In this document: positions 1 through 64,000 of the stretch, piece by piece
How the letters are laid out: each line of letters starts with the position of its first letter
How positions within the stretch are numbered: position 1 is the stretch's first letter
NCBI GenBank assembly: GCA_016871275.1
Contig: VFZG01000010.1
Location: 1 to 64,000, forward strand
Reading direction: 5' to 3'
Origin: Acidimicrobiia bacterium
Lineage (GTDB): Bacteria; Acidobacteriota; Vicinamibacteria; Vicinamibacterales; UBA2999
DNA: 64,000 nucleotides
The notes under the pieces: model-generated
Database searches by the model: none
Told to the model about the DNA's origin: nothing
Seen by the model: the letters and a program-made list of their open reading frames with translations, nothing else
Made by a program: the position numbers and the translations under genes

Positions 1-143
1 CCCCGGCTGACCCACTTGGCCACGGTCCGCACGCTGATCGCCAGGGCGTCGGCAATCTGACGCGGCGTCCAGCCTTGCTGGCTGCGCTCGATGATCACCT
101 GTCGCATCTTCGGTGTGGTCTTCGCGTGACGATGAATGTCCAT
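1..143 (-). CDS. IS481-family transposase, N-terminal end (partial)
   Basis: The reading frame starts at ATG 143 and runs off the left edge, giving 47 residues that begin MDIHRHAKTTPKMRQ. They contain a helix-turn-helix (PRQIADALAISVRTVAKWV). This is the usual N-terminus of IS481-type DDE transposases, where the HTH binds the element ends; the catalytic part lies outside the window. No flanking gene shares its strand. Whether the element is complete cannot be judged. Confidence 0.75.
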   Translation of the reverse strand, partial: MDIHRHAKTTPKMRQVIIERSQQGWTPRQIADALAISVRTVAKWVSR

Positions 144-209
144 TCGGGAGTGCCTCCAGAACTCTGGGTTGGTGTCGTAACCCCCATTGTTTCCAGAGCC
201 TCCCGAATG
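141..209. repeat. Inverted repeat at the transposase start
   Basis: CATTCGGGAG (141-150) is perfectly inverted as CTCCCGAATG (200-209). The proximal arm covers the transposase ATG. The pair could form an mRNA hairpin that hides the start, or mark part of the element's terminal region. No target-site duplication was identified. Confidence 0.4.
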
Positions 210-259
210 AACAACGTGTTTGGCATTCACAGCTCAGGCAGCAAGTGGCGTAGGTGAAT

Positions 260-265
260 TAGACT
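260..265 (+). promoter_or_regulatory. Likely -10 hexamer of a leaderless transcript (M24 gene)
   Basis: TAGACT ends 7 nt before the ATG at 273, and no Shine-Dalgarno sequence separates them. This spacing puts the transcription start at or next to the start codon. Confidence 0.45.
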
Positions 266-272
266 ATGCGGC

Positions 273-1589
273 ATGAGCCGCTACCTGGTCGTCCTGGCTG
301 TTCTCGCGTCCATCGTCGCCGTCGACGCGCAATCGATTCAGTATCCCGACCCAACGCAGCGCGTCCTGTCGCATCGCGAACAGAACGCGCTGGTGTCACC
401 GTGGATCAGGAAGCGCTTCGACACCGTCCTCGGGCCGCTGATGACGCGGGAGGGGATCGACATGTGGATCATCCCGACGCGCGAATACAACGAAGACCCG
501 GTGTTTGCGTCCATGTCGCCGCTCACCTACTACGCATCGCGCCGGCGCACCATCCTGGTCTTCTACAATCCCGGCGGCGGCAAGCCGGTCGAGCGCTACT
601 CGATCGGTCGGTTCGACTATGACGGCCTGTACACCATCGTGCCGACGCCGAACGACGGCCAGCACGAAGGGCTGCGCAAGCTCGTCGACGACAAGAATCC
701 CACGGTGATCGGCATCAACGAGTCGGATGCGTGGCAGCACGCCGACGGCATCACCGCCAACGAGAAGCGCCGCCTCGTCGATGCGCTTGGCCCCGCCCAT
801 GCGGCCAAGGTCAAGTCCGCCGAGATGCTGGCCGTGAGCTGGCTCGAAGTGAAGATGCCCGAAGAGCTCGAAGCCTATCGCCATGCCATGAAGGTCGCGC
901 ACATGGTGATCCGCGAGGCGTTCTCCAACAAGGTCATCACGCCTGGCAAGACCACCAACGAAGATGTCGTCTGGTGGATGCGCCAGCGCGTCGTCGAAAT
1001 GGGACTGGGCAAGTGGTTCCAGCCCTCGGTGACGATCTTCCGGCAGGGTGAGAAGACCAGCCCGCGCGGCGTGATTCTCCCTGGAGACATGCTGCACACC
1101 GACTTCGGCATTGTCTACATGGGCTTCTCCACCGACACGCAGCACAACGCCTACGTGCTGAAGCCCGGTGAGACCGACGCGCCTGCGGGATTGAAGGCGG
1201 GGCTCAAGGCGGCGAACCGCCTCCAGGATCTGACGATGCAATACGCGCGACTGGAGCGCACGGGCAACCAGGCGCTCGCTGATGCACTCGCGCACGCGAA
1301 GAAGGAAGGCCTCGTGCCATCGATCTATTGCCATCCCGTCGGCTACCACGGCCACGGTGCCGGCCCGCCGATCGGCATGACCGACTATCAGCAGGGCGTG
1401 CCGATTCGCGGGGACTACGTGTTCCGGCCCAACACGTGGCACTCGATTGAGCTGAACGTCACCCACAACGTGCCCGAGTGGAACAACCAGCCGGTGCGCT
1501 TTGCGCTCGAAGAGGACGCGGCCATCATGCCGGGCGGCACGTGGGACTGGATCAACGGACGGCAGGAAACGTTCCACTTGATCAAGTGA
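273..1589 (+). CDS. Exported M24-family metallopeptidase (Xaa-Pro aminopeptidase type)
   Basis: This 438-residue protein is predicted to be a dinuclear-metal aminopeptidase removing N-terminal residues, typically before proline. An N-terminal signal peptide (about 1-19, ending VDAQ) indicates export. The pita-bread catalytic domain occupies roughly residues 190-430. The five expected metal ligands can be traced: Asp277 (HTDFG), Asp288 (STDTQ), a His in GYHGHGAG (about 361), Glu in SIELN and Glu in ALEEDA. The N-terminal half is the smaller creatinase-type domain. It is followed after 10 bp by a glutaminyl cyclase gene on the same strand, so a small peptide-processing operon is plausible. The start at 273 lies just after a TAGACT box. 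Confidence 0.88.
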   Translation: MSRYLVVLAVLASIVAVDAQSIQYPDPTQRVLSHREQNALVSPWIRKRFDTVLGPLMTREGIDMWIIPTREYNEDPVFASMSPLTYYASRRRTILVFYNPGGGKPVERYSIGRFDYDGLYTIVPTPNDGQHEGLRKLVDDKNPTVIGINESDAWQHADGITANEKRRLVDALGPAHAAKVKSAEMLAVSWLEVKMPEELEAYRHAMKVAHMVIREAFSNKVITPGKTTNEDVVWWMRQRVVEMGLGKWFQPSVTIFRQGEKTSPRGVILPGDMLHTDFGIVYMGFSTDTQHNAYVLKPGETDAPAGLKAGLKAANRLQDLTMQYARLERTGNQALADALAHAKKEGLVPSIYCHPVGYHGHGAGPPIGMTDYQQGVPIRGDYVFRPNTWHSIELNVTHNVPEWNNQPVRFALEEDAAIMPGGTWDWINGRQETFHLIK

Positions 1590-1599
1590 GAAGTCAGAA

Positions 1600-2370
1600 G
1601 TGAGAAGTGAGATTCTGATCTGTTTGGCGTTTCTACTGGCGGCCGGATCGACGCCCGTCGCGCAGCGAAAGCCGGCGCCGGTGCAGAGCTTCAAAGTCGT
1701 CGCCACGTTCCCGCACGATACGACGTCGTTCACGCAAGGACTGGTGTTTGCTGACGGCGAGTTCTACGAGAGCACCGGCCTGGAGGGTGAGTCAACGCTG
1801 CGTCGCGTGGAGATTGCCACGGGCCGGACGCTGCAACGCATCGACGTGCCGCTGCCGTACTTTGCCGAAGGCCTCGCGCTGGTAGGCGACAAGCTGCTGC
1901 AGCTGACGTGGCGGCACCAGGTGGGATTTGTCTACGACCGCAAGACGTTCAAGCAGCAGCGCACCTTCTCTTACAAGAGCGAAGGCTGGGGCATCGCCTA
2001 CGACCGGACCGGCGGCCTGGTGATGAGCGACGGCTCGGACACGCTCACGTTTCTCGATCCCAAGACGCTCGCGCCGGCCAGGACGCTCCGCGTGCGCGAT
2101 GCCGGGCGCGCGATCGCGCAGCTGAACGAGCTTGAGTGGATTGAGGGAGAGATCTGGGCGAACGTATGGCTCACCGATCGCATCGCGCGCATTTCGCCGA
2201 GCACCGGTGAGGTCAATGCGTGGGTGGATTTGTCGTCGCTGTGGCCGGCCGCGCAACGGCCCGCGCCGGGCGATCAGGTGCTGAACGGCATTGCATACGA
2301 CAGGGCCACCCGCCGGATCTACATCACCGGCAAGAAGTGGCCCCGCCTGTATCAGATCGTGGTCCAGTGA
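1600..2370 (+). CDS. Glutaminyl-peptide cyclotransferase (plant/bacterial beta-propeller type)
   Basis: This 256-residue exported protein matches the glutamine cyclotransferase family (PF05096), which converts N-terminal glutamine of peptides to pyroglutamate. Recognisable family segments are HDTTSFTQGL near residue 40, YESTG, EGWGIAYD, LNELEWI and LNGIAYD. The length suits a single five-bladed propeller with a signal peptide at residues 1-21. The GTG start at 1600 lies inside a short direct repeat (gaagtcagaagtgagaagtg) and has no convincing ribosome site, so the exact start is uncertain. It sits 10 bp after the M24 peptidase and probably shares its transcript. Confidence 0.85.
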   Translation: MRSEILICLAFLLAAGSTPVAQRKPAPVQSFKVVATFPHDTTSFTQGLVFADGEFYESTGLEGESTLRRVEIATGRTLQRIDVPLPYFAEGLALVGDKLLQLTWRHQVGFVYDRKTFKQQRTFSYKSEGWGIAYDRTGGLVMSDGSDTLTFLDPKTLAPARTLRVRDAGRAIAQLNELEWIEGEIWANVWLTDRIARISPSTGEVNAWVDLSSLWPAAQRPAPGDQVLNGIAYDRATRRIYITGKKWPRLYQIVVQ

Positions 2371-2373
2371 CGC

Positions 2374-2393
2374 GCCGGCACCAGGGTGCCGGC
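2374..2393. terminator. Convergent intergenic hairpin
   Basis: GCCGGCAC (2374-2381) and GTGCCGGC (2386-2393) form an 8-bp perfect GC stem with a 4-nt loop. It fits between the stop of the cyclotransferase gene (2370) and the stop of the opposing M14 gene (2399). There is no T-tract, so it is a possible bidirectional terminator rather than a classic intrinsic one. Confidence 0.5.
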
Positions 2394-2398
2394 CCCGA

Positions 2399-4057
2399 TC
2401 ACTTGAGTTTCAGCGGCACGGCGCCGACCACTCGATAGATCGGATACGTCTGCCCCGGACCGATCCCTTCCTCGATGTAGTTCCACGTCACCAGGCCGTC
2501 ATCGCTCTCGGGCTCGATGAGATAGAACGCCAGACGCGCGAGCGGCTGGTTGGCTGGAATATAGAGCGAGCCGGCGCCGACCGTCAGCTGCGCCTTGTCA
2601 TACGCGCCCTTCAGCCGCGTTTCCTGGTGGCCCTGAAAGGGCTTCGGCGCCCTGGTCATGTCGGCGATCGAGAAGCGCTCGACGGCGAGTTGGGCATCGG
2701 CGGTCAGCTCCTGGATCTCGATGCCGTGCGTGCGGAGCTTCTCGAGCGCCACCCTCAGACGCGTGCCGTCCACCGTGTTCTTCGGAATCACCCAGCCTCG
2801 TGGCAGCGACAGCGAGCGCGTGGCGGTGAACGTACCGTACTCCTTCATGGCCACGGGGACCGACGTCGGCGCCATCGCCAGCATCTCGCGGCCCGACTTC
2901 GGGTTCGGAACCTTGGTGACGTCGCCCACCAGAATCTCGACCTTCTCGCCTGACGTACTGATGGAAATGTCCACGCCAAGCTCGACGGGCGTGCTGGCGG
3001 GAGCGGTGAAGACGCGATCGGCCTGCGCGGTCAGCGTCATGATCTGCTTGGCGTTGGCGGCGACGTTCCGGTAAATCTCCTCGACGAAGTCCTCGGTCAC
3101 ATCGACGCGGCCCTTGAAGTCGAGATAGCTGTAGGCCTCGGACAGGATCGCAATGCGATTACGCAGCCCCGCGTAGTTGTTGCCGAAGCGCGGGCGATGG
3201 TCGAAGGTGCGCCAGGTCACATCGCCGGGGTTGGCGGGATCGACGCGCGCGCCCTGGCGGCCGCCGCCGCTCTCGGAGGCGAAGTTGCCGTAGTAATAGG
3301 TGCGCCAGTCGTGGCTCTCGAGCATGGCCTGGCGGATCGGCGCGAGCATGCGGCGGCGCGTGAACTCGATCAGGCGCGGATCCGCGTTCGGGTTCAGGAT
3401 CGGCGCATAGGTCAGGTGATAGGCGTGGTAGGAGCCGTTGGTGGCGTGCAGATCCACGATCACGTGCGGATCCCACCGGTTGAACAGCCCAACCAGCGAG
3501 CGCGCTTCGGCGGTATCGAGCTTCATGTAGTCGCGGTTCAGGTCGAAGCCCTTGCTGTTCTCGCGCGTGCCAACGCCGTTGACCGGGCCGTACTGCGCGG
3601 TCCGGTTCATGACGTTGACCTTCTCGTTGCCGTCGGCGTTGTAGTTCGGCGCGATCATGAACACGATCTGCCGGGTCAGCTGGCGTAGATCACCGGACAC
3701 CATCCGGCGCGCCAGCCTCAGGATCGCCTCCTTGCCCTCGACTTCGCCGGCATGGATGTTCGCCTGCACGAAGACGATCGGACGACCGAGCTTGCGGGCG
3801 GCGGCCGGTGTCGCGACCTTGGGATCCGAGATCACCAGCAGCGGCAGATCGCGTCCTTCTTCGGTCTTGCCGAAGCTCTCGGTGTGCACCTGCGAGCCGG
3901 CGGTCGCGACCAGACCGTTGATGACGCGCGTGACGTCGGCGTAGCTGCTGGTCTCTTCGTAGCTCGTGATCTCGGCCCGCGTCCGCATGTCCACGGACTG
4001 GGCCAACCCGTCGACTGCGCTGATGGCGCAGCACAGCAAAGCGAATGAACGTCTCAT
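2399..4057 (-). CDS. Exported M14 zinc carboxypeptidase
   Basis: This 552-residue protein is an M14-family metallocarboxypeptidase. A signal peptide covers about residues 1-20. The zinc site is visible as HAGE (the HxxE motif) near residue 108 and a later His in VIVDLHATNGS near residue 200. The C-terminal third is a non-catalytic extension found in acidobacterial homologues. The start at 4057 is chosen because its ATG overlaps the TGA of the upstream S9 peptidase gene (ATGA), implying translational coupling. A much longer reading frame upstream lies inside the S9 gene and is not used. Together the two genes form a secreted peptide-degradation operon. Confidence 0.87.
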   Translation of the reverse strand: MRRSFALLCCAISAVDGLAQSVDMRTRAEITSYEETSSYADVTRVINGLVATAGSQVHTESFGKTEEGRDLPLLVISDPKVATPAAARKLGRPIVFVQANIHAGEVEGKEAILRLARRMVSGDLRQLTRQIVFMIAPNYNADGNEKVNVMNRTAQYGPVNGVGTRENSKGFDLNRDYMKLDTAEARSLVGLFNRWDPHVIVDLHATNGSYHAYHLTYAPILNPNADPRLIEFTRRRMLAPIRQAMLESHDWRTYYYGNFASESGGGRQGARVDPANPGDVTWRTFDHRPRFGNNYAGLRNRIAILSEAYSYLDFKGRVDVTEDFVEEIYRNVAANAKQIMTLTAQADRVFTAPASTPVELGVDISISTSGEKVEILVGDVTKVPNPKSGREMLAMAPTSVPVAMKEYGTFTATRSLSLPRGWVIPKNTVDGTRLRVALEKLRTHGIEIQELTADAQLAVERFSIADMTRAPKPFQGHQETRLKGAYDKAQLTVGAGSLYIPANQPLARLAFYLIEPESDDGLVTWNYIEEGIGPGQTYPIYRVVGAVPLKLK

Positions 4058-6126
4058 TGTTGCGAAGCCGTCGTGGTGGTGTTGGGCTGCAAGTACTTGT
4101 TGAACCAGTTGAGGTAGCGCTGCAGGCGATCGCGCTCGTAGCTGGGGATGGTCAGGCCGTGGAACTGGCCCGGGTAGATCACCAGCTGCGTATCGACGCC
4201 CACGCTCTTCAGGGCCTGGTACATCTGTTCTCCCCCGGCGATCGGGACGTTGAAGTCCTTCTCGCCGCCCATGAACAGGGTCGGCGTCTTGATCTTGTCG
4301 GCGCGGAAGAACGGGTACGACACCTTCATCCACTTCTCCGGTGTCTTCCACGGCTGCCCCATCTCCTGGTCGTACTGGATGATGTACTGGTCCATGCCAT
4401 ACATGGTGAACTGCATCGAGCTGCCGGCGCCGCTCACCGCCGCTTTGAAGCGCGTATCGGTGGCAATGGTGTAGTTGGTGGAAATGCCGCCGTAGCTCCA
4501 GCCGCCGATACCGAGCCGGTTGGGATCGGCGACGCCCGAGCGCACCGCCTCGTCCGCCGCGCCGAGCAGATCGACGACTTCGAGGTTGCCCCAGTCGCCG
4601 TGGATCGCCTTCTGCCAGGCGTTGCCGCGCCCGGCGCTGCCGCGATAGTTGACCGCCAGCACCACGTAGCCGTTGGCGGCGAGGAATTCGCGATCGAACG
4701 AGAAGGCGTGCTGATCCTGGCCGTTCGGGCCGCCGTGCACGATCAGCAGCGTCGGGTACGTGGTGCCGGCCTTGTAGCCGGCCGGCTTGACCATCAACCC
4801 GTGGACCACGGTGCCGTCCTTGCTCTTCGAGGTGAAATCCTCGGTGATGCCGAGCTGCAGCTCGTTCCAGAGCGCGTCGTTGTGCTTGGTCAACTGGCGC
4901 AGGTTGGAACCTTCCAGCGCGTAAATCTCGGCGAACTTCGTCGGCTCATTGGCAATGACCGCGAAGTTGCCGTCCTTGCCGGGGTTCAGCGTGGAGATCA
5001 CGCGCCGGCCGGACGTCCTGCGCTGGATGGTGCCGTTCGGATTCTCAGCGGGCACGGTCGCCACGTGGTTGGTGCGATCGTCCTGCAGCAGGAACGAAAT
5101 GTGCTGGCCATCCGCCGACCACGCGATGTTCGACACGGCGCGATCGAGTTTCGGCATGTAGACCGTGGGCCTGGTCGCGGCGCCAACATTGGCCGGGGGG
5201 TTCGACGGCACCACGATCAGCTTGTTCATACCGTAGGCAAAGTTATGATCGTTGTCGCCCATCAGCGCCGCAATGCGGCTGCCATCCGGGCTCCAGGCGG
5301 GACGGCCGCCTTCGCCGAACTCGGTCTTGGTCAGCTGGCGGACCGCGCCGCCGTCACGCGCCTCGACGATCCACAGGTCTTCATTCGACGTGCGATCGGG
5401 ATCCGGGTGGCCGCGCTTGCTGAGAAACGCAATGTGCCGGCCATCGGGCGACCACGACGGCGACGAGTCGTCTGTGTTGCCGCTGGTGATCATCGTGTGC
5501 TTCTTGGTGGCGAGATCGAAGACGCCGATGTGCGAATAGATGTGGGACAGGTAGCCGGTGCGATCCTGCTTGAAATGGTAGCGATCGATCACGATCGGCG
5601 GCGCGGTCTTCCGCTTCCAGCCGTCCAGTTTCTCCGGCTCGTCCTTCGGGTCATCGTCTTGCTTGGTGAACGCGATGCGCGTGCTGTCCGGCGACCACTG
5701 GATGTCGGATACCCCGCCCTTCACGTCGCTGACCTTCTGGGCTTCGCCGCCGGCGCGATTGAGCAGCCAGATCTGGCCGCCCCGGCGCCGCTCTTCCTCG
5801 GTGCCGCGCGAGGCGACGAACGCCAGGTACTTGTTGTCGGGACTCCAGCGCGGAGACGATTCGCCGTCGGGCGATGAGGTGAGCTGCAGCTGTTCGCTGC
5901 CGTCCCACTTGATCATCCAGATGTCGGTGTTGCGGCGATCCTTCTCGGCATCGATGGAGGTGACGGTGTAGGCCACCCACACGCCGTCCGGCGATCGCTG
6001 CGGGTCACCGACGCCGATAATCTTCGAGTGATCGTCGAGCGTGATGGCGCGCCTGGCCTGGCCGTGAACGGCCGATCCGGACACCGCGAGGGCGAGCGCG
6101 ACGGCGACGAGCAATCTGGTGCGCAT
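4054..6126 (-). CDS. Exported S9-family peptidase (acylaminoacyl/dipeptidyl type)
   Basis: This 690-residue protein has a signal peptide (MRTRLLVAVALALAVSGSA), TolB-like PD40 propeller repeats over about residues 30-400 (several WSPDG segments) and a C-terminal alpha/beta-hydrolase domain. The nucleophile is the Ser of GGWSYGG, with Asp in GGEKDFNVP and His in PGQFHGL completing the triad. S9 enzymes of this type cleave oligopeptides or remove N-terminal dipeptides. The ATG at 6126 was preferred over one 8 codons upstream because it begins the signal peptide and follows AAGGGAAAG. It overlaps the downstream M14 gene by 4 bp. Confidence 0.9.
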   Translation of the reverse strand: MRTRLLVAVALALAVSGSAVHGQARRAITLDDHSKIIGVGDPQRSPDGVWVAYTVTSIDAEKDRRNTDIWMIKWDGSEQLQLTSSPDGESSPRWSPDNKYLAFVASRGTEEERRRGGQIWLLNRAGGEAQKVSDVKGGVSDIQWSPDSTRIAFTKQDDDPKDEPEKLDGWKRKTAPPIVIDRYHFKQDRTGYLSHIYSHIGVFDLATKKHTMITSGNTDDSSPSWSPDGRHIAFLSKRGHPDPDRTSNEDLWIVEARDGGAVRQLTKTEFGEGGRPAWSPDGSRIAALMGDNDHNFAYGMNKLIVVPSNPPANVGAATRPTVYMPKLDRAVSNIAWSADGQHISFLLQDDRTNHVATVPAENPNGTIQRRTSGRRVISTLNPGKDGNFAVIANEPTKFAEIYALEGSNLRQLTKHNDALWNELQLGITEDFTSKSKDGTVVHGLMVKPAGYKAGTTYPTLLIVHGGPNGQDQHAFSFDREFLAANGYVVLAVNYRGSAGRGNAWQKAIHGDWGNLEVVDLLGAADEAVRSGVADPNRLGIGGWSYGGISTNYTIATDTRFKAAVSGAGSSMQFTMYGMDQYIIQYDQEMGQPWKTPEKWMKVSYPFFRADKIKTPTLFMGGEKDFNVPIAGGEQMYQALKSVGVDTQLVIYPGQFHGLTIPSYERDRLQRYLNWFNKYLQPNTTTTASQQ

Positions 6127-6184
6127 AGTTTCTTTCCCTTGAGACGTCACAACTCCCGAACGGGTTGTCAGTATCCCACATGGT

Positions 6185-6206
6185 ATCCTCCCGGTTTGAG
6201 GAGGAT
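6185..6206 (+). promoter_or_regulatory. Hairpin covering the ribosome-binding site of the c556-type cytochrome
   Basis: ATCCTCC (6185-6191) is complementary to GGAGGAT (6200-6206) across an 8-nt loop. The right arm is the Shine-Dalgarno sequence of the gene starting at 6209, so the stem would block ribosome access in the mRNA if the transcript includes it. Confidence 0.4.
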
Positions 6207-6208
6207 GT

Positions 6209-6631
6209 ATGCGCGTATCTCGTTTTCTTGTGGCGGCCGGATTGGCCGTTCTGGTGGGTGTCGGCTCGGTGGCAATACTGGCTGCTCAGTCGAAGACGGA
6301 TGAAGACTACGACAAGTTGATGAAAGGTGTGGGGGCCGCGAACGGGGCCATGCGGAAGGGCACCGATCCGGCCGCGCAGGCCGGCGAGGCGGCCAAGATG
6401 GTCGCGCTGCTCAAGGACGCGCAGCAGTTCTGGACGGCCCGCAGCAACAAGGAAGCGGCCGACTGGGCGGGCGCAGCCGCGACCCACGCCGCGTCGGCCG
6501 AGAAGGCCTACAAGAGCAACAACGCGGAAGCGGCCGCGGCCGCATTGAAGGAGCTCGGCGGCACCTGCCAGACGTGCCACGCGAAGTATCGGGAAAAGAC
6601 CGAGACCGGCTTCGCGATCAAGAAGGGCTAG
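6209..6631 (+). CDS. Class II cytochrome c (c'/c556-like), periplasmic
   Basis: This 140-residue protein has an N-terminal signal (about 1-27) and a single haem motif CQTCH close to the C-terminus (about residues 120-124). That position, in a small all-helical Ala/Lys-rich protein, is typical of four-helix-bundle class II cytochromes c. The role would be periplasmic electron transfer or gas binding. Translation starts at ATG 6209 after a strong GAGGAGGA. The gene stands alone, divergent from the S9-M14 pair and convergent with a PCuAC-like gene. Confidence 0.82.
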   Translation: MRVSRFLVAAGLAVLVGVGSVAILAAQSKTDEDYDKLMKGVGAANGAMRKGTDPAAQAGEAAKMVALLKDAQQFWTARSNKEAADWAGAAATHAASAEKAYKSNNAEAAAAALKELGGTCQTCHAKYREKTETGFAIKKG

Positions 6632-6638
6632 CTGCCGG

Positions 6639-7046
6639 TTACTTGATGACGGCGGCGACCGGGATGCCGACGCCGCCGTCAGTCATTAACGTCAGCCTGA
6701 TCGTGTCGCCCGCCTTCGGCGAGCTCTTCAGGTCCGTCACCAGCACGTAGGTCCCACCCGCCTTCAGTTCCGCCGATCCAAACGAGGGAATCGTGATGTT
6801 GCTGATCGGTTTGCCTGCCCCGAGCGGAGTCGAGGGGTCGCCGTCGCGCAACTGCACGTTGCCGGCGTCGGACGTTCCGGACTGCACGTAGACGTCGTAC
6901 ATCGTGGGATTGGTTAGTACGCCGTAGATGGCAATCCCATCTTTCACGGTCGTCGCCGACTCATCTGAAGCAGATGGATTCTTGCCCTGTGCATGGAGGG
7001 GCAGAATCAGCAACATCGCGATCAGGACGGTACGCAGCAAAGTCAT
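6639..7046 (-). CDS. PCuAC-like exported protein lacking the usual copper ligands
   Basis: This 135-residue protein has a signal peptide (about 1-20) and a fold that reads like the copper chaperone PCu(A)C family: a TNPTMYDVYVQSG strand, a GGTYVLVTDLKSSPKAGD segment and a final beta strand. In classical members the copper site uses two Met and two His residues in an H(M)x10M...HxM arrangement. I see no histidine in the mature region, and the Met positions do not fit. It may therefore be a structural paralogue with another ligand. The ATG at 7046 follows a TAATAT box at short distance. Confidence 0.6.
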   Translation of the reverse strand: MTLLRTVLIAMLLILPLHAQGKNPSASDESATTVKDGIAIYGVLTNPTMYDVYVQSGTSDAGNVQLRDGDPSTPLGAGKPISNITIPSFGSAELKAGGTYVLVTDLKSSPKAGDTIRLTLMTDGGVGIPVAAVIK

Positions 7047-7128
7047 CAAAAACCCATATTAAGGTGCCAGTCCCGTTTACAAATGGAAGTATAGGGTAAA
7101 ATTTCGGCAGCTTTTGAAGGAGGCTCCC

Positions 7129-8748
7129 ATGCGGTTGCGAATCGCGTGTACGGTGCTGGCGCTGCTGGTGATAGCAGTTCCAGTGTCGGCACAGCTTGAG
7201 AACGTCGGTAATATTTCGTTTCCCACTTCGGCTTCTGCGACGGCGCAACGGCACTTCCTGCGCGGCGTCGCCATCCTCCACAGTTTCGGCTGGAAACAGG
7301 CCATCGAAGAGTTCCAGCTCGCGCAGAAGGCACAGCCCGATTTTGCGCTCGCCTACTGGGGCGAAACGCTCTGCTACAACCATCCGCTGAATGCCCTCAA
7401 CGACGACAAGAATCCGCGCGCCGTGCTGGCCCGTCTCGGCGCCACTCGCGCCGAACGGCTCGCCAAGGCGCCGACGCCTCGCGAAAAGGGTTTCATGGAG
7501 GCCGTCGAGGAACTGTGGGCCGAGGGATCCGACTGGCGCGCGCGCAAAGTCGCCTACATGATGGCCATGGAGCGGCTCCACAAACAGTTTCCGCAAGACG
7601 ATGAGGTCAAGGCGTTCTATGCGTTGTCGCTGCTGAGCGCGGCGCGCGCCACCAACGACAACACCTTCCGGCCCGAACTGCGCGCCGGCGCGTTGGCCTA
7701 CGACATCTTCATGCGCAACCCGAAGCACCCGGGCGCGGTGCACTACATCATTCACTCGTTCGACGATCCGGTGCACGCGCCGATGGCGCTGACCGCCGCC
7801 AAGGTCTACGCCGACATCGTGCCGGCGGTATCGCACGCCGTGCACATGCCGACGCACATCTTCATTCAGCACGGGATGTGGAACGAGGTCGCGGGCCAGA
7901 ACACGCGCGCCTTCAACGTCGCGCGGGAGCTGCTGAAGCCCGGCGATTCACCAGGCGACCTGGCGCACTCCGGCGACTGGGGCCACTACGGCTACCTGCA
8001 GCTCGGCGAATACGGGCTGGCGGCGGAGCGCACGAAGCAGTTCGAAGAGATTCAGAATGAACACAAGAACCCGCGCCTGAACAGCGTGATCGCGCTCACC
8101 AAGGCGCGCTACATCATCGAGACCCAGCAGTGGAAGGTGCAGCCGGTCACCGACGACGCCTCCAACGAAACGCTCCTCGCCAACGGCATGAGCGCGGTCT
8201 ACACCGGCGACATGGCGACGGCCGGGCAGATGCTGGCCGCGCTCGAGAAGAAGACCAAGGCGGCGCCCGGCGGTCAGGCATCGGCAAATCCGCATGCCGA
8301 GCACGGCGCAGCGCCGGCACCGGCGGCCGGTCGTCCCGCCCAGGCCATGAACGAGGGCAATGCCGATGCCGGCAAGTCCGTGCGCATCATGCACAAGGAA
8401 CTGGCCGCCCTGATCGCAGAGGCGAAAGGCAATCACGATCAGGCGATCGCGCTGCTCAAGGAGGGCGTGCAGATCGAGGAGTCGATGCGTCCGCCCAACG
8501 GCGCCGCCGATCCCGCCAAGCCGTCACACGAACTGCTGGGCGAAGTGCTGCTGCGTGCCGGTAAGGCCGATGAAGCGGCGGCGATCTTCGACGTGTCGCT
8601 GCTGCGCATGCCGAACCGCATGCGCTCGCTGCACGGCGCGGCGATGGCCTACGCTGCGGCCGGCAAGCGCGAGTTGTCCGCCGAGCGGTGGGCGACGCTG
8701 AACTCGTTCTGGAAGGGCAAGCCTTTCACTGCTGCAACATCGCGTTGA
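7129..8748 (+). CDS. Exported TPR-repeat protein
   Basis: This 539-residue protein has a signal peptide (MRLRIACTVLALLVIAVPVSA) followed by helical TPR-like repeats, for example HFLRGVAILHSFGWKQAIEEF and a final repeat block in the last 120 residues. A low-complexity Ala/Pro/His stretch near residues 380-410 separates two repeat regions. It is widespread in Acidobacteriota, with no defined function; a scaffolding role in the periplasm is likely. ATG 7129 is chosen because AAGGAGG lies 5 nt upstream; an ATG 15 nt earlier would overlap that site. Confidence 0.7.
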   Translation: MRLRIACTVLALLVIAVPVSAQLENVGNISFPTSASATAQRHFLRGVAILHSFGWKQAIEEFQLAQKAQPDFALAYWGETLCYNHPLNALNDDKNPRAVLARLGATRAERLAKAPTPREKGFMEAVEELWAEGSDWRARKVAYMMAMERLHKQFPQDDEVKAFYALSLLSAARATNDNTFRPELRAGALAYDIFMRNPKHPGAVHYIIHSFDDPVHAPMALTAAKVYADIVPAVSHAVHMPTHIFIQHGMWNEVAGQNTRAFNVARELLKPGDSPGDLAHSGDWGHYGYLQLGEYGLAAERTKQFEEIQNEHKNPRLNSVIALTKARYIIETQQWKVQPVTDDASNETLLANGMSAVYTGDMATAGQMLAALEKKTKAAPGGQASANPHAEHGAAPAPAAGRPAQAMNEGNADAGKSVRIMHKELAALIAEAKGNHDQAIALLKEGVQIEESMRPPNGAADPAKPSHELLGEVLLRAGKADEAAAIFDVSLLRMPNRMRSLHGAAMAYAAAGKRELSAERWATLNSFWKGKPFTAATSR

Positions 8749-8953
8749 ACGGCACCATGAAGGCGCCTAGGGTCTGACCGCGCCCCCGCGGCCGGAACCC
8801 GAGCAGAAACACCCGGCCGTCGCCGTGCTCTACATCCACGGTGGCGGCCCTACCTAGCAGGTACTTCTCGCCGAGCAAGTAGCCCGACCTCAGCCAATTG
8901 CCCTCACCATGGCCTGCTTTGGGCGGCAGCTTGACGGACCAATTCAGTCGCAT
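8726..8953 (-). pseudogene. C-terminal remnant of an M14-type peptidase
   Basis: The 75-residue frame reads SGYLLGEKYLLGR...VFLLGFRPRGRGQ...FNAMLQQ. This resembles the last domain of acidobacterial M14-like zinc carboxypeptidases (a GATase-like tail). No catalytic domain exists upstream; instead the promoter of the iron ABC operon occupies that position. I take it as a deletion remnant. It overlaps the TPR gene end by 23 bp. Confidence 0.6.
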
Positions 8954-8958
8954 ATAGG
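8931..8958 (+). promoter_or_regulatory. Sigma70-type promoter of the iron ABC operon
   Basis: TTGACG (8931-8936) and TATAGG (8953-8958) are separated by 16 bp. Transcription would begin near 8965, inside the Fur-like box and only about 15 nt before the ATG at 8980. Confidence 0.6.
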
Positions 8959-8961
8959 ATT

Positions 8962-8978
8962 TTGAGACTAATTCTCAA
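8962..8978. promoter_or_regulatory. Fur-like operator
   Basis: TTGAGACTAATTCTCAA is a perfect 6-5-6 inverted repeat. Its core, TGAGACT-A-ATTCTCA, matches the 7-1-7 Fur layout with one mismatch between the arms. It covers the predicted transcription start of a ferric-iron ABC operon, as expected for an iron-responsive repressor site. Confidence 0.65.
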
Positions 8979-8979
8979 T

Positions 8980-9684
8980 ATGTCCAGCCGGTCCATTTCC
9001 CTCGCCGACGTTTCGGTCCGCTTTGGCGGTAAATGCGCCCTTGACGGCGTCTCCATCGACATCGCCGCCGGTGAGATCGTGTCGCTGATTGGGCCGTCGG
9101 GCTCCGGCAAGAGCACCCTGCTGCGGATCATCGCCGGCCTGCAGCGGCCGTCGAGCGGCCGGGTGCTGATTGGCGGTGTCACGGTGGCGGATGCCGGCAC
9201 CTTCGTCGAGCCTGACGTGCGCCGCGTCGGCATGGTGTTCCAGGACTACGCGCTCTTCCCGCACCTCACGGTGGCGGACAACGTCGCGTACGGTCTTTGC
9301 ACCATGCCGCGAGAGGCCGCGCGGCGGCGCGTGGCCGCGCTGCTCGACTCAATCGCACTGGCCGACCGCGCCGCCAGTTACCCACACATGCTGTCGGGCG
9401 GCGAGCGCCAACGAGTCGCGTTGGCGCGCGCCCTGGCGCCGGCGCCGGACATCCTGCTCCTCGACGAACCGTTCTGCAGCCTCGACGCGTCGTTGCGCGA
9501 GCGGATTCGTGACGAGGCCATGCAGCTGGTGCGCGGCGCCGGCACCACGGTCGTACTGGTCACGCACGACGCCGCCGACGCGGCGGCGGCCGGCGGCCGG
9601 GTGGCGCTGATGCACGACGGCGCCCTGCTATCAGAACAGACACCGATTCCTACTACTGGAGTAACGCATGTTTCGACCGTCTAA
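8980..9684 (+). CDS. Iron(III) ABC transporter, ATP-binding subunit
   Basis: This 234-residue ATPase energises the importer encoded by the next two genes. It shows Walker A GPSGSGKST, the Q-loop FQDYALFPH, the signature LSGGERQRVALARAL, Walker B ILLLDEPF and the switch His in VTHDA. It is short for an FbpC-type ATPase and lacks the C-terminal regulatory domain usually seen at about 350 residues. ATG 8980 is chosen; a TTG at 8962 lies inside the Fur-like box. No Shine-Dalgarno precedes it, consistent with a very short leader. Its 3' end overlaps the binding-protein gene by 17 bp. Confidence 0.85.
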   Translation: MSSRSISLADVSVRFGGKCALDGVSIDIAAGEIVSLIGPSGSGKSTLLRIIAGLQRPSSGRVLIGGVTVADAGTFVEPDVRRVGMVFQDYALFPHLTVADNVAYGLCTMPREAARRRVAALLDSIALADRAASYPHMLSGGERQRVALARALAPAPDILLLDEPFCSLDASLRERIRDEAMQLVRGAGTTVVLVTHDAADAAAAGGRVALMHDGALLSEQTPIPTTGVTHVSTV

Positions 9685-10705
9685 TGGCGCGTATCGATCG
9701 GTTGCCGTATTGGCGTTGGCCGCGGCCGTGATCGTTTCGCCCACCACCGCCGCCCAGTCCGCCATCAACCTCTACACAACCCGCGAGCCCGGACTCGTTC
9801 AACCGCTCCTCGACTCGTTCTCCAAGACCACGGGGATCAAGGTCAACAGCATCTTCCTGCGCGACGGCCTCGCCGAGCGGGTCGCGGCCGAAGGGCAGCG
9901 CTCGCCGGCCGACGTGCTGATGACGGTCGACATCGCGGTGCTGATCGATCTGGTCGAGAAGGGATTGACGCAGCCGCTGTCATCGCCGGTCATGGAGGGG
10001 GCGATTCCGTCCAACCTCCGGGGAGCGAAGGGCGAATGGTTCGCGCTGTCGCTCCGTGCGCGGGTGTTCTACACCCAGCCGTCGCTGAACCTGACGGCGA
10101 TGACCTACGAACAACTCGCCGATCCCAAGTGGGCGAAGAAGCTGTGCACGCGCCCGGGGCAGCATCCCTACAACAACGCGCTGATTGCCCACTACATCGC
10201 CAGGCACGGCGAAGCCCGGGCGGAGGCGTGGCTGCAGGGCTTGAAGCAGGCGCTGGCGCGCCCGGCGGCCGGCGGCGATCGTGACGGCGCGCGCGACATT
10301 GTCGGCGGCATCTGCGATGTGGCAATCGGCAACTCGTACTACGTGGGCCTGATGCGCAGCGGCAGCGGCGGCGCAGACCAGAAGAAGTGGGGAGATTCGG
10401 TCAAGGTCATCCTGCCGACTTTCGAGGGCGGCGGCACCCACGTCAACATCTCGGGCGCCGCGATTGCGCGCCACGCGCCGAACCGCGCCGCAGCCCAGCG
10501 CCTGCTCGAGTACCTGGTGACGGACGAAGCGCAGCGGCTGTATGCGGAGGCGAACTTCGAATTCCCCGTCAAAACTGGCGCGGCGGTGCATCCCCTGATC
10601 AAGGCGCTCGGACCGCTGACGGTCGATCGCACGCCGATCGCCGAGATTGCCAGGCACCGTATCACCGCCAGCCGGCTGGTGGACAAGGTCGGTCTCGATC
10701 GGTAG
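9668..10705 (+). CDS. Iron(III) ABC transporter, periplasmic binding protein (FutA/FbpA type)
   Basis: This 345-residue protein has a signal peptide (about 1-29) followed by INLYTTREPGLVQPLL, the typical first strand of ferric-binding proteins. The segment DVAIGNSYYVGLM carries the adjacent tyrosines that coordinate iron in FutA-like proteins. The protein binds ferric iron in the periplasm and delivers it to the permease. The gene overlaps both neighbours (17 bp upstream, about 59 bp downstream), so the three subunits are tightly coupled. Iron regulation is suggested by the Fur-like box before the first gene. Confidence 0.87.
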   Translation: MFRPSNGAYRSVAVLALAAAVIVSPTTAAQSAINLYTTREPGLVQPLLDSFSKTTGIKVNSIFLRDGLAERVAAEGQRSPADVLMTVDIAVLIDLVEKGLTQPLSSPVMEGAIPSNLRGAKGEWFALSLRARVFYTQPSLNLTAMTYEQLADPKWAKKLCTRPGQHPYNNALIAHYIARHGEARAEAWLQGLKQALARPAAGGDRDGARDIVGGICDVAIGNSYYVGLMRSGSGGADQKKWGDSVKVILPTFEGGGTHVNISGAAIARHAPNRAAAQRLLEYLVTDEAQRLYAEANFEFPVKTGAAVHPLIKALGPLTVDRTPIAEIARHRITASRLVDKVGLDR

Positions 10706-12359
10706 CCGCTCGCCTGGCATCATCGCCGGCGCCGTTGCGACGGCAGCGGCGGCGCCCATCGTGTCGCTGCTGGTCACGTCGTTCGGCGCCGGACTGGATC
10801 AGTGGCCGTTTCTCTGGGAGTACGTGCTGCCGGTCGCCCTGCGCGACACGGCGGCCGTGCTGACCGGCGTGGCGGTGATCACGGCGGCGCTGGGCGCGTC
10901 GCTGGCGTGGCTGGTCAGCGCCTACGATTTTCCGGGACGACGGTTCTTCGAGTGGGGGCTGATGCTGCCGCTGGCGATGCCCACCTACGTCGTCGCCTTC
11001 GCCTACCTCGATCTGCTGCATCCGGTCGGCCCGCTGCAGTCGGCAATCCGCGATATGGCCGGCATTGCCGATCCGCGTGACCTGCGGCTCCCCGATGTTC
11101 GCTCGATGGCGGGCTGCATCGCGCTGTTGTCGGCGGTGCTCTATCCGTATGTGTACCTGACCACGCTCGCGATGTTCAGGATGCAGGCGGGGAGCCTGTA
11201 CGAGGCCGCGCGCATGCTCGACACGAGCCGCCGGCGGCTGTTCACCCGTCTGGCGCTGCCGCTGGCGCGCCCGGCGATCGCCGCCGGCACGGCGCTGGCG
11301 GTGCTCGAAGCCCTCAACGATGTCGGCGCCACCGAATTTCTTGGGGTGCGAACGCTGACGGTCACTGTTTACAGCACCTGGATCAACCGCTCCGACCTTC
11401 CCGGCGCCGCCCAGCTGTCGCTGGCCATGCTCGCCGTCGTCGTGGCCATCGTCGGGCTCGAATCGTGGTCGAGGCGCCGGCGGCGGTTCGCCGGTGACGC
11501 CAAGCACAACACGCCGTTTGCGCGACACGCACTGCGCGGGGTACGCGGATGGACGGCGGCGGCGCTCGCGTCAGTGCCGCTGATCATCGGGTTCGGCGCC
11601 CCGGCGGCGCACCTGGCATACCAAGCCGCGATCCGTGTCGACGAGTTCGGCCTGTCGCCCCTACTGCTGGACGCCGCCACTACCACGCTGACCATCTCCG
11701 CCATCGCGACCGGCATCACGGTTGCGGCAGCGCTGGTCGTCAGCTACGCCGCCCGCCTCGGCAGCCTGATGTCGCAAGCGGCATCACTCGGATATGCCGT
11801 CCCAGGCACGGTGCTCGCGGTCGGGATTCTGCCAATCGTGTCGTTCGCCGACCGCAGCCTCGATCAGTTGATGCAAGCCACCCTCGGCATCGCCTCGCCC
11901 ATTTTCCTGCTGGCGACGACGACCGCGCTGCTGTACGCCTATCCCGCCCGTTTCCTCGCGGTGGCGGCCGGCAGCATCGACGCCGGCTTTTCAAGGGTCA
12001 GCCGGTCGCTCGACGATGCCGCGCGGACGCTGGGGGACGGCGTCTGGTTGCGGCTGTGGCGCCTGCATGTGCCGCTGCTCAGACCAGCCGTAGCAGCGGG
12101 TGCCATGCTGGTGTTTGTCGACACCATCAAGGAGCTTCCGGCCACGCTGCTGCTGCGCCCGGTCGGCGTGGAAACGCTGGCGACGCTGCTGTACGGGGAG
12201 GCGGCGCGCGGCACCTATGAAGACGGCGCGATGGCGGCGCTCCTGATCGTCATCTGCGGTCTCGGGCCGGTGGTGCTGCTGGCGCGAAGCGGGCGGGACT
12301 GGATCGCGCGCGCCTCGGATCGCGGTGGCACGATCTCGGCAACGGAAAGATCGGGGTAG
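10647..12359 (+). CDS. Iron(III) ABC transporter, fused two-domain permease (FbpB type)
   Basis: About 570 residues with roughly 12 hydrophobic segments arranged as two permease halves, each carrying an EAA-type loop (EAARMLDTSRRRLFTRLALP near 190 and DDAARTLGDGVWLRLWRLHVP near 460). This is the standard FbpB/SfuB architecture, in which one polypeptide supplies both membrane halves. The frame opens at a TTG (10647) well inside the binding-protein gene; no better start is visible before the first membrane segment, so the true start is uncertain. It ends the operon; the next gene begins 23 bp later with its own short leader. Confidence 0.85.
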   Translation: MPGTVSPPAGWWTRSVSIGSRSPGIIAGAVATAAAAPIVSLLVTSFGAGLDQWPFLWEYVLPVALRDTAAVLTGVAVITAALGASLAWLVSAYDFPGRRFFEWGLMLPLAMPTYVVAFAYLDLLHPVGPLQSAIRDMAGIADPRDLRLPDVRSMAGCIALLSAVLYPYVYLTTLAMFRMQAGSLYEAARMLDTSRRRLFTRLALPLARPAIAAGTALAVLEALNDVGATEFLGVRTLTVTVYSTWINRSDLPGAAQLSLAMLAVVVAIVGLESWSRRRRRFAGDAKHNTPFARHALRGVRGWTAAALASVPLIIGFGAPAAHLAYQAAIRVDEFGLSPLLLDAATTTLTISAIATGITVAAALVVSYAARLGSLMSQAASLGYAVPGTVLAVGILPIVSFADRSLDQLMQATLGIASPIFLLATTTALLYAYPARFLAVAAGSIDAGFSRVSRSLDDAARTLGDGVWLRLWRLHVPLLRPAVAAGAMLVFVDTIKELPATLLLRPVGVETLATLLYGEAARGTYEDGAMAALLIVICGLGPVVLLARSGRDWIARASDRGGTISATERSG

Positions 12360-12382
12360 CGCTGGCGTATGCTCTACTCCAC

Positions 12383-13639
12383 ATGACCGCCCTCAGCCGA
12401 CGCCAGTTGCTCCTGTCCATCGCCGCCGCGCCGCTCGGTGCGCGCGCCTTCGCGCAGAGCGCCAACTCAGAGGTGCTCTACGGATCCACCACCATCCCCC
12501 GCGGCATCCGCTCGCGCATCGTCAATGGCGTGAACGGCATCGCGATGCACGCGCTCGAGGCGGGGTTCGAATCGCCCAACCGCCCGGCGGTGCTGCTGGT
12601 GCACGGCTTCCCCGAGCTCGCTTACAGCTGGCGCCACGTCATGGTGCCGCTGGCGAATGCCGGCTATCACGTGATTGCCCCGGACCTGCGCGGCTACGGA
12701 CGCAGTGGCGGGACCGACGTGACCTACGACCAGGACCTGGCGCCGTTCTCGACGCTGAATCGCGTGCGCGACATGCTGTCGTTGATCCACGCGCTCGGGC
12801 ATCGATCGGCGGCGATGGTCGTCGGCCACGACTTCGGATCACCGGTGGCAGGCTGGTGCGCACTGACGCGACCGGACGTCTTCCGATCCGTGGTGATGAT
12901 GAGCGCGCCGTTCGGTGGACCCGCGCAGCTGCCGTTCAACACCGCCAACGAATCCGCCGCCGCTGGCGCCGCCGCCGGCCAGCCCCGGCGAGACGGGCCG
13001 GCTCCGGGGCCCGATGAAGAACTGGCCCGGCTGACGCCGCCGCGCAAGCACTACCAGACCTACTACACGACACCTGAGGCGAACGAGGACATGTGGCATC
13101 CGCCTCAAGGCGTGCACAACTTCCTGCGCGCCTACTACCACGTGAAAAGCGGCGACTGGGCCGACAACAAGCCGTTCCCGCTGGCCAACAACTCCGCTGC
13201 CGAGCAGGCGAAGCTGCCTCGCTACTACGTGATGGATCTCAACAAGAACATGGCTCAGCAGGTGGCGGGCGACATGCCGACCGCGGCGCAGATCGCGGCC
13301 TGCAAGTGGCTCACAGACGAAGACCTTAAGGTCTACAGCGGCGAGTACGGCCGTACGGGCTTCCAGGGTGGATTGCAGTCCTATCGCGTCGGCCGAGTGC
13401 CTCGCCTGGCAACCGAGACCCAGTTGTTTGCGGGCCGCACCATTGACGTGCCGTCGCTGTTTCTCTCCGGCAAGGCGGATTGGGGCGTGTATCAACGGGC
13501 GGGCAGCCTGGATGCCATGAAGCGCGCGTGCACGAAGTTCGACGGCGTCGAGTTGATCGATGGCGCCGGCCACTGGGTGCAGCAGGAACGAGCCGCGCAG
13601 GTCGCCGATGGGCTGGTCGCGTTCGTCAGGAAAGGGTAA
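12383..13639 (+). CDS. Exported epoxide-hydrolase-like alpha/beta hydrolase
   Basis: This 418-residue protein begins with a twin-arginine-like or Sec signal (SRRQLLLSIAAAP). Core motifs are HGFPE (oxyanion region, near residue 75), the nucleophile Asp in VGHDFGS (near 155) and the catalytic His in GAGHWVQQE near the C-terminus. An Asp nucleophile fits epoxide hydrolases or haloalkane dehalogenases rather than esterases. A lid region of about 150 residues lies between core strands. The substrate is unknown. The 3' end abuts a truncated DUF418 gene on the other strand. Confidence 0.75.
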   Translation: MTALSRRQLLLSIAAAPLGARAFAQSANSEVLYGSTTIPRGIRSRIVNGVNGIAMHALEAGFESPNRPAVLLVHGFPELAYSWRHVMVPLANAGYHVIAPDLRGYGRSGGTDVTYDQDLAPFSTLNRVRDMLSLIHALGHRSAAMVVGHDFGSPVAGWCALTRPDVFRSVVMMSAPFGGPAQLPFNTANESAAAGAAAGQPRRDGPAPGPDEELARLTPPRKHYQTYYTTPEANEDMWHPPQGVHNFLRAYYHVKSGDWADNKPFPLANNSAAEQAKLPRYYVMDLNKNMAQQVAGDMPTAAQIAACKWLTDEDLKVYSGEYGRTGFQGGLQSYRVGRVPRLATETQLFAGRTIDVPSLFLSGKADWGVYQRAGSLDAMKRACTKFDGVELIDGAGHWVQQERAAQVADGLVAFVRKG

Positions 13640-13850
13640 TGGAGTAGAACTGCCCTTCCACGAGCCAGTTGACGCCGAACAGCACCATCTCGCCTGCCGG
13701 CATCGTCTTCCGAACCGACGCCTCCATCATGTCGGTGCCGAAGAAGCTCATCAGGTTGGCGAGCAGAATGCCGCCGAGAGCAACGCCGCGGATCGCGTCG
13801 AGTAGCGCCACCCGCTCGTAAGGTGTCGTGGGTCCGGCAGGGTGTGTCAC
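13626..13850 (-). pseudogene. N-terminal remnant of a DUF418 membrane protein
   Basis: From GTG 13850 the frame reads through RVALLDAIRGVALGGILLANL, the first membrane helix region of DUF418 proteins, then KTMPAGEMVLFGVNWLVEGQF, and stops after 74 residues inside the end of the epoxide-hydrolase-like gene. Complete DUF418 proteins have several hundred residues, so the rest has been deleted. Confidence 0.65.
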
Positions 13851-13876
13851 AGCGGCACAACAAACGGCGAGCCGCC

Positions 13877-14191
13877 AGCGACCGGCCCATCGACGGCGAG
13901 GACGCCTCGGCCGTGCTGCGCGGCGCGCCGTTGGCACGCGCGCGACGGCTGTACTGGGAATTCGACGACTTCACAGGGTTCAGCGTCGCCGTGCGCGACG
14001 GCCGGTGGAAGCCGATGGCCGATCGTGCGTTCTCACGCATCAGGCCCTTCGTTCTGACAGCCGATCGGTTCGAGGTGGTGGACCGGGCGTCAACCGAGCG
14101 ACCGGTTCTCGAGCGGCTGCTCGCCGAACTGCGACGGCGGCACGCCGAGGTGGTCGCGGACTTGCTGCGGCCTCGACTTGTCGCGCGGTGA
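13877..14191 (+). pseudogene. C-terminal remnant of a sulfatase
   Basis: The frame reads DGEDASAVLRGAPLARARRL, YWEFDD, VAVRDGRWKP and ERLLAELRRRHAEV. This order is typical of the C-terminal end of type I sulfatases. The alkaline-phosphatase-like catalytic domain with the formylglycine Cys is absent. The segment abuts the DUF418 remnant on the opposite strand, so two truncated genes meet at one scar. About 80 bp without features follow. Confidence 0.5.
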
Positions 14192-14270
14192 GTTCTGTCA
14201 CGATCTCGCGACCAACCTCGTCGACGGACCTCTCGTTCACAGACTACAGGCGACAGGGGCAGGCTGCTCG

Positions 14271-15095
14271 TCAGGGAAGCGCGTCGATGGATCGCAGTAC
14301 CGCGCGGGTGATGGCCTCGCGCTTCGGCAAGTCGGCCATGCCGCCGGGCGTGTCGAGATTGAGCGCGAAGAACACCGGGCCCGCCGGCCACTCGACCCAG
14401 CCGACCCACCAGCCCATCGGCCCCTGCCAGCCGGTCTTGCCCCGCAGGATCCACTCGCGTCCAGCCTCCACGATCATGACGTCCTTGACGAGCCGTTGAT
14501 GCTCGACGCGAAACGGCAGTTCGTTGCGATAGAGGCGACGCAGAAACGCAACCTGTTCGTGCGCGGTAATCGCCAGCCGGCCGTCGACCCAGTAGTCGCC
14601 CTTCTCCACCGACGGGTCGGCGTTACCGTAGCCGATCTTCGTCAAATACCCGCGAGCCCGTTCGTGGCCGATGGCGGCGGCGAAACCCTGGAACACCCAC
14701 AACGCCGAGGTGCGCATCGCCGAGCGAAGCGTCTGGTTCTGGTTGTGACCCTCGAAGGTGTGCTTCACGCCATTCCAGGGGAACACCTGGAACTCATCGC
14801 GCACCAGGCCGGCATCGAGCGCCAACAGCGCGTGGGCAATCTTGAACGTCGAGGCCGGAGAGAACCGCCGCTCGGCACGCGGCGCGTTGTGGACCCACGC
14901 CGGCCGACCGCTGACGCGCTCGTCCAACACGACGACCGTACCCTCGGCGTCGTGGGCGTCGAAAATGCGGCCCCACTCACGACGGAGCTCAACCCGCACG
15001 TTAGGCCCCGCTGGCACCTGCTGCGCGCCGGAGGGCGCAATCTGCAGGGCGGCAGCGATGACTATGAGGCCGAGTCGAGAGGCGTGGAACCGCAT
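14271..15095 (-). CDS. Class D (OXA-type) beta-lactamase
   Basis: This 274-residue protein has a signal peptide (about 1-25) and all class D landmarks at normal spacing: STFK (82-85, nucleophile Ser82 and carbamylatable Lys85), SAL (130-132, in place of the usual SxV), YGN (156-158) and KTG (220-222). The offsets from the nucleophile (48, 74 and 138) match standard OXA enzymes. GDYWVDGRLAITAHEQ is the family segment after YGN. It should hydrolyse beta-lactams in the periplasm. It lies 7 bp after a [2Fe-2S] protein gene on the same strand. No integron or IS flanks it, so it looks like a resident gene. Confidence 0.88.
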   Translation of the reverse strand: MRFHASRLGLIVIAAALQIAPSGAQQVPAGPNVRVELRREWGRIFDAHDAEGTVVVLDERVSGRPAWVHNAPRAERRFSPASTFKIAHALLALDAGLVRDEFQVFPWNGVKHTFEGHNQNQTLRSAMRTSALWVFQGFAAAIGHERARGYLTKIGYGNADPSVEKGDYWVDGRLAITAHEQVAFLRRLYRNELPFRVEHQRLVKDVMIVEAGREWILRGKTGWQGPMGWWVGWVEWPAGPVFFALNLDTPGGMADLPKREAITRAVLRSIDALP

Positions 15096-15102
15096 GCCGT
15101 GG

Positions 15103-15450
15103 TCACTTCGCAGGGTCCAGATGGTCGTCGCCCCACTGGTAGAGCACCTGGCTGTCCACCGACACACCGTCGCGCAGGTGCTCTCTGACGATGCGGCGTC
15201 CGATGGTCGGCGTGACCTGGCGATACCACACGCCATCCGGCTGCACGATCACGACCGGGCCGTCGTCGCACCGGCCGTTGCACAAGGTCTTCGTGGTGTG
15301 GAGGCCGTCGTGCAGCCCGCACAAATGGATTTCGTCACGGATCGCCACGGTCGTTGCCGCCGCGCCACGGTCGCTGCAGCTGGAGCCATTGCAGAGGAAC
15401 AGATGGTGGCTGACCTGGGTGAGGTCCTTGATCGCCATCGCTCGAAGCAT
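15103..15450 (-). CDS. Thioredoxin-like [2Fe-2S] ferredoxin-domain protein
   Basis: A 115-residue cytoplasmic protein with cysteines in FLCNGSSC (Cx4C), LCGLHDG and LCNGRC (Cx3C), followed by PVVIVQPDGVWYRQVTP. This is the pattern of thioredoxin-fold [2Fe-2S] proteins related to the NuoE C-terminal domain and to ferredoxins found near cobalamin genes. Its partner is unknown. It is followed after 7 bp by the class D beta-lactamase, an unusual pairing that may be coincidental. A similar [2Fe-2S] protein is encoded at 20321-20716. The start may be 15450 or an ATG 12 nt later. Confidence 0.7.
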   Translation of the reverse strand: MLRAMAIKDLTQVSHHLFLCNGSSCSDRGAAATTVAIRDEIHLCGLHDGLHTTKTLCNGRCDDGPVVIVQPDGVWYRQVTPTIGRRIVREHLRDGVSVDSQVLYQWGDDHLDPAK

Positions 15451-15546
15451 GTCACGCCGCTGCTGCTGAGACGTGTGCGCTCCGACACACCCCTTGGCAT
15501 CCTTCTCGATGCGGCCGGGCGCTGCAAGCCGACACGGTTCCGGTGA

Positions 15547-16920
15547 TCATTTCGGCAGGCGCTGCGGCATGTCGGCGATCACGTAGACCATCGCAGCAAT
15601 CGACGCTGCGGCGGTCGACACCTCCGTTGGATCAATGCGATCGACGGTGTCGGCCGGCGTATGGTGAATCGTGAAGTAGCGCGTGGCGTCGCCGGCGTAG
15701 GCCATGGTCGGCACTTTGCCGGCGGCGGCAATGGGTCCAATGTCGGCACCGCCGCCGCCGTCGATCACCGTCTGCATGCCGATCGGCGCCAGCAGCCTGG
15801 CAATGTCGCCGATGATGGCCCGGGCAGCAGCCGAACCGGTGAAACCCAGGCGAGCCGGCGCGAATACCCCGGAGTCGGACTCCAGCGCGAAGACATGATT
15901 GGCCGCGTCGTTAAGGTAACGATCGCGGTAGGCGTTGGCGCCTCGCAAGCCGTTCTCTTCGTTCGTGAAGAGCACCAGGCGAATCGTGCGCTTCGGCCGG
16001 ATGTTCAGCGCCTTCATCAGCCGCACTGTCTCCCACGTCACGATGCACCCCACCGCATCGTCGGACGCGCCGGTCCCGACATCCCACGAATCGAAGTGGC
16101 AACCGATGAGGACGATTTCCTCCGGGCGCTCGCTGCCGCGCAGTTCGCCGACCACGTTGAAGGTTTGGGCGTCGGGATCGAAGCGCCCCTCCATGGCGAG
16201 GCGCAGCCGCACGCGAACGCCACGGGCAATTAGTCGCGCGATCCGCTCGGCGTCTTCCACCGACACCGCGGCGGCGGGAATGCGCGGCACACCCTCGGCG
16301 TACGACATGCCGCCGGTGTGCACTGTACGCAGCCCGATCGGGCCCACCGATCGCACCAGCATGCCGACCGCCCCGTGCCGCGCCGCCATCACGGCCCCGC
16401 CGGCTCGGTACGGCACGGTCGCGCCATAGTCGGTGTACGGCACGTTGAAGAGCACGATCCGTCCGGCAGCCTCGCTGCTGCGCCGTTCCAGCTCAGCGCC
16501 GTCATTCACCACCAGGACGTCCGCCTCAATGCCGCCGGCGGGCGTGCCGATACTTCCACCCAATCCAAGGACGGGAATCACATGCTGTGGCGGCTCCACG
16601 ATCTCGAGGCTCTCACGGCCTCGCACCCACTTGGGGCCCATCACCGGCTCGGTGCGAACCTGCTCGAGACCGTCGCGACGCATGGTGGCGACCGCCCACT
16701 GAATGGCCCGCTCCAGATTGGCGGAGCCTGTGAAGCGCGCGCCGAAGGTGTCGGTCAGTTCGGCCAGCCGGTGCCACGCGAACTGATCGGCGCGGGCCGC
16801 GGCGATGAGCCGCTCCGCGTTCGCGCGATATGGATCGAGCCAGTTCGGCGGTGCCTGCGCGGACCCCAAGACACTGCACGTCGTGACCATCAGACCACTG
16901 GCAAGCAGAAGTCGCACCAT
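15547..16920 (-). CDS. Exported M28-family metallopeptidase with PA domain
   Basis: This 457-residue protein has a signal peptide (about 1-22), a protease-associated insert (about 130-260) and an M28 catalytic domain. The two-zinc site is complete: His and Asp in CHFDSWD, Asp in GASDDAVG, Glu-Glu in TNEENG, Asp in ESDSG and His in IHHTPADT. Such enzymes act as aminopeptidases or carboxypeptidases on secreted substrates. ATG 16920 is used; the upstream extension has no signal and crosses the promoter. It is probably transcribed alone. Confidence 0.88.
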   Translation of the reverse strand: MVRLLLASGLMVTTCSVLGSAQAPPNWLDPYRANAERLIAAARADQFAWHRLAELTDTFGARFTGSANLERAIQWAVATMRRDGLEQVRTEPVMGPKWVRGRESLEIVEPPQHVIPVLGLGGSIGTPAGGIEADVLVVNDGAELERRSSEAAGRIVLFNVPYTDYGATVPYRAGGAVMAARHGAVGMLVRSVGPIGLRTVHTGGMSYAEGVPRIPAAAVSVEDAERIARLIARGVRVRLRLAMEGRFDPDAQTFNVVGELRGSERPEEIVLIGCHFDSWDVGTGASDDAVGCIVTWETVRLMKALNIRPKRTIRLVLFTNEENGLRGANAYRDRYLNDAANHVFALESDSGVFAPARLGFTGSAAARAIIGDIARLLAPIGMQTVIDGGGGADIGPIAAAGKVPTMAYAGDATRYFTIHHTPADTVDRIDPTEVSTAAASIAAMVYVIADMPQRLPK

Positions 16921-16926
16921 GACGAA

Positions 16927-16932
16927 AGTATA
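16927..16932 (-). promoter_or_regulatory. Leaderless -10 box of the M28 gene
   Basis: TATACT on the minus strand ends 6 nt before the ATG at 16920, so the transcript probably starts at the initiation codon. Confidence 0.5.
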
Positions 16933-17051
16933 CGCAGGCGGTTGGCTTGCGGGGCGCCCGCCGGTATCCACGGATGGCCGGAACCGACCATCTATCCGGC
17001 CACGATAGAAATCGAGGTGCGATGAATGCCGGATCGACGTCGGCCGAGGTC

Positions 17052-18065
17052 CTACGGCCTGCTGATCACGGCCACGTCACCATTCGCACAGCCGGCCAGC
17101 AGCTCTCGATCGTCGGGCGACCACGACAACTGAGACACCGCCTGCGACAGCTGCGTGGCGCCCACCAGCACTTTCTTCGCGGACGGCTGCCAGAGAACCA
17201 CGCGACCATCAGCGCCGCCGCTGGCTAGCAGCGATCCACCGTGCTGATACGCCACCGCGGTGACCCGCTGCTCATGACCCGGCAGCAAAATGGGGGTGCG
17301 GCCCGACGGTCCCTTGCCGCCGCAATCCCAGACCACCGCCTCATTGCCACCGCCAGTGGCCAAGTAGCGGCTCGTGTGGTCCCACGACAGCTCCCTGATC
17401 TTCACGGGATAACCCGTCATCTGCAGGTCCTTGCCGGTGTCGACAATCCAGAAATGCACCGACGAATCCTGCTCGCCGGTGGCGATGTATTTGCCGCTTG
17501 GACTCCACTGCGCGACCAGCGAACTGCCCTGCCAGCTGAATTGTCGCAGCGGCTCGTCGCGTGCGGGATCGAGGAGCGTGACGCCACCGTAGCTGGTCGA
17601 GCACAGCAGGTCGCGGCCCGGCTGCCACTGCAGATCCGACACGGTGGCACGATGCTTCGGCCACTCGCGGACCAGCACGCCGTCGCGGGACCAGACTCGC
17701 ACGCCGCGGCCCGCCGCCGCGGCCAGCATGGTGCCGGCAGTGTTCCAGCGCACCGCTTCCACCCACGGCGCTCCGGCGTCGAGGTCCGCGACCACGGCGC
17801 CGTCCTCGAGATTCCACACGCGCACCCGACCATCCTGGCCGCCGGTCACCGCCTGGGTCGATGAGGGATGGCACGCGAGCGAGCTGAGGCCGAACCCGTG
17901 ACCATCTCGGCGCCAGCGCTCGTCGCCGTCACGGGACAGCATCACCAGGCCGCCGCCGACCAGGCCGGCCAGGGCCGAGCGGCCGTCGTGCGTCCAGCGC
18001 AGCGCAATCACGTGGTCACCGAAGCCACGGCGCCACCGGGCCGGTAACAGCCGTCCGGGAGTCAC
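17052..18065 (-). CDS. WD40-repeat beta-propeller protein
   Basis: This 337-residue protein has about seven WD40 repeats (for example GGQDGRVRVWNLEDG and GGADGRVVLWQPSAKK). There is no signal peptide, so it is cytoplasmic. It begins 7 bp after the CobW gene in the same direction and ends the four-gene operon from 20716 to 17052. A WD40 partner next to a COG0523 GTPase suggests a docking platform for a metal-insertion complex; this is inference from context. About 130 bp without recognised features separate it from the M28 gene. Confidence 0.78.
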   Translation of the reverse strand: MTPGRLLPARWRRGFGDHVIALRWTHDGRSALAGLVGGGLVMLSRDGDERWRRDGHGFGLSSLACHPSSTQAVTGGQDGRVRVWNLEDGAVVADLDAGAPWVEAVRWNTAGTMLAAAAGRGVRVWSRDGVLVREWPKHRATVSDLQWQPGRDLLCSTSYGGVTLLDPARDEPLRQFSWQGSSLVAQWSPSGKYIATGEQDSSVHFWIVDTGKDLQMTGYPVKIRELSWDHTSRYLATGGGNEAVVWDCGGKGPSGRTPILLPGHEQRVTAVAYQHGGSLLASGGADGRVVLWQPSAKKVLVGATQLSQAVSQLSWSPDDRELLAGCANGDVAVISRP

Positions 18066-18072
18066 CGTCGCG

Positions 18073-19422
18073 TCAGGCCAGGCAGGCGCGGAACCCGCGG
18101 TTCAACGCCTCTCGATCGAGATTGCGGCCGATGAAGATCAGCGCGTTATGGGGCGTCTCGGCGCCCCATTCGCGGTCCAGCCGCCCGTCAAACAGCATGT
18201 GCACGGCTTGGAACACGAACCGGCGATCGCGGCCCTTGATGTTCAGCACACCCTTCATCCGGAAGATGTCCTGCCCCTGGGTCTGCAGCACTTCGCTGAT
18301 CCAGGCGTTGAACTTCTTGACGTCGAGCGCGCCGGCGTCGGTAATGCCCACCGAGGTGACAGCTTCGTCATGCTCGTGGTCCGGCTTGAACACGCGCTGA
18401 TACAACGGCGTGTGCTCAGCGGCGCCGCTCAGCAGCCGCGCCCGGAACTCGTCGGGATGATGTTCGGTGAACAACGCGTAGTATCCGGCCTTGGCCACAC
18501 GAATGCGGAAGGCTGCCGGCGCATCGGCCAGCTGCAGGTCGTAGCGGGTGTCTCCGGGCACGATGATGTCGGCCTGGCTCGTTGGATGGTCGGCGCCGGA
18601 GAACGCCAGCACCGCCGGCATGATCGCCGGCTCCAGCGCGTGAGCCTCGCCGCTCTGCACCTCGAGGGCGACGAACTGCATCGACGGGTCGGGCCCGGCA
18701 TGCAGGCTCACGACATGCTCTCCTGCCGCGAGGGAATAAATCCCGGCCCACTCGAACGGAAACTCTGGCTCCAGGAACTGCGGATCCACGGCCAGCGCGC
18801 GATCGAGGTCGAAACCGCCTTGATCGAGAATGGCGTCCATGCCGACTTGCGCGTTGGCCGTGCGCAGAATCTTGGCGCCGGCGTTCATCGATCGCACGCG
18901 GACCTCGAGCTTGTCCAGTTCCCCTGGTGACACCAGGTCGGTCTTGTTCAGCAGGATCACATCCGCAAACGCGATCTGCTCCTTGACTTCGTCCTGATCG
19001 TCGATGTGCTCCCACACATGCTTGGCGTCGACCAGCGTGACGATCGCGTCGAGGGTCAGGCGCTCCTTCATCTCGTCGTCCACGAAGAACGTCTGCGCAA
19101 CCGGGCCAGGATCGGCCATGCCGGTCGTCTCGATCATGATGTGATCGAACTGATCGCGTCGCTTCATCAGGCTGCCGAGAATGCGAATCAGATCGCCGCG
19201 CACCGTGCAGCAGATGCAGCCGTTGTTCATCTCGAAGATCTCTTCCTCGGCGCCGATCACCAGCTCCTGATCGACGCCGACCTCACCGAACTCGTTCTCG
19301 ATCACGGCGATGCGCTTGCCGTGGTTCTCGGTGAGGATGCGGTTGAGCAGGGTCGTCTTGCCAGACCCGAGGAAACCCGTGAGCACGGTGACCGGCACGG
19401 GGGCGGGAGCGGGTTGTGTCAT
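18073..19422 (-). CDS. CobW/COG0523 family GTP-binding metallochaperone with an inserted domain
   Basis: This 449-residue G3E GTPase carries Walker [10 protein letters not shown] (16-24), the metal-binding CxCC motif (69-72, in GCICCTV), NKTD (159-162) and a CobW_C domain (about 354-446). COG0523 proteins use GTP to load zinc, cobalt or iron onto client proteins. Between GTPase and C-terminal domain lies an extra segment of about 110 residues (223-335) that looks like a small beta-sandwich, from [13 protein letters not shown] to [17 protein letters not shown]. It explains the length, which exceeds most members. Neighbours are a metal-type permease, a [2Fe-2S] protein and a WD40 protein. Confidence 0.85.
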
Positions 19423-19442
19423 GTCGGCAGTTCCTTACGCTG

Positions 19443-20321
19443 CTACGTCCAGAAGGCGTTGACGAACAGGCCGAAGCCCGCGGTGTAGGTGAAGTACCAG
19501 AGTGACAGCGTCGCTAAGCCCCGCCAGCCGATCAGCGATCGGAGCACGGCCCCTTCGGGGACCGACGCCACTGCGGTCGCCATGGTGAAGCTGATCAGCG
19601 TCCCCATTGCCAGTCCGGTGCCAATGACCGGCGCCAACAACCCGGCGAGCAGACCCGGCTCGATGTGTAAGGGCAGACCGATGGCGGCGGCCGCCACTGG
19701 CGCCCAGGGCGCGGCGCCGATGGCGGCAAGCAGCGATCGGGGATCGAACTGCGCCGCTTGGAGCGCTCCGGCCAGGCCCGCGCCAATGACTACCGGCAAC
19801 GCCATCGTTCGAAGCAACCGCAATGTGTCCGCCGACGCCCGTCGCCACGCCGCCTGACGCATGGTGGGCGTGCACGCCAGCACGTGCAGATGTCGCTCAC
19901 ACGGGCGCAGCCGCAGCTGCTCAGCGAACCGGCCAGTGACGATCGCCGCCGCCAGGCCGCCGGCCAGGTACCACAGCGCGCCTTTCCAGCCGAACGCAAT
20001 CAGCACGGTGACGAGTACCACTTCGTTGACGGCGGGCGCCGCAAACAGAAACGCCGCCGCGGAACGATGCGACGCGCCGTGATGGAGCAGCGAGGCGTAA
20101 ATGGCGCCAACGCTGCACGAACAGACCGGCGTCACAGCGCCAAGCAGCGCGCCGTAGGCCAGTCCCACCGCATCCCGCCGGCCGAGAGCCAGGCGGATCC
20201 ATCCCTCGCCCAGCGCATGGCGAATCCAGCCAAGCACGAAGCTGGTTCCGGCCAGCAGCGCGCCGATTTCGACGACATGGGCCAGCCACTCCTGCGCGCC
20301 CACCGCCGTGTTCCAGCTCAT
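19443..20321 (-). CDS. Permease of the ArsP/DUF318 type (putative metal transporter)
   Basis: A 292-residue membrane protein with about eight hydrophobic segments. The motif TPVCSCSVGAIYASLL near residue 64 matches the conserved cysteine motif of the PF03773 permease family, which includes organoarsenical and SO_0444-type Cu/Zn efflux proteins; the usual PxCSCG has Ser instead of Gly. Its start overlaps the stop of the [2Fe-2S] gene (TGATG; a GTG one codon earlier is also possible). It lies 20 bp before the CobW GTPase. Transport of a metal or metalloid is inferred from family and context. Confidence 0.7.
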   Translation of the reverse strand: MSWNTAVGAQEWLAHVVEIGALLAGTSFVLGWIRHALGEGWIRLALGRRDAVGLAYGALLGAVTPVCSCSVGAIYASLLHHGASHRSAAAFLFAAPAVNEVVLVTVLIAFGWKGALWYLAGGLAAAIVTGRFAEQLRLRPCERHLHVLACTPTMRQAAWRRASADTLRLLRTMALPVVIGAGLAGALQAAQFDPRSLLAAIGAAPWAPVAAAAIGLPLHIEPGLLAGLLAPVIGTGLAMGTLISFTMATAVASVPEGAVLRSLIGWRGLATLSLWYFTYTAGFGLFVNAFWT

Positions 20322-20716
20322 CACGCCGCACTTCCTTCCTGAAGCACCGCAGCGGAGGTCGCCACGGCATACCGTTCGAAACGGTGCGGTTCGAATGATT
20401 CGGGCAGCGGCGCCAGTCGACCGGCCGCTGCTGACGCGGAAGCCCAGACGAGCAGTTCTTCAAAGAATCGCGATCCGGAAATTCCCCCGAACCAGAGGGT
20501 GCCTTCGGGTACGACGATGGTCACTACGTTGGCGATCTCACACGGCCCCAGGCAGCCGGCAATGGTCAGATGCACGTGCTTGAGCAGCCGGCGCCGCTTC
20601 CATTCGGCCTTGAGCCAGTCACTGGGGACCGCGGGTTTACCTTTGTCCACCCGGCCACAGCAGCAGCCGAGGCAGACCATGACCTGAGCCAGGGTCTGAC
20701 GCTTGGTAGTGATCAT
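20321..20716 (-). CDS. [2Fe-2S] ferredoxin-domain protein
   Basis: A 131-residue cytoplasmic protein with a cysteine-rich N-terminus (MVCLGCCCGRVDKG) and a second pair in GCLGPCE, the thioredoxin-like [2Fe-2S] pattern. The remaining 60 residues form a simple helical tail. It is the first gene of the operon that continues with permease, CobW GTPase and WD40 protein, so its redox or cluster function probably serves the same metal pathway. Its promoter must lie in the 140 bp shared with the divergent gene at 20857, in which I see no clear operator. Confidence 0.68.
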   Translation of the reverse strand: MITTKRQTLAQVMVCLGCCCGRVDKGKPAVPSDWLKAEWKRRRLLKHVHLTIAGCLGPCEIANVVTIVVPEGTLWFGGISGSRFFEELLVWASASAAAGRLAPLPESFEPHRFERYAVATSAAVLQEGSAA

Positions 20717-20856
20717 CGGGCTGCACTCAACAGCCCATCGTACGCGGCTGGCGCGCCACTCCCGGTGCGCGAAACACCACGTTCAGGTGTCGGATCGCAC
20801 CAGCCAACAGCGTGTCGTCGTACCGACGCGCCCGGCGGCGCGCGCTACAACAAGGG

Positions 20857-21171
20857 ATGCTCGATCTCGACGATCTTCCTAAGCCCGATCCCGCTGCCCT
20901 CGCCCGCGTCAAGCAGTGGGTGCGGTCTTCGTGCCGGCTGCCGGAGGACGTGCCCGTGCTGGTCACCGAGCTGCGATGCCGCGAGGAGGGCTGCCCGCCT
21001 GTGGAAACCGTGATCGCGGTGATGTTTGCGCCCGGACTGCGATGGCAACACAAGCTGCACAAGCCGGCGGCGGCCATCGCCTGGCATGAAGTGATTCATT
21101 GCGGCCGCAAGTGGGATGAGTGGGCCGTCAATGCCGGGGTGCGTCCGCACGACAAAGCGGAACGTGAGTGA
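20857..21171 (+). CDS. Small conserved protein divergent from the CobW operon
   Basis: A 104-residue cytoplasmic protein with no motif I can assign to a named family. It begins MLDLDDLPKPDPAALARVKQW and contains ELRCREEGCPPVETVIAVMF, a CxxxxC pair that could bind metal, followed by LHKPAAAIAWHEVI. It is transcribed away from the metal operon that starts at 20716, suggesting a linked role. ATG 20857 is used because sequence upstream is compositionally random. About 100 bp without recognised features lie between it and the regulator gene end. Confidence 0.5.
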   Translation: MLDLDDLPKPDPAALARVKQWVRSSCRLPEDVPVLVTELRCREEGCPPVETVIAVMFAPGLRWQHKLHKPAAAIAWHEVIHCGRKWDEWAVNAGVRPHDKAERE

Positions 21172-21271
21172 GTCGGCACCGCCGCCCAGAGCGACCTACG
21201 GGACGCGCCTCCAGTCTCCTCATTGACACCGAATCGTGGCGCGGCTTCGTAGCGAGCTTGCCGCCGCCAGG

Positions 21272-22222
21272 CTAGCGGTGGGAGTGCGGCTCGATCACCC
21301 TGAGCACGAAGCGTTCATCGTGACCCTCGCCGATACGATCGAGCGTCTGCTGTCGCCGCAGCCGGCCGATCACTCGCGTCACCGTCGCCCGGGTCGCGCC
21401 GATCGCCGATGCCAGTTGGCCGTGGGTCAGACGCAGGTTGAGCCGGACCCCGGTTGCAACGGGACTACCGAACGCCTCGGCCAGCAGCGACAGCAGGCCG
21501 ATAACACGATCCTCCAGGTGCGGCCGCGCAACGACCGCCGCCCAGGCATCCGTGCGGCGGATACGCTCGCGCAGCCGGGACGCGAAGGCCGGCGTGGCCG
21601 CGGCGTGCTGCCACGACTGCACCGTGCCGCGCGTCTCGGTATGCGCGCGCCACAGCAGGCAGCAGGAATCATGCGGGTGGCCCACCAGGACCTCGCCTCC
21701 ACCTGCCATGCCAATCAGGACTTCCGACCCGTCGTCGTGAAGCACGCTGGTGGAGACAATGCCGGACTCGAGAATCAGCACATCGTGCTCATCGATGAGG
21801 ATCTCGGAGTTGGCGGGGTAGCGATTGGGACCGTGCCTCGCCGGACGGCCTGAGTGCGCGGTGCCTTGGACACGCGCAAACGCCGTGCGCAGCGCGGAGT
21901 CGACGGCCTCCCGCGTGACGCCGCCGGGGAGCACGGCCAGCGCACCGAGTTCATAGGCCCGCACCGCAGCGGCCGACCGATCGAGGCGGTTCCAGGCGAT
22001 CCACATCACGCGTCGCGATTCCAATAGTGGGATCGCCCAGGGCTCATCGCCCGATGTGGTCTCGAGCGCGGCCAGAACGAGAGGGGCGGGTTCACCGAGA
22101 TTGACGGCCGCGCTCAGCGCCGCGGCGTCGTGAACCAGCGTCACTGAGAAATCGCCGACTGGCAGCAGATCGACGAGCTGTCGCGTCGCGTCGAGCGGAC
22201 CGGCGAGGAGCAGGCGTGGCAC
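21272..22222 (-). CDS. Crp/Fnr-family regulator with an N-terminal pseudo-receiver domain
   Basis: This 316-residue protein combines three parts. Residues 1-119 look like a CheY-type fold (LLLAGPL...ALAVLPGGVTREAVDSAL) but lack the acidic pocket and phospho-Asp. Residues about 125-210 are a cyclic-nucleotide-binding-like barrel. Residues about 225-305 are a Crp-type winged helix with recognition segment LTHGQLASAIGATRATVTRV. Phosphorylation is therefore unlikely; protein contact or a ligand in the barrel may control it. Translation starts at GTG 22222. A candidate LytTR site lies 47 bp upstream, placing it in the regulon of the neighbouring two-component system. Confidence 0.7.
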   Translation of the reverse strand: MPRLLLAGPLDATRQLVDLLPVGDFSVTLVHDAAALSAAVNLGEPAPLVLAALETTSGDEPWAIPLLESRRVMWIAWNRLDRSAAAVRAYELGALAVLPGGVTREAVDSALRTAFARVQGTAHSGRPARHGPNRYPANSEILIDEHDVLILESGIVSTSVLHDDGSEVLIGMAGGGEVLVGHPHDSCCLLWRAHTETRGTVQSWQHAAATPAFASRLRERIRRTDAWAAVVARPHLEDRVIGLLSLLAEAFGSPVATGVRLNLRLTHGQLASAIGATRATVTRVIGRLRRQQTLDRIGEGHDERFVLRVIEPHSHR

Positions 22223-22269
22223 GGAACTTCTGATAGTACCGGCACGCCCGCGAGCGCGACTCGCGCAAT

Positions 22270-22302
22270 CAGTGAACGGTCAGATACGCAACACAGGCGG
22301 CC
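22270..22302 (-). promoter_or_regulatory. Candidate LytTR operator F (regulator gene)
   Basis: Plus-strand repeats CAGTGAACGGTC (22270-22281) and the weaker ACACAGGCGGCC (22291-22302) are 21 bp apart. The proximal repeat reads GACCGTTCACTG in the direction of transcription. The site ends 47 bp before the GTG at 22222. Confidence 0.5.
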
Positions 22303-22389
22303 GTTTGGGCAGGGTGAATGTCACCGGTCTGGACGCGTCCCGCCGAGTGGGACTGGAGCCCTCGACGTTCCGCCAGGACACCTCGACGA

Positions 22390-23166
22390 CTACAGCCGCA
22401 GCAGCGTATCGCGCAGCACGCGCGACTGAATGCGGCTGGCCACCAGGCTTTGACCGTTGCTCAGCAGCACCTGATACGTGCCGCCGGGCATGGGGCTGAA
22501 CTTCTGAATCGCATCGACGGCGACCAGCGTGCCCCGGCTCAAACGGACGAACCGGCGGCGATCGAGCCGCCCTTCGAGCGCGTGCAGCCGGTGGGAAATC
22601 GTGAAACGCTCGCCGGTCAGCGTGGTCAAGTGCAACAGTTCGCCCTCGGCCACAATCGACGCGATCTGCCGCACCGCCAGGATGACGGTTTCATCCCGGC
22701 GCCGCACGGGAATGCGCTCGAGGTACTGGCGCTTGGCGGCCGCCTCGAGCGCGGACGACGCGGCGGTCAGGGCGCTGACCCGATCTGCCGCCGGCCCCTG
22801 CGCTCGCGCCGCAGCGCGATCGATGGTGGCGCGCAGGCGGCCGCTCTCGACCGGCTTCAGCAGATAGTCGATGACGTTCAACTCGAACGCTTCGAGCGCG
22901 AACTCGTCGTGCGCGGTCACGAAGGCGATCGACGGCGTCGTGCCGGCTCTGACCAGCCGCGCGATGTCGAGCCCGCCGACGTCCGGCATGTTCAAGTCGA
23001 GCAGCGCCAGATCGGGTTGTTGCTGCTCGATCAAGACAATCGCGTCGCGCCCATTGTCCGCTTCGCCGATGACCAGCACGTCGGGAAACGCGCGCAACAG
23101 GTTGATCAAGAACCGGCGGGCCGGCCGTTCATCATCTGCGACGACGACTTTCAACTGCTTTGACAT
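22390..23166 (-). CDS. LytTR-family response regulator
   Basis: This 258-residue regulator has a complete receiver domain (1-120: acidic Asp11-Asp12, phospho-acceptor Asp57 in LLDLNMPD, conserved Lys in LLKPVE) and a C-terminal LytTR DNA-binding domain (about 150-257). LytTR domains bind pairs of direct repeats about two helical turns apart, which agrees with the six 21-bp-spaced sites found nearby. The start (ATG 23166; another ATG 6 nt earlier) overlaps the kinase gene by 35 bp, so the pair is co-translated. A second, broken copy exists at 55801. Confidence 0.88.
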   Translation of the reverse strand: MSKQLKVVVADDERPARRFLINLLRAFPDVLVIGEADNGRDAIVLIEQQQPDLALLDLNMPDVGGLDIARLVRAGTTPSIAFVTAHDEFALEAFELNVIDYLLKPVESGRLRATIDRAAARAQGPAADRVSALTAASSALEAAAKRQYLERIPVRRRDETVILAVRQIASIVAEGELLHLTTLTGERFTISHRLHALEGRLDRRRFVRLSRGTLVAVDAIQKFSPMPGGTYQVLLSNGQSLVASRIQSRVLRDTLLRL

Positions 23167-24997
23167 CGGCAAGTTTCTCTTCCTCGTTCACGCTCGCGGG
23201 AAGCGTCAGTATGGCGAGCGTATCGCCGTCGGATGCCGTAGCCAACTCCAGTGAGGCGTTCGGCCCGTAGAGCGCCATCAGGCGACGGCGCACGTTGTCG
23301 AGACCGACCCGATCGCCGGTGTCGACGGCACGGCTCAACGGTGCGCCGCTGTTGCGGACCTCGATCTTCAACCGCGATTCGCCAGAGTGACACTCGCAGT
23401 CGGCGCGAATCGCCACCCGGCCGCCCGCGGTGCTCTTCGCAATGCCGTGCTTGATGGCATTGTCGACCAGCGGCTGCAACGTCAGCGCCGGTACGTGATT
23501 CTGCCGTAATGCGTCAGGCACATCAACCGTCACCGTCAACCGCTCTTGGAAGCGTTCGGCCTCAATCCTCAAGTAATGTTCAACGAGTTCAGTTTCGCGG
23601 CCAAGCGTGGTCATTTCGCCGTCAGACCGCAGCACGCCCCGCAGCAACCCGGTGAGCTGCATCAAGGTCGACAACGCCCGCGGCGGCGCGGCCTCAATCA
23701 GGTAGCCAATCGTCGTCAACGCGTTGAAGAGAAAATGCGGGTTGATCTGCGCGCGAAGCGCTTTCAGTTCGGCCTCGGCGGTGAGTTTCTGCATGCGTTG
23801 AGCGCGCAGCTCCACTTCGTAGCGCTCGTGCGTCAGGCGCAACTGGTCGATCCTTCGGGCGGCGATGTTAACCGCCGCATCGATCAGCGCGAGGTCGTCG
23901 GAGAGTAGCCGGCGCCCGTCCATCAGCTCGCCAACCTTCACCAGGTACGGCGGATGTTCGGTGGTGTCGACCGACGCCCGCGCGGTGACTCCGGCGTCGG
24001 CGGTCTCCGGGCTGTCACCCTCCATCCACCAGACTCGGCTGGCGTTGAGCGCCGTCCGCAGCTGTTCGCACAGGGTGTCGAGCACCTGCTCGATCGACGC
24101 GCCGTTTTGCAAGGCCCCAGCCATTCGTGCGTTCAGATCGCGGTAATCGACGCGCCGCAACAGCAGCACGTCCACCAGCGCCGTTACGCCGCGGTGCAAC
24201 GACGGCATGACCAGGGCGGTGCCGACCCACAAAATAAGACCGAGGCCGGTTGTGATCGGCCCCGGCGTCAGCGCCGCTGTCAGTGAGTAGCCTGTGAATG
24301 CGAAAGCCACCAGGGCCAAAAGGGTCAGCGCGCGCTTGAGGAACAGGTCGGCCAGGGCGAATCGGTAGTCCTGGTAGAGGATGGCGAACGCCAGCGGAAT
24401 CGCGGCATGATGACCGACCAGTTCAATCGCCCAACTTTCGTCGCCTCCATGTTCGCGCCCCAGATGTGACGCCGATACCGCGAACATGGCGAGGGCGACG
24501 ATCCAAAGAATCCGTGAGCCATTCGGCTGCCCGCGCGTCAGCGCGGCCAGGGCGACGATAATGCCGGTATAGCAGATTGTCAGCACCACAAATGCCAGTG
24601 ACGAAGCATTGGGGTCGCCCGTCAACACGGTCTGGATGTGCAGCACCGACGCCGCCGTGCTGCAGGCGTACGCAACGCTCGTGACGAGGCCGCCGTTCGG
24701 CAGGTCGCGGGCGACCGAGTGCACTACGACCGCCGCCAGCAGTCCGAGCGCAGGGAAGGCCGTGGCCCATAAACCGACCGAGTATTCGAGATAGCCGAGC
24801 TTCGGGAGAGCGAAGGCCGTTAACTCTCCCAGATTCCACACCAATCCCAGCAGCGCCGTGGCCAGCGGCAATGCCGAGGTCGACGGATTCCGGGCGCCCG
24901 AATCGCGCAAGACGAGCGCCAGCAGCATGGCGTACAACACCGTGCCGGTGATGAAGCCGACAAGGTTGAGCACTTCCGCCGCATTGGTTGACACCAC
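23132..24997 (-). CDS. LytS/YehU-like sensor histidine kinase
   Basis: This 621-residue kinase has an N-terminal membrane region (about eight hydrophobic segments to residue 270, including DYRFALADLFLKRAL), a GAF-like linker and a His_kinase/HATPase pair. The phospho-acceptor is His421 in QINPHFLFNALT; the ATP pocket includes PLVDNAIKHGI and DRVGLDNVRRRL. GTG 24997 is chosen by comparison with the paralogue at 53958, whose N-terminus aligns from NAAEVLNLVGF; the frame is open further upstream but crosses the promoter. It phosphorylates the overlapping LytTR regulator. A candidate LytTR site 46 bp upstream suggests autoregulation. Confidence 0.87.
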   Translation of the reverse strand: MVSTNAAEVLNLVGFITGTVLYAMLLALVLRDSGARNPSTSALPLATALLGLVWNLGELTAFALPKLGYLEYSVGLWATAFPALGLLAAVVVHSVARDLPNGGLVTSVAYACSTAASVLHIQTVLTGDPNASSLAFVVLTICYTGIIVALAALTRGQPNGSRILWIVALAMFAVSASHLGREHGGDESWAIELVGHHAAIPLAFAILYQDYRFALADLFLKRALTLLALVAFAFTGYSLTAALTPGPITTGLGLILWVGTALVMPSLHRGVTALVDVLLLRRVDYRDLNARMAGALQNGASIEQVLDTLCEQLRTALNASRVWWMEGDSPETADAGVTARASVDTTEHPPYLVKVGELMDGRRLLSDDLALIDAAVNIAARRIDQLRLTHERYEVELRAQRMQKLTAEAELKALRAQINPHFLFNALTTIGYLIEAAPPRALSTLMQLTGLLRGVLRSDGEMTTLGRETELVEHYLRIEAERFQERLTVTVDVPDALRQNHVPALTLQPLVDNAIKHGIAKSTAGGRVAIRADCECHSGESRLKIEVRNSGAPLSRAVDTGDRVGLDNVRRRLMALYGPNASLELATASDGDTLAILTLPASVNEEEKLADVKAVESRRRR

Positions 24998-25043
24998 GGT
25001 TCGCCCAGTCTGCGGGTGAAACCGGCGCCTCGGTAGCACGTCC

Positions 25044-25076
25044 GAACGAATGGGCGAAATGAACCGTTGAGCGGTC
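25044..25076 (-). promoter_or_regulatory. Candidate LytTR operator D (kinase-regulator genes)
   Basis: GAACGAATGGGC (25044-25055) and CGTTGAGCGGTC (25065-25076) on the plus strand are 21 bp apart and lie 46 bp upstream of the kinase start, between it and the DUF3299 gene. Confidence 0.55.
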
Positions 25077-25098
25077 GTTCCGACAGGTTCGCGCCGCG

Positions 25099-25623
25099 TT
25101 ACAGCCCGTCGGCCGACAGAAACTCGCCGCGCATCTGGTAAAGGCCCGACAGACGGCCGGCGCGGTAGGACGGTTCGACACTCAGACGCCCGAAGATTGT
25201 CACCGGTTGAAACTGCAGAAACGGCACGCGCGCGTTCATCTCCACCAGCACCCATTCGTTGGGCAGGCCGGTCAGACCCCAGTGGCATGAATCGATCGAC
25301 GAGGTCAGGATGAACGTCTTGACGCCAGCGGAGGTCACGTCTATGGGCAGCATGAAACCACGGATCGAAGAGGCCTTGCCATGCAGCGCCAGCACCTCAG
25401 CGGGAATGACCAGCGGCTCCGTCGGTCTCGACGCGGGCTGGCTGTGCACGAATCCGTCAGCGAGCGGCAGGTCGAACGAGGCGAGCGACAGGAAGCGCAC
25501 GAACGGATAGCTCCGCTTCAATTCGGCGGCACGCTCGAGCGGGACCACGAGGCCTTGCGCAGCCAGGTGCGCGCTCATCAGCCACAGCACCGCGACGATG
25601 CCCGGTAGACGGCTCAGACTCAC
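25099..25623 (-). CDS. DUF3299 protein, third copy
   Basis: This 174-residue exported protein starts at GTG 25623, which overlaps the TGA of the preceding DUF3299 gene by 4 bp. A signal peptide spans about 1-23. DUF3299 hallmarks are IPAEVLALHGKASSIRGFML, a central DSCHWG in place of the CYFG seen in the other copies, and a C-terminal RAGRLSGLYQM. Known DUF3299 genes in proteobacteria accompany a MacB-like ABC pair linked to zinc uptake; the molecular role is undefined. It is last in the lipoprotein-DUF3299-DUF3299 unit. Confidence 0.68.
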   Translation of the reverse strand: MSLSRLPGIVAVLWLMSAHLAAQGLVVPLERAAELKRSYPFVRFLSLASFDLPLADGFVHSQPASRPTEPLVIPAEVLALHGKASSIRGFMLPIDVTSAGVKTFILTSSIDSCHWGLTGLPNEWVLVEMNARVPFLQFQPVTIFGRLSVEPSYRAGRLSGLYQMRGEFLSADGL

Positions 25624-26210
25624 GAGGCCGCGCCTGTGCCGATACCGTCGGCATCGACCCGGTACAGGCCGACGACGCGTCCGTTGCGACGCTGTGGCGT
25701 GATGTGCAGCGTCCCGAACACCACCACTGGTGTATGCACCAAGGGCCCCCGGCGACCCCCGGTGATCGTGACCGTGATGAATTGGTTCGGCAGCGTCGGC
25801 GCGCCGAAGTAACACATGTCCATGTTAGCGTTCAGAATGAACTGGTTGACGCCCTGCCCGTTGAAGTCCACCGGCAGCATGAAGCCCACGATACCCACGC
25901 GTTGACCGTCGAGCGCCAGCACTTCCTCTGGAATGACTTCGTTGCCGGCGGCGCCCGAATCGTCGTCCGGGCGGACACCGTAATCGAACGAGGCCAGCAG
26001 ACTGAACGACACCTGCTTGTAGCGTCGCCCCATTGCTTCGAACTGTTCGACCGGGACGATGGCGGACGTGTCGAGCGGTTCTCGGTTCTCGGCCGCGCGC
26101 ATCGCGAACAGGATCACGAATCCGATACCTGCACCCGCCACGATCGCCCATCGGACGGGCATCGGCTTCGCGGCGTTGTCGACAGGTGACGGCATCGCGT
26201 GGGTCGACAT
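25620..26210 (-). CDS. DUF3299 protein, second copy (membrane-anchored)
   Basis: This 196-residue protein has an uncleaved-looking N-terminal membrane segment (WAIVAGAGIGFVILFAM, about 21-40) and a periplasmic DUF3299 domain: VIPEEVLALDGQRVGIVGFM, NMDMCYFGAP and NGRVVGLYRVDAD. The start is ATG 26210, 2 bp after the lipoprotein stop; a TTG two codons earlier is less likely. The conserved Cys in CYFG, shared with the copy at 28804, may be a ligand or thiol site. It is translationally coupled to the third copy downstream (GTGA overlap). Confidence 0.72.
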   Translation of the reverse strand: MSTHAMPSPVDNAAKPMPVRWAIVAGAGIGFVILFAMRAAENREPLDTSAIVPVEQFEAMGRRYKQVSFSLLASFDYGVRPDDDSGAAGNEVIPEEVLALDGQRVGIVGFMLPVDFNGQGVNQFILNANMDMCYFGAPTLPNQFITVTITGGRRGPLVHTPVVVFGTLHITPQRRNGRVVGLYRVDADGIGTGAAS

Positions 26211-26212
26211 GA

Positions 26213-26785
26213 TCAATGGCCGGCCGACGGGTGGCGGAATGCGACACGCGCGAATGACCGCCCGCGAATGCCAATCGACGTGATCGTGCCGCGGAATTCG
26301 TCGCGGCCTTTCAGTGGAGGCACGGTGGCACTGAACTGCGACGTGTCACCGGCCTTCTCCCCTGTCAGGGCGTTCTCGACCGCCGTCAGCTCGACATCCA
26401 ATGGCTCCAACACGTCGGGCACGGTGATGCGCAGCGTCACGGTTGGTTGCGACAGGCGAACGGGTTTCTCCGCTTCGCCGTCGAGGGCGAAGGCCGTGAC
26501 CCGTCCGGTTTCCTTGTCGAGGAGCAACTCGAGATGCGCAAACTCATCCCCGAGCTCGACGAGCGTACCGCCGTGAGGCGCGGCGTGCGCGTGTGTCTTG
26601 GCGGCGGGTCTGTCCGTGGATTTCGGCTCCGTGGCTGGTTCGGGAGCATTCGTTGGAGGTGCTGGCGCCGGCGCTGGCGCCGACGCCACCGGTGCCGCGG
26701 CCGGAGGAGGTGCTTCTGTTGGAGCGGCCGCGCAAGAGGCCGCAAATACCGACCAAGCCGCAAAGCCGATTCTCAAAGCCATCAT
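26213..26785 (-). CDS. Lipoprotein with a His-rich segment, putative metal-binding
   Basis: A 190-residue protein with a lipobox-like AASC near residue 18, then about 45 residues of Ala/Pro linker and a short histidine cluster (KTHAHAAPHGG). The remainder is beta-rich (VELGDEFAHLELLLDKETG), similar in style to periplasmic adaptor or substrate-capture domains. I cannot name a family with certainty. Its place beside a MacB-like ABC pair and DUF3299 proteins is like that of the His-rich ZrgA protein in the Vibrio Zrg zinc system; this parallel is contextual. A candidate LytTR site lies 43 bp upstream. Confidence 0.6.
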   Translation of the reverse strand: MMALRIGFAAWSVFAASCAAAPTEAPPPAAAPVASAPAPAPAPPTNAPEPATEPKSTDRPAAKTHAHAAPHGGTLVELGDEFAHLELLLDKETGRVTAFALDGEAEKPVRLSQPTVTLRITVPDVLEPLDVELTAVENALTGEKAGDTSQFSATVPPLKGRDEFRGTITSIGIRGRSFARVAFRHPSAGH

Positions 26786-26828
26786 GCCTCAAGCGTGGGG
26801 GCAGACGACTGCAGTGGCGACCCAAAGA

Positions 26829-26861
26829 TGATGAATGGTCGCTACGGGGTGATGACCGGCT
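26829..26861 (-). promoter_or_regulatory. Candidate LytTR operator E (lipoprotein-DUF3299 unit)
   Basis: TGATGAATGGTC (26829-26840) and TGATGACCGGCT (26850-26861) are 21 bp apart in the gap between the ABC permease stop (26868) and the lipoprotein start (26785), ending 43 bp before that start. Confidence 0.55.
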
Positions 26862-26867
26862 TCCGAA

Positions 26868-28127
26868 TCAGGAACTGGGCACCAGATTGGAAGCCACATC
26901 CGTGCGATACGCCTTGAATGCGGGCACCAGGCCGGCGAGCGCGCCCACGACCAACATACCGGCCGGCGTCATCCACAACACCGGATCGAGCCGGAACGGG
27001 TCGAGTACCACGCCGGTCTGAGCGCGGACAACCACGTAGGCGGCGCCCAGGATCGCCGAATACACCAGGAAACCGAGCCCCGTACCAATGGCGGTAATCG
27101 CCGTCGCTTCCAGGACGATCGCCGAAAACACCGTGCCCTTGCGGGCGCCCAGCGAACGAAGAATGGCGAACTCGCGTCGCCGCTCGTTCATCGTGTTGTA
27201 GAGGCTCGCCAGAATCGACCCGGCCGCGACCACCACTACCAAGTAGGCCACCATCTCGAGAATGCGGTTGACCCACCCGATCTTGTCGAAGAGGTCGGCC
27301 ATGACCCGGCCGATCGGCCACGCCAGCGTGGCCTGATTGCCCTGCCGGTTGATGAGTTGATCGAGGTAAATCCCCGCCTGCGGATCGGTCAGCTTCAACA
27401 TCACCGCGCTGACCTCGCGATGTTCGTCGGGAATTGCCTCGCCCTCGACGGGTTTGAAGCTTCGGCCCGAGCCGCGCAGCACATGTCCCGACATCCGGTA
27501 CAGCCCTTCAATCGGAATCCACACCACCCGATCCGACGGGCTGTTGGTCGGCTCGAGGATGCCGACGACGCGATACTCGTCCTGATGTTTGCGGTCTTCG
27601 TCGAAGATCAAACCGTGATAGGGGTTGATGATATCGCCGACGCTGACATCGAGCCGCTCGGCGACGACACTGCCGATTACCGCCTCTTGCGCGGTTTCTT
27701 CGAAGAAGCGGCCGCCCGCCTGCGCAACGAACTGGCGACCTTCGCGGTACTGAAAGCGCGTGAACATCTCTGCCGTGGTGCCGACGATCCGGTAGCCATG
27801 GAAGTTGTCTCCCACCGCGTAAGGGATCGCCAGTTCGACGCCTGGGTCCTGCTTGATGGTCTGGTACAGGCGCCACGGAATATTGCCCGGAGACGTTTCG
27901 AGGTGGAAAACGGTGTTCAGCACCAGTTGCAGCTGACTGCCACGCGCGCCCAGCGCCGCGTCGAAGCCGGCGTTGCCGCCCGTAAACGCGTCGTAGGTCT
28001 GGCGGTTGATGCTGAACACGCTCATCACCAGCCCGCTGGCCAACGCCACTGCCGCCGCGGTCACCGCGGTCGACAATCCATGCTGCCGCAAACTGCGCCG
28101 AACGATCAGAAACAAACCCGGGGTCAT
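26868..28127 (-). CDS. MacB/LolC-like ABC transporter permease
   Basis: This 419-residue protein has one N-terminal membrane segment, a periplasmic MacB_PCD-type domain (about 45-270) and three C-terminal membrane segments of the FtsX fold (MVAYLVVVVAAGSILASLYN onward), with the conserved ERRREFAILRSLGAR loop that contacts the ATPase. Such permeases work by mechanotransmission rather than classical transport and act on envelope substrates or lipoproteins. It overlaps the ATPase gene by 4 bp (ATGA). The neighbourhood favours a Zrg-like metal-uptake role. Confidence 0.85.
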   Translation of the reverse strand: MTPGLFLIVRRSLRQHGLSTAVTAAAVALASGLVMSVFSINRQTYDAFTGGNAGFDAALGARGSQLQLVLNTVFHLETSPGNIPWRLYQTIKQDPGVELAIPYAVGDNFHGYRIVGTTAEMFTRFQYREGRQFVAQAGGRFFEETAQEAVIGSVVAERLDVSVGDIINPYHGLIFDEDRKHQDEYRVVGILEPTNSPSDRVVWIPIEGLYRMSGHVLRGSGRSFKPVEGEAIPDEHREVSAVMLKLTDPQAGIYLDQLINRQGNQATLAWPIGRVMADLFDKIGWVNRILEMVAYLVVVVAAGSILASLYNTMNERRREFAILRSLGARKGTVFSAIVLEATAITAIGTGLGFLVYSAILGAAYVVVRAQTGVVLDPFRLDPVLWMTPAGMLVVGALAGLVPAFKAYRTDVASNLVPSS

Positions 28128-28807
28128 GCTGCCGCCCGATTGATGTGGGCGAGCTCGTCGACGCGCTCGAATTGCGCCAGCGCCTCGGAGTCATGGGTCA
28201 CCAGCAACAGCGCGGCGCCATTCTCACGGCAGACGTCGCGGATCAGCGCCAGCGCTTCACGGGCATGCCGCGGGTCGAGATTGCCGGTCGGTTCGTCGGC
28301 CAGCACGAGTTGCGGACGATTGGCCAGCGCCCGCGCCACCGCCACGCGTTGCTGCTGGCCGACGGACAGTTGCCGCGGCTTGTGATGCAACCGCGCGCCC
28401 AGGCCGACCCGCTCCAGCAGCTGGGTGGCGGCAGGTCGATCCGCACCCTTGCCGAAGGTCATACCGAGCAGCACGTTCTCGAGCGCGCTGAATCCCTGCA
28501 GCAGATTGAACGTCTGGAACACGTAGCCGATGGTCTCGGCGCGCATGCGGTCGCGGCCGGATTCGGTCAGCGCGGTGATCTCGCGCCCGGCCACGACCAC
28601 GCGGCCGGCGTCGGGAGCGAGAATCCCCGCCACCATATTCAGCAGCGTCGTCTTGCCGGAACCGCTCATGCCGCGCAGGGCAATCTGCTCGCCGTGTGCG
28701 AGGGCGAACTCCGGCACATCGACGATTGGCGTCATCTCTCCGTCCGGAGAACGAAAGCTCTTGCGCAGGTCCTGGATCAACAGCGCCGGTCCACGCGTGT
28801 CGGTCAT
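28124..28807 (-). CDS. MacB/LolD-like ABC transporter ATPase
   Basis: This 227-residue ATPase has Walker A GMSGSGKTT, Q-loop YVFQTFNLLQGF, signature LSVGQQQRVAVARAL, Walker B LVLADEPTGNLD and switch His in VTHDSEA, all typical of the MacB/LolD branch. It partners with the permease downstream (ATGA overlap) and starts within the stop of the DUF3299 gene upstream (ATGA overlap), so the three products are made together. Confidence 0.9.
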   Translation of the reverse strand: MTDTRGPALLIQDLRKSFRSPDGEMTPIVDVPEFALAHGEQIALRGMSGSGKTTLLNMVAGILAPDAGRVVVAGREITALTESGRDRMRAETIGYVFQTFNLLQGFSALENVLLGMTFGKGADRPAATQLLERVGLGARLHHKPRQLSVGQQQRVAVARALANRPQLVLADEPTGNLDPRHAREALALIRDVCRENGAALLLVTHDSEALAQFERVDELAHINRAAA

Positions 28808-29274
28808 CTGCGGCCTTCAGTTTCGGCGCTGTCTGCCTCGAGACGGTACACGCTGGCCACGCGGCCGTTGCGTATTTCCTCGCCGACCGAGAGACGGCCC
28901 TTGACGGTGGTCGCCAAGTGCGTGAACGCGGCGCGCTTGCCGCCTTTCATGGTGACCAGAATCCACTCGTTCATGCGGACCGGCGCGCCGAAATAGCACA
29001 TGTCGAGGTTCGCGTTCAGCATGAACACCGATACGCCCTGCGGCGTCAGATCGAGCGGCAGCATGAAACCCTCGATCGCCACCATCTTGCCGTTGAGCGA
29101 CTTGATCGCCACCGGAATCTGGTTGGGCACGAGCTTGGCCGTCGGATCGAGCGGGTCGGGCAGCTCGTAGTCGTAGTTGCTGAGCTTGTTGAAGTCGACC
29201 TGGGAGTAGGCCTGGCCCAGACCCGTCGTGCCCATCAACACGCACCCGATCGCGACCGTCGCAAACCACCGCAT
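28804..29274 (-). CDS. DUF3299 protein, first copy
   Basis: This 156-residue exported protein has a signal peptide (about 1-23) followed by a compact DUF3299 domain: IPVAIKSLNGKMVAIEGFM, NLDMCYFGAP and NGRVASVYRLEAD. ATG 29274 follows a strong AGGAGG. Three paralogues in one locus probably form a multi-part periplasmic assembly working with the ABC pair. Its stop overlaps the ATPase start. It lies 14 bp after the CehA-type gene, so it probably belongs to that transcript. Confidence 0.75.
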   Translation of the reverse strand: MRWFATVAIGCVLMGTTGLGQAYSQVDFNKLSNYDYELPDPLDPTAKLVPNQIPVAIKSLNGKMVAIEGFMLPLDLTPQGVSVFMLNANLDMCYFGAPVRMNEWILVTMKGGKRAAFTHLATTVKGRLSVGEEIRNGRVASVYRLEADSAETEGRR

Positions 29275-29288
29275 GCTCAACCTCCTAC

Positions 29289-31865
29289 CTACCACCCACG
29301 CGCCACGGCGTCTGCGCGGCGCCGGCGGTACTCGTCCCGCGCGCGCTCGAAATCGCCGAACACGGATTGTTTCTCGGCAGCGTTGGTCCAGCCCGGCCAC
29401 GCGTCCGCCATCAATTGCAGCATATCAATCCACTTGAGCGCGTAGTCCGCTGCCGCGCTGTTCCGAACCGGCTGACCGCCGACTGCGATCCACACCGGGT
29501 TGGTGAACGCCTGCGCGTAGATGGTGTCGAGCGGAAACCGTTCGTTCGGTGTTCCCTCCGCCCGCACATGAATCCATCCGCTCCGGCTGACCGGCACCAC
29601 ACGGGAGAACGTCGCGGAGCGGCGGCCGGCATCTAGCGGAAGTTCGGCGACTTCCTGGCCGTCCTGCACGATGATCAGCCGCTGCAACGGCGTCGCCGAG
29701 CGCAACGTGCCCCGGACTTCCACTTGCCCAGGCGCACTCAACGACACATCGCCACCGGGAAGCTGATCGCCAATCCGTACGTCCAGCAGCGGCCCGGTGC
29801 TGACGAACGTGCGGCCGCGGCGCACACCCTGCCACCACGCATCCGCCGTCAGTTCGCCGTTCGTGTGCACGTAGGTCCGCACACAGCCGAGCAGCCGCAT
29901 GATGTGGAGATTGCTGATGGTGTCTTCTCCGCCAATGGCCGTCACGCGCAGGCCGTTGTTGAGGGCCGCGTACCACGGGACGAATGCGCCGCGGCTCGCG
30001 GCTGCCCACTCGATGGTGTCGGCCAGCCCCAGCGCCGCATCGACCATGAACGCCTTGCCGAGGCCCAGGCCCGCGCTCATCGGGTCGGTCTCGCCTGAAA
30101 ACGCGTGGACGTAGCTGGTGATGGCGCCCCCGCTCTTGGCCGCTGCAAGAAACGCGGTGTTCGACGGCGCGAGGGTGGGCGGTGGCGGCGCCTCATAGCC
30201 GATGGTGACGGGAAACAACTCGGTCAACCGTCGCCGGTCGCCGAACACCGCGACGTGTCCATGAAACGGTGGCCGATATTCCTGTCCCAGCATCAACAGC
30301 CGGTCGGGCGTCGACAACGGGTGAGCCGCGGATCCCCAGGCGAACAGCTCGTCATCCGCGATGCGGCGCTCCTGATGCGCCAGCGCGTTGTTGACGACCG
30401 CGACGTCCTCGGCCGCAGCCTGAAACAACAAGTCCTTCATGTCGTAACGCAGCAAGCCGCCGCCGTGCATATGGGCGCCTGTGGAGCCGCTCAGCCATTG
30501 CGCGGCGCGCAGGTCGGCAATGCGCCGCAGCCGCACGGTGAGATCGCGCTGCTGTCCCGGCTCGATGGTCGTCTCGACCCTCGCCGGCTCGTACTCGAAT
30601 CCCTTGACGACATCGAGCGTGAGCGGTCCCGCGGGCAGCTCGAATACCTCGCCGCCATCCGAGTGAAACACTCGATCGCCGGCCCAGTTCACGCGGGCCA
30701 GCCGGGACGGCGGCGCATACGCGCGGCCATCGGAGGCGGTCAGATGCACCCGTGCAGCGGTGGGTTTCCCGGTTGTGTCATCGATGATGTGGAGGGCAAC
30801 CGAGCCGGCCGGCCGCTTCCAGTTGCGTGACGTGACGGGGACGTTCCGAACGCGTTGCGTCTCCAGATCGTAGATGGCCACTTGAGGCAGTCCGGACGCG
30901 TTGGTCAGATACGCGATGCGTCTCCCGTCCGCAGACCAGCGCGGCATGAAGACGTCGAAGTCGCCGGCCACCAGGTCGACTGGGGCGGTTCCGTCTATGC
31001 CAGTCAGAGTCAGCGCGCTCCACGAACGCGTGCCGCCGCGTGACGACGAACGGGCAATGTGGTGGCCATCGGGCGACACTCGAGGCGCGGCCTGATACAG
31101 CGTCTGTTCATCGATCACCACGGTCGATCGATCGATGCCGGCCGCCACCGCCGGCACCCGGCGCACGCGTCCAGACCCACGATCCACTCCGTGGTTCGAG
31201 ACCAGCAGCAACTCCCGGCCGTTGGGCAGCCAGGCCGGCGAAATGTGCATGTCCTGGGCAGTGAAGTACGGGCGCTCCCGGCCGCTGTTGGTGGTGCTAT
31301 CGGAGGTGACGGCAACCGGTTCGCCACTCCACGAGCCGTTGGCGAAACCGCGCACGAACACGTTGAAATACCCGTTCGGCAGCGACGCCGTGTAGGCGAG
31401 GCGCGTGCCATCCGGAGAAAACTCGGGGTCGGCGTAGTTGGCGGCGTCACTGTCGAGCACGCGGCTTTGGTTGGTCAGCAGGTCGAGCACCTCGAGACCA
31501 ATCGCCTTCCCGCCGGCGTCGACGGTGTAGACGATCCAGCGCCCGTCGGCGGACCATGTCGGCGATGAGTGATACCCGGCACCCGCGGTGAGCTCCACCG
31601 CCGCCCCGGTGTCAATATCGAGACGCCAGATGGAGCCGGACATCGCGACGGCCAGCGAACGGTCGTCAGGACTCCAGGACGGCGCCCATGGCGTCGAGCT
31701 CGGGGCAGGCGGGAAGTGATACGAGTGCATGTAGTTGCCGCCATACCGAGAGTGCTGGTACGGGCGACGCGTCCACTGGGCGCCGGCGTCTGCGCTGAGT
31801 GCGACGACGGCGATAGCCAGTGTGACGAGGGGGATCACGCGCGGGCGCATCGGAGTGCGCGGCAT
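29289..31865 (-). CDS. CehA/McbA-type metallohydrolase fused to a TolB-like propeller
   Basis: This 858-residue exported protein has a signal peptide, an N-terminal PD40/TolB-type propeller (about 50-380, repeats such as WSPDDRSLAV and WSADGRRIAYLT) and a C-terminal PHP-type metal-dependent hydrolase of the CehA/McbA family (about 470-750) with a metal-binding GAHMHGGG. Family members cleave esters or other bonds, but the substrate here is unknown. The first gene of its transcript, it is followed by DUF3299 and the ABC pair. A candidate LytTR site lies 57 bp upstream with a TAGGAT box (31899-31904) between. Confidence 0.78.
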   Translation of the reverse strand: MPRTPMRPRVIPLVTLAIAVVALSADAGAQWTRRPYQHSRYGGNYMHSYHFPPAPSSTPWAPSWSPDDRSLAVAMSGSIWRLDIDTGAAVELTAGAGYHSSPTWSADGRWIVYTVDAGGKAIGLEVLDLLTNQSRVLDSDAANYADPEFSPDGTRLAYTASLPNGYFNVFVRGFANGSWSGEPVAVTSDSTTNSGRERPYFTAQDMHISPAWLPNGRELLLVSNHGVDRGSGRVRRVPAVAAGIDRSTVVIDEQTLYQAAPRVSPDGHHIARSSSRGGTRSWSALTLTGIDGTAPVDLVAGDFDVFMPRWSADGRRIAYLTNASGLPQVAIYDLETQRVRNVPVTSRNWKRPAGSVALHIIDDTTGKPTAARVHLTASDGRAYAPPSRLARVNWAGDRVFHSDGGEVFELPAGPLTLDVVKGFEYEPARVETTIEPGQQRDLTVRLRRIADLRAAQWLSGSTGAHMHGGGLLRYDMKDLLFQAAAEDVAVVNNALAHQERRIADDELFAWGSAAHPLSTPDRLLMLGQEYRPPFHGHVAVFGDRRRLTELFPVTIGYEAPPPPTLAPSNTAFLAAAKSGGAITSYVHAFSGETDPMSAGLGLGKAFMVDAALGLADTIEWAAASRGAFVPWYAALNNGLRVTAIGGEDTISNLHIMRLLGCVRTYVHTNGELTADAWWQGVRRGRTFVSTGPLLDVRIGDQLPGGDVSLSAPGQVEVRGTLRSATPLQRLIIVQDGQEVAELPLDAGRRSATFSRVVPVSRSGWIHVRAEGTPNERFPLDTIYAQAFTNPVWIAVGGQPVRNSAAADYALKWIDMLQLMADAWPGWTNAAEKQSVFGDFERARDEYRRRRADAVARGW

Positions 31866-31922
31866 TGTCGCTGGGAGGACGGCGGTCTGGCGACCGCCAT
31901 CCTACCAAGCGCGTCGGGTGGT

Positions 31923-31955
31923 CAACGAACGGCTCACGGGAGCCAATGAATGGTA
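31923..31955 (-). promoter_or_regulatory. Candidate LytTR operator C (CehA-DUF3299-ABC unit)
   Basis: CAACGAACGGCT (31923-31934) and CAATGAATGGTA (31944-31955) are 21 bp apart. A minus-strand TAGGAT box lies 18 bp closer to the gene, so the proximal repeat would sit on the -35 region, as expected for an activator. Confidence 0.6.
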
Positions 31956-32018
31956 GTCAGTGCACTGTGACCAGCACACCAGCCCGTGGGTCGTGTGCCG
32001 ACACCCCCCGCTCGCCGC

Positions 32019-34274
32019 TCAGAAGCCGACCGAATACACCACCTTGAAGCTGCGACCGGCCTCGGGCAGCACGTCCTTGAGATAGTTCAGGTGGTTGCGG
32101 TAGAGCTGGTTGGTGGCGTTGTCCAGGCGCGCGGTGATGGTGTTGAGCACGCCGCCGGCATTGAACGAGTACGAGGCGAACAACTTCGCCAGCGTGTAGC
32201 CGTCGGTGGCGGTCTCCTCGCCGTAGACGCGATCCTGCTCGCCGACGAACTGCAGGTGACCGCCGATCTGGAACGCGTCGCGCTGATAGGTGAGCCGGGT
32301 CTGGACGCGGAACGGAGGAATCCTCGGCAAAGCATCGCCACTGTCCGGCATTTGCCCGCGGACCATGTCGAACGTCCCCTCCAGCGTCAGCTCGCTGGTG
32401 AGCTTGACGTCGGCGTGGGCCTCGAAGCCGGTCAACGTGGCGTCCCGGCCGACGAACTCGACGAACGGAAACTCGCCGTGATCGTGGCCGCCCCCGTCAT
32501 CGTCATGGGCGCCGAAGCGTTTCTCGAACTCCTCTTCACGCTCTTCGAACTCGTCCTCGCTGATTGGATTGCGGAACACGTAGTTGTTGATGTGGTTGCG
32601 GAAGAAGGTGACCTCACCTTCGAAGCGGTCCGACCGGCCACGCAACGACGCATCGAAGCCGAATCCACGCTCTGACTCAAGAGCCGGGTTGCCGATTTCG
32701 AACGCCAGGTTGCCCGGATGCGGGCCGAAAAAATACAGCTCCTCGAGCGCCGGGTTACGGGCGGCTCGGGCAAGGCTCAAGGCGATCACGAAGTTATCGC
32801 TGGCCGCCGCCGGCTGAATCAGCAAGCCGAGAGATCCCGATGCGTCTGTGAAATCCCGCGCCGGCAGGCCGCCGCGAAGAAAGTCGAGAATGCCCACCAC
32901 CGGCTCGTAGCTGGTCCGGTCGACGCGCGCGCCGAACTGCACGGCGGCATGCGGAAACTTCAGCTCTTCATAAATGAAGCCGGCAAAGCTGCGCTGATTA
33001 ATCGGCGGAGACAGTGCCTCGGCACCGGTCGCCGCGAATTTACGGTTGAGGAACCAGCCACCCAGACTGCCGACGAGCCGGCCGGCAGGACGATGCGACA
33101 TCAGCACGTCGGCTTCGACCGAGTCGTTGCTGAACGTCGTGCCGACCTCATCACCCTCGAGCTCCGAGTGCTCGTACTGCCGGACGCCCACGGTCGCCCG
33201 ATACGACTGCAGCCAGCCCGATCGCTCCGACGCGCCGGCCCGGAAGTTGAACGCGTGACGCTTCGGCGTCAGCGAAATGATGCCTTCTTCGACCACGGGA
33301 ATGCCGTACTTGATGTCATCGTAGCCGTAGCTGACTCCGGCATAGGCGTTATCACCCGTCCAGGCGGCGCCGACCTGGCCCATGGCCATGCGTGACCGGG
33401 AATTGTCGGCCTCGCCGTCCGGCGTCTGGTAGTTGCCGGCACGACGTCCGGCTCCACCAAAGTGCAGCGCGAAGCGGCCGTTGCCGACGTGAATGTCTCC
33501 GGCGCCGCCGGCCTGTTCGCCGTTGCTGCCGAAATCAAACGCCAGGTTGCCGGCTGGCCGGGTCGTCCGCTCGGTGGGAATCTGGTCGGTGATGACGTTG
33601 ACCAGCCCGCCGATGGCATTGGCGCCGTACAGCAGCGTGGCTGGACCGCGGACGACTTCGATCTTTCTCGCCGCCGCCGGATTCACCGGCACGCCATGAT
33701 CGGCGGACTGACTCGACAGATCGCCCATCCGCTGTCCGTCTTCGAGTACGACGACGCGGTCGCCATCGAGGCCGCGAATGATCGGGCGCGCGGGTCCCGG
33801 TCCAAACGACCGCACCGACACGCCAGGAGCCTCGGCGAGCGTCGCGCCAATCGTCGCCTCGAGCTGTTTCGCCAATTCCTGTCCAGACAGCACGGCGGTC
33901 GGCTGATACGACTCGAACTGGGGGCGCGAATAGGGACTGACCGACACCACCTCAGTGAAGTGCATGTCGACGTCGATCGCGATGTTCAGCGTCTGCGCCG
34001 CTGCACCCACCGTCACTTCGGTTCGCCGCGTGCTGTAGCCTTCGGCCCGCACACCGATGTGATACAGCCCGGGCGGGACGTTCTCGAACCGGTAGGATCC
34101 GTCCGCACCCGCGCGCGTTTCGCGCCGCAGTTCGTCGATGACCACGAGCGCGCCGGAGAACGGCTGGTTGCTGTCCGATTGCGTGATGACGCCGCTGAGC
34201 GTGGCGCCCGTCTGCGCAAAGCCTGGTACCGCCAGGCCAAGAGCCAGCCAGACCACGAAACTGCTTCGAATCAT
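32019..34274 (-). CDS. ZnuD-like TonB-dependent outer-membrane receptor
   Basis: This 751-residue receptor has a signal peptide, a carboxypeptidase-regulatory beta domain (about 25-105), a plug (about 120-235, with VVRGPATLLYGANAIGGLVN) and a 22-strand barrel. Late in the barrel the segment ELYFFGPHPGNLAFEIGN resembles the zinc receptor ZnuD, and an extracellular loop carries three histidines (590, 597, 599) in GAHDDDGGGHDHGEF. Zinc or a similar divalent metal is the most likely cargo. ATG 34274 follows TAGGTGAT; a GTG 6 nt earlier is also open. A candidate LytTR site lies 66 bp upstream. Confidence 0.8.
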   Translation of the reverse strand: MIRSSFVVWLALGLAVPGFAQTGATLSGVITQSDSNQPFSGALVVIDELRRETRAGADGSYRFENVPPGLYHIGVRAEGYSTRRTEVTVGAAAQTLNIAIDVDMHFTEVVSVSPYSRPQFESYQPTAVLSGQELAKQLEATIGATLAEAPGVSVRSFGPGPARPIIRGLDGDRVVVLEDGQRMGDLSSQSADHGVPVNPAAARKIEVVRGPATLLYGANAIGGLVNVITDQIPTERTTRPAGNLAFDFGSNGEQAGGAGDIHVGNGRFALHFGGAGRRAGNYQTPDGEADNSRSRMAMGQVGAAWTGDNAYAGVSYGYDDIKYGIPVVEEGIISLTPKRHAFNFRAGASERSGWLQSYRATVGVRQYEHSELEGDEVGTTFSNDSVEADVLMSHRPAGRLVGSLGGWFLNRKFAATGAEALSPPINQRSFAGFIYEELKFPHAAVQFGARVDRTSYEPVVGILDFLRGGLPARDFTDASGSLGLLIQPAAASDNFVIALSLARAARNPALEELYFFGPHPGNLAFEIGNPALESERGFGFDASLRGRSDRFEGEVTFFRNHINNYVFRNPISEDEFEEREEEFEKRFGAHDDDGGGHDHGEFPFVEFVGRDATLTGFEAHADVKLTSELTLEGTFDMVRGQMPDSGDALPRIPPFRVQTRLTYQRDAFQIGGHLQFVGEQDRVYGEETATDGYTLAKLFASYSFNAGGVLNTITARLDNATNQLYRNHLNYLKDVLPEAGRSFKVVYSVGF

Positions 34275-34340
34275 AATCACCTAGAGTAGCGTTGAGCTCG
34301 CAGGGCGCGTAGTGAATGCGCGTCAGCTGCGCGATTTTTC

Positions 34341-34373
34341 CAACGAGTGGTCCTTTTGGGCCGATGAATGGTC
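34341..34373 (-). promoter_or_regulatory. Candidate LytTR operator B (TonB receptor)
   Basis: CAACGAGTGGTC (34341-34352) and CGATGAATGGTC (34362-34373) are 21 bp apart. Both arms fit the consensus closely. The site ends 66 bp before the receptor start and touches the stop of the permease gene upstream. Confidence 0.65.
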
Positions 34374-34374
34374 A

Positions 34375-35808
34375 TCAGCCGGCAACCGGATAGCGACGCA
34401 GGCGCCGGAAACCGAACCAGGCCAGGGCCAAGGATGGCAGCAGCAATGCCATGACGCCCGTCCCAACCCTTCCCCACAGGACGGCGGTCGATTCTTCGAC
34501 GAAGGTGAATGAGGGTAGCGTATCCAACGACGTGACCCTCGCCTTGGCGAAGATCAAGGGGACGAAGTGCGCACGCCATTGCGCGTGGAATGCGTCGAGC
34601 TGGGAAATGAAATGCCGGTGACGATCGACGCCAGATCCGGCGACGTCGTTCAGCGCGCTTTGCATCAGGATCGCGGGTGAGAAGAATCGAAGACGATCCA
34701 GGGTCTGCTGTTGCGCGGCAATCTGGCGCTCGTAGCGCTGTACGACGGGCCGCACGCGATTCTCCACGTCATCGTTGACGGCCACGCGGACGACGTTGAA
34801 GTCTGTCATCGCCTGGGCGGCATCCCCCGTCGCCAGTTCAGGATGGTCCTCGTAGTAGCGGGCGAGCAACTTGCTGCCCTCTTTGTTGGCCTCATCGCTG
34901 GCCTCGCGCACCGCCTGCACCATCTCGACTCTGGAGGGAACCGGGTAGAACGAGGTGGCGATCAGGTTGAACAATGACGGCGCGACCACGACCAGCGCCA
35001 GCCAGGTCGTTGCGAGGATCGTGGCGTTGGCCGTCGATGACTGCCCGAGGGAAGACACGCACACGGCCAGTCCGAACCAGAACGCCGCATAGGCGGTCAC
35101 GGCGACGATCCACATCAGCAAGCGCGGCACCGCGCCCGCGGCGGTGAGGTTGACGCCGGTGATCAGTAAGGCGGCTCCGGCAAGTACGACCAGCACACCC
35201 ACCAGCACTGTGGCGCGCACCGCGACCTTGCCCCGAACCAGGGTGCCCGTGCCGACCGGTTGTGACAACACCAGCGCGAGCGTGCCCTGCTCCTGCTCGG
35301 CGGACACCATGTTGTAGGTCAAGGCGAGGATCAGCAGCGGCAGGAAGAAGATGATCACGAAGGCCAGGTCGAAGCGTCCTGCCAGCAACCGGTTCGGATT
35401 CTCGATCTCGGTCGTTGAGACGATATTCTCGCGCGCGTCGGTCGAGACCTTGAAGTAGTAGGGCAGCAGGTCGCTCTGGCCGATGGCGAGAGCGGCAAGC
35501 GGCGCCGGTGGGAGCGTGGCGTACTTCGGCCCGAGGCGCCCACCCAGGCTGCTGGGGTTGCGCGGGTCGGCAAACGGTGACACCGACGCACCCGGCTGGC
35601 GCAGAGCGGTGATCTGCGTCTGCAGCGCATCGTAGCGCTTGGCCTGCTCGGCGGACGCATCCGCGATCGCCTGCTGCTGAAAGCGGACCCACCGCGCGCC
35701 GTTCCAGACGCCGTAGCCGATGGCGGCAGCGCACACCGCCGTGACGAGCCACAGCGTGGCATCGCCCGACAACAGCCGCCATTCGTGACGAAGGATTCGC
35801 GAGAACAT
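34375..35808 (-). CDS. ABC-2 type permease, DUF3526 family (second subunit)
   Basis: A 477-residue membrane protein with an N-terminal membrane helix, a large extracytoplasmic segment with coiled-coil character (AEQAKRYDALQTQITALRQ) and a group of helices around residues 175-320 containing MVSAEQEQGTLALVLSQPVG, the ABC-2 coupling motif. A second periplasmic stretch precedes the last helix. It pairs with the permease just upstream (TGATG overlap) and their ATPase. DUF3526 exporters often neighbour TonB receptors, as here. The substrate is unknown. Confidence 0.78.
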   Translation of the reverse strand: MFSRILRHEWRLLSGDATLWLVTAVCAAAIGYGVWNGARWVRFQQQAIADASAEQAKRYDALQTQITALRQPGASVSPFADPRNPSSLGGRLGPKYATLPPAPLAALAIGQSDLLPYYFKVSTDARENIVSTTEIENPNRLLAGRFDLAFVIIFFLPLLILALTYNMVSAEQEQGTLALVLSQPVGTGTLVRGKVAVRATVLVGVLVVLAGAALLITGVNLTAAGAVPRLLMWIVAVTAYAAFWFGLAVCVSSLGQSSTANATILATTWLALVVVAPSLFNLIATSFYPVPSRVEMVQAVREASDEANKEGSKLLARYYEDHPELATGDAAQAMTDFNVVRVAVNDDVENRVRPVVQRYERQIAAQQQTLDRLRFFSPAILMQSALNDVAGSGVDRHRHFISQLDAFHAQWRAHFVPLIFAKARVTSLDTLPSFTFVEESTAVLWGRVGTGVMALLLPSLALAWFGFRRLRRYPVAG

Positions 35809-37214
35809 CAGTCGACCTGCAGACGCGCCGTAGAGCGGAACAACACGAACGCGGACGCCGCGAACCAGGCGATCAGCACGATCAGGCTGGTGATGTAGTT
35901 GCCAAGCACCCACTGGGTTGGCGGTGCGGTGTATTCGAACTCCGGCACCTGCTCCCACAACGACCGGTCCGCCAGGTAGACCTGGCCCTTCTTCTGGTTC
36001 GCGGCGATGTCGGCGTTCAACACCCGCTGGATGTCGCGGCGATAGTTCTCAGCGGCGGCGACGAAGTCGCGATGCTGATTGAAGTCGGTGCCGGCGAGTC
36101 CCATCGAGAGCGAGCGGACGGCAAGCATCGGCGCGGCCATTCCCGCGGCCTGCAACACCCGGTTCTGCTGTTCGTACAGGTTGAACAGCCGGCCGAAGTG
36201 TTCGTCGAAGACCTCGTTGGCGTGCTCCTCGCCTTCCTGCAGCGAGATCCCCGAAAAGGCGATCGGCAGCGCGTCCACATGGTCGACGTTGTGCTCCTTG
36301 AACAGCGCCGCGCGCCGCACTTCGAGGCGTTGCGCGACGGCCTGCTGATCGCTCAGGTCTTCTTCGAGCGCGCGCTGGAACTGCACCGCGGATGGCGTGG
36401 GATGGAGCGCGCCGGCCAGGTCCGCGGCGGCGCGCGTGGCCAGCAAGCTGTTGGCGAACCAGAACGCCAGCAGGACGAGCAGCGAGACTCGGGAGGAACG
36501 CGTCGCCGCCGACACCGCCAGACCGATGGCGATCAGCGTGGCAAAGTACACGAGATACACGGCGATCATCCACGCCACGCGGCCGGCGTCCCCCGCCAGC
36601 AGCCCGCTCTCGGTGGTCCACATGAACGCCACCACGCCCAATACGGTGGCCGGCACCAGCACGATGGCCAGCGCGAGCGCGACGCCGGCGGCCTTGCCGA
36701 GCGCCAGCATCCGCGGCGACACGCCGAGGCTCATCAACTGGCGCAGCGTGCCCTGCTCGCGTTCCGCGGTGAAAGCCGAGAACGTCATCAGCACGACGAA
36801 CAGCGGCAGCAGCACCTGCAACACCTCGGCGCCCGTCATCTCGCCGAACCGCTGCACCGCGGTGCGATCCTGCGCCGGACGGAACTTGAAGTCGTTCTGC
36901 TTGTGCGCTTCCATCCACACCGCCACCCCCACATAGGGATCGATGCCGGTATCGACCATGGCGAGCTGGCTCTTCGGCTTGAACGCATACATGCCGTAAT
37001 GCGCGGCCGAGTGCGGATTCTTCTTGTCCTGGGCCAGCCACTGCGTCCGCGTGGCCGCTTGCGCCGTCTCGTGCTGCTTCGACAGCGAGCTGTAGTTGTT
37101 CCAGCCCACTGCCAGCGACAGCAGCGACAGCACCAGTACGACGCCGGCCAGAATCCGATAGCGGCCGTCGCGGGTCAGCTCGAGGAATTCTTTGCGCGCA
37201 ATCCGGCTAATCAT
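35808..37214 (-). CDS. ABC-2 type permease (first subunit)
   Basis: A 468-residue membrane protein with the same plan as the next gene: an initial helix (ILAGVVLVLSLLSLAVG), a periplasmic domain, a central membrane block containing FSAFTAEREQGTLRQLMSLGV, a long second periplasmic domain (about 270-420) and a final helix. The two permeases probably form a heterodimer. Its start overlaps the ATPase gene by 8 bp and its stop overlaps the second permease by 1 bp. Confidence 0.78.
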   Translation of the reverse strand: MISRIARKEFLELTRDGRYRILAGVVLVLSLLSLAVGWNNYSSLSKQHETAQAATRTQWLAQDKKNPHSAAHYGMYAFKPKSQLAMVDTGIDPYVGVAVWMEAHKQNDFKFRPAQDRTAVQRFGEMTGAEVLQVLLPLFVVLMTFSAFTAEREQGTLRQLMSLGVSPRMLALGKAAGVALALAIVLVPATVLGVVAFMWTTESGLLAGDAGRVAWMIAVYLVYFATLIAIGLAVSAATRSSRVSLLVLLAFWFANSLLATRAAADLAGALHPTPSAVQFQRALEEDLSDQQAVAQRLEVRRAALFKEHNVDHVDALPIAFSGISLQEGEEHANEVFDEHFGRLFNLYEQQNRVLQAAGMAAPMLAVRSLSMGLAGTDFNQHRDFVAAAENYRRDIQRVLNADIAANQKKGQVYLADRSLWEQVPEFEYTAPPTQWVLGNYITSLIVLIAWFAASAFVLFRSTARLQVD

Positions 37215-37911
37215 GCATGTGCTCCAGGTAGACGCGTTCCAGATCGGCGTGCGTGAACTCGTCGGTGCCGTGCACGGCGACCAGACGGCCGTGCTTCATG
37301 ATGCCGACCCGCGTGCCTGACTGCTTCGCGCGGAACAGATCGTGCGTCGCCATCAGCACGGCCACGCCGTCCGCGCTCAACTGCCTCAACAGGTCGGAGA
37401 ACTCGTTCGAGGCCTTCGGGTCGAGGCCCGAGGTCGGCTCATCGAGCAGCAGCGCCTTGGCGCCTTTGGCCAGCGCAATCGCGATGCCGACCTTCTGCCG
37501 CATGCCTTTCGAGTAGGTGCCGACCCGGCGCTCCGCCGCGCCATCTGGCAGCCCGACGCGCGCGAAGAACTCGAGCAGCTGTGATGCCGTGTAGTCCGGC
37601 CGCCCGGCGAGGGCTGCGAAGTACTCGAGGTTCTCGAGGCCCGTGAGATTGCGGTACAACATCACCGTCTCCGGGATGTAGGCCACGTACTTCTTCGTCT
37701 CCAGCGGCGCCTTGGTGACGTCGATGCCGTTGATGGTGGCGGAGCCCGACGTGGGCTCGATGAAATTCAGGAACAGGTTGATCGTGGTCGTCTTGCCTGC
37801 GCCGTTGGCGCCAAGCAGGCAGAACACTTCGCCGGGGGCAATGGTCAGGCGCAGCGCGTTCAACGCCACGACGTCGTTGTAGCGCTTGGTGAGATCGACC
37901 GCTGTCAGCAT
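37207..37911 (-). CDS. ABC-2 type exporter ATPase
   Basis: This 234-residue ATPase has Walker A LLGANGAGKTT, Q-loop YIPETVMLY, signature YSKGMRQKVGIAIAL, Walker B ALLLDEPTSGLD and switch His in ATHDLF, typical of DrrA/CcmA-like exporters. The C-terminus ends YLEHMHD with two His residues. First gene of the ATPase-permease-permease operon. The divergent cytochrome gene at 38078 shares the intergenic region with it, and candidate LytTR operator A lies 43 bp upstream. Confidence 0.88.
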   Translation of the reverse strand: MLTAVDLTKRYNDVVALNALRLTIAPGEVFCLLGANGAGKTTTINLFLNFIEPTSGSATINGIDVTKAPLETKKYVAYIPETVMLYRNLTGLENLEYFAALAGRPDYTASQLLEFFARVGLPDGAAERRVGTYSKGMRQKVGIAIALAKGAKALLLDEPTSGLDPKASNEFSDLLRQLSADGVAVLMATHDLFRAKQSGTRVGIMKHGRLVAVHGTDEFTHADLERVYLEHMHD

Positions 37912-37954
37912 GCCTCAGCAGAGCGCACCTGGCCGCCCGTCGTGAACCGGCACT

Positions 37955-37987
37955 CAACGAATGGTCGGGCGGGGCCGACGAGTGGCC
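37955..37987 (-). promoter_or_regulatory. Candidate LytTR operator A (ABC-2 exporter)
   Basis: CAACGAATGGTC (37955-37966) and CGACGAGTGGCC (37976-37987) are 21 bp apart, 43 bp before the ATPase start. The distal end lies 90 bp from the divergent cytochrome gene. Confidence 0.6.
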
Positions 37988-38077
37988 TGGGACAAGCCCC
38001 GATTGCGTCTCACCTGGGGCGAGAACCTGTCTCGTCTTCGATGAATCAGCCGCAAATCGGACATACTGTAAAAAGTG

Positions 38078-39043
38078 ATGGCCTTGCTGCTGGCGGTCGC
38101 GCTTGGAGCGCAGCCGCAACCCACAACCATTCCCGAAATGTGGAGCGCGTGGTGCGCGCGCTGTCACGCCCAGGACGGCAGCGGCAAGATCGCCGAGCCG
38201 ACGGTCACGGTGGAGCCGATGGACTTCACCGACTGCCGTCTGACCAGCGCCGAACCCGACGCCGACTGGGAGCGCGCCATCGCCAAGGGCGGTCCCGGCG
38301 TCGGCCTGTCACCGGAAATGCCGGCTTTTGAAGATTCGCTCACGCCGGAGCAGATCAGCGGATTCGTCCGCCACATGCGCGGGTTCTGCACCGACCGCGG
38401 CTGGCCGAGCGGCAACACCAACTTCCCGCGGCCGATCCTCACCGAAAAGGCGTTCCCGGAGAACGAGTTCCTGGTCCTCCCGGCGATCAGCCACGACCGT
38501 AACGACGTCGAGATCAAGGCACTCTACGAGCGGCGCGTCGGCAAGCGATCGATGTTCGAGATCGGCGTGCCGGTGGCCAACGACGGCGTCGACGAACTCG
38601 AGGCCGCCGTCAAGCACGCGTTGGTCAGCAACGACAGGTCCATCGTGTCGCTGGGATTCGAAACGGTGCTGTCCAGCAGCCTCGCGATCTTCGAGCCCTT
38701 CGCCAGCGCGGGGACCATGCTTCGCGATTGGTACGTGCAGGGCCAGATCAAGGTCGAGCTGCCCACCGATCGCGCCCGGGCCGACAGGGCGTTCGTCTAC
38801 AATGCCTACCTCGGGCGCGACACCAGTGCGGCCCCGACGACGTGGACGATTGGCGTGGAGATCAACGGCGAGAACGGCGAACTGGCATTCACGCCACAAG
38901 TCCGCAAGGGCCTGACGGGAACCGGAGCGCTGGCCGCGTCGCTCGGCGTGACGATCCCGATCAACAAGCGCGAGCAGCGAGGAGTGCGATGGGTCGGATA
39001 CTGGCTCTGGGAATACTTGGAGCCCTGGCGAGCGCGCAAGTAG
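38078..39043 (+). CDS. Cytochrome c with a C-terminal beta-rich domain
   Basis: This 321-residue exported protein has a monohaem domain at the N-terminus (CARCH near residue 26, likely axial Met in SPEMPAF near 89). The remaining 220 residues read like alternating beta strands of an outer-membrane-type or beta-sandwich domain (FEIGVPVANDGVDELEAAVK, LGFETVLSSSLAIFEPFA) ending in TIPINKREQRGVRWVGYWLW. I cannot assign that part to a family. A TACTGT box ends 8 nt before ATG 38078 (a GTG 3 nt earlier is also possible). It overlaps the next gene by 55 bp. Confidence 0.65.
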   Translation: MALLLAVALGAQPQPTTIPEMWSAWCARCHAQDGSGKIAEPTVTVEPMDFTDCRLTSAEPDADWERAIAKGGPGVGLSPEMPAFEDSLTPEQISGFVRHMRGFCTDRGWPSGNTNFPRPILTEKAFPENEFLVLPAISHDRNDVEIKALYERRVGKRSMFEIGVPVANDGVDELEAAVKHALVSNDRSIVSLGFETVLSSSLAIFEPFASAGTMLRDWYVQGQIKVELPTDRARADRAFVYNAYLGRDTSAAPTTWTIGVEINGENGELAFTPQVRKGLTGTGALAASLGVTIPINKREQRGVRWVGYWLWEYLEPWRARK

Positions 39044-39654
39044 CGCTCGCGCAGTCGGGCTCGATCACCGGCACGATCACGACGGCCGTCACAGGCCAGG
39101 CCCCGGTGCGCGTGACGATTGATCAGAAGGTCTGCGGCAGCGAACTGCCCGACGAGGCGATCGTGGTCGATGCCCGGGGCCGCCTGGCGAACGCGGTGGT
39201 GACCGTTGCAGGACTCAAGCGCGCCGGCGGGCGCGAGTCGATGGTGATGAACGAGAAATGCCGGTTTGCGCCGCGGGTCCAGGTAGCGCGGCCGAACGGG
39301 AGCGTCCGCACGTCCAGCAAGGATCCGGTGCTCCACACCACCCAGGCGCAATACGAAGACGGGCGCACCATCTTCAACGTCGGGTTGCCCGTGCCGGGCA
39401 TCACTATTACCAAGGCGGTCGGCCGCGCCGCCACCGTCCGCCTGCATTGCAACACGCATCCCTGGATGCGCGGGTGGCTGGTGGTCACCGACGAAGCGGC
39501 GGCGGTGTCAGGCGCCGACGGCAGGTTTACGATCGACAACGTGCCGCCCGGCACCTACCAGCTTCGTATCTGGCACGAAGCGCTGAAGTCCGCGAGCCAG
39601 ACCATCACCGTCGTGGCGGGCCAGCACACCGACGTGAAGTTCGAGCTGCGCTGA
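38989..39654 (+). CDS. Exported cupredoxin-like protein with a C-terminal regulatory-type beta domain
   Basis: This 221-residue protein has a signal peptide (about 1-21), an N-terminal cupredoxin-like domain whose end LHCNTHPWMRGWLVV contains Cys, His and Met spaced as in type 1 copper sites, and a C-terminal transthyretin-like domain (ADGRFTIDNVPPGTYQLRIW). It probably carries copper and acts in electron transfer with the haem protein upstream, whose gene it overlaps. ATG 38989 follows GAGGAG and lies inside the 3' end of that gene. Confidence 0.7.
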   Translation: MGRILALGILGALASAQVALAQSGSITGTITTAVTGQAPVRVTIDQKVCGSELPDEAIVVDARGRLANAVVTVAGLKRAGGRESMVMNEKCRFAPRVQVARPNGSVRTSSKDPVLHTTQAQYEDGRTIFNVGLPVPGITITKAVGRAATVRLHCNTHPWMRGWLVVTDEAAAVSGADGRFTIDNVPPGTYQLRIWHEALKSASQTITVVAGQHTDVKFELR

Positions 39655-39656
39655 CC

Positions 39657-40931
39657 TCACCGGATCGCGCGAAGCGTAGAGGCGGTCCGCCAGTACCAGG
39701 TGCCGTCAACCAGCGCCGGTGATGCCAGCGTCCGCTCGCCAAGCTCGTTGACATGCCGCAGCTTGAACGTCCGGCCGGCTTCGACCACGAACGTCTGCCC
39801 TTCATCGTTCGTGAAATAGACCTTGCCGTTGACGTGCACCGGCGATGCCGAGAAGCCCTCGCGGATCGCAACGCCAAGACGATCCTGGTAGACGGCCTTG
39901 CCGGTCGCCGCCTCGACCACCGTCAGGATGCTCTGCATGTCGTTGATCGTGTAGAGCAGGTCACCCACGATGAGGCCCGACGGCACGAACGGTGATCCGC
40001 GCGGCGAGCTCCACGCGACGTGCGTCTCGGTCACATCGCCGCTGCCGCCCGGCCGGATCGCCAGCGTCGGGCCCGCGCGGCCGGAAGAGGCAAACACCAG
40101 CCCGTGGCCGACGACCGGCGTGGGAATCACCTCGAAGCTCATGCCGCGAGCGGTCCACAGCTCCTTGCCCGAGGCCGGGTCGTAGGCCGCGACCCGGCGC
40201 TGGCTGCTCACAATCAACTCGTCGCGCTGTCCGGTGTTGATGACGACCGCGGTGCCCCAGCCGACTGTTTCGCTCCGCGGCGTCATCCAGATCGGGTCGC
40301 CGGTCTTCTTGTCGAACGCGCCGACGAACGCCGACTGTCCCGGCGGCGACGCAGGGTTGGCATCCTGATAGATGAAAATGCGGTCCTTGTAGAGCACAGG
40401 CGACCCCGCCGGGCCGTGGTAGTTGTCGATGATGCCGAACTTGCGCTGCCAGACGATCTTGCCGTTGAAGTCGAACGCGAACAGCCCGTGCCGTCCGAAC
40501 GATGCGTAAACCAGCTCGCCGTCGGTCGTCGGCGTGGCCGACGCGAAGCCGTTCTTCGCGTGCACGTACTCGACACCGTTCTGCGGAATGAACGTTTCCC
40601 ACAGCTGCTTGCCATCGGCGCGTGCAAACGCGAGCATCGACAGGCGCTCGCCGTTGCCATACCCGGTCGTGAGGAAGATGCGACCGCCCCAGACAACGGG
40701 CGATGAATTGCCGCGTCCGGACACGGTGGTCTTCCAGACGCTGGTGGTTGGCGACCACCGATCCGTGTACTGGCCGGCGGCCACATGGCCCTGACCGGAT
40801 GGCCCGCGCCAACGGGGCCAGTATTTCTGCCCCTCCCCGACGACCTCGATCATCCGTACTTCTACGGACTCGGATGCCGTCACCAGGGCCGCAGACAGCA
40901 CCGCAACCATCAGCAGAACGATCCGGGTCAT
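39657..40931 (-). CDS. Exported PQQ-like beta-propeller protein
   Basis: A 424-residue protein with a signal peptide (about 1-20) and repeated propeller blades of the PQQ enzyme-like type (GGRIFLTTGYGNGERL, DGELVYASFGRHGLFAFD, ASGKELWTARG). Catalytic residues of quinoprotein dehydrogenases are not evident, so a binding or scaffold role is likelier. It is convergent with the cupredoxin-like gene (2 bp gap) and divergent from the PD40 gene, with which it shares a 51-bp promoter region. Confidence 0.75.
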   Translation of the reverse strand: MTRIVLLMVAVLSAALVTASESVEVRMIEVVGEGQKYWPRWRGPSGQGHVAAGQYTDRWSPTTSVWKTTVSGRGNSSPVVWGGRIFLTTGYGNGERLSMLAFARADGKQLWETFIPQNGVEYVHAKNGFASATPTTDGELVYASFGRHGLFAFDFNGKIVWQRKFGIIDNYHGPAGSPVLYKDRIFIYQDANPASPPGQSAFVGAFDKKTGDPIWMTPRSETVGWGTAVVINTGQRDELIVSSQRRVAAYDPASGKELWTARGMSFEVIPTPVVGHGLVFASSGRAGPTLAIRPGGSGDVTETHVAWSSPRGSPFVPSGLIVGDLLYTINDMQSILTVVEAATGKAVYQDRLGVAIREGFSASPVHVNGKVYFTNDEGQTFVVEAGRTFKLRHVNELGERTLASPALVDGTWYWRTASTLRAIR

Positions 40932-40937
40932 CGGCCG

Positions 40938-40976
40938 ATCCTACGCTTTTCAGGGAGCATTGGTGCCCGATAAAAT
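40938..40976. promoter_or_regulatory. Two divergent leaderless promoters
   Basis: TAGGAT on the minus strand (40938-40943) ends 6 nt before ATG 40931; TAAAAT on the plus strand (40971-40976) ends 6 nt before ATG 40983. Neither start has a ribosome site. Confidence 0.5.
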
Positions 40977-40982
40977 GGGCGC

Positions 40983-42113
40983 ATGCGAATTCGGTTGTGG
41001 GCAGTGGTGTGTGGAGTCGTCTTGTGCACCGGATCGTTGGCGGCGCTCGACGAGCAAGCCGCCCCTGGTCAGGAGGAGCGGACGTTTCTGAGCCGCGTCC
41101 GACGGCTCACGGTTGAGGGCAAACGCGCCGGCGAAGGCTACTGGTCGCCCGACGGCAAGCGGCTGGTGTTCCAGAGCGAGCGCGAGCCAGACAATCCGTT
41201 CTACCAGATCTACGTGCTCGACCTGACGACCGGCGACACCAAGCGCATCTCGCCGGGATTCGGCAAGACGACGTGCGCGTTCTTCCGTCCGAACAGCAGC
41301 GAGATCCTGTTTGGATCCACGCATCTCGATCCCAGGTCGAAGCAGTGGCAGCAAGAGGAGCTCGATTTCCGCGCCAGCGGCCAGCAGCGCCGCTACGCCT
41401 GGGACTACGACGCGGCGTTCGACATCTTCGCGTTCGACGAGAAGACCAACACCATGAAGCAGCTCACCACCGCGACGGGCTACGACGCGGAAGCCGGCTA
41501 CTCCGCGGACGGTCAGTGGATCGTGTTCTCATCGATGCGCGACGCCTACAACCGCGCGCTGACGCCTGCGGAGCAGAAGCAGCTCGATCTCGATCCGTCG
41601 TACTTCGCCGAGGTCTACGTGATGAAGGCGGATGGCTCGCAACAGCGGCGGCTGACCACCGAGCCCGGCTACGACGGCGGCACGTTCTTCACGAGGGACG
41701 GCCGCATTGTATGGCGGCACTTCGACGAGGGCGGGCTGATCGCCAACGTCTGGACGATGAAGATCGACGGCACCGACAAGAAGCAGATCACCGATTTCGG
41801 GGCGATGAGCTGGGCGCCCTACGAACATCCATCGGGTGAGTACTTCCTGTTCGCGTCGAACAAGCTCGGCTTCGAGAACTTCGAAGTGTTCATGGTGGAT
41901 AAGGCGGGGCTGAAGGAACCGGTCCGCGTCACCTACTCGGACGGCTTCGACGGCCTGCCGGTGCCGTCGCCGGATGGCACGCAACTGTCGTGGACGTCGA
42001 GCCGCGCCGGCGGCACGGGGTCTGCCGGACAGATCTATCTCGCACAGTGGAATCACGCAGCAGCCATGGCGGCCCTGAAAGCCGCCGGCCCTCGTCAATC
42101 AAGCAACAAGTAA
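40983..42113 (+). CDS. Exported TolB-like PD40 propeller protein
   Basis: This 376-residue protein has a signal peptide (about 1-22) and five to six PD40 repeats (GYWSPDGKRLVFQSERE, GYSADGQWIVFSSM, PVPSPDGTQLSWTSSRAGG). It lacks the peptidase domain that often follows such propellers in S9 enzymes. It precedes an M28-PDZ peptidase by 50 bp on the same strand and may work with it on the cell surface or periplasm. Confidence 0.78.
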   Translation: MRIRLWAVVCGVVLCTGSLAALDEQAAPGQEERTFLSRVRRLTVEGKRAGEGYWSPDGKRLVFQSEREPDNPFYQIYVLDLTTGDTKRISPGFGKTTCAFFRPNSSEILFGSTHLDPRSKQWQQEELDFRASGQQRRYAWDYDAAFDIFAFDEKTNTMKQLTTATGYDAEAGYSADGQWIVFSSMRDAYNRALTPAEQKQLDLDPSYFAEVYVMKADGSQQRRLTTEPGYDGGTFFTRDGRIVWRHFDEGGLIANVWTMKIDGTDKKQITDFGAMSWAPYEHPSGEYFLFASNKLGFENFEVFMVDKAGLKEPVRVTYSDGFDGLPVPSPDGTQLSWTSSRAGGTGSAGQIYLAQWNHAAAMAALKAAGPRQSSNK

Positions 42114-42163
42114 GCCCGCCGGCTTCGCCGGGGCCACGGAGACACGAAGGCACGGAGTCTTTT

Positions 42164-43957
42164 ATGTTTTTCAAGAAGTCGGTCTATTTCACGATTGTCG
42201 CCACCTGCCTCACTGCCGGCGCGCCGGTGCTCGCGCAAACACGGACCAGAACGCACGTCGCGACGCTGGCGTCGGAGAAGTTCGAAGGGCGTCTCACAGG
42301 CTCGAACGGTGAGAAGCTCGCCGCAGACTATCTGATCGCCGAACTCACGCGCATGGGCGCGAAGCCGTTGCCGGGCATGACGGACTTCCGGATGCCCTTC
42401 ACGTTCACGGCCGGCTCGAAGGACGGTGGGTCGAAGTTCACCGCCGGCGCCACCGAGTTCAGCGGCGCGAACGTACTGGCGCTGTCGTTCTCCGACTCCG
42501 GCGAGGTGACCGGCAACGCCGTGTTTGCCGGCTACGGCCTGGTGGTGCCGGACTCCCAGAACTTCGGCTACGACAGCTACCAGGGCCTCGACGTCAAGGA
42601 CAAGATTGTCGTGGTGCTTCGCTACTTCCCCGAGGATGCCGATCAGAAGACGCGCGGCATCCTGGCGCGCTACGCCGATCTCCGCTACAAGGCACAGGCC
42701 GCGCGTCAACGCGGCGCCAAGGGCATGGTCGTGGTGACCGGGCCCCGCTCGCCGAACGCCGGCAGCACGGTGCCGATGAGCTTCGATACCGCGATTGCCG
42801 GATCGGGTCTGGTGGCGGTCAGCGTCAGCGCCGCGGCGGCGGCGCCGATTTTCCAGGCGGCCAACAAACGCCTCGAGGCGGTGCAGCAGGAGCTCGACGG
42901 GGGCAATCCGCATGTCGCCGGCTTTGCGATTCCCAATCTCGCACTGACGCTGAACGCTCAGATCGTGCGCCAGCAGCAGACCGGCAACAACGTGGTCGGC
43001 TACTTGCCGGCGTCCGGCGCCACCACTGGTGTCGGCAGGCCATGGGTCGCGGTAGGCGCGCACTACGATCACCTTGGGCGGGGCGGCGCGGGGAACTCGC
43101 TGGCAGACAACAGCCAGTTGAATCAGATCCACTACGGTGCCGACGACAATGCGTCCGGCACCACCGCGGTGCTGAACATTGCCGAGGCGCTGTCCACGCA
43201 GCCGCGCAAGCGACACCTGCTGGTTGCGTTCTGGTCGGGCGAAGAGCTCGGCCTGCTCGGCTCGAACGCCTACGTCGACAAGCCGCCGGTAGCGAACGAT
43301 CAACTGGCCGCGTACTTGAACTTCGACATGGTAGGCCGCGTCACCGACAACAAGCTGACGGTGCAGGCGACCGGCACGAGCGGCATGTGGCCGAAGCTGC
43401 TCGAACAGGCCAACGTCGTGGCCGGTTTCGATCTCACGCTGCAGCCGGATCCATACCAGCCGACCGACGTCAGCAGCTTCAACAGCGTCAGCGTGCCGTC
43501 GCTTGCGTTCTTCACCGGCGCGCACCAGGAGTACCACAAGCCCAGCGACACCGCCGACAAGATCAACTACGAGGACCTCGATCGCGTCGGCGAACTGGCA
43601 ACCGCGATCGTCAGGCGGCTGATGGACGCCAACGACGCCCCGCAATTTACCAAGGTCGAACGGCAAACGGACACCGGCGGCCGCGCGGGGCTGCGCCTGT
43701 TCACGGGTACCATCCCCGACTACGCGACCGACGTGAAGGGCCTGTTGCTCGGCGGCGTGATCGGCGGCGGACCTGCCGAGCAGGCGGGTCTCGCCAAGGG
43801 CGACGTGATCATCGAGATCTCCGGACAGTCGATCACCAACATCTACGACTACACCTACGCGCTGGAACTGTTGAAGATCGACGTGCCGGCCAAGGTGGTC
43901 TACATGCGCGGCACCGAGCGCCGCGAGACGACGCTGACGCCATCGGCGCGAAAGTAG
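42164..43957 (+). CDS. Exported M28 peptidase with PA and PDZ domains
   Basis: This 597-residue protein has a signal peptide (about 1-24), a protease-associated insert (about 105-240), the M28 catalytic domain and a C-terminal PDZ domain (about 505-595, GGVIGGGPAEQAGLAKGDVI). Zinc ligands are His and Asp in AHYDHLG, Asp in GADDNASG, Glu-Glu in SGEELG, Asp in FDMVG and His in YHKPSDT. The start at 42164 begins the signal peptide; the longer open frame upstream lies in the previous gene. A degenerate repeat (ccacggagacacgaaggcac) lies just before it. Confidence 0.88.
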   Translation: MFFKKSVYFTIVATCLTAGAPVLAQTRTRTHVATLASEKFEGRLTGSNGEKLAADYLIAELTRMGAKPLPGMTDFRMPFTFTAGSKDGGSKFTAGATEFSGANVLALSFSDSGEVTGNAVFAGYGLVVPDSQNFGYDSYQGLDVKDKIVVVLRYFPEDADQKTRGILARYADLRYKAQAARQRGAKGMVVVTGPRSPNAGSTVPMSFDTAIAGSGLVAVSVSAAAAAPIFQAANKRLEAVQQELDGGNPHVAGFAIPNLALTLNAQIVRQQQTGNNVVGYLPASGATTGVGRPWVAVGAHYDHLGRGGAGNSLADNSQLNQIHYGADDNASGTTAVLNIAEALSTQPRKRHLLVAFWSGEELGLLGSNAYVDKPPVANDQLAAYLNFDMVGRVTDNKLTVQATGTSGMWPKLLEQANVVAGFDLTLQPDPYQPTDVSSFNSVSVPSLAFFTGAHQEYHKPSDTADKINYEDLDRVGELATAIVRRLMDANDAPQFTKVERQTDTGGRAGLRLFTGTIPDYATDVKGLLLGGVIGGGPAEQAGLAKGDVIIEISGQSITNIYDYTYALELLKIDVPAKVVYMRGTERRETTLTPSARK

Positions 43958-44093
43958 GCCGCCGCAGGACCGGTGGCTCGGACAGATCCGCCGTTCGTGT
44001 CGGTCGGGCTAATCAGCTTCTCTACCGGAGACCTTGAACAATCTCCCACAGAGACCCTCGCTGAAGGCCGGACGCGCTGGCCGCCGGGTCGTG

Positions 44094-45110
44094 TCACGGC
44101 TTGCTCTTCGCGCGTTGAATCCGCCGGACATTCGAATCGAACGACCGTTCGGTCGCGTCATCGGCTCCGTCAGGCTTGAAGACGCTGCCGCGATACACCG
44201 GGTACGCTTCGGTGCGCAGGTGCGCAATCATGTGATGCCCCTGGCGCGTCGCGCGCTCGTGGCGCAGCGCGGTGATGTCGATCGGCGCGACGACGATGCG
44301 TTCACCAGGACCAGGGGATGCTTCAGCCAACAGCCGTCCGTCGAAATCAACCACTTGTGATCCGCCCGGCCACGAATACGGCGGGTAGTGCTGCAAGCTG
44401 GCACCCTGATTCGCGGCCACGACAAACGCGATGTTCTCGATCGCGCGCGCGCGGTTGATGATCGTCCACCAGTTCATCGGCTCCGTTGTACCCCAGGGAT
44501 CCATGTACGCGGACACCCGCACCAGCACTTCTGCTCCGTCTGCCACGAGCTGACGCATCGCCTCGGGGAACAACCAGTCGTAACAAATGGCGCAGCCGAT
44601 TCGGCCGATCGGCGTGTCGGCGACCGGGAACAACGGCTCGTCATAGTCGGGCAGATCATGCGGACTGGTGTGCACTTCGTACGGGATCCAGGGATTCACC
44701 TTGCGGTATTTGTAGATGATGCCCTGCGGTCCAATCAGGCACGTGGTGTTGAACAACGCGCCCGGCCACCGCGGGTCTTCCTCGATCATCGACCCACTCT
44801 GGATGTAGATGTCGTGTTGTCTCGCCTTCGCGGCCAGGCGCTCGGTGTGCTCGTTCGGGATTGGCACGGCAAGGCGGCGCCGCAGCTCGGCGACTGTCGC
44901 GTAAACGGGCGCGGCATGCGCGAATTCCGGAAACACGACTAACCGCACCGGCAGGAACGGCGCCGCGCCCGCCACGGCAGCGTCAATCATCGCCAGCATG
45001 CGATCGGTGTTCCGGAACATGTCGCCGCGGGTCGCCGGATTGGGCTGATCCGTCTGGCAGGCGGCGGCCGAAAATCTGATCACGGCCGGGCTCGAGGAAT
45101 TCAGATCCAT
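44094..45110 (-). CDS. Nitrilase-superfamily carbon-nitrogen hydrolase
   Basis: This 338-residue cytoplasmic enzyme has the Glu-Lys-Cys triad: Glu in VVFPEFA, Lys in KYRKVNPW and Cys in AICYDWLFPE. It hydrolyses a C-N bond of an amide, carbamoyl or nitrile substrate that I cannot identify. The C-terminal tail (residues about 300-338) is longer than the core and basic. It starts at ATG 45110. A short signal-peptide-like frame overlaps its beginning. The 136 bp downstream hold nothing recognised. Confidence 0.8.
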   Translation of the reverse strand: MDLNSSSPAVIRFSAAACQTDQPNPATRGDMFRNTDRMLAMIDAAVAGAAPFLPVRLVVFPEFAHAAPVYATVAELRRRLAVPIPNEHTERLAAKARQHDIYIQSGSMIEEDPRWPGALFNTTCLIGPQGIIYKYRKVNPWIPYEVHTSPHDLPDYDEPLFPVADTPIGRIGCAICYDWLFPEAMRQLVADGAEVLVRVSAYMDPWGTTEPMNWWTIINRARAIENIAFVVAANQGASLQHYPPYSWPGGSQVVDFDGRLLAEASPGPGERIVVAPIDITALRHERATRQGHHMIAHLRTEAYPVYRGSVFKPDGADDATERSFDSNVRRIQRAKSKP

Positions 45111-45265
45111 TTCCTTGCTGAAGCCGTCGGCGTGCAGCAGCGTTGCTGGGCGCGGTATGCGTCTTCAACGCGATTCGAAACGGCCGGGGACTGGATTGGC
45201 GAACCGTTGAGCAGGCCGGCGGTCACGAGCGTATTGGCAGCCAGCGCCATCCACACAGTCTTCAT
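45101..45265 (-). CDS. Short signal-peptide-like reading frame (54 residues)
   Basis: The frame starts MKTVWMALAANTLVTAGLLN, which looks like a secretion signal, and ends after 54 residues within the nitrilase start. A TAGACT box lies 6 nt before its ATG, the same layout as other genes here. It may be a small exported protein or the beginning of a lost gene that now supplies the nitrilase promoter. Confidence 0.35.
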   Translation of the reverse strand: MKTVWMALAANTLVTAGLLNGSPIQSPAVSNRVEDAYRAQQRCCTPTASARKWI

Positions 45266-45274
45266 CTAAGTAGT

Positions 45275-46960
45275 CTAACGCTTCGCCAGCGGCCTCGCGT
45301 TCGTGACGCCCGATCCTTCCATGATGGTCACCACCTGGTTGGCAGCCATGGTCGGGACGACATCGCGCCTGCCGCCCGGCCAGGCGACCTCGATCGGGCC
45401 GGCGTTGGCATCGTTGCCCAGCCCAAACGTCAGCGGCAGCTCGCTCTGCGACAAGTAGCTCGAACCGCTGCGAACCATGGCCCAACGCTTGCGGCCGCCG
45501 GCGGTCACCGACACGACGGCGCCGATCCCATCCCGATTCGAGGACGATCCCTGCAGGCGGATCCGCAGGCTCTGGCGCGCGTTGCCCCCGTTGTTGCGAA
45601 GCAGCCGCGCCGGTCCGTTGTTGGCGGTGATGACGACATCCAGGTCGCCATCCTGATCGTAGTCGGCGTAGGCGGCGCCGCGTCCCACGACGGGCCGCTG
45701 GAGCGCCGGGCCCATTGACGCGCTGGCGTCCTCAAAACGCCGGTTGCCGAGGTTGCGGAACAGATGCGCGGGCTGCGCGTACTTGAGCGTTGGCTGCACC
45801 GCGGCGATGTCGTCGGCGACGTGGCCGTTGGCGGCAAACACGTCCGGCCATCCATCGAGATCGAAATCAAAGAAGAAACACGCAAACGTCAGTGACAGCC
45901 GCGTCGCCCGCCCGATCGTCGATCGCGCGGCATCGTCGACGAACAGACCGTTGCCGTGATTCGTGTACAGCGCCATCATCTCGTTCGAGAAGTTGCCGAT
46001 GATGAGGCTCGGGCGTCCCGAGCCGTCGTAGTCGGCAGCATCGACACCCATACCGGCGCGGGCCACGCCCGCTTCGTTGAAGGCCACGCCGGCGCTGATG
46101 GCGACATCGACAAAGGTGCCTGTGCCTTGATTGCGGTACAGCCGATTGGGCTGGGTGTCGTTGGCGACGAACAGATCCGGCCACGTGTCACCGTCGTAGT
46201 CGAGCACGGTCACGCCGAGCGCCTTGGCGGCGGGATCGGCCAGGCCCGCTTTCGCGGTGACATTCTCGAAGCGGCCGCCGCCGGCATTTCGATACAGCGT
46301 GGCGCTCTGTCCGGGATACGACTCCGGTGTGCAGTACGACTTGTTCCGGCCGTCGATCGTGCACCACAGGTCCTGTTCCGCACTCCAGCCGACGTAATTG
46401 GCGACGTACAGGTCGAGGCGGCCGTCCTTGTCGTAGTCGATCCAGGCCGCCGAGGTCGAGAAGCCCGGGTCGCCAACGCCCGCCGCGGCGGTCACGTCGG
46501 TGAACTTGAACCCGCCCAGATTACGCAGCAGGCGATTCGCGCCGAGCGCCGTGATGTACAGGTCGATGCGCCCGTCATTGTCGTAATCGCCGGCGGCGAC
46601 ACCGAGTCCGTACAGCGCAGGACCGAGACCGGCGGCGGCCGCCACGTCGGTAAACGTTCCATTGCCGTTGTTCCTGTAGAGCGCCGAGTGTGCGGCCGCA
46701 CCCCTGCCCGGCCACGACGTGCTGTTGACGAACAACAGGTCCTGCCAGCCATCGCCGTCGGCATCGATGAACGCGACGCCAGCGCCCATGGTTTCGGGCA
46801 GAAATTTCTTGCCAAAGGCGCCGTTGCGATGCACGAATCGAATGCCGGCCGCCGAGGTCGCGTCGTCAAACGAGATCGACGGCGGCTGCGCGCCGATCGA
46901 CCCGCCGATCATCATCAACGTCAGCGCGGTGGCGCCCAACGTCATGGGGAGACACCGCAT
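45275..46960 (-). CDS. CRTAC1-type FG-GAP repeat protein with ASPIC/UnbV domain
   Basis: A 561-residue exported protein with a signal peptide, about seven FG-GAP/VCBS repeats with calcium-binding DxDxDG loops (DADGDGWQDLL, DYDNDGRIDLY, DYDKDGRLDLY, DYDQDGDLDVV) and a C-terminal ASPIC/UnbV domain (GIGAVVSVTAGGRKRWAMV). It forms an integrin-like propeller of unknown ligand. Its start adjoins the stop of the five-haem cytochrome gene (1-bp overlap at 46960), so both are co-translated. Confidence 0.85.
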   Translation of the reverse strand: MRCLPMTLGATALTLMMIGGSIGAQPPSISFDDATSAAGIRFVHRNGAFGKKFLPETMGAGVAFIDADGDGWQDLLFVNSTSWPGRGAAAHSALYRNNGNGTFTDVAAAAGLGPALYGLGVAAGDYDNDGRIDLYITALGANRLLRNLGGFKFTDVTAAAGVGDPGFSTSAAWIDYDKDGRLDLYVANYVGWSAEQDLWCTIDGRNKSYCTPESYPGQSATLYRNAGGGRFENVTAKAGLADPAAKALGVTVLDYDGDTWPDLFVANDTQPNRLYRNQGTGTFVDVAISAGVAFNEAGVARAGMGVDAADYDGSGRPSLIIGNFSNEMMALYTNHGNGLFVDDAARSTIGRATRLSLTFACFFFDFDLDGWPDVFAANGHVADDIAAVQPTLKYAQPAHLFRNLGNRRFEDASASMGPALQRPVVGRGAAYADYDQDGDLDVVITANNGPARLLRNNGGNARQSLRIRLQGSSSNRDGIGAVVSVTAGGRKRWAMVRSGSSYLSQSELPLTFGLGNDANAGPIEVAWPGGRRDVVPTMAANQVVTIMEGSGVTNARPLAKR

Positions 46961-49749
46961 CAGCGTGTCCCCTTCGAGGGCGCTGGTGGCCGACCATGCT
47001 CATGCACCGGCTGGCGCTCGTTGTTGTCGTCCGGATGCAGTTGACGATATGGTCCGGTTACCGTCTGCGAAGATTCGTCCGCCTTGAACCGCTCGTACAG
47101 CTGCTGCTCGCGCTTCGCGTTTTCGGTGTCGCCCATGCCCTGGTACGACAGCATCAGGGTGTAATGCGCCTGCAGGTCCTCGGCGTCAACACCGAGGACG
47201 CGCTCGAGAGCGGCAATCGCTTCCGGGAAGCGCCGCAGCAGAAACAGCACCCGGCCAATCTGATTCAGCACGACGCGATCGCGTGGATACTGCGCGGCCG
47301 CCTTCTCGAGATGGGTGAGGGCGTCCTCGTAGCGGCCTTGCTCTTTCAGCACCACGCCGAGGAAGAAGTGTGTCTTGGCGAGCTGTCCGTCCACGGTCAG
47401 CGCCTTTCGCAGCACGGTTTCGGCGGCGTCGACGTTGCCTTCGGTCAGGTGCACCCGTGCGACGTTCACCCAGCCGTCGGCATACGACGGCTCGATCACC
47501 GTGACGTGTGCAAATGCCGCCTGTGCCGAGCGCAGATCGCCCTGCAGGAGCAGTCCGATGCCGTAGTCGTTCCATCGCTCTCGATCGGCCACAACTGGCC
47601 TGGGTGGATCGACGGGCGCCGGCTTCGGCCGCACGGCGAGGGTTGCCACGTCTTCGGCCATCACCGTGATCGGCAGGTCTGGAATCTTCTTCATGGCGCC
47701 GGACACGTTCGCGGTGCTGCCGTTGAACAGCCAGCGGCCATCGTCATGCGACGGCGCGAGCCGAAAGTCGGTATGCGACGGATCGCGGACACCGGCGTAG
47801 GCCCACTGGGTGTTCCACCAGGCAAACTTGCGGTAGTTGACTTTCGCCTTCAGCGTAATCGGCCCCTGTACGTCGGTCGGAACGTCGAGGCGATAGCGCA
47901 CCGTATCGGCGGCACCGGGTGGAATGAGTCGCACGTACGCCACCGACCGCGCCATCCACGCGTTGCGTTTGTTGATCGGGTTGCCCTCCGCGTCGAGCAT
48001 CAGGCTGCGATAGAAGTGCGCACTCGGATCGACCGGGCCGCCGTCCTTGACCGCGCCGCTGTGCAGGATCACGCGCCCGGCCGCATCTATCGCCTCGAGC
48101 TCGACCCAGACATCGAACGCGTCCACGGTCCCGCCCGGGAAAAAGTGTCCGACCTTGCGCGTGCGCACGACCACGTCGACACGAACCGATTCGCCCGCGG
48201 TCACTCCGCCGGCGGTGTCGATTGGCGCGAACACCGTGCCGGTCGTTGAACGATCACCGACGGCTGCTGACGACATCGACTCTTCGCCAACCGCGAAGGT
48301 GCTGGCAATGGCGGCGTCGCGTGGACCACGCGCCGTGCCGCTGCCGACCGTCGCCGCGCCTCGCACCAGTGCGAACAGGTCGACCGTGACCTGCTTGTCG
48401 CGGAGAAACTCCTGCGTGAGCCGCAGCTGTTGGTGATCGCCGTTGACGAACGGCAGCGCCGTGTTCGCGGCGATAAAGCGGTGCGAGCGGATCCGCCCGT
48501 CCCGTGCTGCGGGATCGTCCGATGCCACCTCAGCCATGTGGCAGTCGGCGCATTGCTGCGACTTCGGCGGGTAATAGAACGATCGCGCGCCCTGGCCGGA
48601 TACACCGGAAGCCTGCCAGTTGTCGTAATCGTTGAAGCCGCGAAACCACCGGTAGGAATTGACCGGTTGATCGAGATGCACCTTGTGGCACGAGCTGCAG
48701 AACTCGGCGCCCTGGTCGGTATGGAAAGGCTTCAGAAACGCTTCACGATGCGGCGCCGGATCCAGATGCAGCAGCGCGTCGTGTACCGCGGACAGGACCC
48801 GATTGGGGCTCGCCGCCAGATCGTGCAACGGCGGATATGCCACCGTGAAGTCGCCCTGTCCCATCGTGCTGCCGACACGCGTGATCGCATGGCACGACAT
48901 GCAGCCCAATCCGGCCTGTGCTTCGGGCGTGTCGATCTGTTCTTTCACCGGGCGATCGAAACGGCCATTGAAGAACATGGCGTGATCGTGACACCCCGCG
49001 CACCACTTCGACGGCTTGGTGCCAATCACCTCCTGCATGTACTCGATCGACTTCCGGTACCACTGGTTGTTGAAGGAGGAGAAGTGATGCGCCGACGCCT
49101 GCCATTCGTCGTAGATCTGGCGATGGCACCGTCCGCACGTTTCACTGGTCAGGAAGAAATTGGCCGGGATGATGCCGCCGACGTTGGTGCGCGCGGACGA
49201 CGGGAAGAACGGGCTGTCGGGTCCGCCGCCCTCTTCGGTCATGGCAAGCGGCGGCCGGGTCGGATTCTCGATGCGATACTCCGATGCGCGAACCGCATGC
49301 GCCTGCGATGCCGTGTAGGCGGCCGCGGTCGCGGCCATTGCCGCCAGCGCGAGGCCGGCGGTGACGGATCGGCGGCGCCAGGACGGCGATGTCAGCGCCA
49401 GGGCGGCGAACGCCAGCCCTGCGATCACGCCGGCGGCCATGTGGGCATCGAGCACGCTCTGGAAGCGGCGGGACGCGCCCGTCACGATGAGCGTGGCTCC
49501 CAGCACCACTGCCGGGATGCACATCAGGCCGAACAGCACCACGCTGCGCTGGCGCGGCACACCGTGCCGCCACAGCGACCAGCCCGCGGCCACCACCAAG
49601 GCGAGTCCACCGAGCACATGGAGCGCGACGTTGGCGAAATAGAACAGCGTGGGATCGCTGCGCGCCGCCAGGTAGGCGCTATTGAGCAACAACAGGACGA
49701 ACGCGATGCGAATCAACCGCGCTTCCGTAGGGACGCTCGCGTCGAGCAT
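46960..49749 (-). CDS. Five-haem cytochrome c fused to a TPR domain
   Basis: This 929-residue protein has four to five N-terminal membrane helices (about 10-150), a periplasmic multihaem domain with CGRCH (205-209), CAGCH (250-254), CMSCH (283-287), CSSCH (351-355) and CADCH (400-404), a beta-rich middle (about 430-700) and C-terminal TPR repeats (about 750-910). The haem part resembles tetra-/pentahaem c554-like proteins. The start is ATG 49749, at the beginning of the first membrane helix. An electron-transfer function with the CRTAC1 partner is plausible. Confidence 0.82.
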   Translation of the reverse strand: MLDASVPTEARLIRIAFVLLLLNSAYLAARSDPTLFYFANVALHVLGGLALVVAAGWSLWRHGVPRQRSVVLFGLMCIPAVVLGATLIVTGASRRFQSVLDAHMAAGVIAGLAFAALALTSPSWRRRSVTAGLALAAMAATAAAYTASQAHAVRASEYRIENPTRPPLAMTEEGGGPDSPFFPSSARTNVGGIIPANFFLTSETCGRCHRQIYDEWQASAHHFSSFNNQWYRKSIEYMQEVIGTKPSKWCAGCHDHAMFFNGRFDRPVKEQIDTPEAQAGLGCMSCHAITRVGSTMGQGDFTVAYPPLHDLAASPNRVLSAVHDALLHLDPAPHREAFLKPFHTDQGAEFCSSCHKVHLDQPVNSYRWFRGFNDYDNWQASGVSGQGARSFYYPPKSQQCADCHMAEVASDDPAARDGRIRSHRFIAANTALPFVNGDHQQLRLTQEFLRDKQVTVDLFALVRGAATVGSGTARGPRDAAIASTFAVGEESMSSAAVGDRSTTGTVFAPIDTAGGVTAGESVRVDVVVRTRKVGHFFPGGTVDAFDVWVELEAIDAAGRVILHSGAVKDGGPVDPSAHFYRSLMLDAEGNPINKRNAWMARSVAYVRLIPPGAADTVRYRLDVPTDVQGPITLKAKVNYRKFAWWNTQWAYAGVRDPSHTDFRLAPSHDDGRWLFNGSTANVSGAMKKIPDLPITVMAEDVATLAVRPKPAPVDPPRPVVADRERWNDYGIGLLLQGDLRSAQAAFAHVTVIEPSYADGWVNVARVHLTEGNVDAAETVLRKALTVDGQLAKTHFFLGVVLKEQGRYEDALTHLEKAAAQYPRDRVVLNQIGRVLFLLRRFPEAIAALERVLGVDAEDLQAHYTLMLSYQGMGDTENAKREQQLYERFKADESSQTVTGPYRQLHPDDNNERQPVHEHGRPPAPSKGTR

Positions 49750-50027
49750 CCTGAATCGCCAATGGTGGTATTGGGTTGCAGCACCTTGCGCGACCGGCCG
49801 CACGGCCAGCGCACCTCCGCAGTCACCGTGCCGGTGCCAGGCAGACCGAAGAGCAGCCGGCGATCATGATCGGAGAGGTAACTGCCCCCGCACGTGACGA
49901 TCTGTGTCTGCGTGATGCCTCCAGCCGTGACCCGCACCACCGCGCCAATCATGCCAGAGGAAGCATCTTCATGGACATCAAGAGGACTCGAACGACCAGT
50001 GCAACCGCGCCTTGAATCTACTCGCAT
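49713..50027 (-). pseudogene. ASPIC/UnbV domain remnant of a CRTAC1-type gene
   Basis: The frame contains GAVVRVTAGGITQTQIV, CGGSYLSDHDRRLLFGL and EVRWPCGRSRKVL, the order of an ASPIC/UnbV C-terminal domain, without any FG-GAP repeats before it. It overlaps the cytochrome start by 37 bp. It looks like the 3' end of a second CRTAC1 gene that lost its 5' part. Confidence 0.6.
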
Positions 50028-50138
50028 ACGCCGACCCGGTCAATTCCCAAGTGGGACAAAGACGGAAAAACCAAGGGAAAAAGCCGCCCAAACCGCCATC
50101 GACAGCCGTGCTATTGTCGGGGTTATCAGGAGGCACGA

Positions 50139-50498
50139 ATGGCACGTGTGTTCGCGGCGGTATTGTCGGTCGGCTTGATCTTCGCTACGACGATCTCCGC
50201 TCAGTCAGGGATTTCTGGTGAGTGGGATTTGACGGTCAACGGGCCGGAAGGCCCGATCGCGGCGACGGCGAGCCTCAAGCAGGATGGCGAGAAGGTCACC
50301 GGCGCGATCCAGACCCCTCAGGGCAACGCGGAAATGACCGGCAGTCTCAAGGGCAAGGCGCTCAACTTGAGCTTCAGCATCGCGGGCCCGAACGGCGCGC
50401 TCGAGATCAAGGTCACGGGCGAAGTCGATGGCGCCACCATGAAGGGCGTCATCGACTTCGGCATGGGCATGGCCGATTTCACCGCCAAGAAGAAGTAG
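50139..50498 (+). CDS. Small exported beta-rich protein
   Basis: A 119-residue protein with a signal peptide (about 1-21) and short alternating strands (SGEWDLTVNGPEGP, ATASLKQDGEKVTGAIQTPQ, EIKVTGEVDGATMKGVIDF) like a small lipocalin-type barrel. Function unknown; similar proteins are common in Acidobacteriota. ATG 50139 follows TCAGGAGG, and a TATTGT box lies upstream. It ends in KKK and its stop codon forms half of a 22-bp palindrome. Confidence 0.6.
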   Translation: MARVFAAVLSVGLIFATTISAQSGISGEWDLTVNGPEGPIAATASLKQDGEKVTGAIQTPQGNAEMTGSLKGKALNLSFSIAGPNGALEIKVTGEVDGATMKGVIDFGMGMADFTAKKK

Positions 50499-50509
50499 CT
50501 ACTTCTTCT
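50488..50509. terminator. 22-bp perfect palindrome across two convergent stop codons
   Basis: Arms 50488-50498 and 50499-50509 are exact reverse complements with no spacer, centred on adjacent TAG stops of opposing frames. Both mRNAs would fold the same hairpin at their ends, so this may serve as a shared terminator or stability element. There is no T-tract. Confidence 0.5.
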
Positions 50510-51304
50510 CTGTCAATTCAGCGGGGATCGCGACGGACGCGGCATCGACGTCCGTCGCAAGCGTCAGCATCTCCAGGGTCGTCGTCATGACGACGCCCGC
50601 TGGGGTTTCGAGTTGTCGTTCTGATTGCCGCGCTCGGCCAGCGCCATTGCCATGTCCCGGGCGGAGGCGCCGGACACCATCGGGCCGTAGACCTTCTCGG
50701 CGTAGCGCATGTCAAAGTCGGCGAGCTCCTTCGTTGAGGGCGCGCCGGTCGTATTCCAGAGGTCGGTCGTCATGACCAGGCCGCCCGATTCGTTGAGCGT
50801 CTTGCCCTTCTCGCCGACGGTGACCGTGACCACCGCCTGCTTGGTGTTGAAGCCGTTGATCGGCCTCGTGGCGCCGGTGTTCTTGACGTCGAAATCGACC
50901 GCGTATTCTTAAGCGTTGGGATCCTTCTCGGCGGGCTTTGATGGCTCGGCACTCTGTTCGCGCGCCGACTTCTCCATGTCGCGGCGCGCGTCTTCCATCC
51001 TCTTCCGCAGCTCGGCGAACGTCGTCACCGTGTAGGTCTTCCGCCTGATGTCCAGGTCGTAGATCTTCTGTTCAGCGAGGTCGATGATCTGCCCGTCGTT
51101 GTCGGAGATTGTCGACCTGCGGTTGCCCGTTACGGCGACGGTCGTGGTCACGCCGTCGCGGGCACCCTTGCCGCCGAGCATATTCACGAGCTTGCCCATC
51201 GCGCCGCCGGGCTGGAACTTGACGCGCTGTTCGGAACGCACGTCGGCGGAGATGGGCGCGGTCCACAGCACGACGCACGACAGAAGGACGAGGGACAGGG
51301 TCAA
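50499..51304 (-). pseudogene. Disrupted exported protein (nonsense codon plus frameshift)
   Basis: The first part (from 51304) is a 131-residue exported frame with a signal peptide and an acidic/basic helix, ending DPNA before TAA (50909-50911). The same frame continues immediately with EYAVDFDVKNTGATRPINGF and reaches a stop at 50585; a further frame shift restores MTTTLEMLTLATDVDAA and ends TEKK at 50499. Read together these three pieces form one protein of about 260 residues of a type common in Acidobacteriota, so the gene is inactivated or the sequence has errors. Confidence 0.6.
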
Positions 51305-51377
51305 ACGACGTATGGAAACCTCCGGGACTCACGACCTCAAACTTCACTTGAAACCTGAAACTCGTAAACTCTCGACT

Positions 51378-53870
51378 TCAGTAGCGCACCAGCCACCTCG
51401 CCGCCTCGAGCGTCTCCGCCTCGCTCACAAGGAAGAATTCCTCCAGTGGTGGCGAGTACGGCACCGGCGCGTCCAGGGCGCCAAGTACGCGGATTGGCGC
51501 GTCGAGCGATTCGAACGCCTCCTCCTGGATGATCGCGGCCAGGCTTTCGCCAACGCCTCCGGTCTTCGAATCCTCGTGCACGATCAACACGCGATTGCAG
51601 TGGCGCGTCACGGCCAGGAGCGCGTCCTTGTCCAGGGGCGACAGGCTGCGCAGGTCGAGCACGGCGGCCTCGATGCCCTCGGCCGACAGCGTCTCGGCGA
51701 CGCGCATGCAGTGGTGCACGTAGGCGCCGTAGGAAATCATGGCGAGATCGCTGCCTGCCCGGCGAAGGGCGGCCTTGCCGATCGGCAGTGGTGACGGCGC
51801 GTCCGCGGGCAGGAGCTGCTTGACGCGCGGGTCGCGATAGAGCGCGATGTGCTCGTAGTACAGCACGGGATCGAGATCGGCCACCGCGGCTGCCATCAGC
51901 GCGCGCGCGTCCTGCGGCGTGGATGGCACGACGATCTTCAGGCCTGGCGTGCGATAGAACCAGGGCTCGGTGTTCTGGCTGTGGTACGGACCGGCGTGCC
52001 GCAATCCGCCCCACGGCATGCGCACCACCATGGGGACGTCGCCGCCCCAGCGATAGCGAATCTTCGCGGCGTTGTTGACCAGCTGGTTGAAGCCGGTTGC
52101 CACGAAGTCGTTGAACTGCATTTCGCCGATCGGACGCATGCCGGCCAGCGCCGCCCCGACACACACGCCGAGGACCGCGCTCTCCGCGAGCGGTGAATTG
52201 CGGATGCGATCGCCGTAGTCCCTCAGCAGCGGCCGCAACAACAGGAACGCGTTGCCGTACTGGCCGCCGACGTCTTCGCCGTACACGAACACCCGCGGGT
52301 CGGCGTGCAGCGCGTCACCGACGCCGAGCATCACCGCGTCCAGGAAGGTGTGGCCCTTCTTGTCGAACGGCAGTCCGGCATCGAGCGGCGGCAGGGCGGC
52401 GCTGGTCGGCTGCGCCAGCCGGCGCGACGGTTCGAGCCACTCCACGCGCGTCCGGGGCGGCTCGCCGTGCAGCACCCCGACGCCGGCCTGCTCGGGCTTC
52501 GGCCAGGGCTCGCTGATCACGAGCTGCGCTGCGCGGTCGACCAGCTCGTCGGCCCACTTCTTCAGCTCGTCCAGGTGGCCGGCTTCAATCACGCCGTCAT
52601 CTTCGAGCCGGCGCGCGTACATCGGAATCGGATCGCGCTTGGCCCAGAACTCGTAGAGCTCGCGGTTGGCGTAGCCGGTGTCGTGCAGCTGGTGGTAGTC
52701 CCACGACGGGGGCTGATCTTTGCCGAGGTAAAGCATGTCGTCGTGATGTGCGTGCCCGCACATGCGCATCGCGATGATCTCGATCAGCGCCGGGCCTTCG
52801 CCGGCCCTGGCGCGCTCGGCCGCCCACGTAAACGCCGCCGCCACCTCGTCGGGATCGGTGCCGTCGACGGTAATGCCGGGGATGCCGTAGCCCGATGCCT
52901 TGTCGGCGAAGACGCGCGTCGCCGAATTGTCGCGCACCGGAGTCGATAGCGCCGTCTGGTTGTTCTGCAGGCAGAAGATTGCCGGCAGCTTCGCCGCCGC
53001 GCACGCGTTGATCGCCTCGTGCCACTCGCCGAGCGACGAGCCGCCCTCGCCAATGAACGACAGCGCCACGCGCGCCTGGCCCTGAATCGAGAAGGCCATT
53101 GCCATGCCGGCCATGGACAGCGACCCGACGGCGAGCGGCGCCGCGGCAGGCAGCACGCCCCAGGAACAATCACCGGTGTGCAGGTCCTTGCCCGACATCG
53201 GCGGGCCGGCCTTGCCCATCTGCGCGCGCAGGATCATCGCCACCGCTTCTTCGTCGTGACGCATCGCCAGCGTCATGCCGAGATCGCGAATCACCGGCGC
53301 CATCACGTCGCCATTCCAGGTGCCGTCGGCGTTGCGGTACGCCGGCCCGCGCCTCAACCGGATCGCGCCCGCATAGATCGCCTCCTGGCCGAGCGACCGG
53401 AAGCCCTTGCCCTGGAACGCCAGGTCGCCCCAGCGCACCTCGCCACCCATGAACAACTGCTTCAGGCGGTTGTCGACGCTGCGGGTGAGACACATCCCGC
53501 GAACAATCTCGCGCCGTTCGTCTTTCGTGAGCGAGGCTTCGATGGCGGCGCGGCGCAGGAAGCCGTCGCACGCATCCACCACTTCCGCGCGCGCCTGCTC
53601 CAGGCGTTTCGACGCCGTGGTGCCCGGAGTCGCTTCGGCCGCTCCATCCGGGGCCGAGACGTGTTCGTAGAGCAGCTTGGCCAGCGCGCGGCGCATCGGC
53701 GCGCGGCACGCGTCGATCTTGACCGCGTCGCGGCCTTTGATGGCGGACAGACCGGACGCGTCAAACGCCTCGAGCGCATACCCCAGCGCGAACGGGTGCC
53801 GTTCCGCGACGAAGCCTGCAAAGCGGCTTCCGAGTCCAGACAGTTTCTCCACATCGTGCGCGCGAGGCAT
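51378..53870 (-). CDS. 2-oxoacid dehydrogenase E1, fused alpha and beta subunits
   Basis: This 830-residue thiamine-diphosphate enzyme joins an E1-alpha half (about 110-470, with GEGGSSLGEWHEAIN and the NN of CLQNNQTA) to an E1-beta half (about 500-830, with VFVYGEDVGGQYGNAF, PLAESAVLGVCVGAALAGMR and HEDSKTGGVGESLAA). It oxidatively decarboxylates branched-chain 2-oxoacids or a related substrate and would need an E2/E3 encoded elsewhere. About 110 N-terminal residues precede the alpha core. ATG 53870 follows a perfect TATAAT by 7 nt. It stands alone. Confidence 0.85.
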   Translation of the reverse strand: MPRAHDVEKLSGLGSRFAGFVAERHPFALGYALEAFDASGLSAIKGRDAVKIDACRAPMRRALAKLLYEHVSAPDGAAEATPGTTASKRLEQARAEVVDACDGFLRRAAIEASLTKDERREIVRGMCLTRSVDNRLKQLFMGGEVRWGDLAFQGKGFRSLGQEAIYAGAIRLRRGPAYRNADGTWNGDVMAPVIRDLGMTLAMRHDEEAVAMILRAQMGKAGPPMSGKDLHTGDCSWGVLPAAAPLAVGSLSMAGMAMAFSIQGQARVALSFIGEGGSSLGEWHEAINACAAAKLPAIFCLQNNQTALSTPVRDNSATRVFADKASGYGIPGITVDGTDPDEVAAAFTWAAERARAGEGPALIEIIAMRMCGHAHHDDMLYLGKDQPPSWDYHQLHDTGYANRELYEFWAKRDPIPMYARRLEDDGVIEAGHLDELKKWADELVDRAAQLVISEPWPKPEQAGVGVLHGEPPRTRVEWLEPSRRLAQPTSAALPPLDAGLPFDKKGHTFLDAVMLGVGDALHADPRVFVYGEDVGGQYGNAFLLLRPLLRDYGDRIRNSPLAESAVLGVCVGAALAGMRPIGEMQFNDFVATGFNQLVNNAAKIRYRWGGDVPMVVRMPWGGLRHAGPYHSQNTEPWFYRTPGLKIVVPSTPQDARALMAAAVADLDPVLYYEHIALYRDPRVKQLLPADAPSPLPIGKAALRRAGSDLAMISYGAYVHHCMRVAETLSAEGIEAAVLDLRSLSPLDKDALLAVTRHCNRVLIVHEDSKTGGVGESLAAIIQEEAFESLDAPIRVLGALDAPVPYSPPLEEFFLVSEAETLEAARWLVRY

Positions 53871-53877
53871 TCGTCCG

Positions 53878-53883
53878 ATTATA
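53878..53883 (-). promoter_or_regulatory. Leaderless -10 box of the E1 gene
   Basis: A perfect TATAAT on the minus strand ends 7 nt before ATG 53870 with no ribosome site between. Confidence 0.55.
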
Positions 53884-53945
53884 GGTTGAGCCGTTACGCA
53901 GCCCGTTGGCCCGTGCGCCGGTAGGCCCGTGCACCCGTTCGCCTG

Positions 53946-53951
53946 TAAGAT
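53946..53951 (+). promoter_or_regulatory. Leaderless -10 box of the second kinase gene
   Basis: TAAGAT ends 6 nt before the GTG start at 53958. The region upstream has several CCGTT words but no 21-bp-spaced repeat pair. Confidence 0.45.
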
Positions 53952-53957
53952 CATTCC

Positions 53958-55838
53958 GTGATCGCGCCGAATGCGGCGGAAGTCCTGAACCTGGTCGGCT
54001 TCGTCACCGGCACAGCGCTCTACGCGATGCTGCTGTCGCTGGTGCTGCGCCGGTCCGTGCAGGGGTTGCCATTGGCGACCGCGGTCCTTGGGCTGATCTG
54101 GAACCTCGGTGAGCTGGCCGCGTATCTGCTGCCGCGCGCCGGCTACTTCACCGAATCGATCGCCCTGTGGGCGGTATCGTTTCCCGCGCTTGGACTGCTG
54201 GCCGCGGTGGTCGTGCATTCCGTCGCCCGCGAACTGCCGCGCGGTTTCGCGCTGACCGCGATTGCGTACGGCTGCAGCGCCGCCGCATCACTGCTGCATC
54301 TCACCACCGTCTTCACCGGCAATCCCGAGCCCTCGTCGATCGCGTTCCTGCTGCTCACCGCCTGCTACAGCCTGATCATCGTCGCGCTGGGCCTGATGAC
54401 CCGCGCCCAGGCCAATGGCCCGCGCGTCCTGTGGGTGCTTGCGCTGGCACTGTTCGCCGTGTCGGCCTCGCACCTCGGGCGCTCCCACGCCGGCGACGAC
54501 GGCTGGGCGGTTGAGCTCGTGGGGCACCACTCCGCGGTGCCGCTGGTGCTCGCGATCCTCTACCAGGACTACCGCTTCGCCCTTGCCGATCTGTTTCTGA
54601 AGCGCGCGCTGACGCTCATTGCCATCGTGGCCATCGCGTTCACGGGCTACACCGTCGTGTCCACGCTGCCGGCCGGCCCGCTGGCAGCCGGCGTGCTGCT
54701 CGGCATGTGGGTGGCGACGTCGCTGGTGTCTCCGTGGCTGCACCGGCGGATGGTCCGGTTCGTCGACCAGTCGCTGCTCGGTCGCGCCGACTACACCGAG
54801 CTGCGCGGCCACATCGGACAGGCACTGCAGGCCCAGAACACCGTGGCAGGCGTGCTCGATACGGCGTGCACCCGGCTGGCCCCGGCCCTGGCCGCGCGGC
54901 AAGCGTGGTGGAGCGACGATGCCGGCGTCGATGAACCGCGCGCGGTCACGTCCGAAGGACTGGTGCCCACCACCGATCAGCCCCGCTACCGCGTGCGGAT
55001 CGGCGAGCTGACCGGCGGCCGTCGCCTGTTGTCGGACGATATCGCGCTGGTGGAGTCGGTCCTCGCCTCGGCCGCGCGGCGCATTGACCAGATTCGTCTG
55101 ACGCACGAACGCTACGAAGTGCAGCTGCGCGAAGAGGAGATGCTGAAGCTCACCGCCGAGGCCGAATTGAAGGCGTTGCGCGCGCAGGTCAATCCGCATT
55201 TTCTGTTCAACGCCCTGACCACCATCGGCTACCTGATCGAGTCCGCGCCGCCGCGTGCGCTCAACACGCTGATGCAGCTGACGGCGCTGCTCCGAGGCAT
55301 CCTGAGGTCTGAGGGCGAGTTCACCACCCTTGGGCGCGAGCTCGAGCTCGTCGAGCACTACTTGAGGATCGAGCACGAGCGGTTCGAGGAGCGGCTGCGG
55401 GTACGCATCGACGTGCCACACTCGCTGCGCGGCATTCGCATCCCGGCGCTGGTGCTGCAACCCCTGGTCGAGAACGCCATCAAGCACGGCGTCGCCCCGA
55501 GCCGAAGCGGCGGCGATGTCGAGGTCACCGCGGCGGTAGACGGCTCACGGCTGCGGCTGCGGGTCCGCAACACCGGCGCGCCGCTGCGCGCCATGCCCAG
55601 CCACGCCGAGCCCCTCGACGTCGCTCAGGGCGAGCCCTTCGACGCCGCCCACGGCACGGAGCACGTCGGCGTCCGCAACGTCCGCAGACGCCTGGCCGGC
55701 CACTATGGCGACTCGGCATCGCTGACCCTGTACAGTGAAGTCGGCTACACCATTGCGGACATCGTGATGCCTGCCGCCGCCATCGTCGCGATCGAAGAGC
55801 ATGACGACTCCCAGGCCGTTGCGGGTCGTACTCGCTGA
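53958..55838 (+). CDS. LytS/YehU-like sensor histidine kinase, second copy
   Basis: This 626-residue kinase is a paralogue of the one at 23132 along its whole length: membrane region from NAAEVLNLVGFVTG to DYRFALADLFLKRAL, GAF-like linker, phospho-acceptor His414 in QVNPHFLFNALT and ATP site PLVENAIKHGV. The C-terminal domain carries an insert rich in HAEPLDV/FDAAHG. It looks intact, but its own LytTR partner is damaged, so it may signal to the other regulator or be decaying. It overlaps the regulator remnant by 38 bp, as in the intact pair. Confidence 0.85.
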   Translation: MIAPNAAEVLNLVGFVTGTALYAMLLSLVLRRSVQGLPLATAVLGLIWNLGELAAYLLPRAGYFTESIALWAVSFPALGLLAAVVVHSVARELPRGFALTAIAYGCSAAASLLHLTTVFTGNPEPSSIAFLLLTACYSLIIVALGLMTRAQANGPRVLWVLALALFAVSASHLGRSHAGDDGWAVELVGHHSAVPLVLAILYQDYRFALADLFLKRALTLIAIVAIAFTGYTVVSTLPAGPLAAGVLLGMWVATSLVSPWLHRRMVRFVDQSLLGRADYTELRGHIGQALQAQNTVAGVLDTACTRLAPALAARQAWWSDDAGVDEPRAVTSEGLVPTTDQPRYRVRIGELTGGRRLLSDDIALVESVLASAARRIDQIRLTHERYEVQLREEEMLKLTAEAELKALRAQVNPHFLFNALTTIGYLIESAPPRALNTLMQLTALLRGILRSEGEFTTLGRELELVEHYLRIEHERFEERLRVRIDVPHSLRGIRIPALVLQPLVENAIKHGVAPSRSGGDVEVTAAVDGSRLRLRVRNTGAPLRAMPSHAEPLDVAQGEPFDAAHGTEHVGVRNVRRRLAGHYGDSASLTLYSEVGYTIADIVMPAAAIVAIEEHDDSQAVAGRTR

Positions 55839-56684
55839 CGACGAGCGGCCGGATCTCGCGCTGCTCGATCTGCACATGCCGGAAGCCGGCGGGCTCGACG
55901 TCGCCAGGCTGGTGAAGGCCAAGACCACGCCGTCCATAAGTCTGTCACCGCGCACGACGACTTCGCCATTCAGGCGTTCGAGCTGAACGCGATCGACTAC
56001 CTGCTCAAGCCGGTCGAGCGCACACGGCTGGCGGCGACGCTCGAGCGTGCCCGGTCGCGATTGACGGCCGTGCCGGCCGATCGGGCGCGTCAGCTGATCG
56101 ACGCGTCGGCGGCCCTCGACAGCGTGACGCGCACGCCGTATTTGGAGCGCATTCCCGCGCGCCGGCGCGACGAAACCGAGATCCTGCCGGTGCGCCACAT
56201 CTCGTCGGTGGTCGCAAAGGGCGAGCTGCTGCACCTCACCACCATCGCCAACGATCGATTCACCATCGCGCACCGGCTGCACGCGCTCGAGGCCCGCCTG
56301 GATCCGCGCCGGTTCGTGCGCCTGAGCCGGGGCACACTGGCATCGGTCGATCAGATTCGCAAGGTCGCGCCGATGCCGGGTGGCACCTGCCAGGTTCAGA
56401 TCGCCAACGGCGAGACGCTGCAGGTCAGCCGCATCCAGTCGCGCCTGCTGCGCGACTTGCTGCGGCGCTTGTCGCCGTCGGCGCCACGCAGACACGGACA
56501 CACTGCGCTTGTCATTTTTCTGAGCCCCACAATATACTCGGTGCTTCCATGTCTCAGCGGCGCCTTGCGAGGATCGACATGCGAACGATTGTCTTTGCCG
56601 CCTTACTGCTGGCTGTCAACGTCGCCGGCGACGCACAAGATCTTCAAAGCCGTGCCAGATCGCTGCACACTCAAGTGCCCCTGA
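55801..56684 (+). pseudogene. Broken LytTR response regulator
   Basis: Compared with the intact copy at 22390, the N-terminus (VVLADDERP) jumps directly to DLALLDLHMPE, an in-frame loss of about 36 residues of the receiver. After ARLVKAKTTPSI a single-base deletion shifts the frame and ends it at SPFRRSS. The other frame continues with VTAHDDFAIQAFELNAIDYL, a full LytTR domain, and then runs past the normal end because its stop is missing, into the M19 gene to 56684. The LytTR domain alone could in theory be made from an internal TTG at 56061. Confidence 0.75.
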
Positions 56685-57757
56685 TAGACGGTCACAACGA
56701 CTACCCGTGGGCGCTGCGCGGACTCGCCCCGGGCCGCGACTTCGGCAAGGCCGACATCTCGAAGCCGGTGCCGTCGCTGATGACCGACATTGCGCGGCTC
56801 AGGCAGGGCGGCGTGGGCGGCCAGTTCTGGTCGGTCTACGTGCCGTCGGCCATGCAGGGCAATATCGCGGTGCGCGCGACGCTCGAACAGATCGATGTCG
56901 TGCATCGCATGACGAAGCAGTGGCCGGAGACATTCGAGATGGCCTACACCGCGGCCGATGTCGAGCGATCGTTCAAGGCCGGCCGGATCGGCTCGCTGAT
57001 CGGCATTGAGGGCGGGCACTCGATCGACAGCTCGCTCGCCACCTTGCGCATGATGTTCTCGCTCGGCGCGCGTTACATGACGCTGACGCATTCCGCCAAC
57101 CTGCCGTGGGCCGACGCCAGCCCCGGGCCGGCGGTACTGGGCGGCCTGTCGGCGTTCGGTGAAGAAGTGGTGCGTGAAATGAACCGGCTCGGCATGCTCG
57201 TCGACCTCAGCCACGTATCGCCCGACACGATGGAAGACGCATTGCGCGTCACGGAAGCGCCGGTGATCTTCTCGCACTCGTCCGCCAAGGCGATCTGCAA
57301 CGTGCATCGCAACGTCCCCGACAACGTGCTGCGGATGGTGGCGAAGAATGGCGGCGTCGTGATGGTCACCTTCGTGCCCGGATTCATTTCACAGGCCGTG
57401 GCTGACTTCGATGCCAAGCCCGAAGCCGAGCGCCAAGGCCAGACGGCGCCGAAGGCCACACTCTCGCAGGTCGCAGATCACATCGATCACATCAGGAAGG
57501 TCGCGGGGATCGATCACCTCGGCATTGGCGGCGACTTCGACGGCATTTCGTCGGTCGTCGCGGGCCTCGAAGACGTCTCGACCTACCCGGCCCTGACCGC
57601 CGAGTTGTTGAGACGCGGCTACAAGGACGACGACATCAAGAAGATCCTGGGATTGAACGTGCTGCGGGTGATGCGGCAGGTGGAGAAGGCGGCGGCCGGC
57701 CTCCAGAAGACCCGTCGACCATCGACGGCGACTATCGAAGAACTCGATAGAAAGTAA
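56579..57757 (+). CDS. Exported M19 membrane-type dipeptidase
   Basis: This 392-residue zinc dipeptidase has a signal peptide (about 1-19), the first metal motif PLIDGHNDYPWALRG, GIEGGHSIDS with the bridging Glu, LVDLSHVS and VIFSHSSAKAIC with further His ligands, and HLGIGGDFDGIS. It removes dipeptides, including D-configured ones. ATG 56579 follows GAGGA; an ATG at 56549, 10 nt after a TATACT box, would add ten residues and cannot be excluded. The broken regulator frame overlaps its 5' end. Confidence 0.87.
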   Translation: MRTIVFAALLLAVNVAGDAQDLQSRARSLHTQVPLIDGHNDYPWALRGLAPGRDFGKADISKPVPSLMTDIARLRQGGVGGQFWSVYVPSAMQGNIAVRATLEQIDVVHRMTKQWPETFEMAYTAADVERSFKAGRIGSLIGIEGGHSIDSSLATLRMMFSLGARYMTLTHSANLPWADASPGPAVLGGLSAFGEEVVREMNRLGMLVDLSHVSPDTMEDALRVTEAPVIFSHSSAKAICNVHRNVPDNVLRMVAKNGGVVMVTFVPGFISQAVADFDAKPEAERQGQTAPKATLSQVADHIDHIRKVAGIDHLGIGGDFDGISSVVAGLEDVSTYPALTAELLRRGYKDDDIKKILGLNVLRVMRQVEKAAAGLQKTRRPSTATIEELDRK

Positions 57758-57802
57758 GAAATACGAAGGACGTTGGCAGTTGGCAGCTGGCAGCTACCAG
57801 TT

Positions 57803-58330
57803 CTACTCTGCGCGGAGGGCGATTAACGGATCGACCGTCGTCGCGCGCCGCGCGGGAATCAGGCATGCAATCAGGCCTGCCAGGAGGAAGACGGCGGCCA
57901 CCCCGGCGAAGATCAGCGGGTCGCGGGGAGCGGTCTGATACAGCTACGCGTTCAGCACGCGGCCGGCAATGCCAAAGGGAGTCTGCCGCAGCGGCGCGTA
58001 GATTTGCGCCACGGTTTCCTGCGCCAGCCTGAACTGGCCACCGTCGCCGACCACCCCGACGACGGTGTAGGCCACGGGGCGCGGCGGCTGGCCCGGCTGA
58101 CTTGGACCGGGCAGCCCGATGCGGCTGCCGATCGGATCGGCGCCGTCCCAGTACTTCACCATCGCGCGATTGATGACGCGACCTTCATCGACTCTTCGTT
58201 GTCGAGTTCGGTAAAGACGCGGCCGGCTATCACCAGCACGCCGATCGCCGCGAACTACTGCGGGGTGGCCGTCGGCCGGCGCTCGTCGCGGAGCGCCGCG
58301 CGAGCAGCACGTCGCTGTGAAATCTGTGGC
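57803..58330 (-). pseudogene. Remnant of a MacB-like (duplicated orphan type) ABC permease
   Basis: Pieces of one permease can be read on the minus strand: AGRVFTELDNEESMKVA, ADPIGSRIGLPGPSQPG, YTVVGVVGDGGQFRLAQE, then after a stop codon YQTAPRDPLIFAGVAAVFL and PARRATTVDPLIALRAE ending at 57803. Frame changes and an internal gap of roughly 100 residues relative to normal members show it is dead. It is the only content of the 700 bp between the dipeptidase and astacin genes; a short tandem repeat (ttggcagttggcagctggca) lies at 57774-57793. Confidence 0.65.
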
Positions 58331-58429
58331 ATCTGTGGATAAGGATTCTAGCGCACGATCAAGCCGCTGCCTCGGCACCGCCGCGTCAGGCGTACCCATT
58401 GCGGCCTACGCAGTACAGGTGAAAAACGC

Positions 58430-58443
58430 TGTAGGATCCTACA
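58430..58443. promoter_or_regulatory. 14-bp palindrome before the astacin gene
   Basis: TGTAGGATCCTACA is perfectly self-complementary and lies 17 bp upstream of ATG 58461. It includes TAGGAT, a -10-like hexamer, so a dimeric regulator could block or assist the promoter. Confidence 0.35.
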
Positions 58444-58460
58444 ATCCAAAGGGTGCCCAC

Positions 58461-59834
58461 ATGACCCGGCTCTTCGCGGCTTGCGTCGCCGTCTTCATCT
58501 CATTGGGCTCGGACCACGCCGCTACCACCATTGGCGATCCCCACCTGCGGCCGCCGCAACAGCCCGAGGTGGATTACACGCTGATCGACGATCAGCTGAT
58601 TCCCACCGAGTTGCTGGGCCAGCCGGTGTCGCACCGGCAGGCGGCGGTCACCGACATCCGTACCGCCAACGGTTACTGGGACTTCGGCGTGGTCCCGTTC
58701 CACATCACCGGCGACTTCACCACAGCCGAGCGCGACCGCATCGCGGCGGCGATGACCGGATGGATGAGCGTCGCGCCGGTGGTATTCATCGAGCGCACCA
58801 ACGAAGTCGGCTATCTCGACATCACCAAGGACGCCGCCGCCCCGGGAAGCGCGTCGCCGTGCTTCAGCGCGGTCGGTCAGTTCCGCCGCGGCACGCGCGT
58901 CCGCACCAACCTGGGCGGGACGTGCGCGGCGTCGCTCGGCATCGTCTACCACGAGCTCGGACACCTGCTCGGCCTCTATCACGAGCAGAGCCGCGCCGAC
59001 CGCGACGACTACGTCGAGATTGACCTGTCGAACGTGCAGGCGAACGCGGTCGGCAACTTCACCAAGCTGACGTTCCCGGTGATTGGCGCCTACGACTTCG
59101 AGTCGGTGATGCACTATTCGGCGTTTGCGTTTGCCATCGATCCGTCGAAGCCGGTGATCATTCCGCGACCCGGCTACGCATCGTTCGCGAGCCTGATGGG
59201 ACAGCGGGTGGGTCCCTCGACCATCGATCTCGATGCGCTGGCCTTTCTCTACAACGGGCAACTGCGGGCCAGCGCGGTCACCCGCCCGACCACCGCGCCG
59301 ATCAGCGTCTTCAGCCGCGACGAGTTCATCGTCGCGATGGAGCGGCTCAACGCGCTCTACCGGAGCCGCTACGGCCTGCAGCGCGCGGCGGGACTGTCCA
59401 TCAACGGCTCGCCGGACTTCCTTGGCATCGCCCAATGGATTTTCGATGTCTATCTCGGCGCGCGATCTTCCGGGTGGAGCGCCGATGGCGCGTTCGACAT
59501 CGTGACCGCGGCCATCACGCGGACCGACGAATGGCGCGCGAAGAATCCGACGCGCACGCCGCTGACGCCCAACGCCTACCAGGCCTCGCTCAACTTCGAT
59601 CGCACCGAGTTCCTGAGCGTGATGAACCGGCTCGATGCCTTCTACCGCGCGCCCGAAGGGCTGCAGCGGCCCAACGGTCTGTCGCTCAACGGCGGGCCGG
59701 ATTTCATTGGCATCGCCACCTGGATCTTCGACGTGTATCTCGCCGAGCGCCTGCGCGGCACCTCCGAAACGGCGGCCTGGACCTTGACGGAGAACGCCAT
59801 CCGATCGACCGATGAATGGCGCAGGAAGCACTAA
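58461..59834 (+). CDS. Astacin-like M12 metalloprotease with tandem C-terminal repeats
   Basis: This 457-residue exported zinc endopeptidase has a signal peptide (about 1-20), a catalytic domain with HELGHLLGLYHE (His164, Glu165, His168, His174) and the Met-turn SVMHY (Met217), all standard for astacins. After residue 280 come two 79-residue repeats (284-362 and 379-457) that share about 44 identical positions by hand alignment, with a strong core of SPDFLGIAQWIFDVYL and GPDFIGIATWIFDVYL. I do not recognise this repeat; it may bind a surface or polymer. ATG 58461 begins the signal peptide. Confidence 0.85.
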   Translation: MTRLFAACVAVFISLGSDHAATTIGDPHLRPPQQPEVDYTLIDDQLIPTELLGQPVSHRQAAVTDIRTANGYWDFGVVPFHITGDFTTAERDRIAAAMTGWMSVAPVVFIERTNEVGYLDITKDAAAPGSASPCFSAVGQFRRGTRVRTNLGGTCAASLGIVYHELGHLLGLYHEQSRADRDDYVEIDLSNVQANAVGNFTKLTFPVIGAYDFESVMHYSAFAFAIDPSKPVIIPRPGYASFASLMGQRVGPSTIDLDALAFLYNGQLRASAVTRPTTAPISVFSRDEFIVAMERLNALYRSRYGLQRAAGLSINGSPDFLGIAQWIFDVYLGARSSGWSADGAFDIVTAAITRTDEWRAKNPTRTPLTPNAYQASLNFDRTEFLSVMNRLDAFYRAPEGLQRPNGLSLNGGPDFIGIATWIFDVYLAERLRGTSETAAWTLTENAIRSTDEWRRKH

Positions 59835-59908
59835 GAGCCCGGCCTGATCGCGGGGATCACGCAGCGTCCGAGTGGTTCATGCCCAGCCGGAAAGAAAGGA
59901 TTTCTCCC

Positions 59909-61492
59909 ATGCGCCTCGTCCTCTGTTGGTCCGTCGCCGCACTCATCGCAAGCCTGTCAGCGTCGGCGCCTGGCACCATCTCAGCCCAGGCCGCGCAGGA
60001 CCATCCCCCGGCCGCCTTTGCCGATCCGAACCGCCGCGCCAAGCTGGCCACGGCGTTCCCCGATATCGACCAGGCGGTTGGCGAGTTCATGACGCGCGCC
60101 CGCGTCCCCGGCGCCGCCTGGGGCATTGTCATCGACGGGCAACTGGCGCATATCGGCGTGGCCGGCTACCGCGACCTCGCCACCAAGGCTCCCGTCACCC
60201 GCGATTCGGTGTTCCGCATCGCGTCCATGTCGAAGAGTTTCGCCGCCATGTCGATTCTGGCGCTGCGCGATCAGGGCAAGCTGTCGCTCGACGACCTGGT
60301 GGAAACGCACGTCCCCGAACTGAAGAACCTGCGCTACCCCACCACCGACTCGCCGCGCATTCGCGTCCGCGACCTGCTGTCGCACGCCGCCGGGTTCCCC
60401 GAAGACAATCCGTGGGGCGACCAGCAACTGGACGTCACCGAAGACGCGTTGTCACGCATGATGTCGCAAGGCATCCCGTTCTCGAATCCGCCAGGCGTGG
60501 TCTACGAATATTCGAACTACGGCTTCGCCATCCTCGGCCGCATCGTCACCAACGTCTCCGGCAAGCCGTATCGCCAGTTCCTGAACGACACCATCCTGAA
60601 ACCGCTCGGGATGACATCGACGACGTTAGAACCCAGCGCGGTGCCGGCCAACCGCATGGCCCTCGGTTATCGGTGGGAGGACGAGCAGTGGAAACTCGAG
60701 CCGGCGCTGCCGGACGGCGCGTTTGGCGTCATGGGCGGGATGTTGACCTCCATCGCCGACCTCACCACGTATGTCGGGGCGCTGCTGGCGGCCTTCCCGG
60801 CGCGTGACGGCGCCGAGACGGCGCCCATTCGTCGGTCGTCGCTGCGCGAGATGCAGCAGATCTGGCGCTCGCGACCCGCCGTCGTCACGCGTTCGGGCGC
60901 CGGCGGCACCAGCCTCAACTCCGGCGGCTACGGCTACGGGCTTGGCCTGACGCAGTCCTGCGAGTTCGATCACATCGTCGCGCACAGCGGCGGGCTGCCG
61001 GGCTATGGCTCGATGATGCGATGGCTGCCCAGCTACGGCGTGGGCGTGATTGCGTTCGGCAACGTCACCTACACGGGATGGGGCAGCGTGGTGACGCAGG
61101 CGTTCGACCTGATGGCCAAGACCGGCGGGCTGCAACCGCGCACGTTGCAGCCGTCGGCGGCGCTGGTGGCGGCGCGCACCGCCGTCTCGGAGCTGATCAT
61201 GAACTGGGACGATCGCCGCGCCGACGAGATCGCCGCGGTCAATCTGTTCCTCGACTCGTCAAAGGCGCGCCGGCAACGGCAGATTGCGGACCTGCGAGAG
61301 AAGGTTGGGACTTGCTCGGCGCCAACGAGCTTCGACACAGTCGAGAACTGGCTGCGCGGCCAATGGACGATGAGCTGCGAGCGGGGCGGCTTGCAGGTGG
61401 CCATCACGCTGGCGCCGACAACACCTCCAAAGGTGCAGTACTTGGACGTCAGTCCGGCGGAGCCGGTGCCGGCACGAGCGACCTGCCGGTAG
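59909..61492 (+). CDS. Exported serine hydrolase of the class C beta-lactamase/PBP fold
   Basis: This 527-residue protein has a signal peptide (about 1-25), SMSK (SxxK nucleophile motif, near 110), YSN (YxN, near 205) and HSGG (HxG, near 360). The fold is shared by class C beta-lactamases, D-aminopeptidases and esterases; the extra C-terminal domain of about 140 residues argues against a simple beta-lactamase. ATG 59909 follows AAAGGA and begins the signal peptide. Confidence 0.8.
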   Translation: MRLVLCWSVAALIASLSASAPGTISAQAAQDHPPAAFADPNRRAKLATAFPDIDQAVGEFMTRARVPGAAWGIVIDGQLAHIGVAGYRDLATKAPVTRDSVFRIASMSKSFAAMSILALRDQGKLSLDDLVETHVPELKNLRYPTTDSPRIRVRDLLSHAAGFPEDNPWGDQQLDVTEDALSRMMSQGIPFSNPPGVVYEYSNYGFAILGRIVTNVSGKPYRQFLNDTILKPLGMTSTTLEPSAVPANRMALGYRWEDEQWKLEPALPDGAFGVMGGMLTSIADLTTYVGALLAAFPARDGAETAPIRRSSLREMQQIWRSRPAVVTRSGAGGTSLNSGGYGYGLGLTQSCEFDHIVAHSGGLPGYGSMMRWLPSYGVGVIAFGNVTYTGWGSVVTQAFDLMAKTGGLQPRTLQPSAALVAARTAVSELIMNWDDRRADEIAAVNLFLDSSKARRQRQIADLREKVGTCSAPTSFDTVENWLRGQWTMSCERGGLQVAITLAPTTPPKVQYLDVSPAEPVPARATCR

Positions 61493-61531
61493 AGAGCAAG
61501 CCGGCTCGGGTGCCACGGGACTAGATGCCGT

Positions 61532-61579
61532 TTTCTCGGGACGCGGGCCATCCAGTTCACGCTGCAGGTGGACTTCTAG
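61532..61579 (+). pseudogene. Tiny C-terminal remnant of a TonB-dependent receptor
   Basis: The plus-strand frame FLGTRAIQFTLQVDF ends at a stop codon (61577-61579). Closing strands of this form (RxIQFxLxVDF) are typical of acidobacterial TonB-dependent receptors. Nothing else of such a gene is present. Just after it comes a low-complexity G-rich stretch (61583-61620). Confidence 0.35.
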
Positions 61580-61690
61580 AAGGAGGGCTTGGGGCTCTGG
61601 GGCTTGGGGGTTGGTGCTCTCCAGGCTCTGGGCGGACATGGCCGAGCCAAACGCGACCAGGCCTTTCAGCAGTTGGAGCGCGCGGTCCAG

Positions 61691-62104
61691 TCAGCGGCCG
61701 TTGTATTCCTTATCGGTGGTCTTCTCGAGCCACTTGGTGGTGCCGCCGAACTGAATGTTGACCTGCACCAGCGGACCCGCCGGCGTCGCACCGTGCCAGT
61801 GCTCGACGTTGGGCGGCGTGTATTCGGCACCGCCCTCGTCGTACTCCTTGATCGGCTGCCCGCGCCGACCGGTCCGCATCCGGCCCTTCTCGGCCAGGAT
61901 CACCTGGCCGCGGTCGTGGCTGTGCCAGGCCGTCCGGGCGCTTGCCTCGAACGTGCGCCGGCCGCCGCTGATGTCCTTGGCATCCATCGGCGTCACCACG
62001 CCGGTGAAGTTGGGATCGGCGCCAGGCTGCTGCGCCGCCAGCAGCGTCACGCCGCTGATGATCAACGACCCGGCCAGGACCAGCCGAACTCTGGAAAGAG
62101 TCAG
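61691..62104 (-). CDS. Exported cupin-domain protein, possibly CTG start
   Basis: A 137-residue single-domain cupin with an N-terminal signal segment (LTLSRVRLVLAGSLIISG). Both metal motifs are present: WHSHDRGQVILAEKGRMRT and PNVEHWHGATP. No ATG, GTG or TTG fits before the signal; instead AAGGAGG is followed after 6 nt by CTG at 62104, which I take as the likely start. A TTG inside the signal (giving MIISGVTLL) is the alternative. It follows the NIPSNAP gene by 11 bp and is probably in its operon. Confidence 0.65.
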   Translation of the reverse strand: MTLSRVRLVLAGSLIISGVTLLAAQQPGADPNFTGVVTPMDAKDISGGRRTFEASARTAWHSHDRGQVILAEKGRMRTGRRGQPIKEYDEGGAEYTPPNVEHWHGATPAGPLVQVNIQFGGTTKWLEKTTDKEYNGR

Positions 62105-62115
62105 CGCGCGCCTCC

Positions 62116-62574
62116 TTATTTGATCGGCGAATAGTCGGTGGCATCCATGAAGACCGACACCACGCCCTTCAGAATCGCGCCGTTGGCGTTCGACTCCTTG
62201 CTGACCTTCTGCCACTCGGGATCCTTGGCAAACGCCGACCAACTGATCTTCGCTGCCTCGCGGCTCTCGTGCGAGATGACGTAAATCAGCGTGTTGTCCT
62301 TGGCCGGCGCGTCCTGCGGCACCCAGTAGCCGATGTTCTTCATGCCGTGCTTCTCGAAGATGCGCATGGTGTGGTTGCGGAAGCGGGCCTGGAGGTCGGC
62401 CAGCCGCCCGTCGGTGGCGGTGTAGGTGCGCAGTTCGAAGACGCGCCCGGATTGCGCCGAGACATCGGCCGCAGAGGACGCAGAGGTCACAGATGTACTC
62501 CAGGATCCCAACGCGAAACCAACGGTCAGGAGGGCGACGACCTTCAGCATACGAACCAGATTCAGTGAGCTCAT
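62116..62574 (-). CDS. Exported NIPSNAP-family protein
   Basis: A 152-residue protein with an N-terminal signal/anchor (about 9-35) and a NIPSNAP ferredoxin-like fold: RVFELRTYTATDGRLADLQA, HGMKNIGYWVPQD and LIYVISHESREAAKISWSAF. NIPSNAP proteins have no clear enzymatic role. Its stop lies 11 bp before the cupin start and supplies that gene's AAGGAGG. ATG 62574 follows GGAGAG. Confidence 0.8.
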   Translation of the reverse strand: MSSLNLVRMLKVVALLTVGFALGSWSTSVTSASSAADVSAQSGRVFELRTYTATDGRLADLQARFRNHTMRIFEKHGMKNIGYWVPQDAPAKDNTLIYVISHESREAAKISWSAFAKDPEWQKVSKESNANGAILKGVVSVFMDATDYSPIK

Positions 62575-62615
62575 GAGTTTCTCTCCGGCGCCATCATATG
62601 CCGAGGCGGGCGCCC

Positions 62616-63788
62616 TTACTTGATTGCGGCGATCACCCGTCGGCCCAGTTCACCCGCGCTGCCCTGGTGCCAGCGCCACACGATCACCAGGTCGTGGTCC
62701 GGCGACACGGTAATCGTGTTGCTGCCGGCGCCGTTGGCGGAGAACGAGTTGGTGGGCATGCCGGGCAACGCCTTGCCGGTGGTGTTGAGCCACCACAGGT
62801 AGCCGTAGCCGTTGCCGGGCGAGTTCGCGGCGCCGCCCTGGGTGAGCGCTATCTTCACGAACGCCGCGGGAATGATCTGTGTGCTACCCCACTTGCCGTT
62901 GCGCAGCCAGAGGTAGCCGAAACGCGCCATGTCCATGGCGTTGATCCACACGCCGCCGCCCCAGCGCGTGCCGCCGCTCACCGACGCGACCTTCTTACCG
63001 TTCAGGTCGACGAAGCTGTTGTGATACGGAATCCAGCGCCAGGTGTTCGACGCGCCGATCGGATCCATCACCTGCTCGCGGAACACGTCGGGCACCGGCT
63101 TGTTGAAGGTGCGCAGCAGCGACAGCGCGAAGCGGTTGATGCGCACGTCGTTGTACTCGTAGTGCGTGCCCGGCTTCATCTGCTCGCGCGGCTTCATCTC
63201 GCCTTCACCGAACGCTTCCTTGCCGATGAAGTTGTCCTGCTTGCCGAACATGTTGCCTTCCCACTCGCTGGTCTGCTGCAAGTGGTGCTTCCACGTCACT
63301 TGCGCGTTGCGCGGGGAGTCGTAGCCGCCGTCCTTGACCGTGGTGCCGACCGGGGCGTTGAGATCCTTGATCAACCCGTCACGCACGGCGAGGCCCGCGA
63401 CCGTGGCCAGCATGCTCTTGGCCACCGAGTAGGTCGGATCGGCCCATGTCGTATCGCCGAATTCGGCCACGACGTAGCCTTTGTAGATGATCACGCCGTT
63501 GGTCCTGGCGCGAATGTTCGGGACGGAGCCGAGCAGCGTACCGAAAATGCGCTCCTGATCGGAGAAGTCCATCTCGCGGCGCGATTCGCGTGTCAGCGCG
63601 AAATCGATCGCTTCCTTGAGCTTCGCGGGATCCATGCCGAGCTCGGCCGGCGACTTCCTGGCCCATTCACCCTTCGGCGGAAAGTACGGCGCCTGCCGCG
63701 CTTCGACGATATGAGACGCCGCCGAGACGCAGAGGCACAGCGCCACAGCGGTCAAGACAACAACGTTCTTGAGTTGTTTCGTGGTCAT
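62616..63788 (-). CDS. Exported serine hydrolase (beta-lactamase-related)
   Basis: This 390-residue protein has a signal peptide (about 1-28), SVAK (SxxK motif, near 121) and YND (YxN, near 213), and a C-terminal segment (NGAGSNTITVSPDHDLVIVW) in the position of the third motif. It belongs to the penicillin-binding-protein-like esterase/peptidase group. It differs clearly in sequence from the serine hydrolase at 59909. It is 41 bp upstream of the NIPSNAP gene and may be co-transcribed with it. Confidence 0.8.
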   Translation of the reverse strand: MTTKQLKNVVVLTAVALCLCVSAASHIVEARQAPYFPPKGEWARKSPAELGMDPAKLKEAIDFALTRESRREMDFSDQERIFGTLLGSVPNIRARTNGVIIYKGYVVAEFGDTTWADPTYSVAKSMLATVAGLAVRDGLIKDLNAPVGTTVKDGGYDSPRNAQVTWKHHLQQTSEWEGNMFGKQDNFIGKEAFGEGEMKPREQMKPGTHYEYNDVRINRFALSLLRTFNKPVPDVFREQVMDPIGASNTWRWIPYHNSFVDLNGKKVASVSGGTRWGGGVWINAMDMARFGYLWLRNGKWGSTQIIPAAFVKIALTQGGAANSPGNGYGYLWWLNTTGKALPGMPTNSFSANGAGSNTITVSPDHDLVIVWRWHQGSAGELGRRVIAAIK

Positions 63789-63839
63789 CGCATTCTTCCC
63801 CTATATGACTGCCGCGTCTTCGTGACTTTGTGGCGTTTC

Positions 63840-64000
63840 TCAGTAGCCCGGTCCAAGCATCACCGCATTGGCAAACAACAACATCGTTGCTTCGGTGAAC
63901 GCACGATAATTCGGCTCCTCGGCAAAGGCAATGACGTGTCCCTGCCCGAAGGGCTGGTGCATCAGGAACGACTTCTGGACGAGGATGTCCTGCGCATCGG
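63840..64000 (-). CDS. C-terminal end of an M14-type peptidase (partial)
   Basis: The frame enters from the right edge and reads [37 protein letters not shown] and ends LGPGY at 63840. This matches the GATase-like tail that closes acidobacterial M14 zinc carboxypeptidases, related to the remnant at 8726. The catalytic part lies outside the window. It ends 51 bp before the serine hydrolase start. Confidence 0.5.

Follow-up and report, generated by a model that had tools for sequence, protein, structure and literature searches.

Very probable control of an adjacent zinc- or cobalt-handling operon by a Crp/Fnr-type regulator with a predicted pseudo-receiver domain

Which genes are served by a regulator that carries a receiver-like domain in front of a Crp/Fnr-type DNA-binding part, and that lies between a two-component system and a metal operon? 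The gene (21272..22222, minus strand) encodes 316 amino acids in an open frame from a GTG start. It is located in the window, the stretch of 64,000 nucleotides that was analysed; the source genome comprises 3.96 Mb and 124 contigs, of which C10 carries the window. A LytTR response regulator and a LytS-like kinase (22390..25288, minus strand) are encoded next to it on the same strand, across a gap of 167 nt. The sequence-only reading of this DNA had proposed a cascade from the kinase to the pseudo-receiver protein. The anatomy which that reading described, a pseudo-receiver-Crp fusion, is retained here, but its circuit is not. It is very probable that the regulator governs the zinc- or cobalt-handling operon beside it, and it does not seem to act as a further stage of the adjacent two-component system.

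For the N-terminal 119 residues (21866..22222), structure prediction gives a (beta-alpha)5 receiver fold that lacks the residues of phosphorylation. The best of five AlphaFold2 models of residues 1-125, calculated from four input sequences, has a pLDDT of 82.9 and a pTM of 0.79, and its elements follow each other in receiver order (strands 3-7, 26-30, 48-53, 73-78 and 96-99; helices 10-19, 33-40, 64-68, 83-91 and 104-123). The receiver fold is that of the best two models (pLDDT 82.9 and 81.8; the others reach 60.6, 58.7 and 54.5), and the full-length model (pLDDT 79, pTM 0.57) has the same order of strands and helices. Structure matches of the whole protein were filled by the Crp part and barely tested the N-terminus, and the N-terminal model was therefore searched separately against the PDB with Foldseek. 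Nearly all of the best 50 matches listed were receiver domains or response regulators; the best one listed was CpxR (E 9e-5, TM 0.72, rmsd about 3), and PhoB, FixJ and DesR were also among them. Pfam gave no match of Response_reg (PF00072) to the regulator at E<=10. As judged by eye from the model and the alignment, G8/P9, A52, W77 or N78, and G100 stand where a receiver has DD, D, T and K. The motif W-[IL]-[AG]-W-N-R stands at the end of strand 4, the receiver Thr/Ser place, in all four full-length orthologues. By the definition of a 2025 review (PMC12632262), a pseudo-receiver is a computationally identified receiver in which any of five residues is missing, and the domain conforms to this, the receiver being identified by predicted fold and not by Pfam. 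Atypical response regulators such as RitR (PMC12632262, PMC5965902) likewise have a receiver fold without catalytic residues, fused to a DNA-binding output and without a dedicated kinase. The regulator differs from them in its Crp/Fnr output, in a receiver that Pfam misses and in the absence of Asp at the phosphorylation place.

The remainder of the protein belongs to the Crp/Fnr family, with a Crp-type helix-turn-helix recognised by Pfam and a cNMP-binding-like beta barrel recognised by fold. The helix-turn-helix (residues 239-296; 21335..21508) matches HTH_Crp_2 at 3.2e-10 with 40.3 bits against a cut-off of 27, and the Crp model of Pfam matches with 31.8 bits against 21; the cNMP_binding model gave no match at E<=10. 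In a structure comparison the barrel and helix-turn-helix resemble NtcA (Z 21.4, rmsd 2.1 over 177 residues). With this part in place behind the predicted receiver fold, the anatomy given in the sequence-only reading, a receiver without acidic pocket or phospho-Asp followed by a barrel and a Crp helix-turn-helix, holds. The best NCBIfam model is that of cyanobacterial PtrA (E 3.4e-26), which scores 91.8 bits where 300 are required, and the NtcA model reaches 48.6 bits against 244.95, so that the protein is not an equivalog of either. It shares with both the succession of barrel, long helix and helix-turn-helix, and its TRATVTR resembles TRVTVTR of NtcA, but it lies far below both curated cut-offs, carries a pseudo-receiver in front, has the motifs GHPxDxC and HxH, and is linked to a metal operon. 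The phosphate cassette of cAMP-binding CRP has the form GE...R. At this place the regulator has G181-H182-P183 and, by eye, lacks the Arg-Ser pair, which sets it apart from cAMP-binding CRP. Its helix-turn-helix retains both of the arginines with which Crp recognises GTG.

The distribution of the regulator is patchy: the five genomes that encode it span three families, while eight congeners of its own genome lack the gene. At E<=0.001 it has matches in 13 of 99 genomes, the own genome counted; those below 1e-50 are confined to the own genome (G000), G042, G017, G086 and G061, and the other eight lie between 5.4e-5 and 8.5e-4. A profile of the five regulators found the same five among the 162 genomes of the order, and a search at class level (5 of 193 genomes) added none to them. 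A genome-contig search with the single protein gave no match, and one with the alignment gave four loci. The four orthologues are 40-54% identical to the window protein. All the regulator genomes are draft assemblies, and the four relatives are MAGs, of which two carry the label Acidobacteria and the other two Acidimicrobiia. At phylum level, 396 sampled genomes yielded 13 matches at E<=1e-12, comprising four of the known five (without G042), eight matches to the Crp part (2e-15 to 8e-13), which were left out of the regulator count, and one further full-length, distant pseudo-receiver-Crp fusion in G462 (E 1.5e-62; L035 8479-9477, minus strand), with a TonB receptor/MacB-type permease on one side and a pair of ABC exporter genes on the other, as annotated by eye. 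The plasmid search returned two cyanobacterial Crp proteins only, at 31% identity. A Kovacikia minuta plasmid (L054 5263-6513, plus strand) encodes a PAS-Crp fusion, its PAS domain assigned by eye, that is related to the regulator core, and a CobW-like gene lies about 3 kb away from it.

The fusion of pseudo-receiver and Crp/Fnr parts thus recurs in four other genomes of the order, with the qualification that G061 has lost most of the pseudo-receiver (52 codons before the barrel match versus 136 in the window) while keeping the operon and the operator. The pseudo-receiver can therefore be lost, and is best read as an accessory or decaying domain.

The regulator precedes a metal module on the same strand in all five loci. 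In the window, the first gene of the operon encodes a CCCG ferredoxin-like protein (20321..20716; 2Fe-2S ferredoxin matches in NCBIfam are weak and below cut-off), followed on the minus strand by an ArsP_1 family permease (19443..20324; Pfam 8.8e-28), a CobW/COG0523 metallochaperone-type GTPase (18073..19422; Pfam 1.6e-62) and a WD40 protein (17052..18065; Pfam). The CCCG protein, CobW and the WD40 protein are present in 5/5 loci, with identities of 55-63%, 67-72% and 50-60%, respectively, in the four relatives; in G086 the CCCG gene stands directly before CobW. The transport slot is filled by two non-homologous sets: in G042, G017 and G086 it holds CbiM and CbiQ together with an ABC ATPase in the position of CbiO, and in the window and G061 the ArsP_1 permease (59% identity). 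Pfam confirms CbiM in G042 and G017, and CbiN and CbiQ in G017. That the ArsP_1 permease and CbiMNQO replace each other in the same regulated position suggests that the permease, too, has to do with metal; import by it is uncertain, since its best NCBIfam matches, below cut-off, are efflux families. A CobW orthologue at E<=1e-60 occurs in exactly the five regulator genomes of the 162 in the order (p 7e-9, without phylogenetic correction), and one further genome, G157, has a partial match of 52%.

Several other genes accompany the module. A small divergent gene (20857..21171, plus strand) with the motif VTEL.C..GCPP.ET has homologues at the same place in G086 and G061; no family was found for it in Pfam at a meaningful E-value, and none in NCBIfam. 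The G061 module adjoins a P-ATPase that scores above the cut-off of the TIGR01512 cadmium family and below those of the ZntA models, together with a histidine-rich 'HGG' protein and a DUF3299-like protein. In the window, three DUF3299-like genes (one below cut-off) surround an ABC/FtsX pair and an HGG gene (25099-29400, minus strand), and homologues lie beside metal genes in G061 (L017, L097). Elsewhere in the window, a class D beta-lactamase-like protein with STFK and KTG motifs, recognised by eye only, is encoded at 14271-15236 on the minus strand.

A conserved palindrome, which we propose as the operator, occupies the same place in all five operons. In the window it reads GGTGTCGGATCGCACC (20786..20801, unstranded). 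Its pattern, GGTG-N8-CACC, stands before the first transport gene, as GGTGCGATCCGACACC in the window and G017, GGTGCGAATCGACACC in G042, GGTGTCGCCTGACACC in G061 and TGTGCGATCCGACACC in G086, where one end base differs and the site, directly before CbiM, is the best in 15 kb. The matrix was built from the window, G042, G017 and G061, with G086 held out. In leave-one-out scoring the sites rank 1 of 63985 (window), 1 of 11985 (G042), 1 of 8113 (G017), 2 of 11985 (G061) and 1 of 14986 (G086); the site that scores higher in G061 faces the HGG gene, some 50 nt ahead of where the P-ATPase gene probably starts. The distance to the transport start is 69, 62, 56, 66 and 71 nt in the window, G042, G017, G086 and G061, respectively, and the ATG of the small divergent gene follows at 55 nt in the window, 57 in G086 and 58 in G061. 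Mean identity over the five operons is 0.68 in the site versus 0.29 in the flanks. Shuffling of the 120-nt upstream segments produced the pattern, which was drawn up after the sites had been seen, in 13 (window), 5 (G042), 2 (G017), 12 (G086) and 14 (G061) of 2000 shuffles. The palindrome differs from the site bound by NtcA.

A TAnnnT hexamer follows the site at 43 nt in the window, 45 nt in G042 and G061, and 46 nt in G086; G017 has CAAGAT at 44 nt instead. If these hexamers are taken as -10 boxes, the palindrome is centred near -64 to -67, roughly the class I position of Crp, and activation is preferred on this ground. No such palindrome was found upstream of the regulator gene itself. The exact pattern occurs at 31 sites in the own genome versus 7 for the reversed control pattern. 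Ten sites besides that of the window were inspected, and all fall within called frames; these figures tell against a clean regulon. To judge by eye, however, two of the ten perhaps precede the true gene starts: C30:8205, ahead of an alkaline phosphatase gene, and C30:9940, ahead of a PepSY_TM gene (L084). Both are near a heavy-metal P-type ATPase, and the second scores low (8.7). They are weak candidates for a second regulon locus and are kept only as such, because a few out of 31 sites should fall close to gene starts anyway.

Control of the operon by the regulator is well supported, and it is probable that the protein is a Crp/Fnr regulator dedicated to the downstream metal operon, which it binds at the operator and activates, with metal as the signal and the pseudo-receiver as an accessory. 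It would bind GGTG-N8-CACC, that is GTG-N10-CAC with the half-site spacing of Crp, and from this class I-like position, with the small divergent gene on one side and the transport operon on the other, it would most likely activate rather than repress. The metal is probably sensed directly. The barrel contains an invariant G-H-P-x-D-x-C (residues 181-187; 21662..21682) about at the place of the Crp phosphate cassette, and the C-terminus ends in H-x-H (residues 313-315; 21278..21286). G181, H182, P183, D185 and C187 as well as H313 and H315 are invariant in 5/5 aligned regulators, and the GHPxD and the HxH tail are absent from four other Crp proteins examined (four frames from 20 loci). Both motifs are thereby candidate ligand sets for Zn or Co; model confidence is low in the tail (pLDDT <50). 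The distant fusion of G462 has GHPED without the Cys and lacks the HxH tail. The pseudo-receiver, devoid of a phospho-acceptor, might serve as a dimer interface or in the binding of a partner or ligand, and would be dispensable in at least one relative.

As to the metal, we infer zinc rather than cobalt. As described in PMC2770081, COG0523 subfamily 5 clusters with WD40 and znuABC genes and is linked to zinc limitation, and several of its members have Zur sites in front; the pairing of CobW with WD40 in the five loci fits this subfamily, as far as gene pairing goes. The regulator would take the place of Zur. It would work much as Zur does, beside a COG0523/WD40 metal operon, although its fold is unrelated and, with a Crp helix-turn-helix instead of the Fur domain PF01475, it is not a member of the Fur family. 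Fur family members number one each in the own genome, G042, G017 and G086 and two in G061. All five genomes have the same Fur-rubrerythrin fusion, which in the own genome is the sole PF01475 match (L085 916-2079, contig C3, minus strand), and the second member of G061 lies by katG. Zur was not recognised among the Fur family members of these five genomes; the assemblies are drafts, and a missing Zur may be an assembly gap. A study of delta-proteobacteria (PMC545781) describes znuABC with no visible Zur and considers, as one possibility, that another mechanism regulates it.

A regulator of cobalt, or nickel, rather than zinc is a possible but rather doubtful alternative. CbiM and CbiQ of G017 exceed the NCBIfam cobalt cut-offs (215.9 bits versus 184.15, and 127.8 versus 111.8), so that the metal may be cobalt or nickel. 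Against this stand not only the CobW-WD40 pairing and the cadmium-family P-ATPase beside the G061 module but also two results that speak against cobalt for corrin synthesis: CbiC of B12 synthesis had no match in 6/6 genomes (the positive control was found in 7/14), and Rfam at gathering threshold gave nothing in the window and L014-L017, the cobalamin riboswitch included.

It is rather unlikely that the regulator controls the operon in response to a different signal, metal being the output only. Such a signal might be 2-oxoglutarate, redox sensed via the Cys pair, or something that the pseudo-receiver binds, be it a ligand or a partner. This would suit a C-terminal core closest to NtcA and the PtrA model, and a cyanobacterial relative of the core in which a PAS domain appears to stand in front, so that N-terminal domains can be swapped. 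Known pseudo-receivers, too, sense redox or ligands, according to the review (PMC12632262). The GHPxDxC and HxH residues, however, are invariant even though G061 has mostly lost its pseudo-receiver, and CobW and CbiM/CbiN/CbiQ point to metal handling.

An extension of the preferred, metal-sensing reading is speculative. In it a Crp/Fnr protein has replaced Zur and founds a new class of metalloregulators, with metal in the cAMP pocket and a dead receiver as modulator, and in bacteria without B12 synthesis this protein would drive the CbiMNQO-CobW module under zinc starvation, as a programme of cobalt-for-zinc cofactor substitution. The alkaline phosphatase gene at C30:8205 is a weak candidate target of such a programme. 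Related precedents include the FNR-like FlpA and FlpB of Lactococcus lactis, which are Crp/Fnr-type regulators near zinc uptake. They are not known to have a pseudo-receiver, and they belong to another phylum. Among the open-literature matches listed, no paper dealt with a pseudo-receiver-Crp metal-operon system, and the main text of the pseudo-receiver review contains none of the terms cNMP, cyclic nucleotide, HTH or Acidobacteri (PMC12632262). For the metal supply of Acidobacteria without a recognised Zur, a testable set of regulator, operator and operon can now be named. It includes a pseudo-receiver for which both a candidate promoter and a relative with a natural deletion of the domain are at hand, so that its function can be tested directly.

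The two-component system is a neighbour outside the module. A candidate LytTR site had been noted upstream of the regulator, but the best half-site pair in the 250 nt upstream scores 13 of 16 against the LytTR consensus, which 129 of 500 dinucleotide shuffles also reach, so that the site is at chance level; by this consensus no direct-repeat site places the regulator in a LytTR regulon. Every one of the five genomes with the regulator also encodes the kinase (p 0.0012, without phylogenetic correction), and matches at E<=1e-40 occur in 44/162 genomes of the order, 39 of them without the regulator. In the other four genomes regulator and kinase lie on different contigs (C2 and C36 in G017, C71 and C121 in G042, C36 and C4 in G086, C13 and C1 in G061). 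No homologue of the kinase or response regulator was found in the fetched flanks of these four regulator loci; the upstream flank is short in three of them (G042, G017 and G061), with only 0.8-1.3 kb between the regulator and the contig end. The association of the fusion with LytTR loci, whose absence the sequence-only reading had itself named as refuting, was accordingly not seen in the four other genomes, and no conserved link was seen in the five. That the two-component system transcribes or signals to the regulator, which would relay the signal, is thus very unlikely despite the adjacency on one strand and the constant presence of the kinase: the kinase lies on another contig in the relatives, the LytTR site is at chance level, and the regulator has no phospho-acceptor, its receiver being mostly lost in G061.

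The surroundings of the system itself are of two kinds. It adjoins the DUF3299-FtsX-ABC cluster in G061 and in the first copy of the window, which would favour a connection with the regulator. The second copy of the window and the systems of G017 and G042 instead have a neighbour that looks, by eye, like a dipeptidase gene, which would not favour it. The presence of the kinase in all five genomes and the DUF3299 neighbourhood of G061 suggest that system and regulator may share a metal theme, serving one metal in parallel. The second kinase copy of the window (53955-56441, in the plus-strand region 53955-56684) is about 60% identical to the first. The match of its response regulator begins only at residue 45 and is split in two, so that this protein looks truncated or frameshifted.
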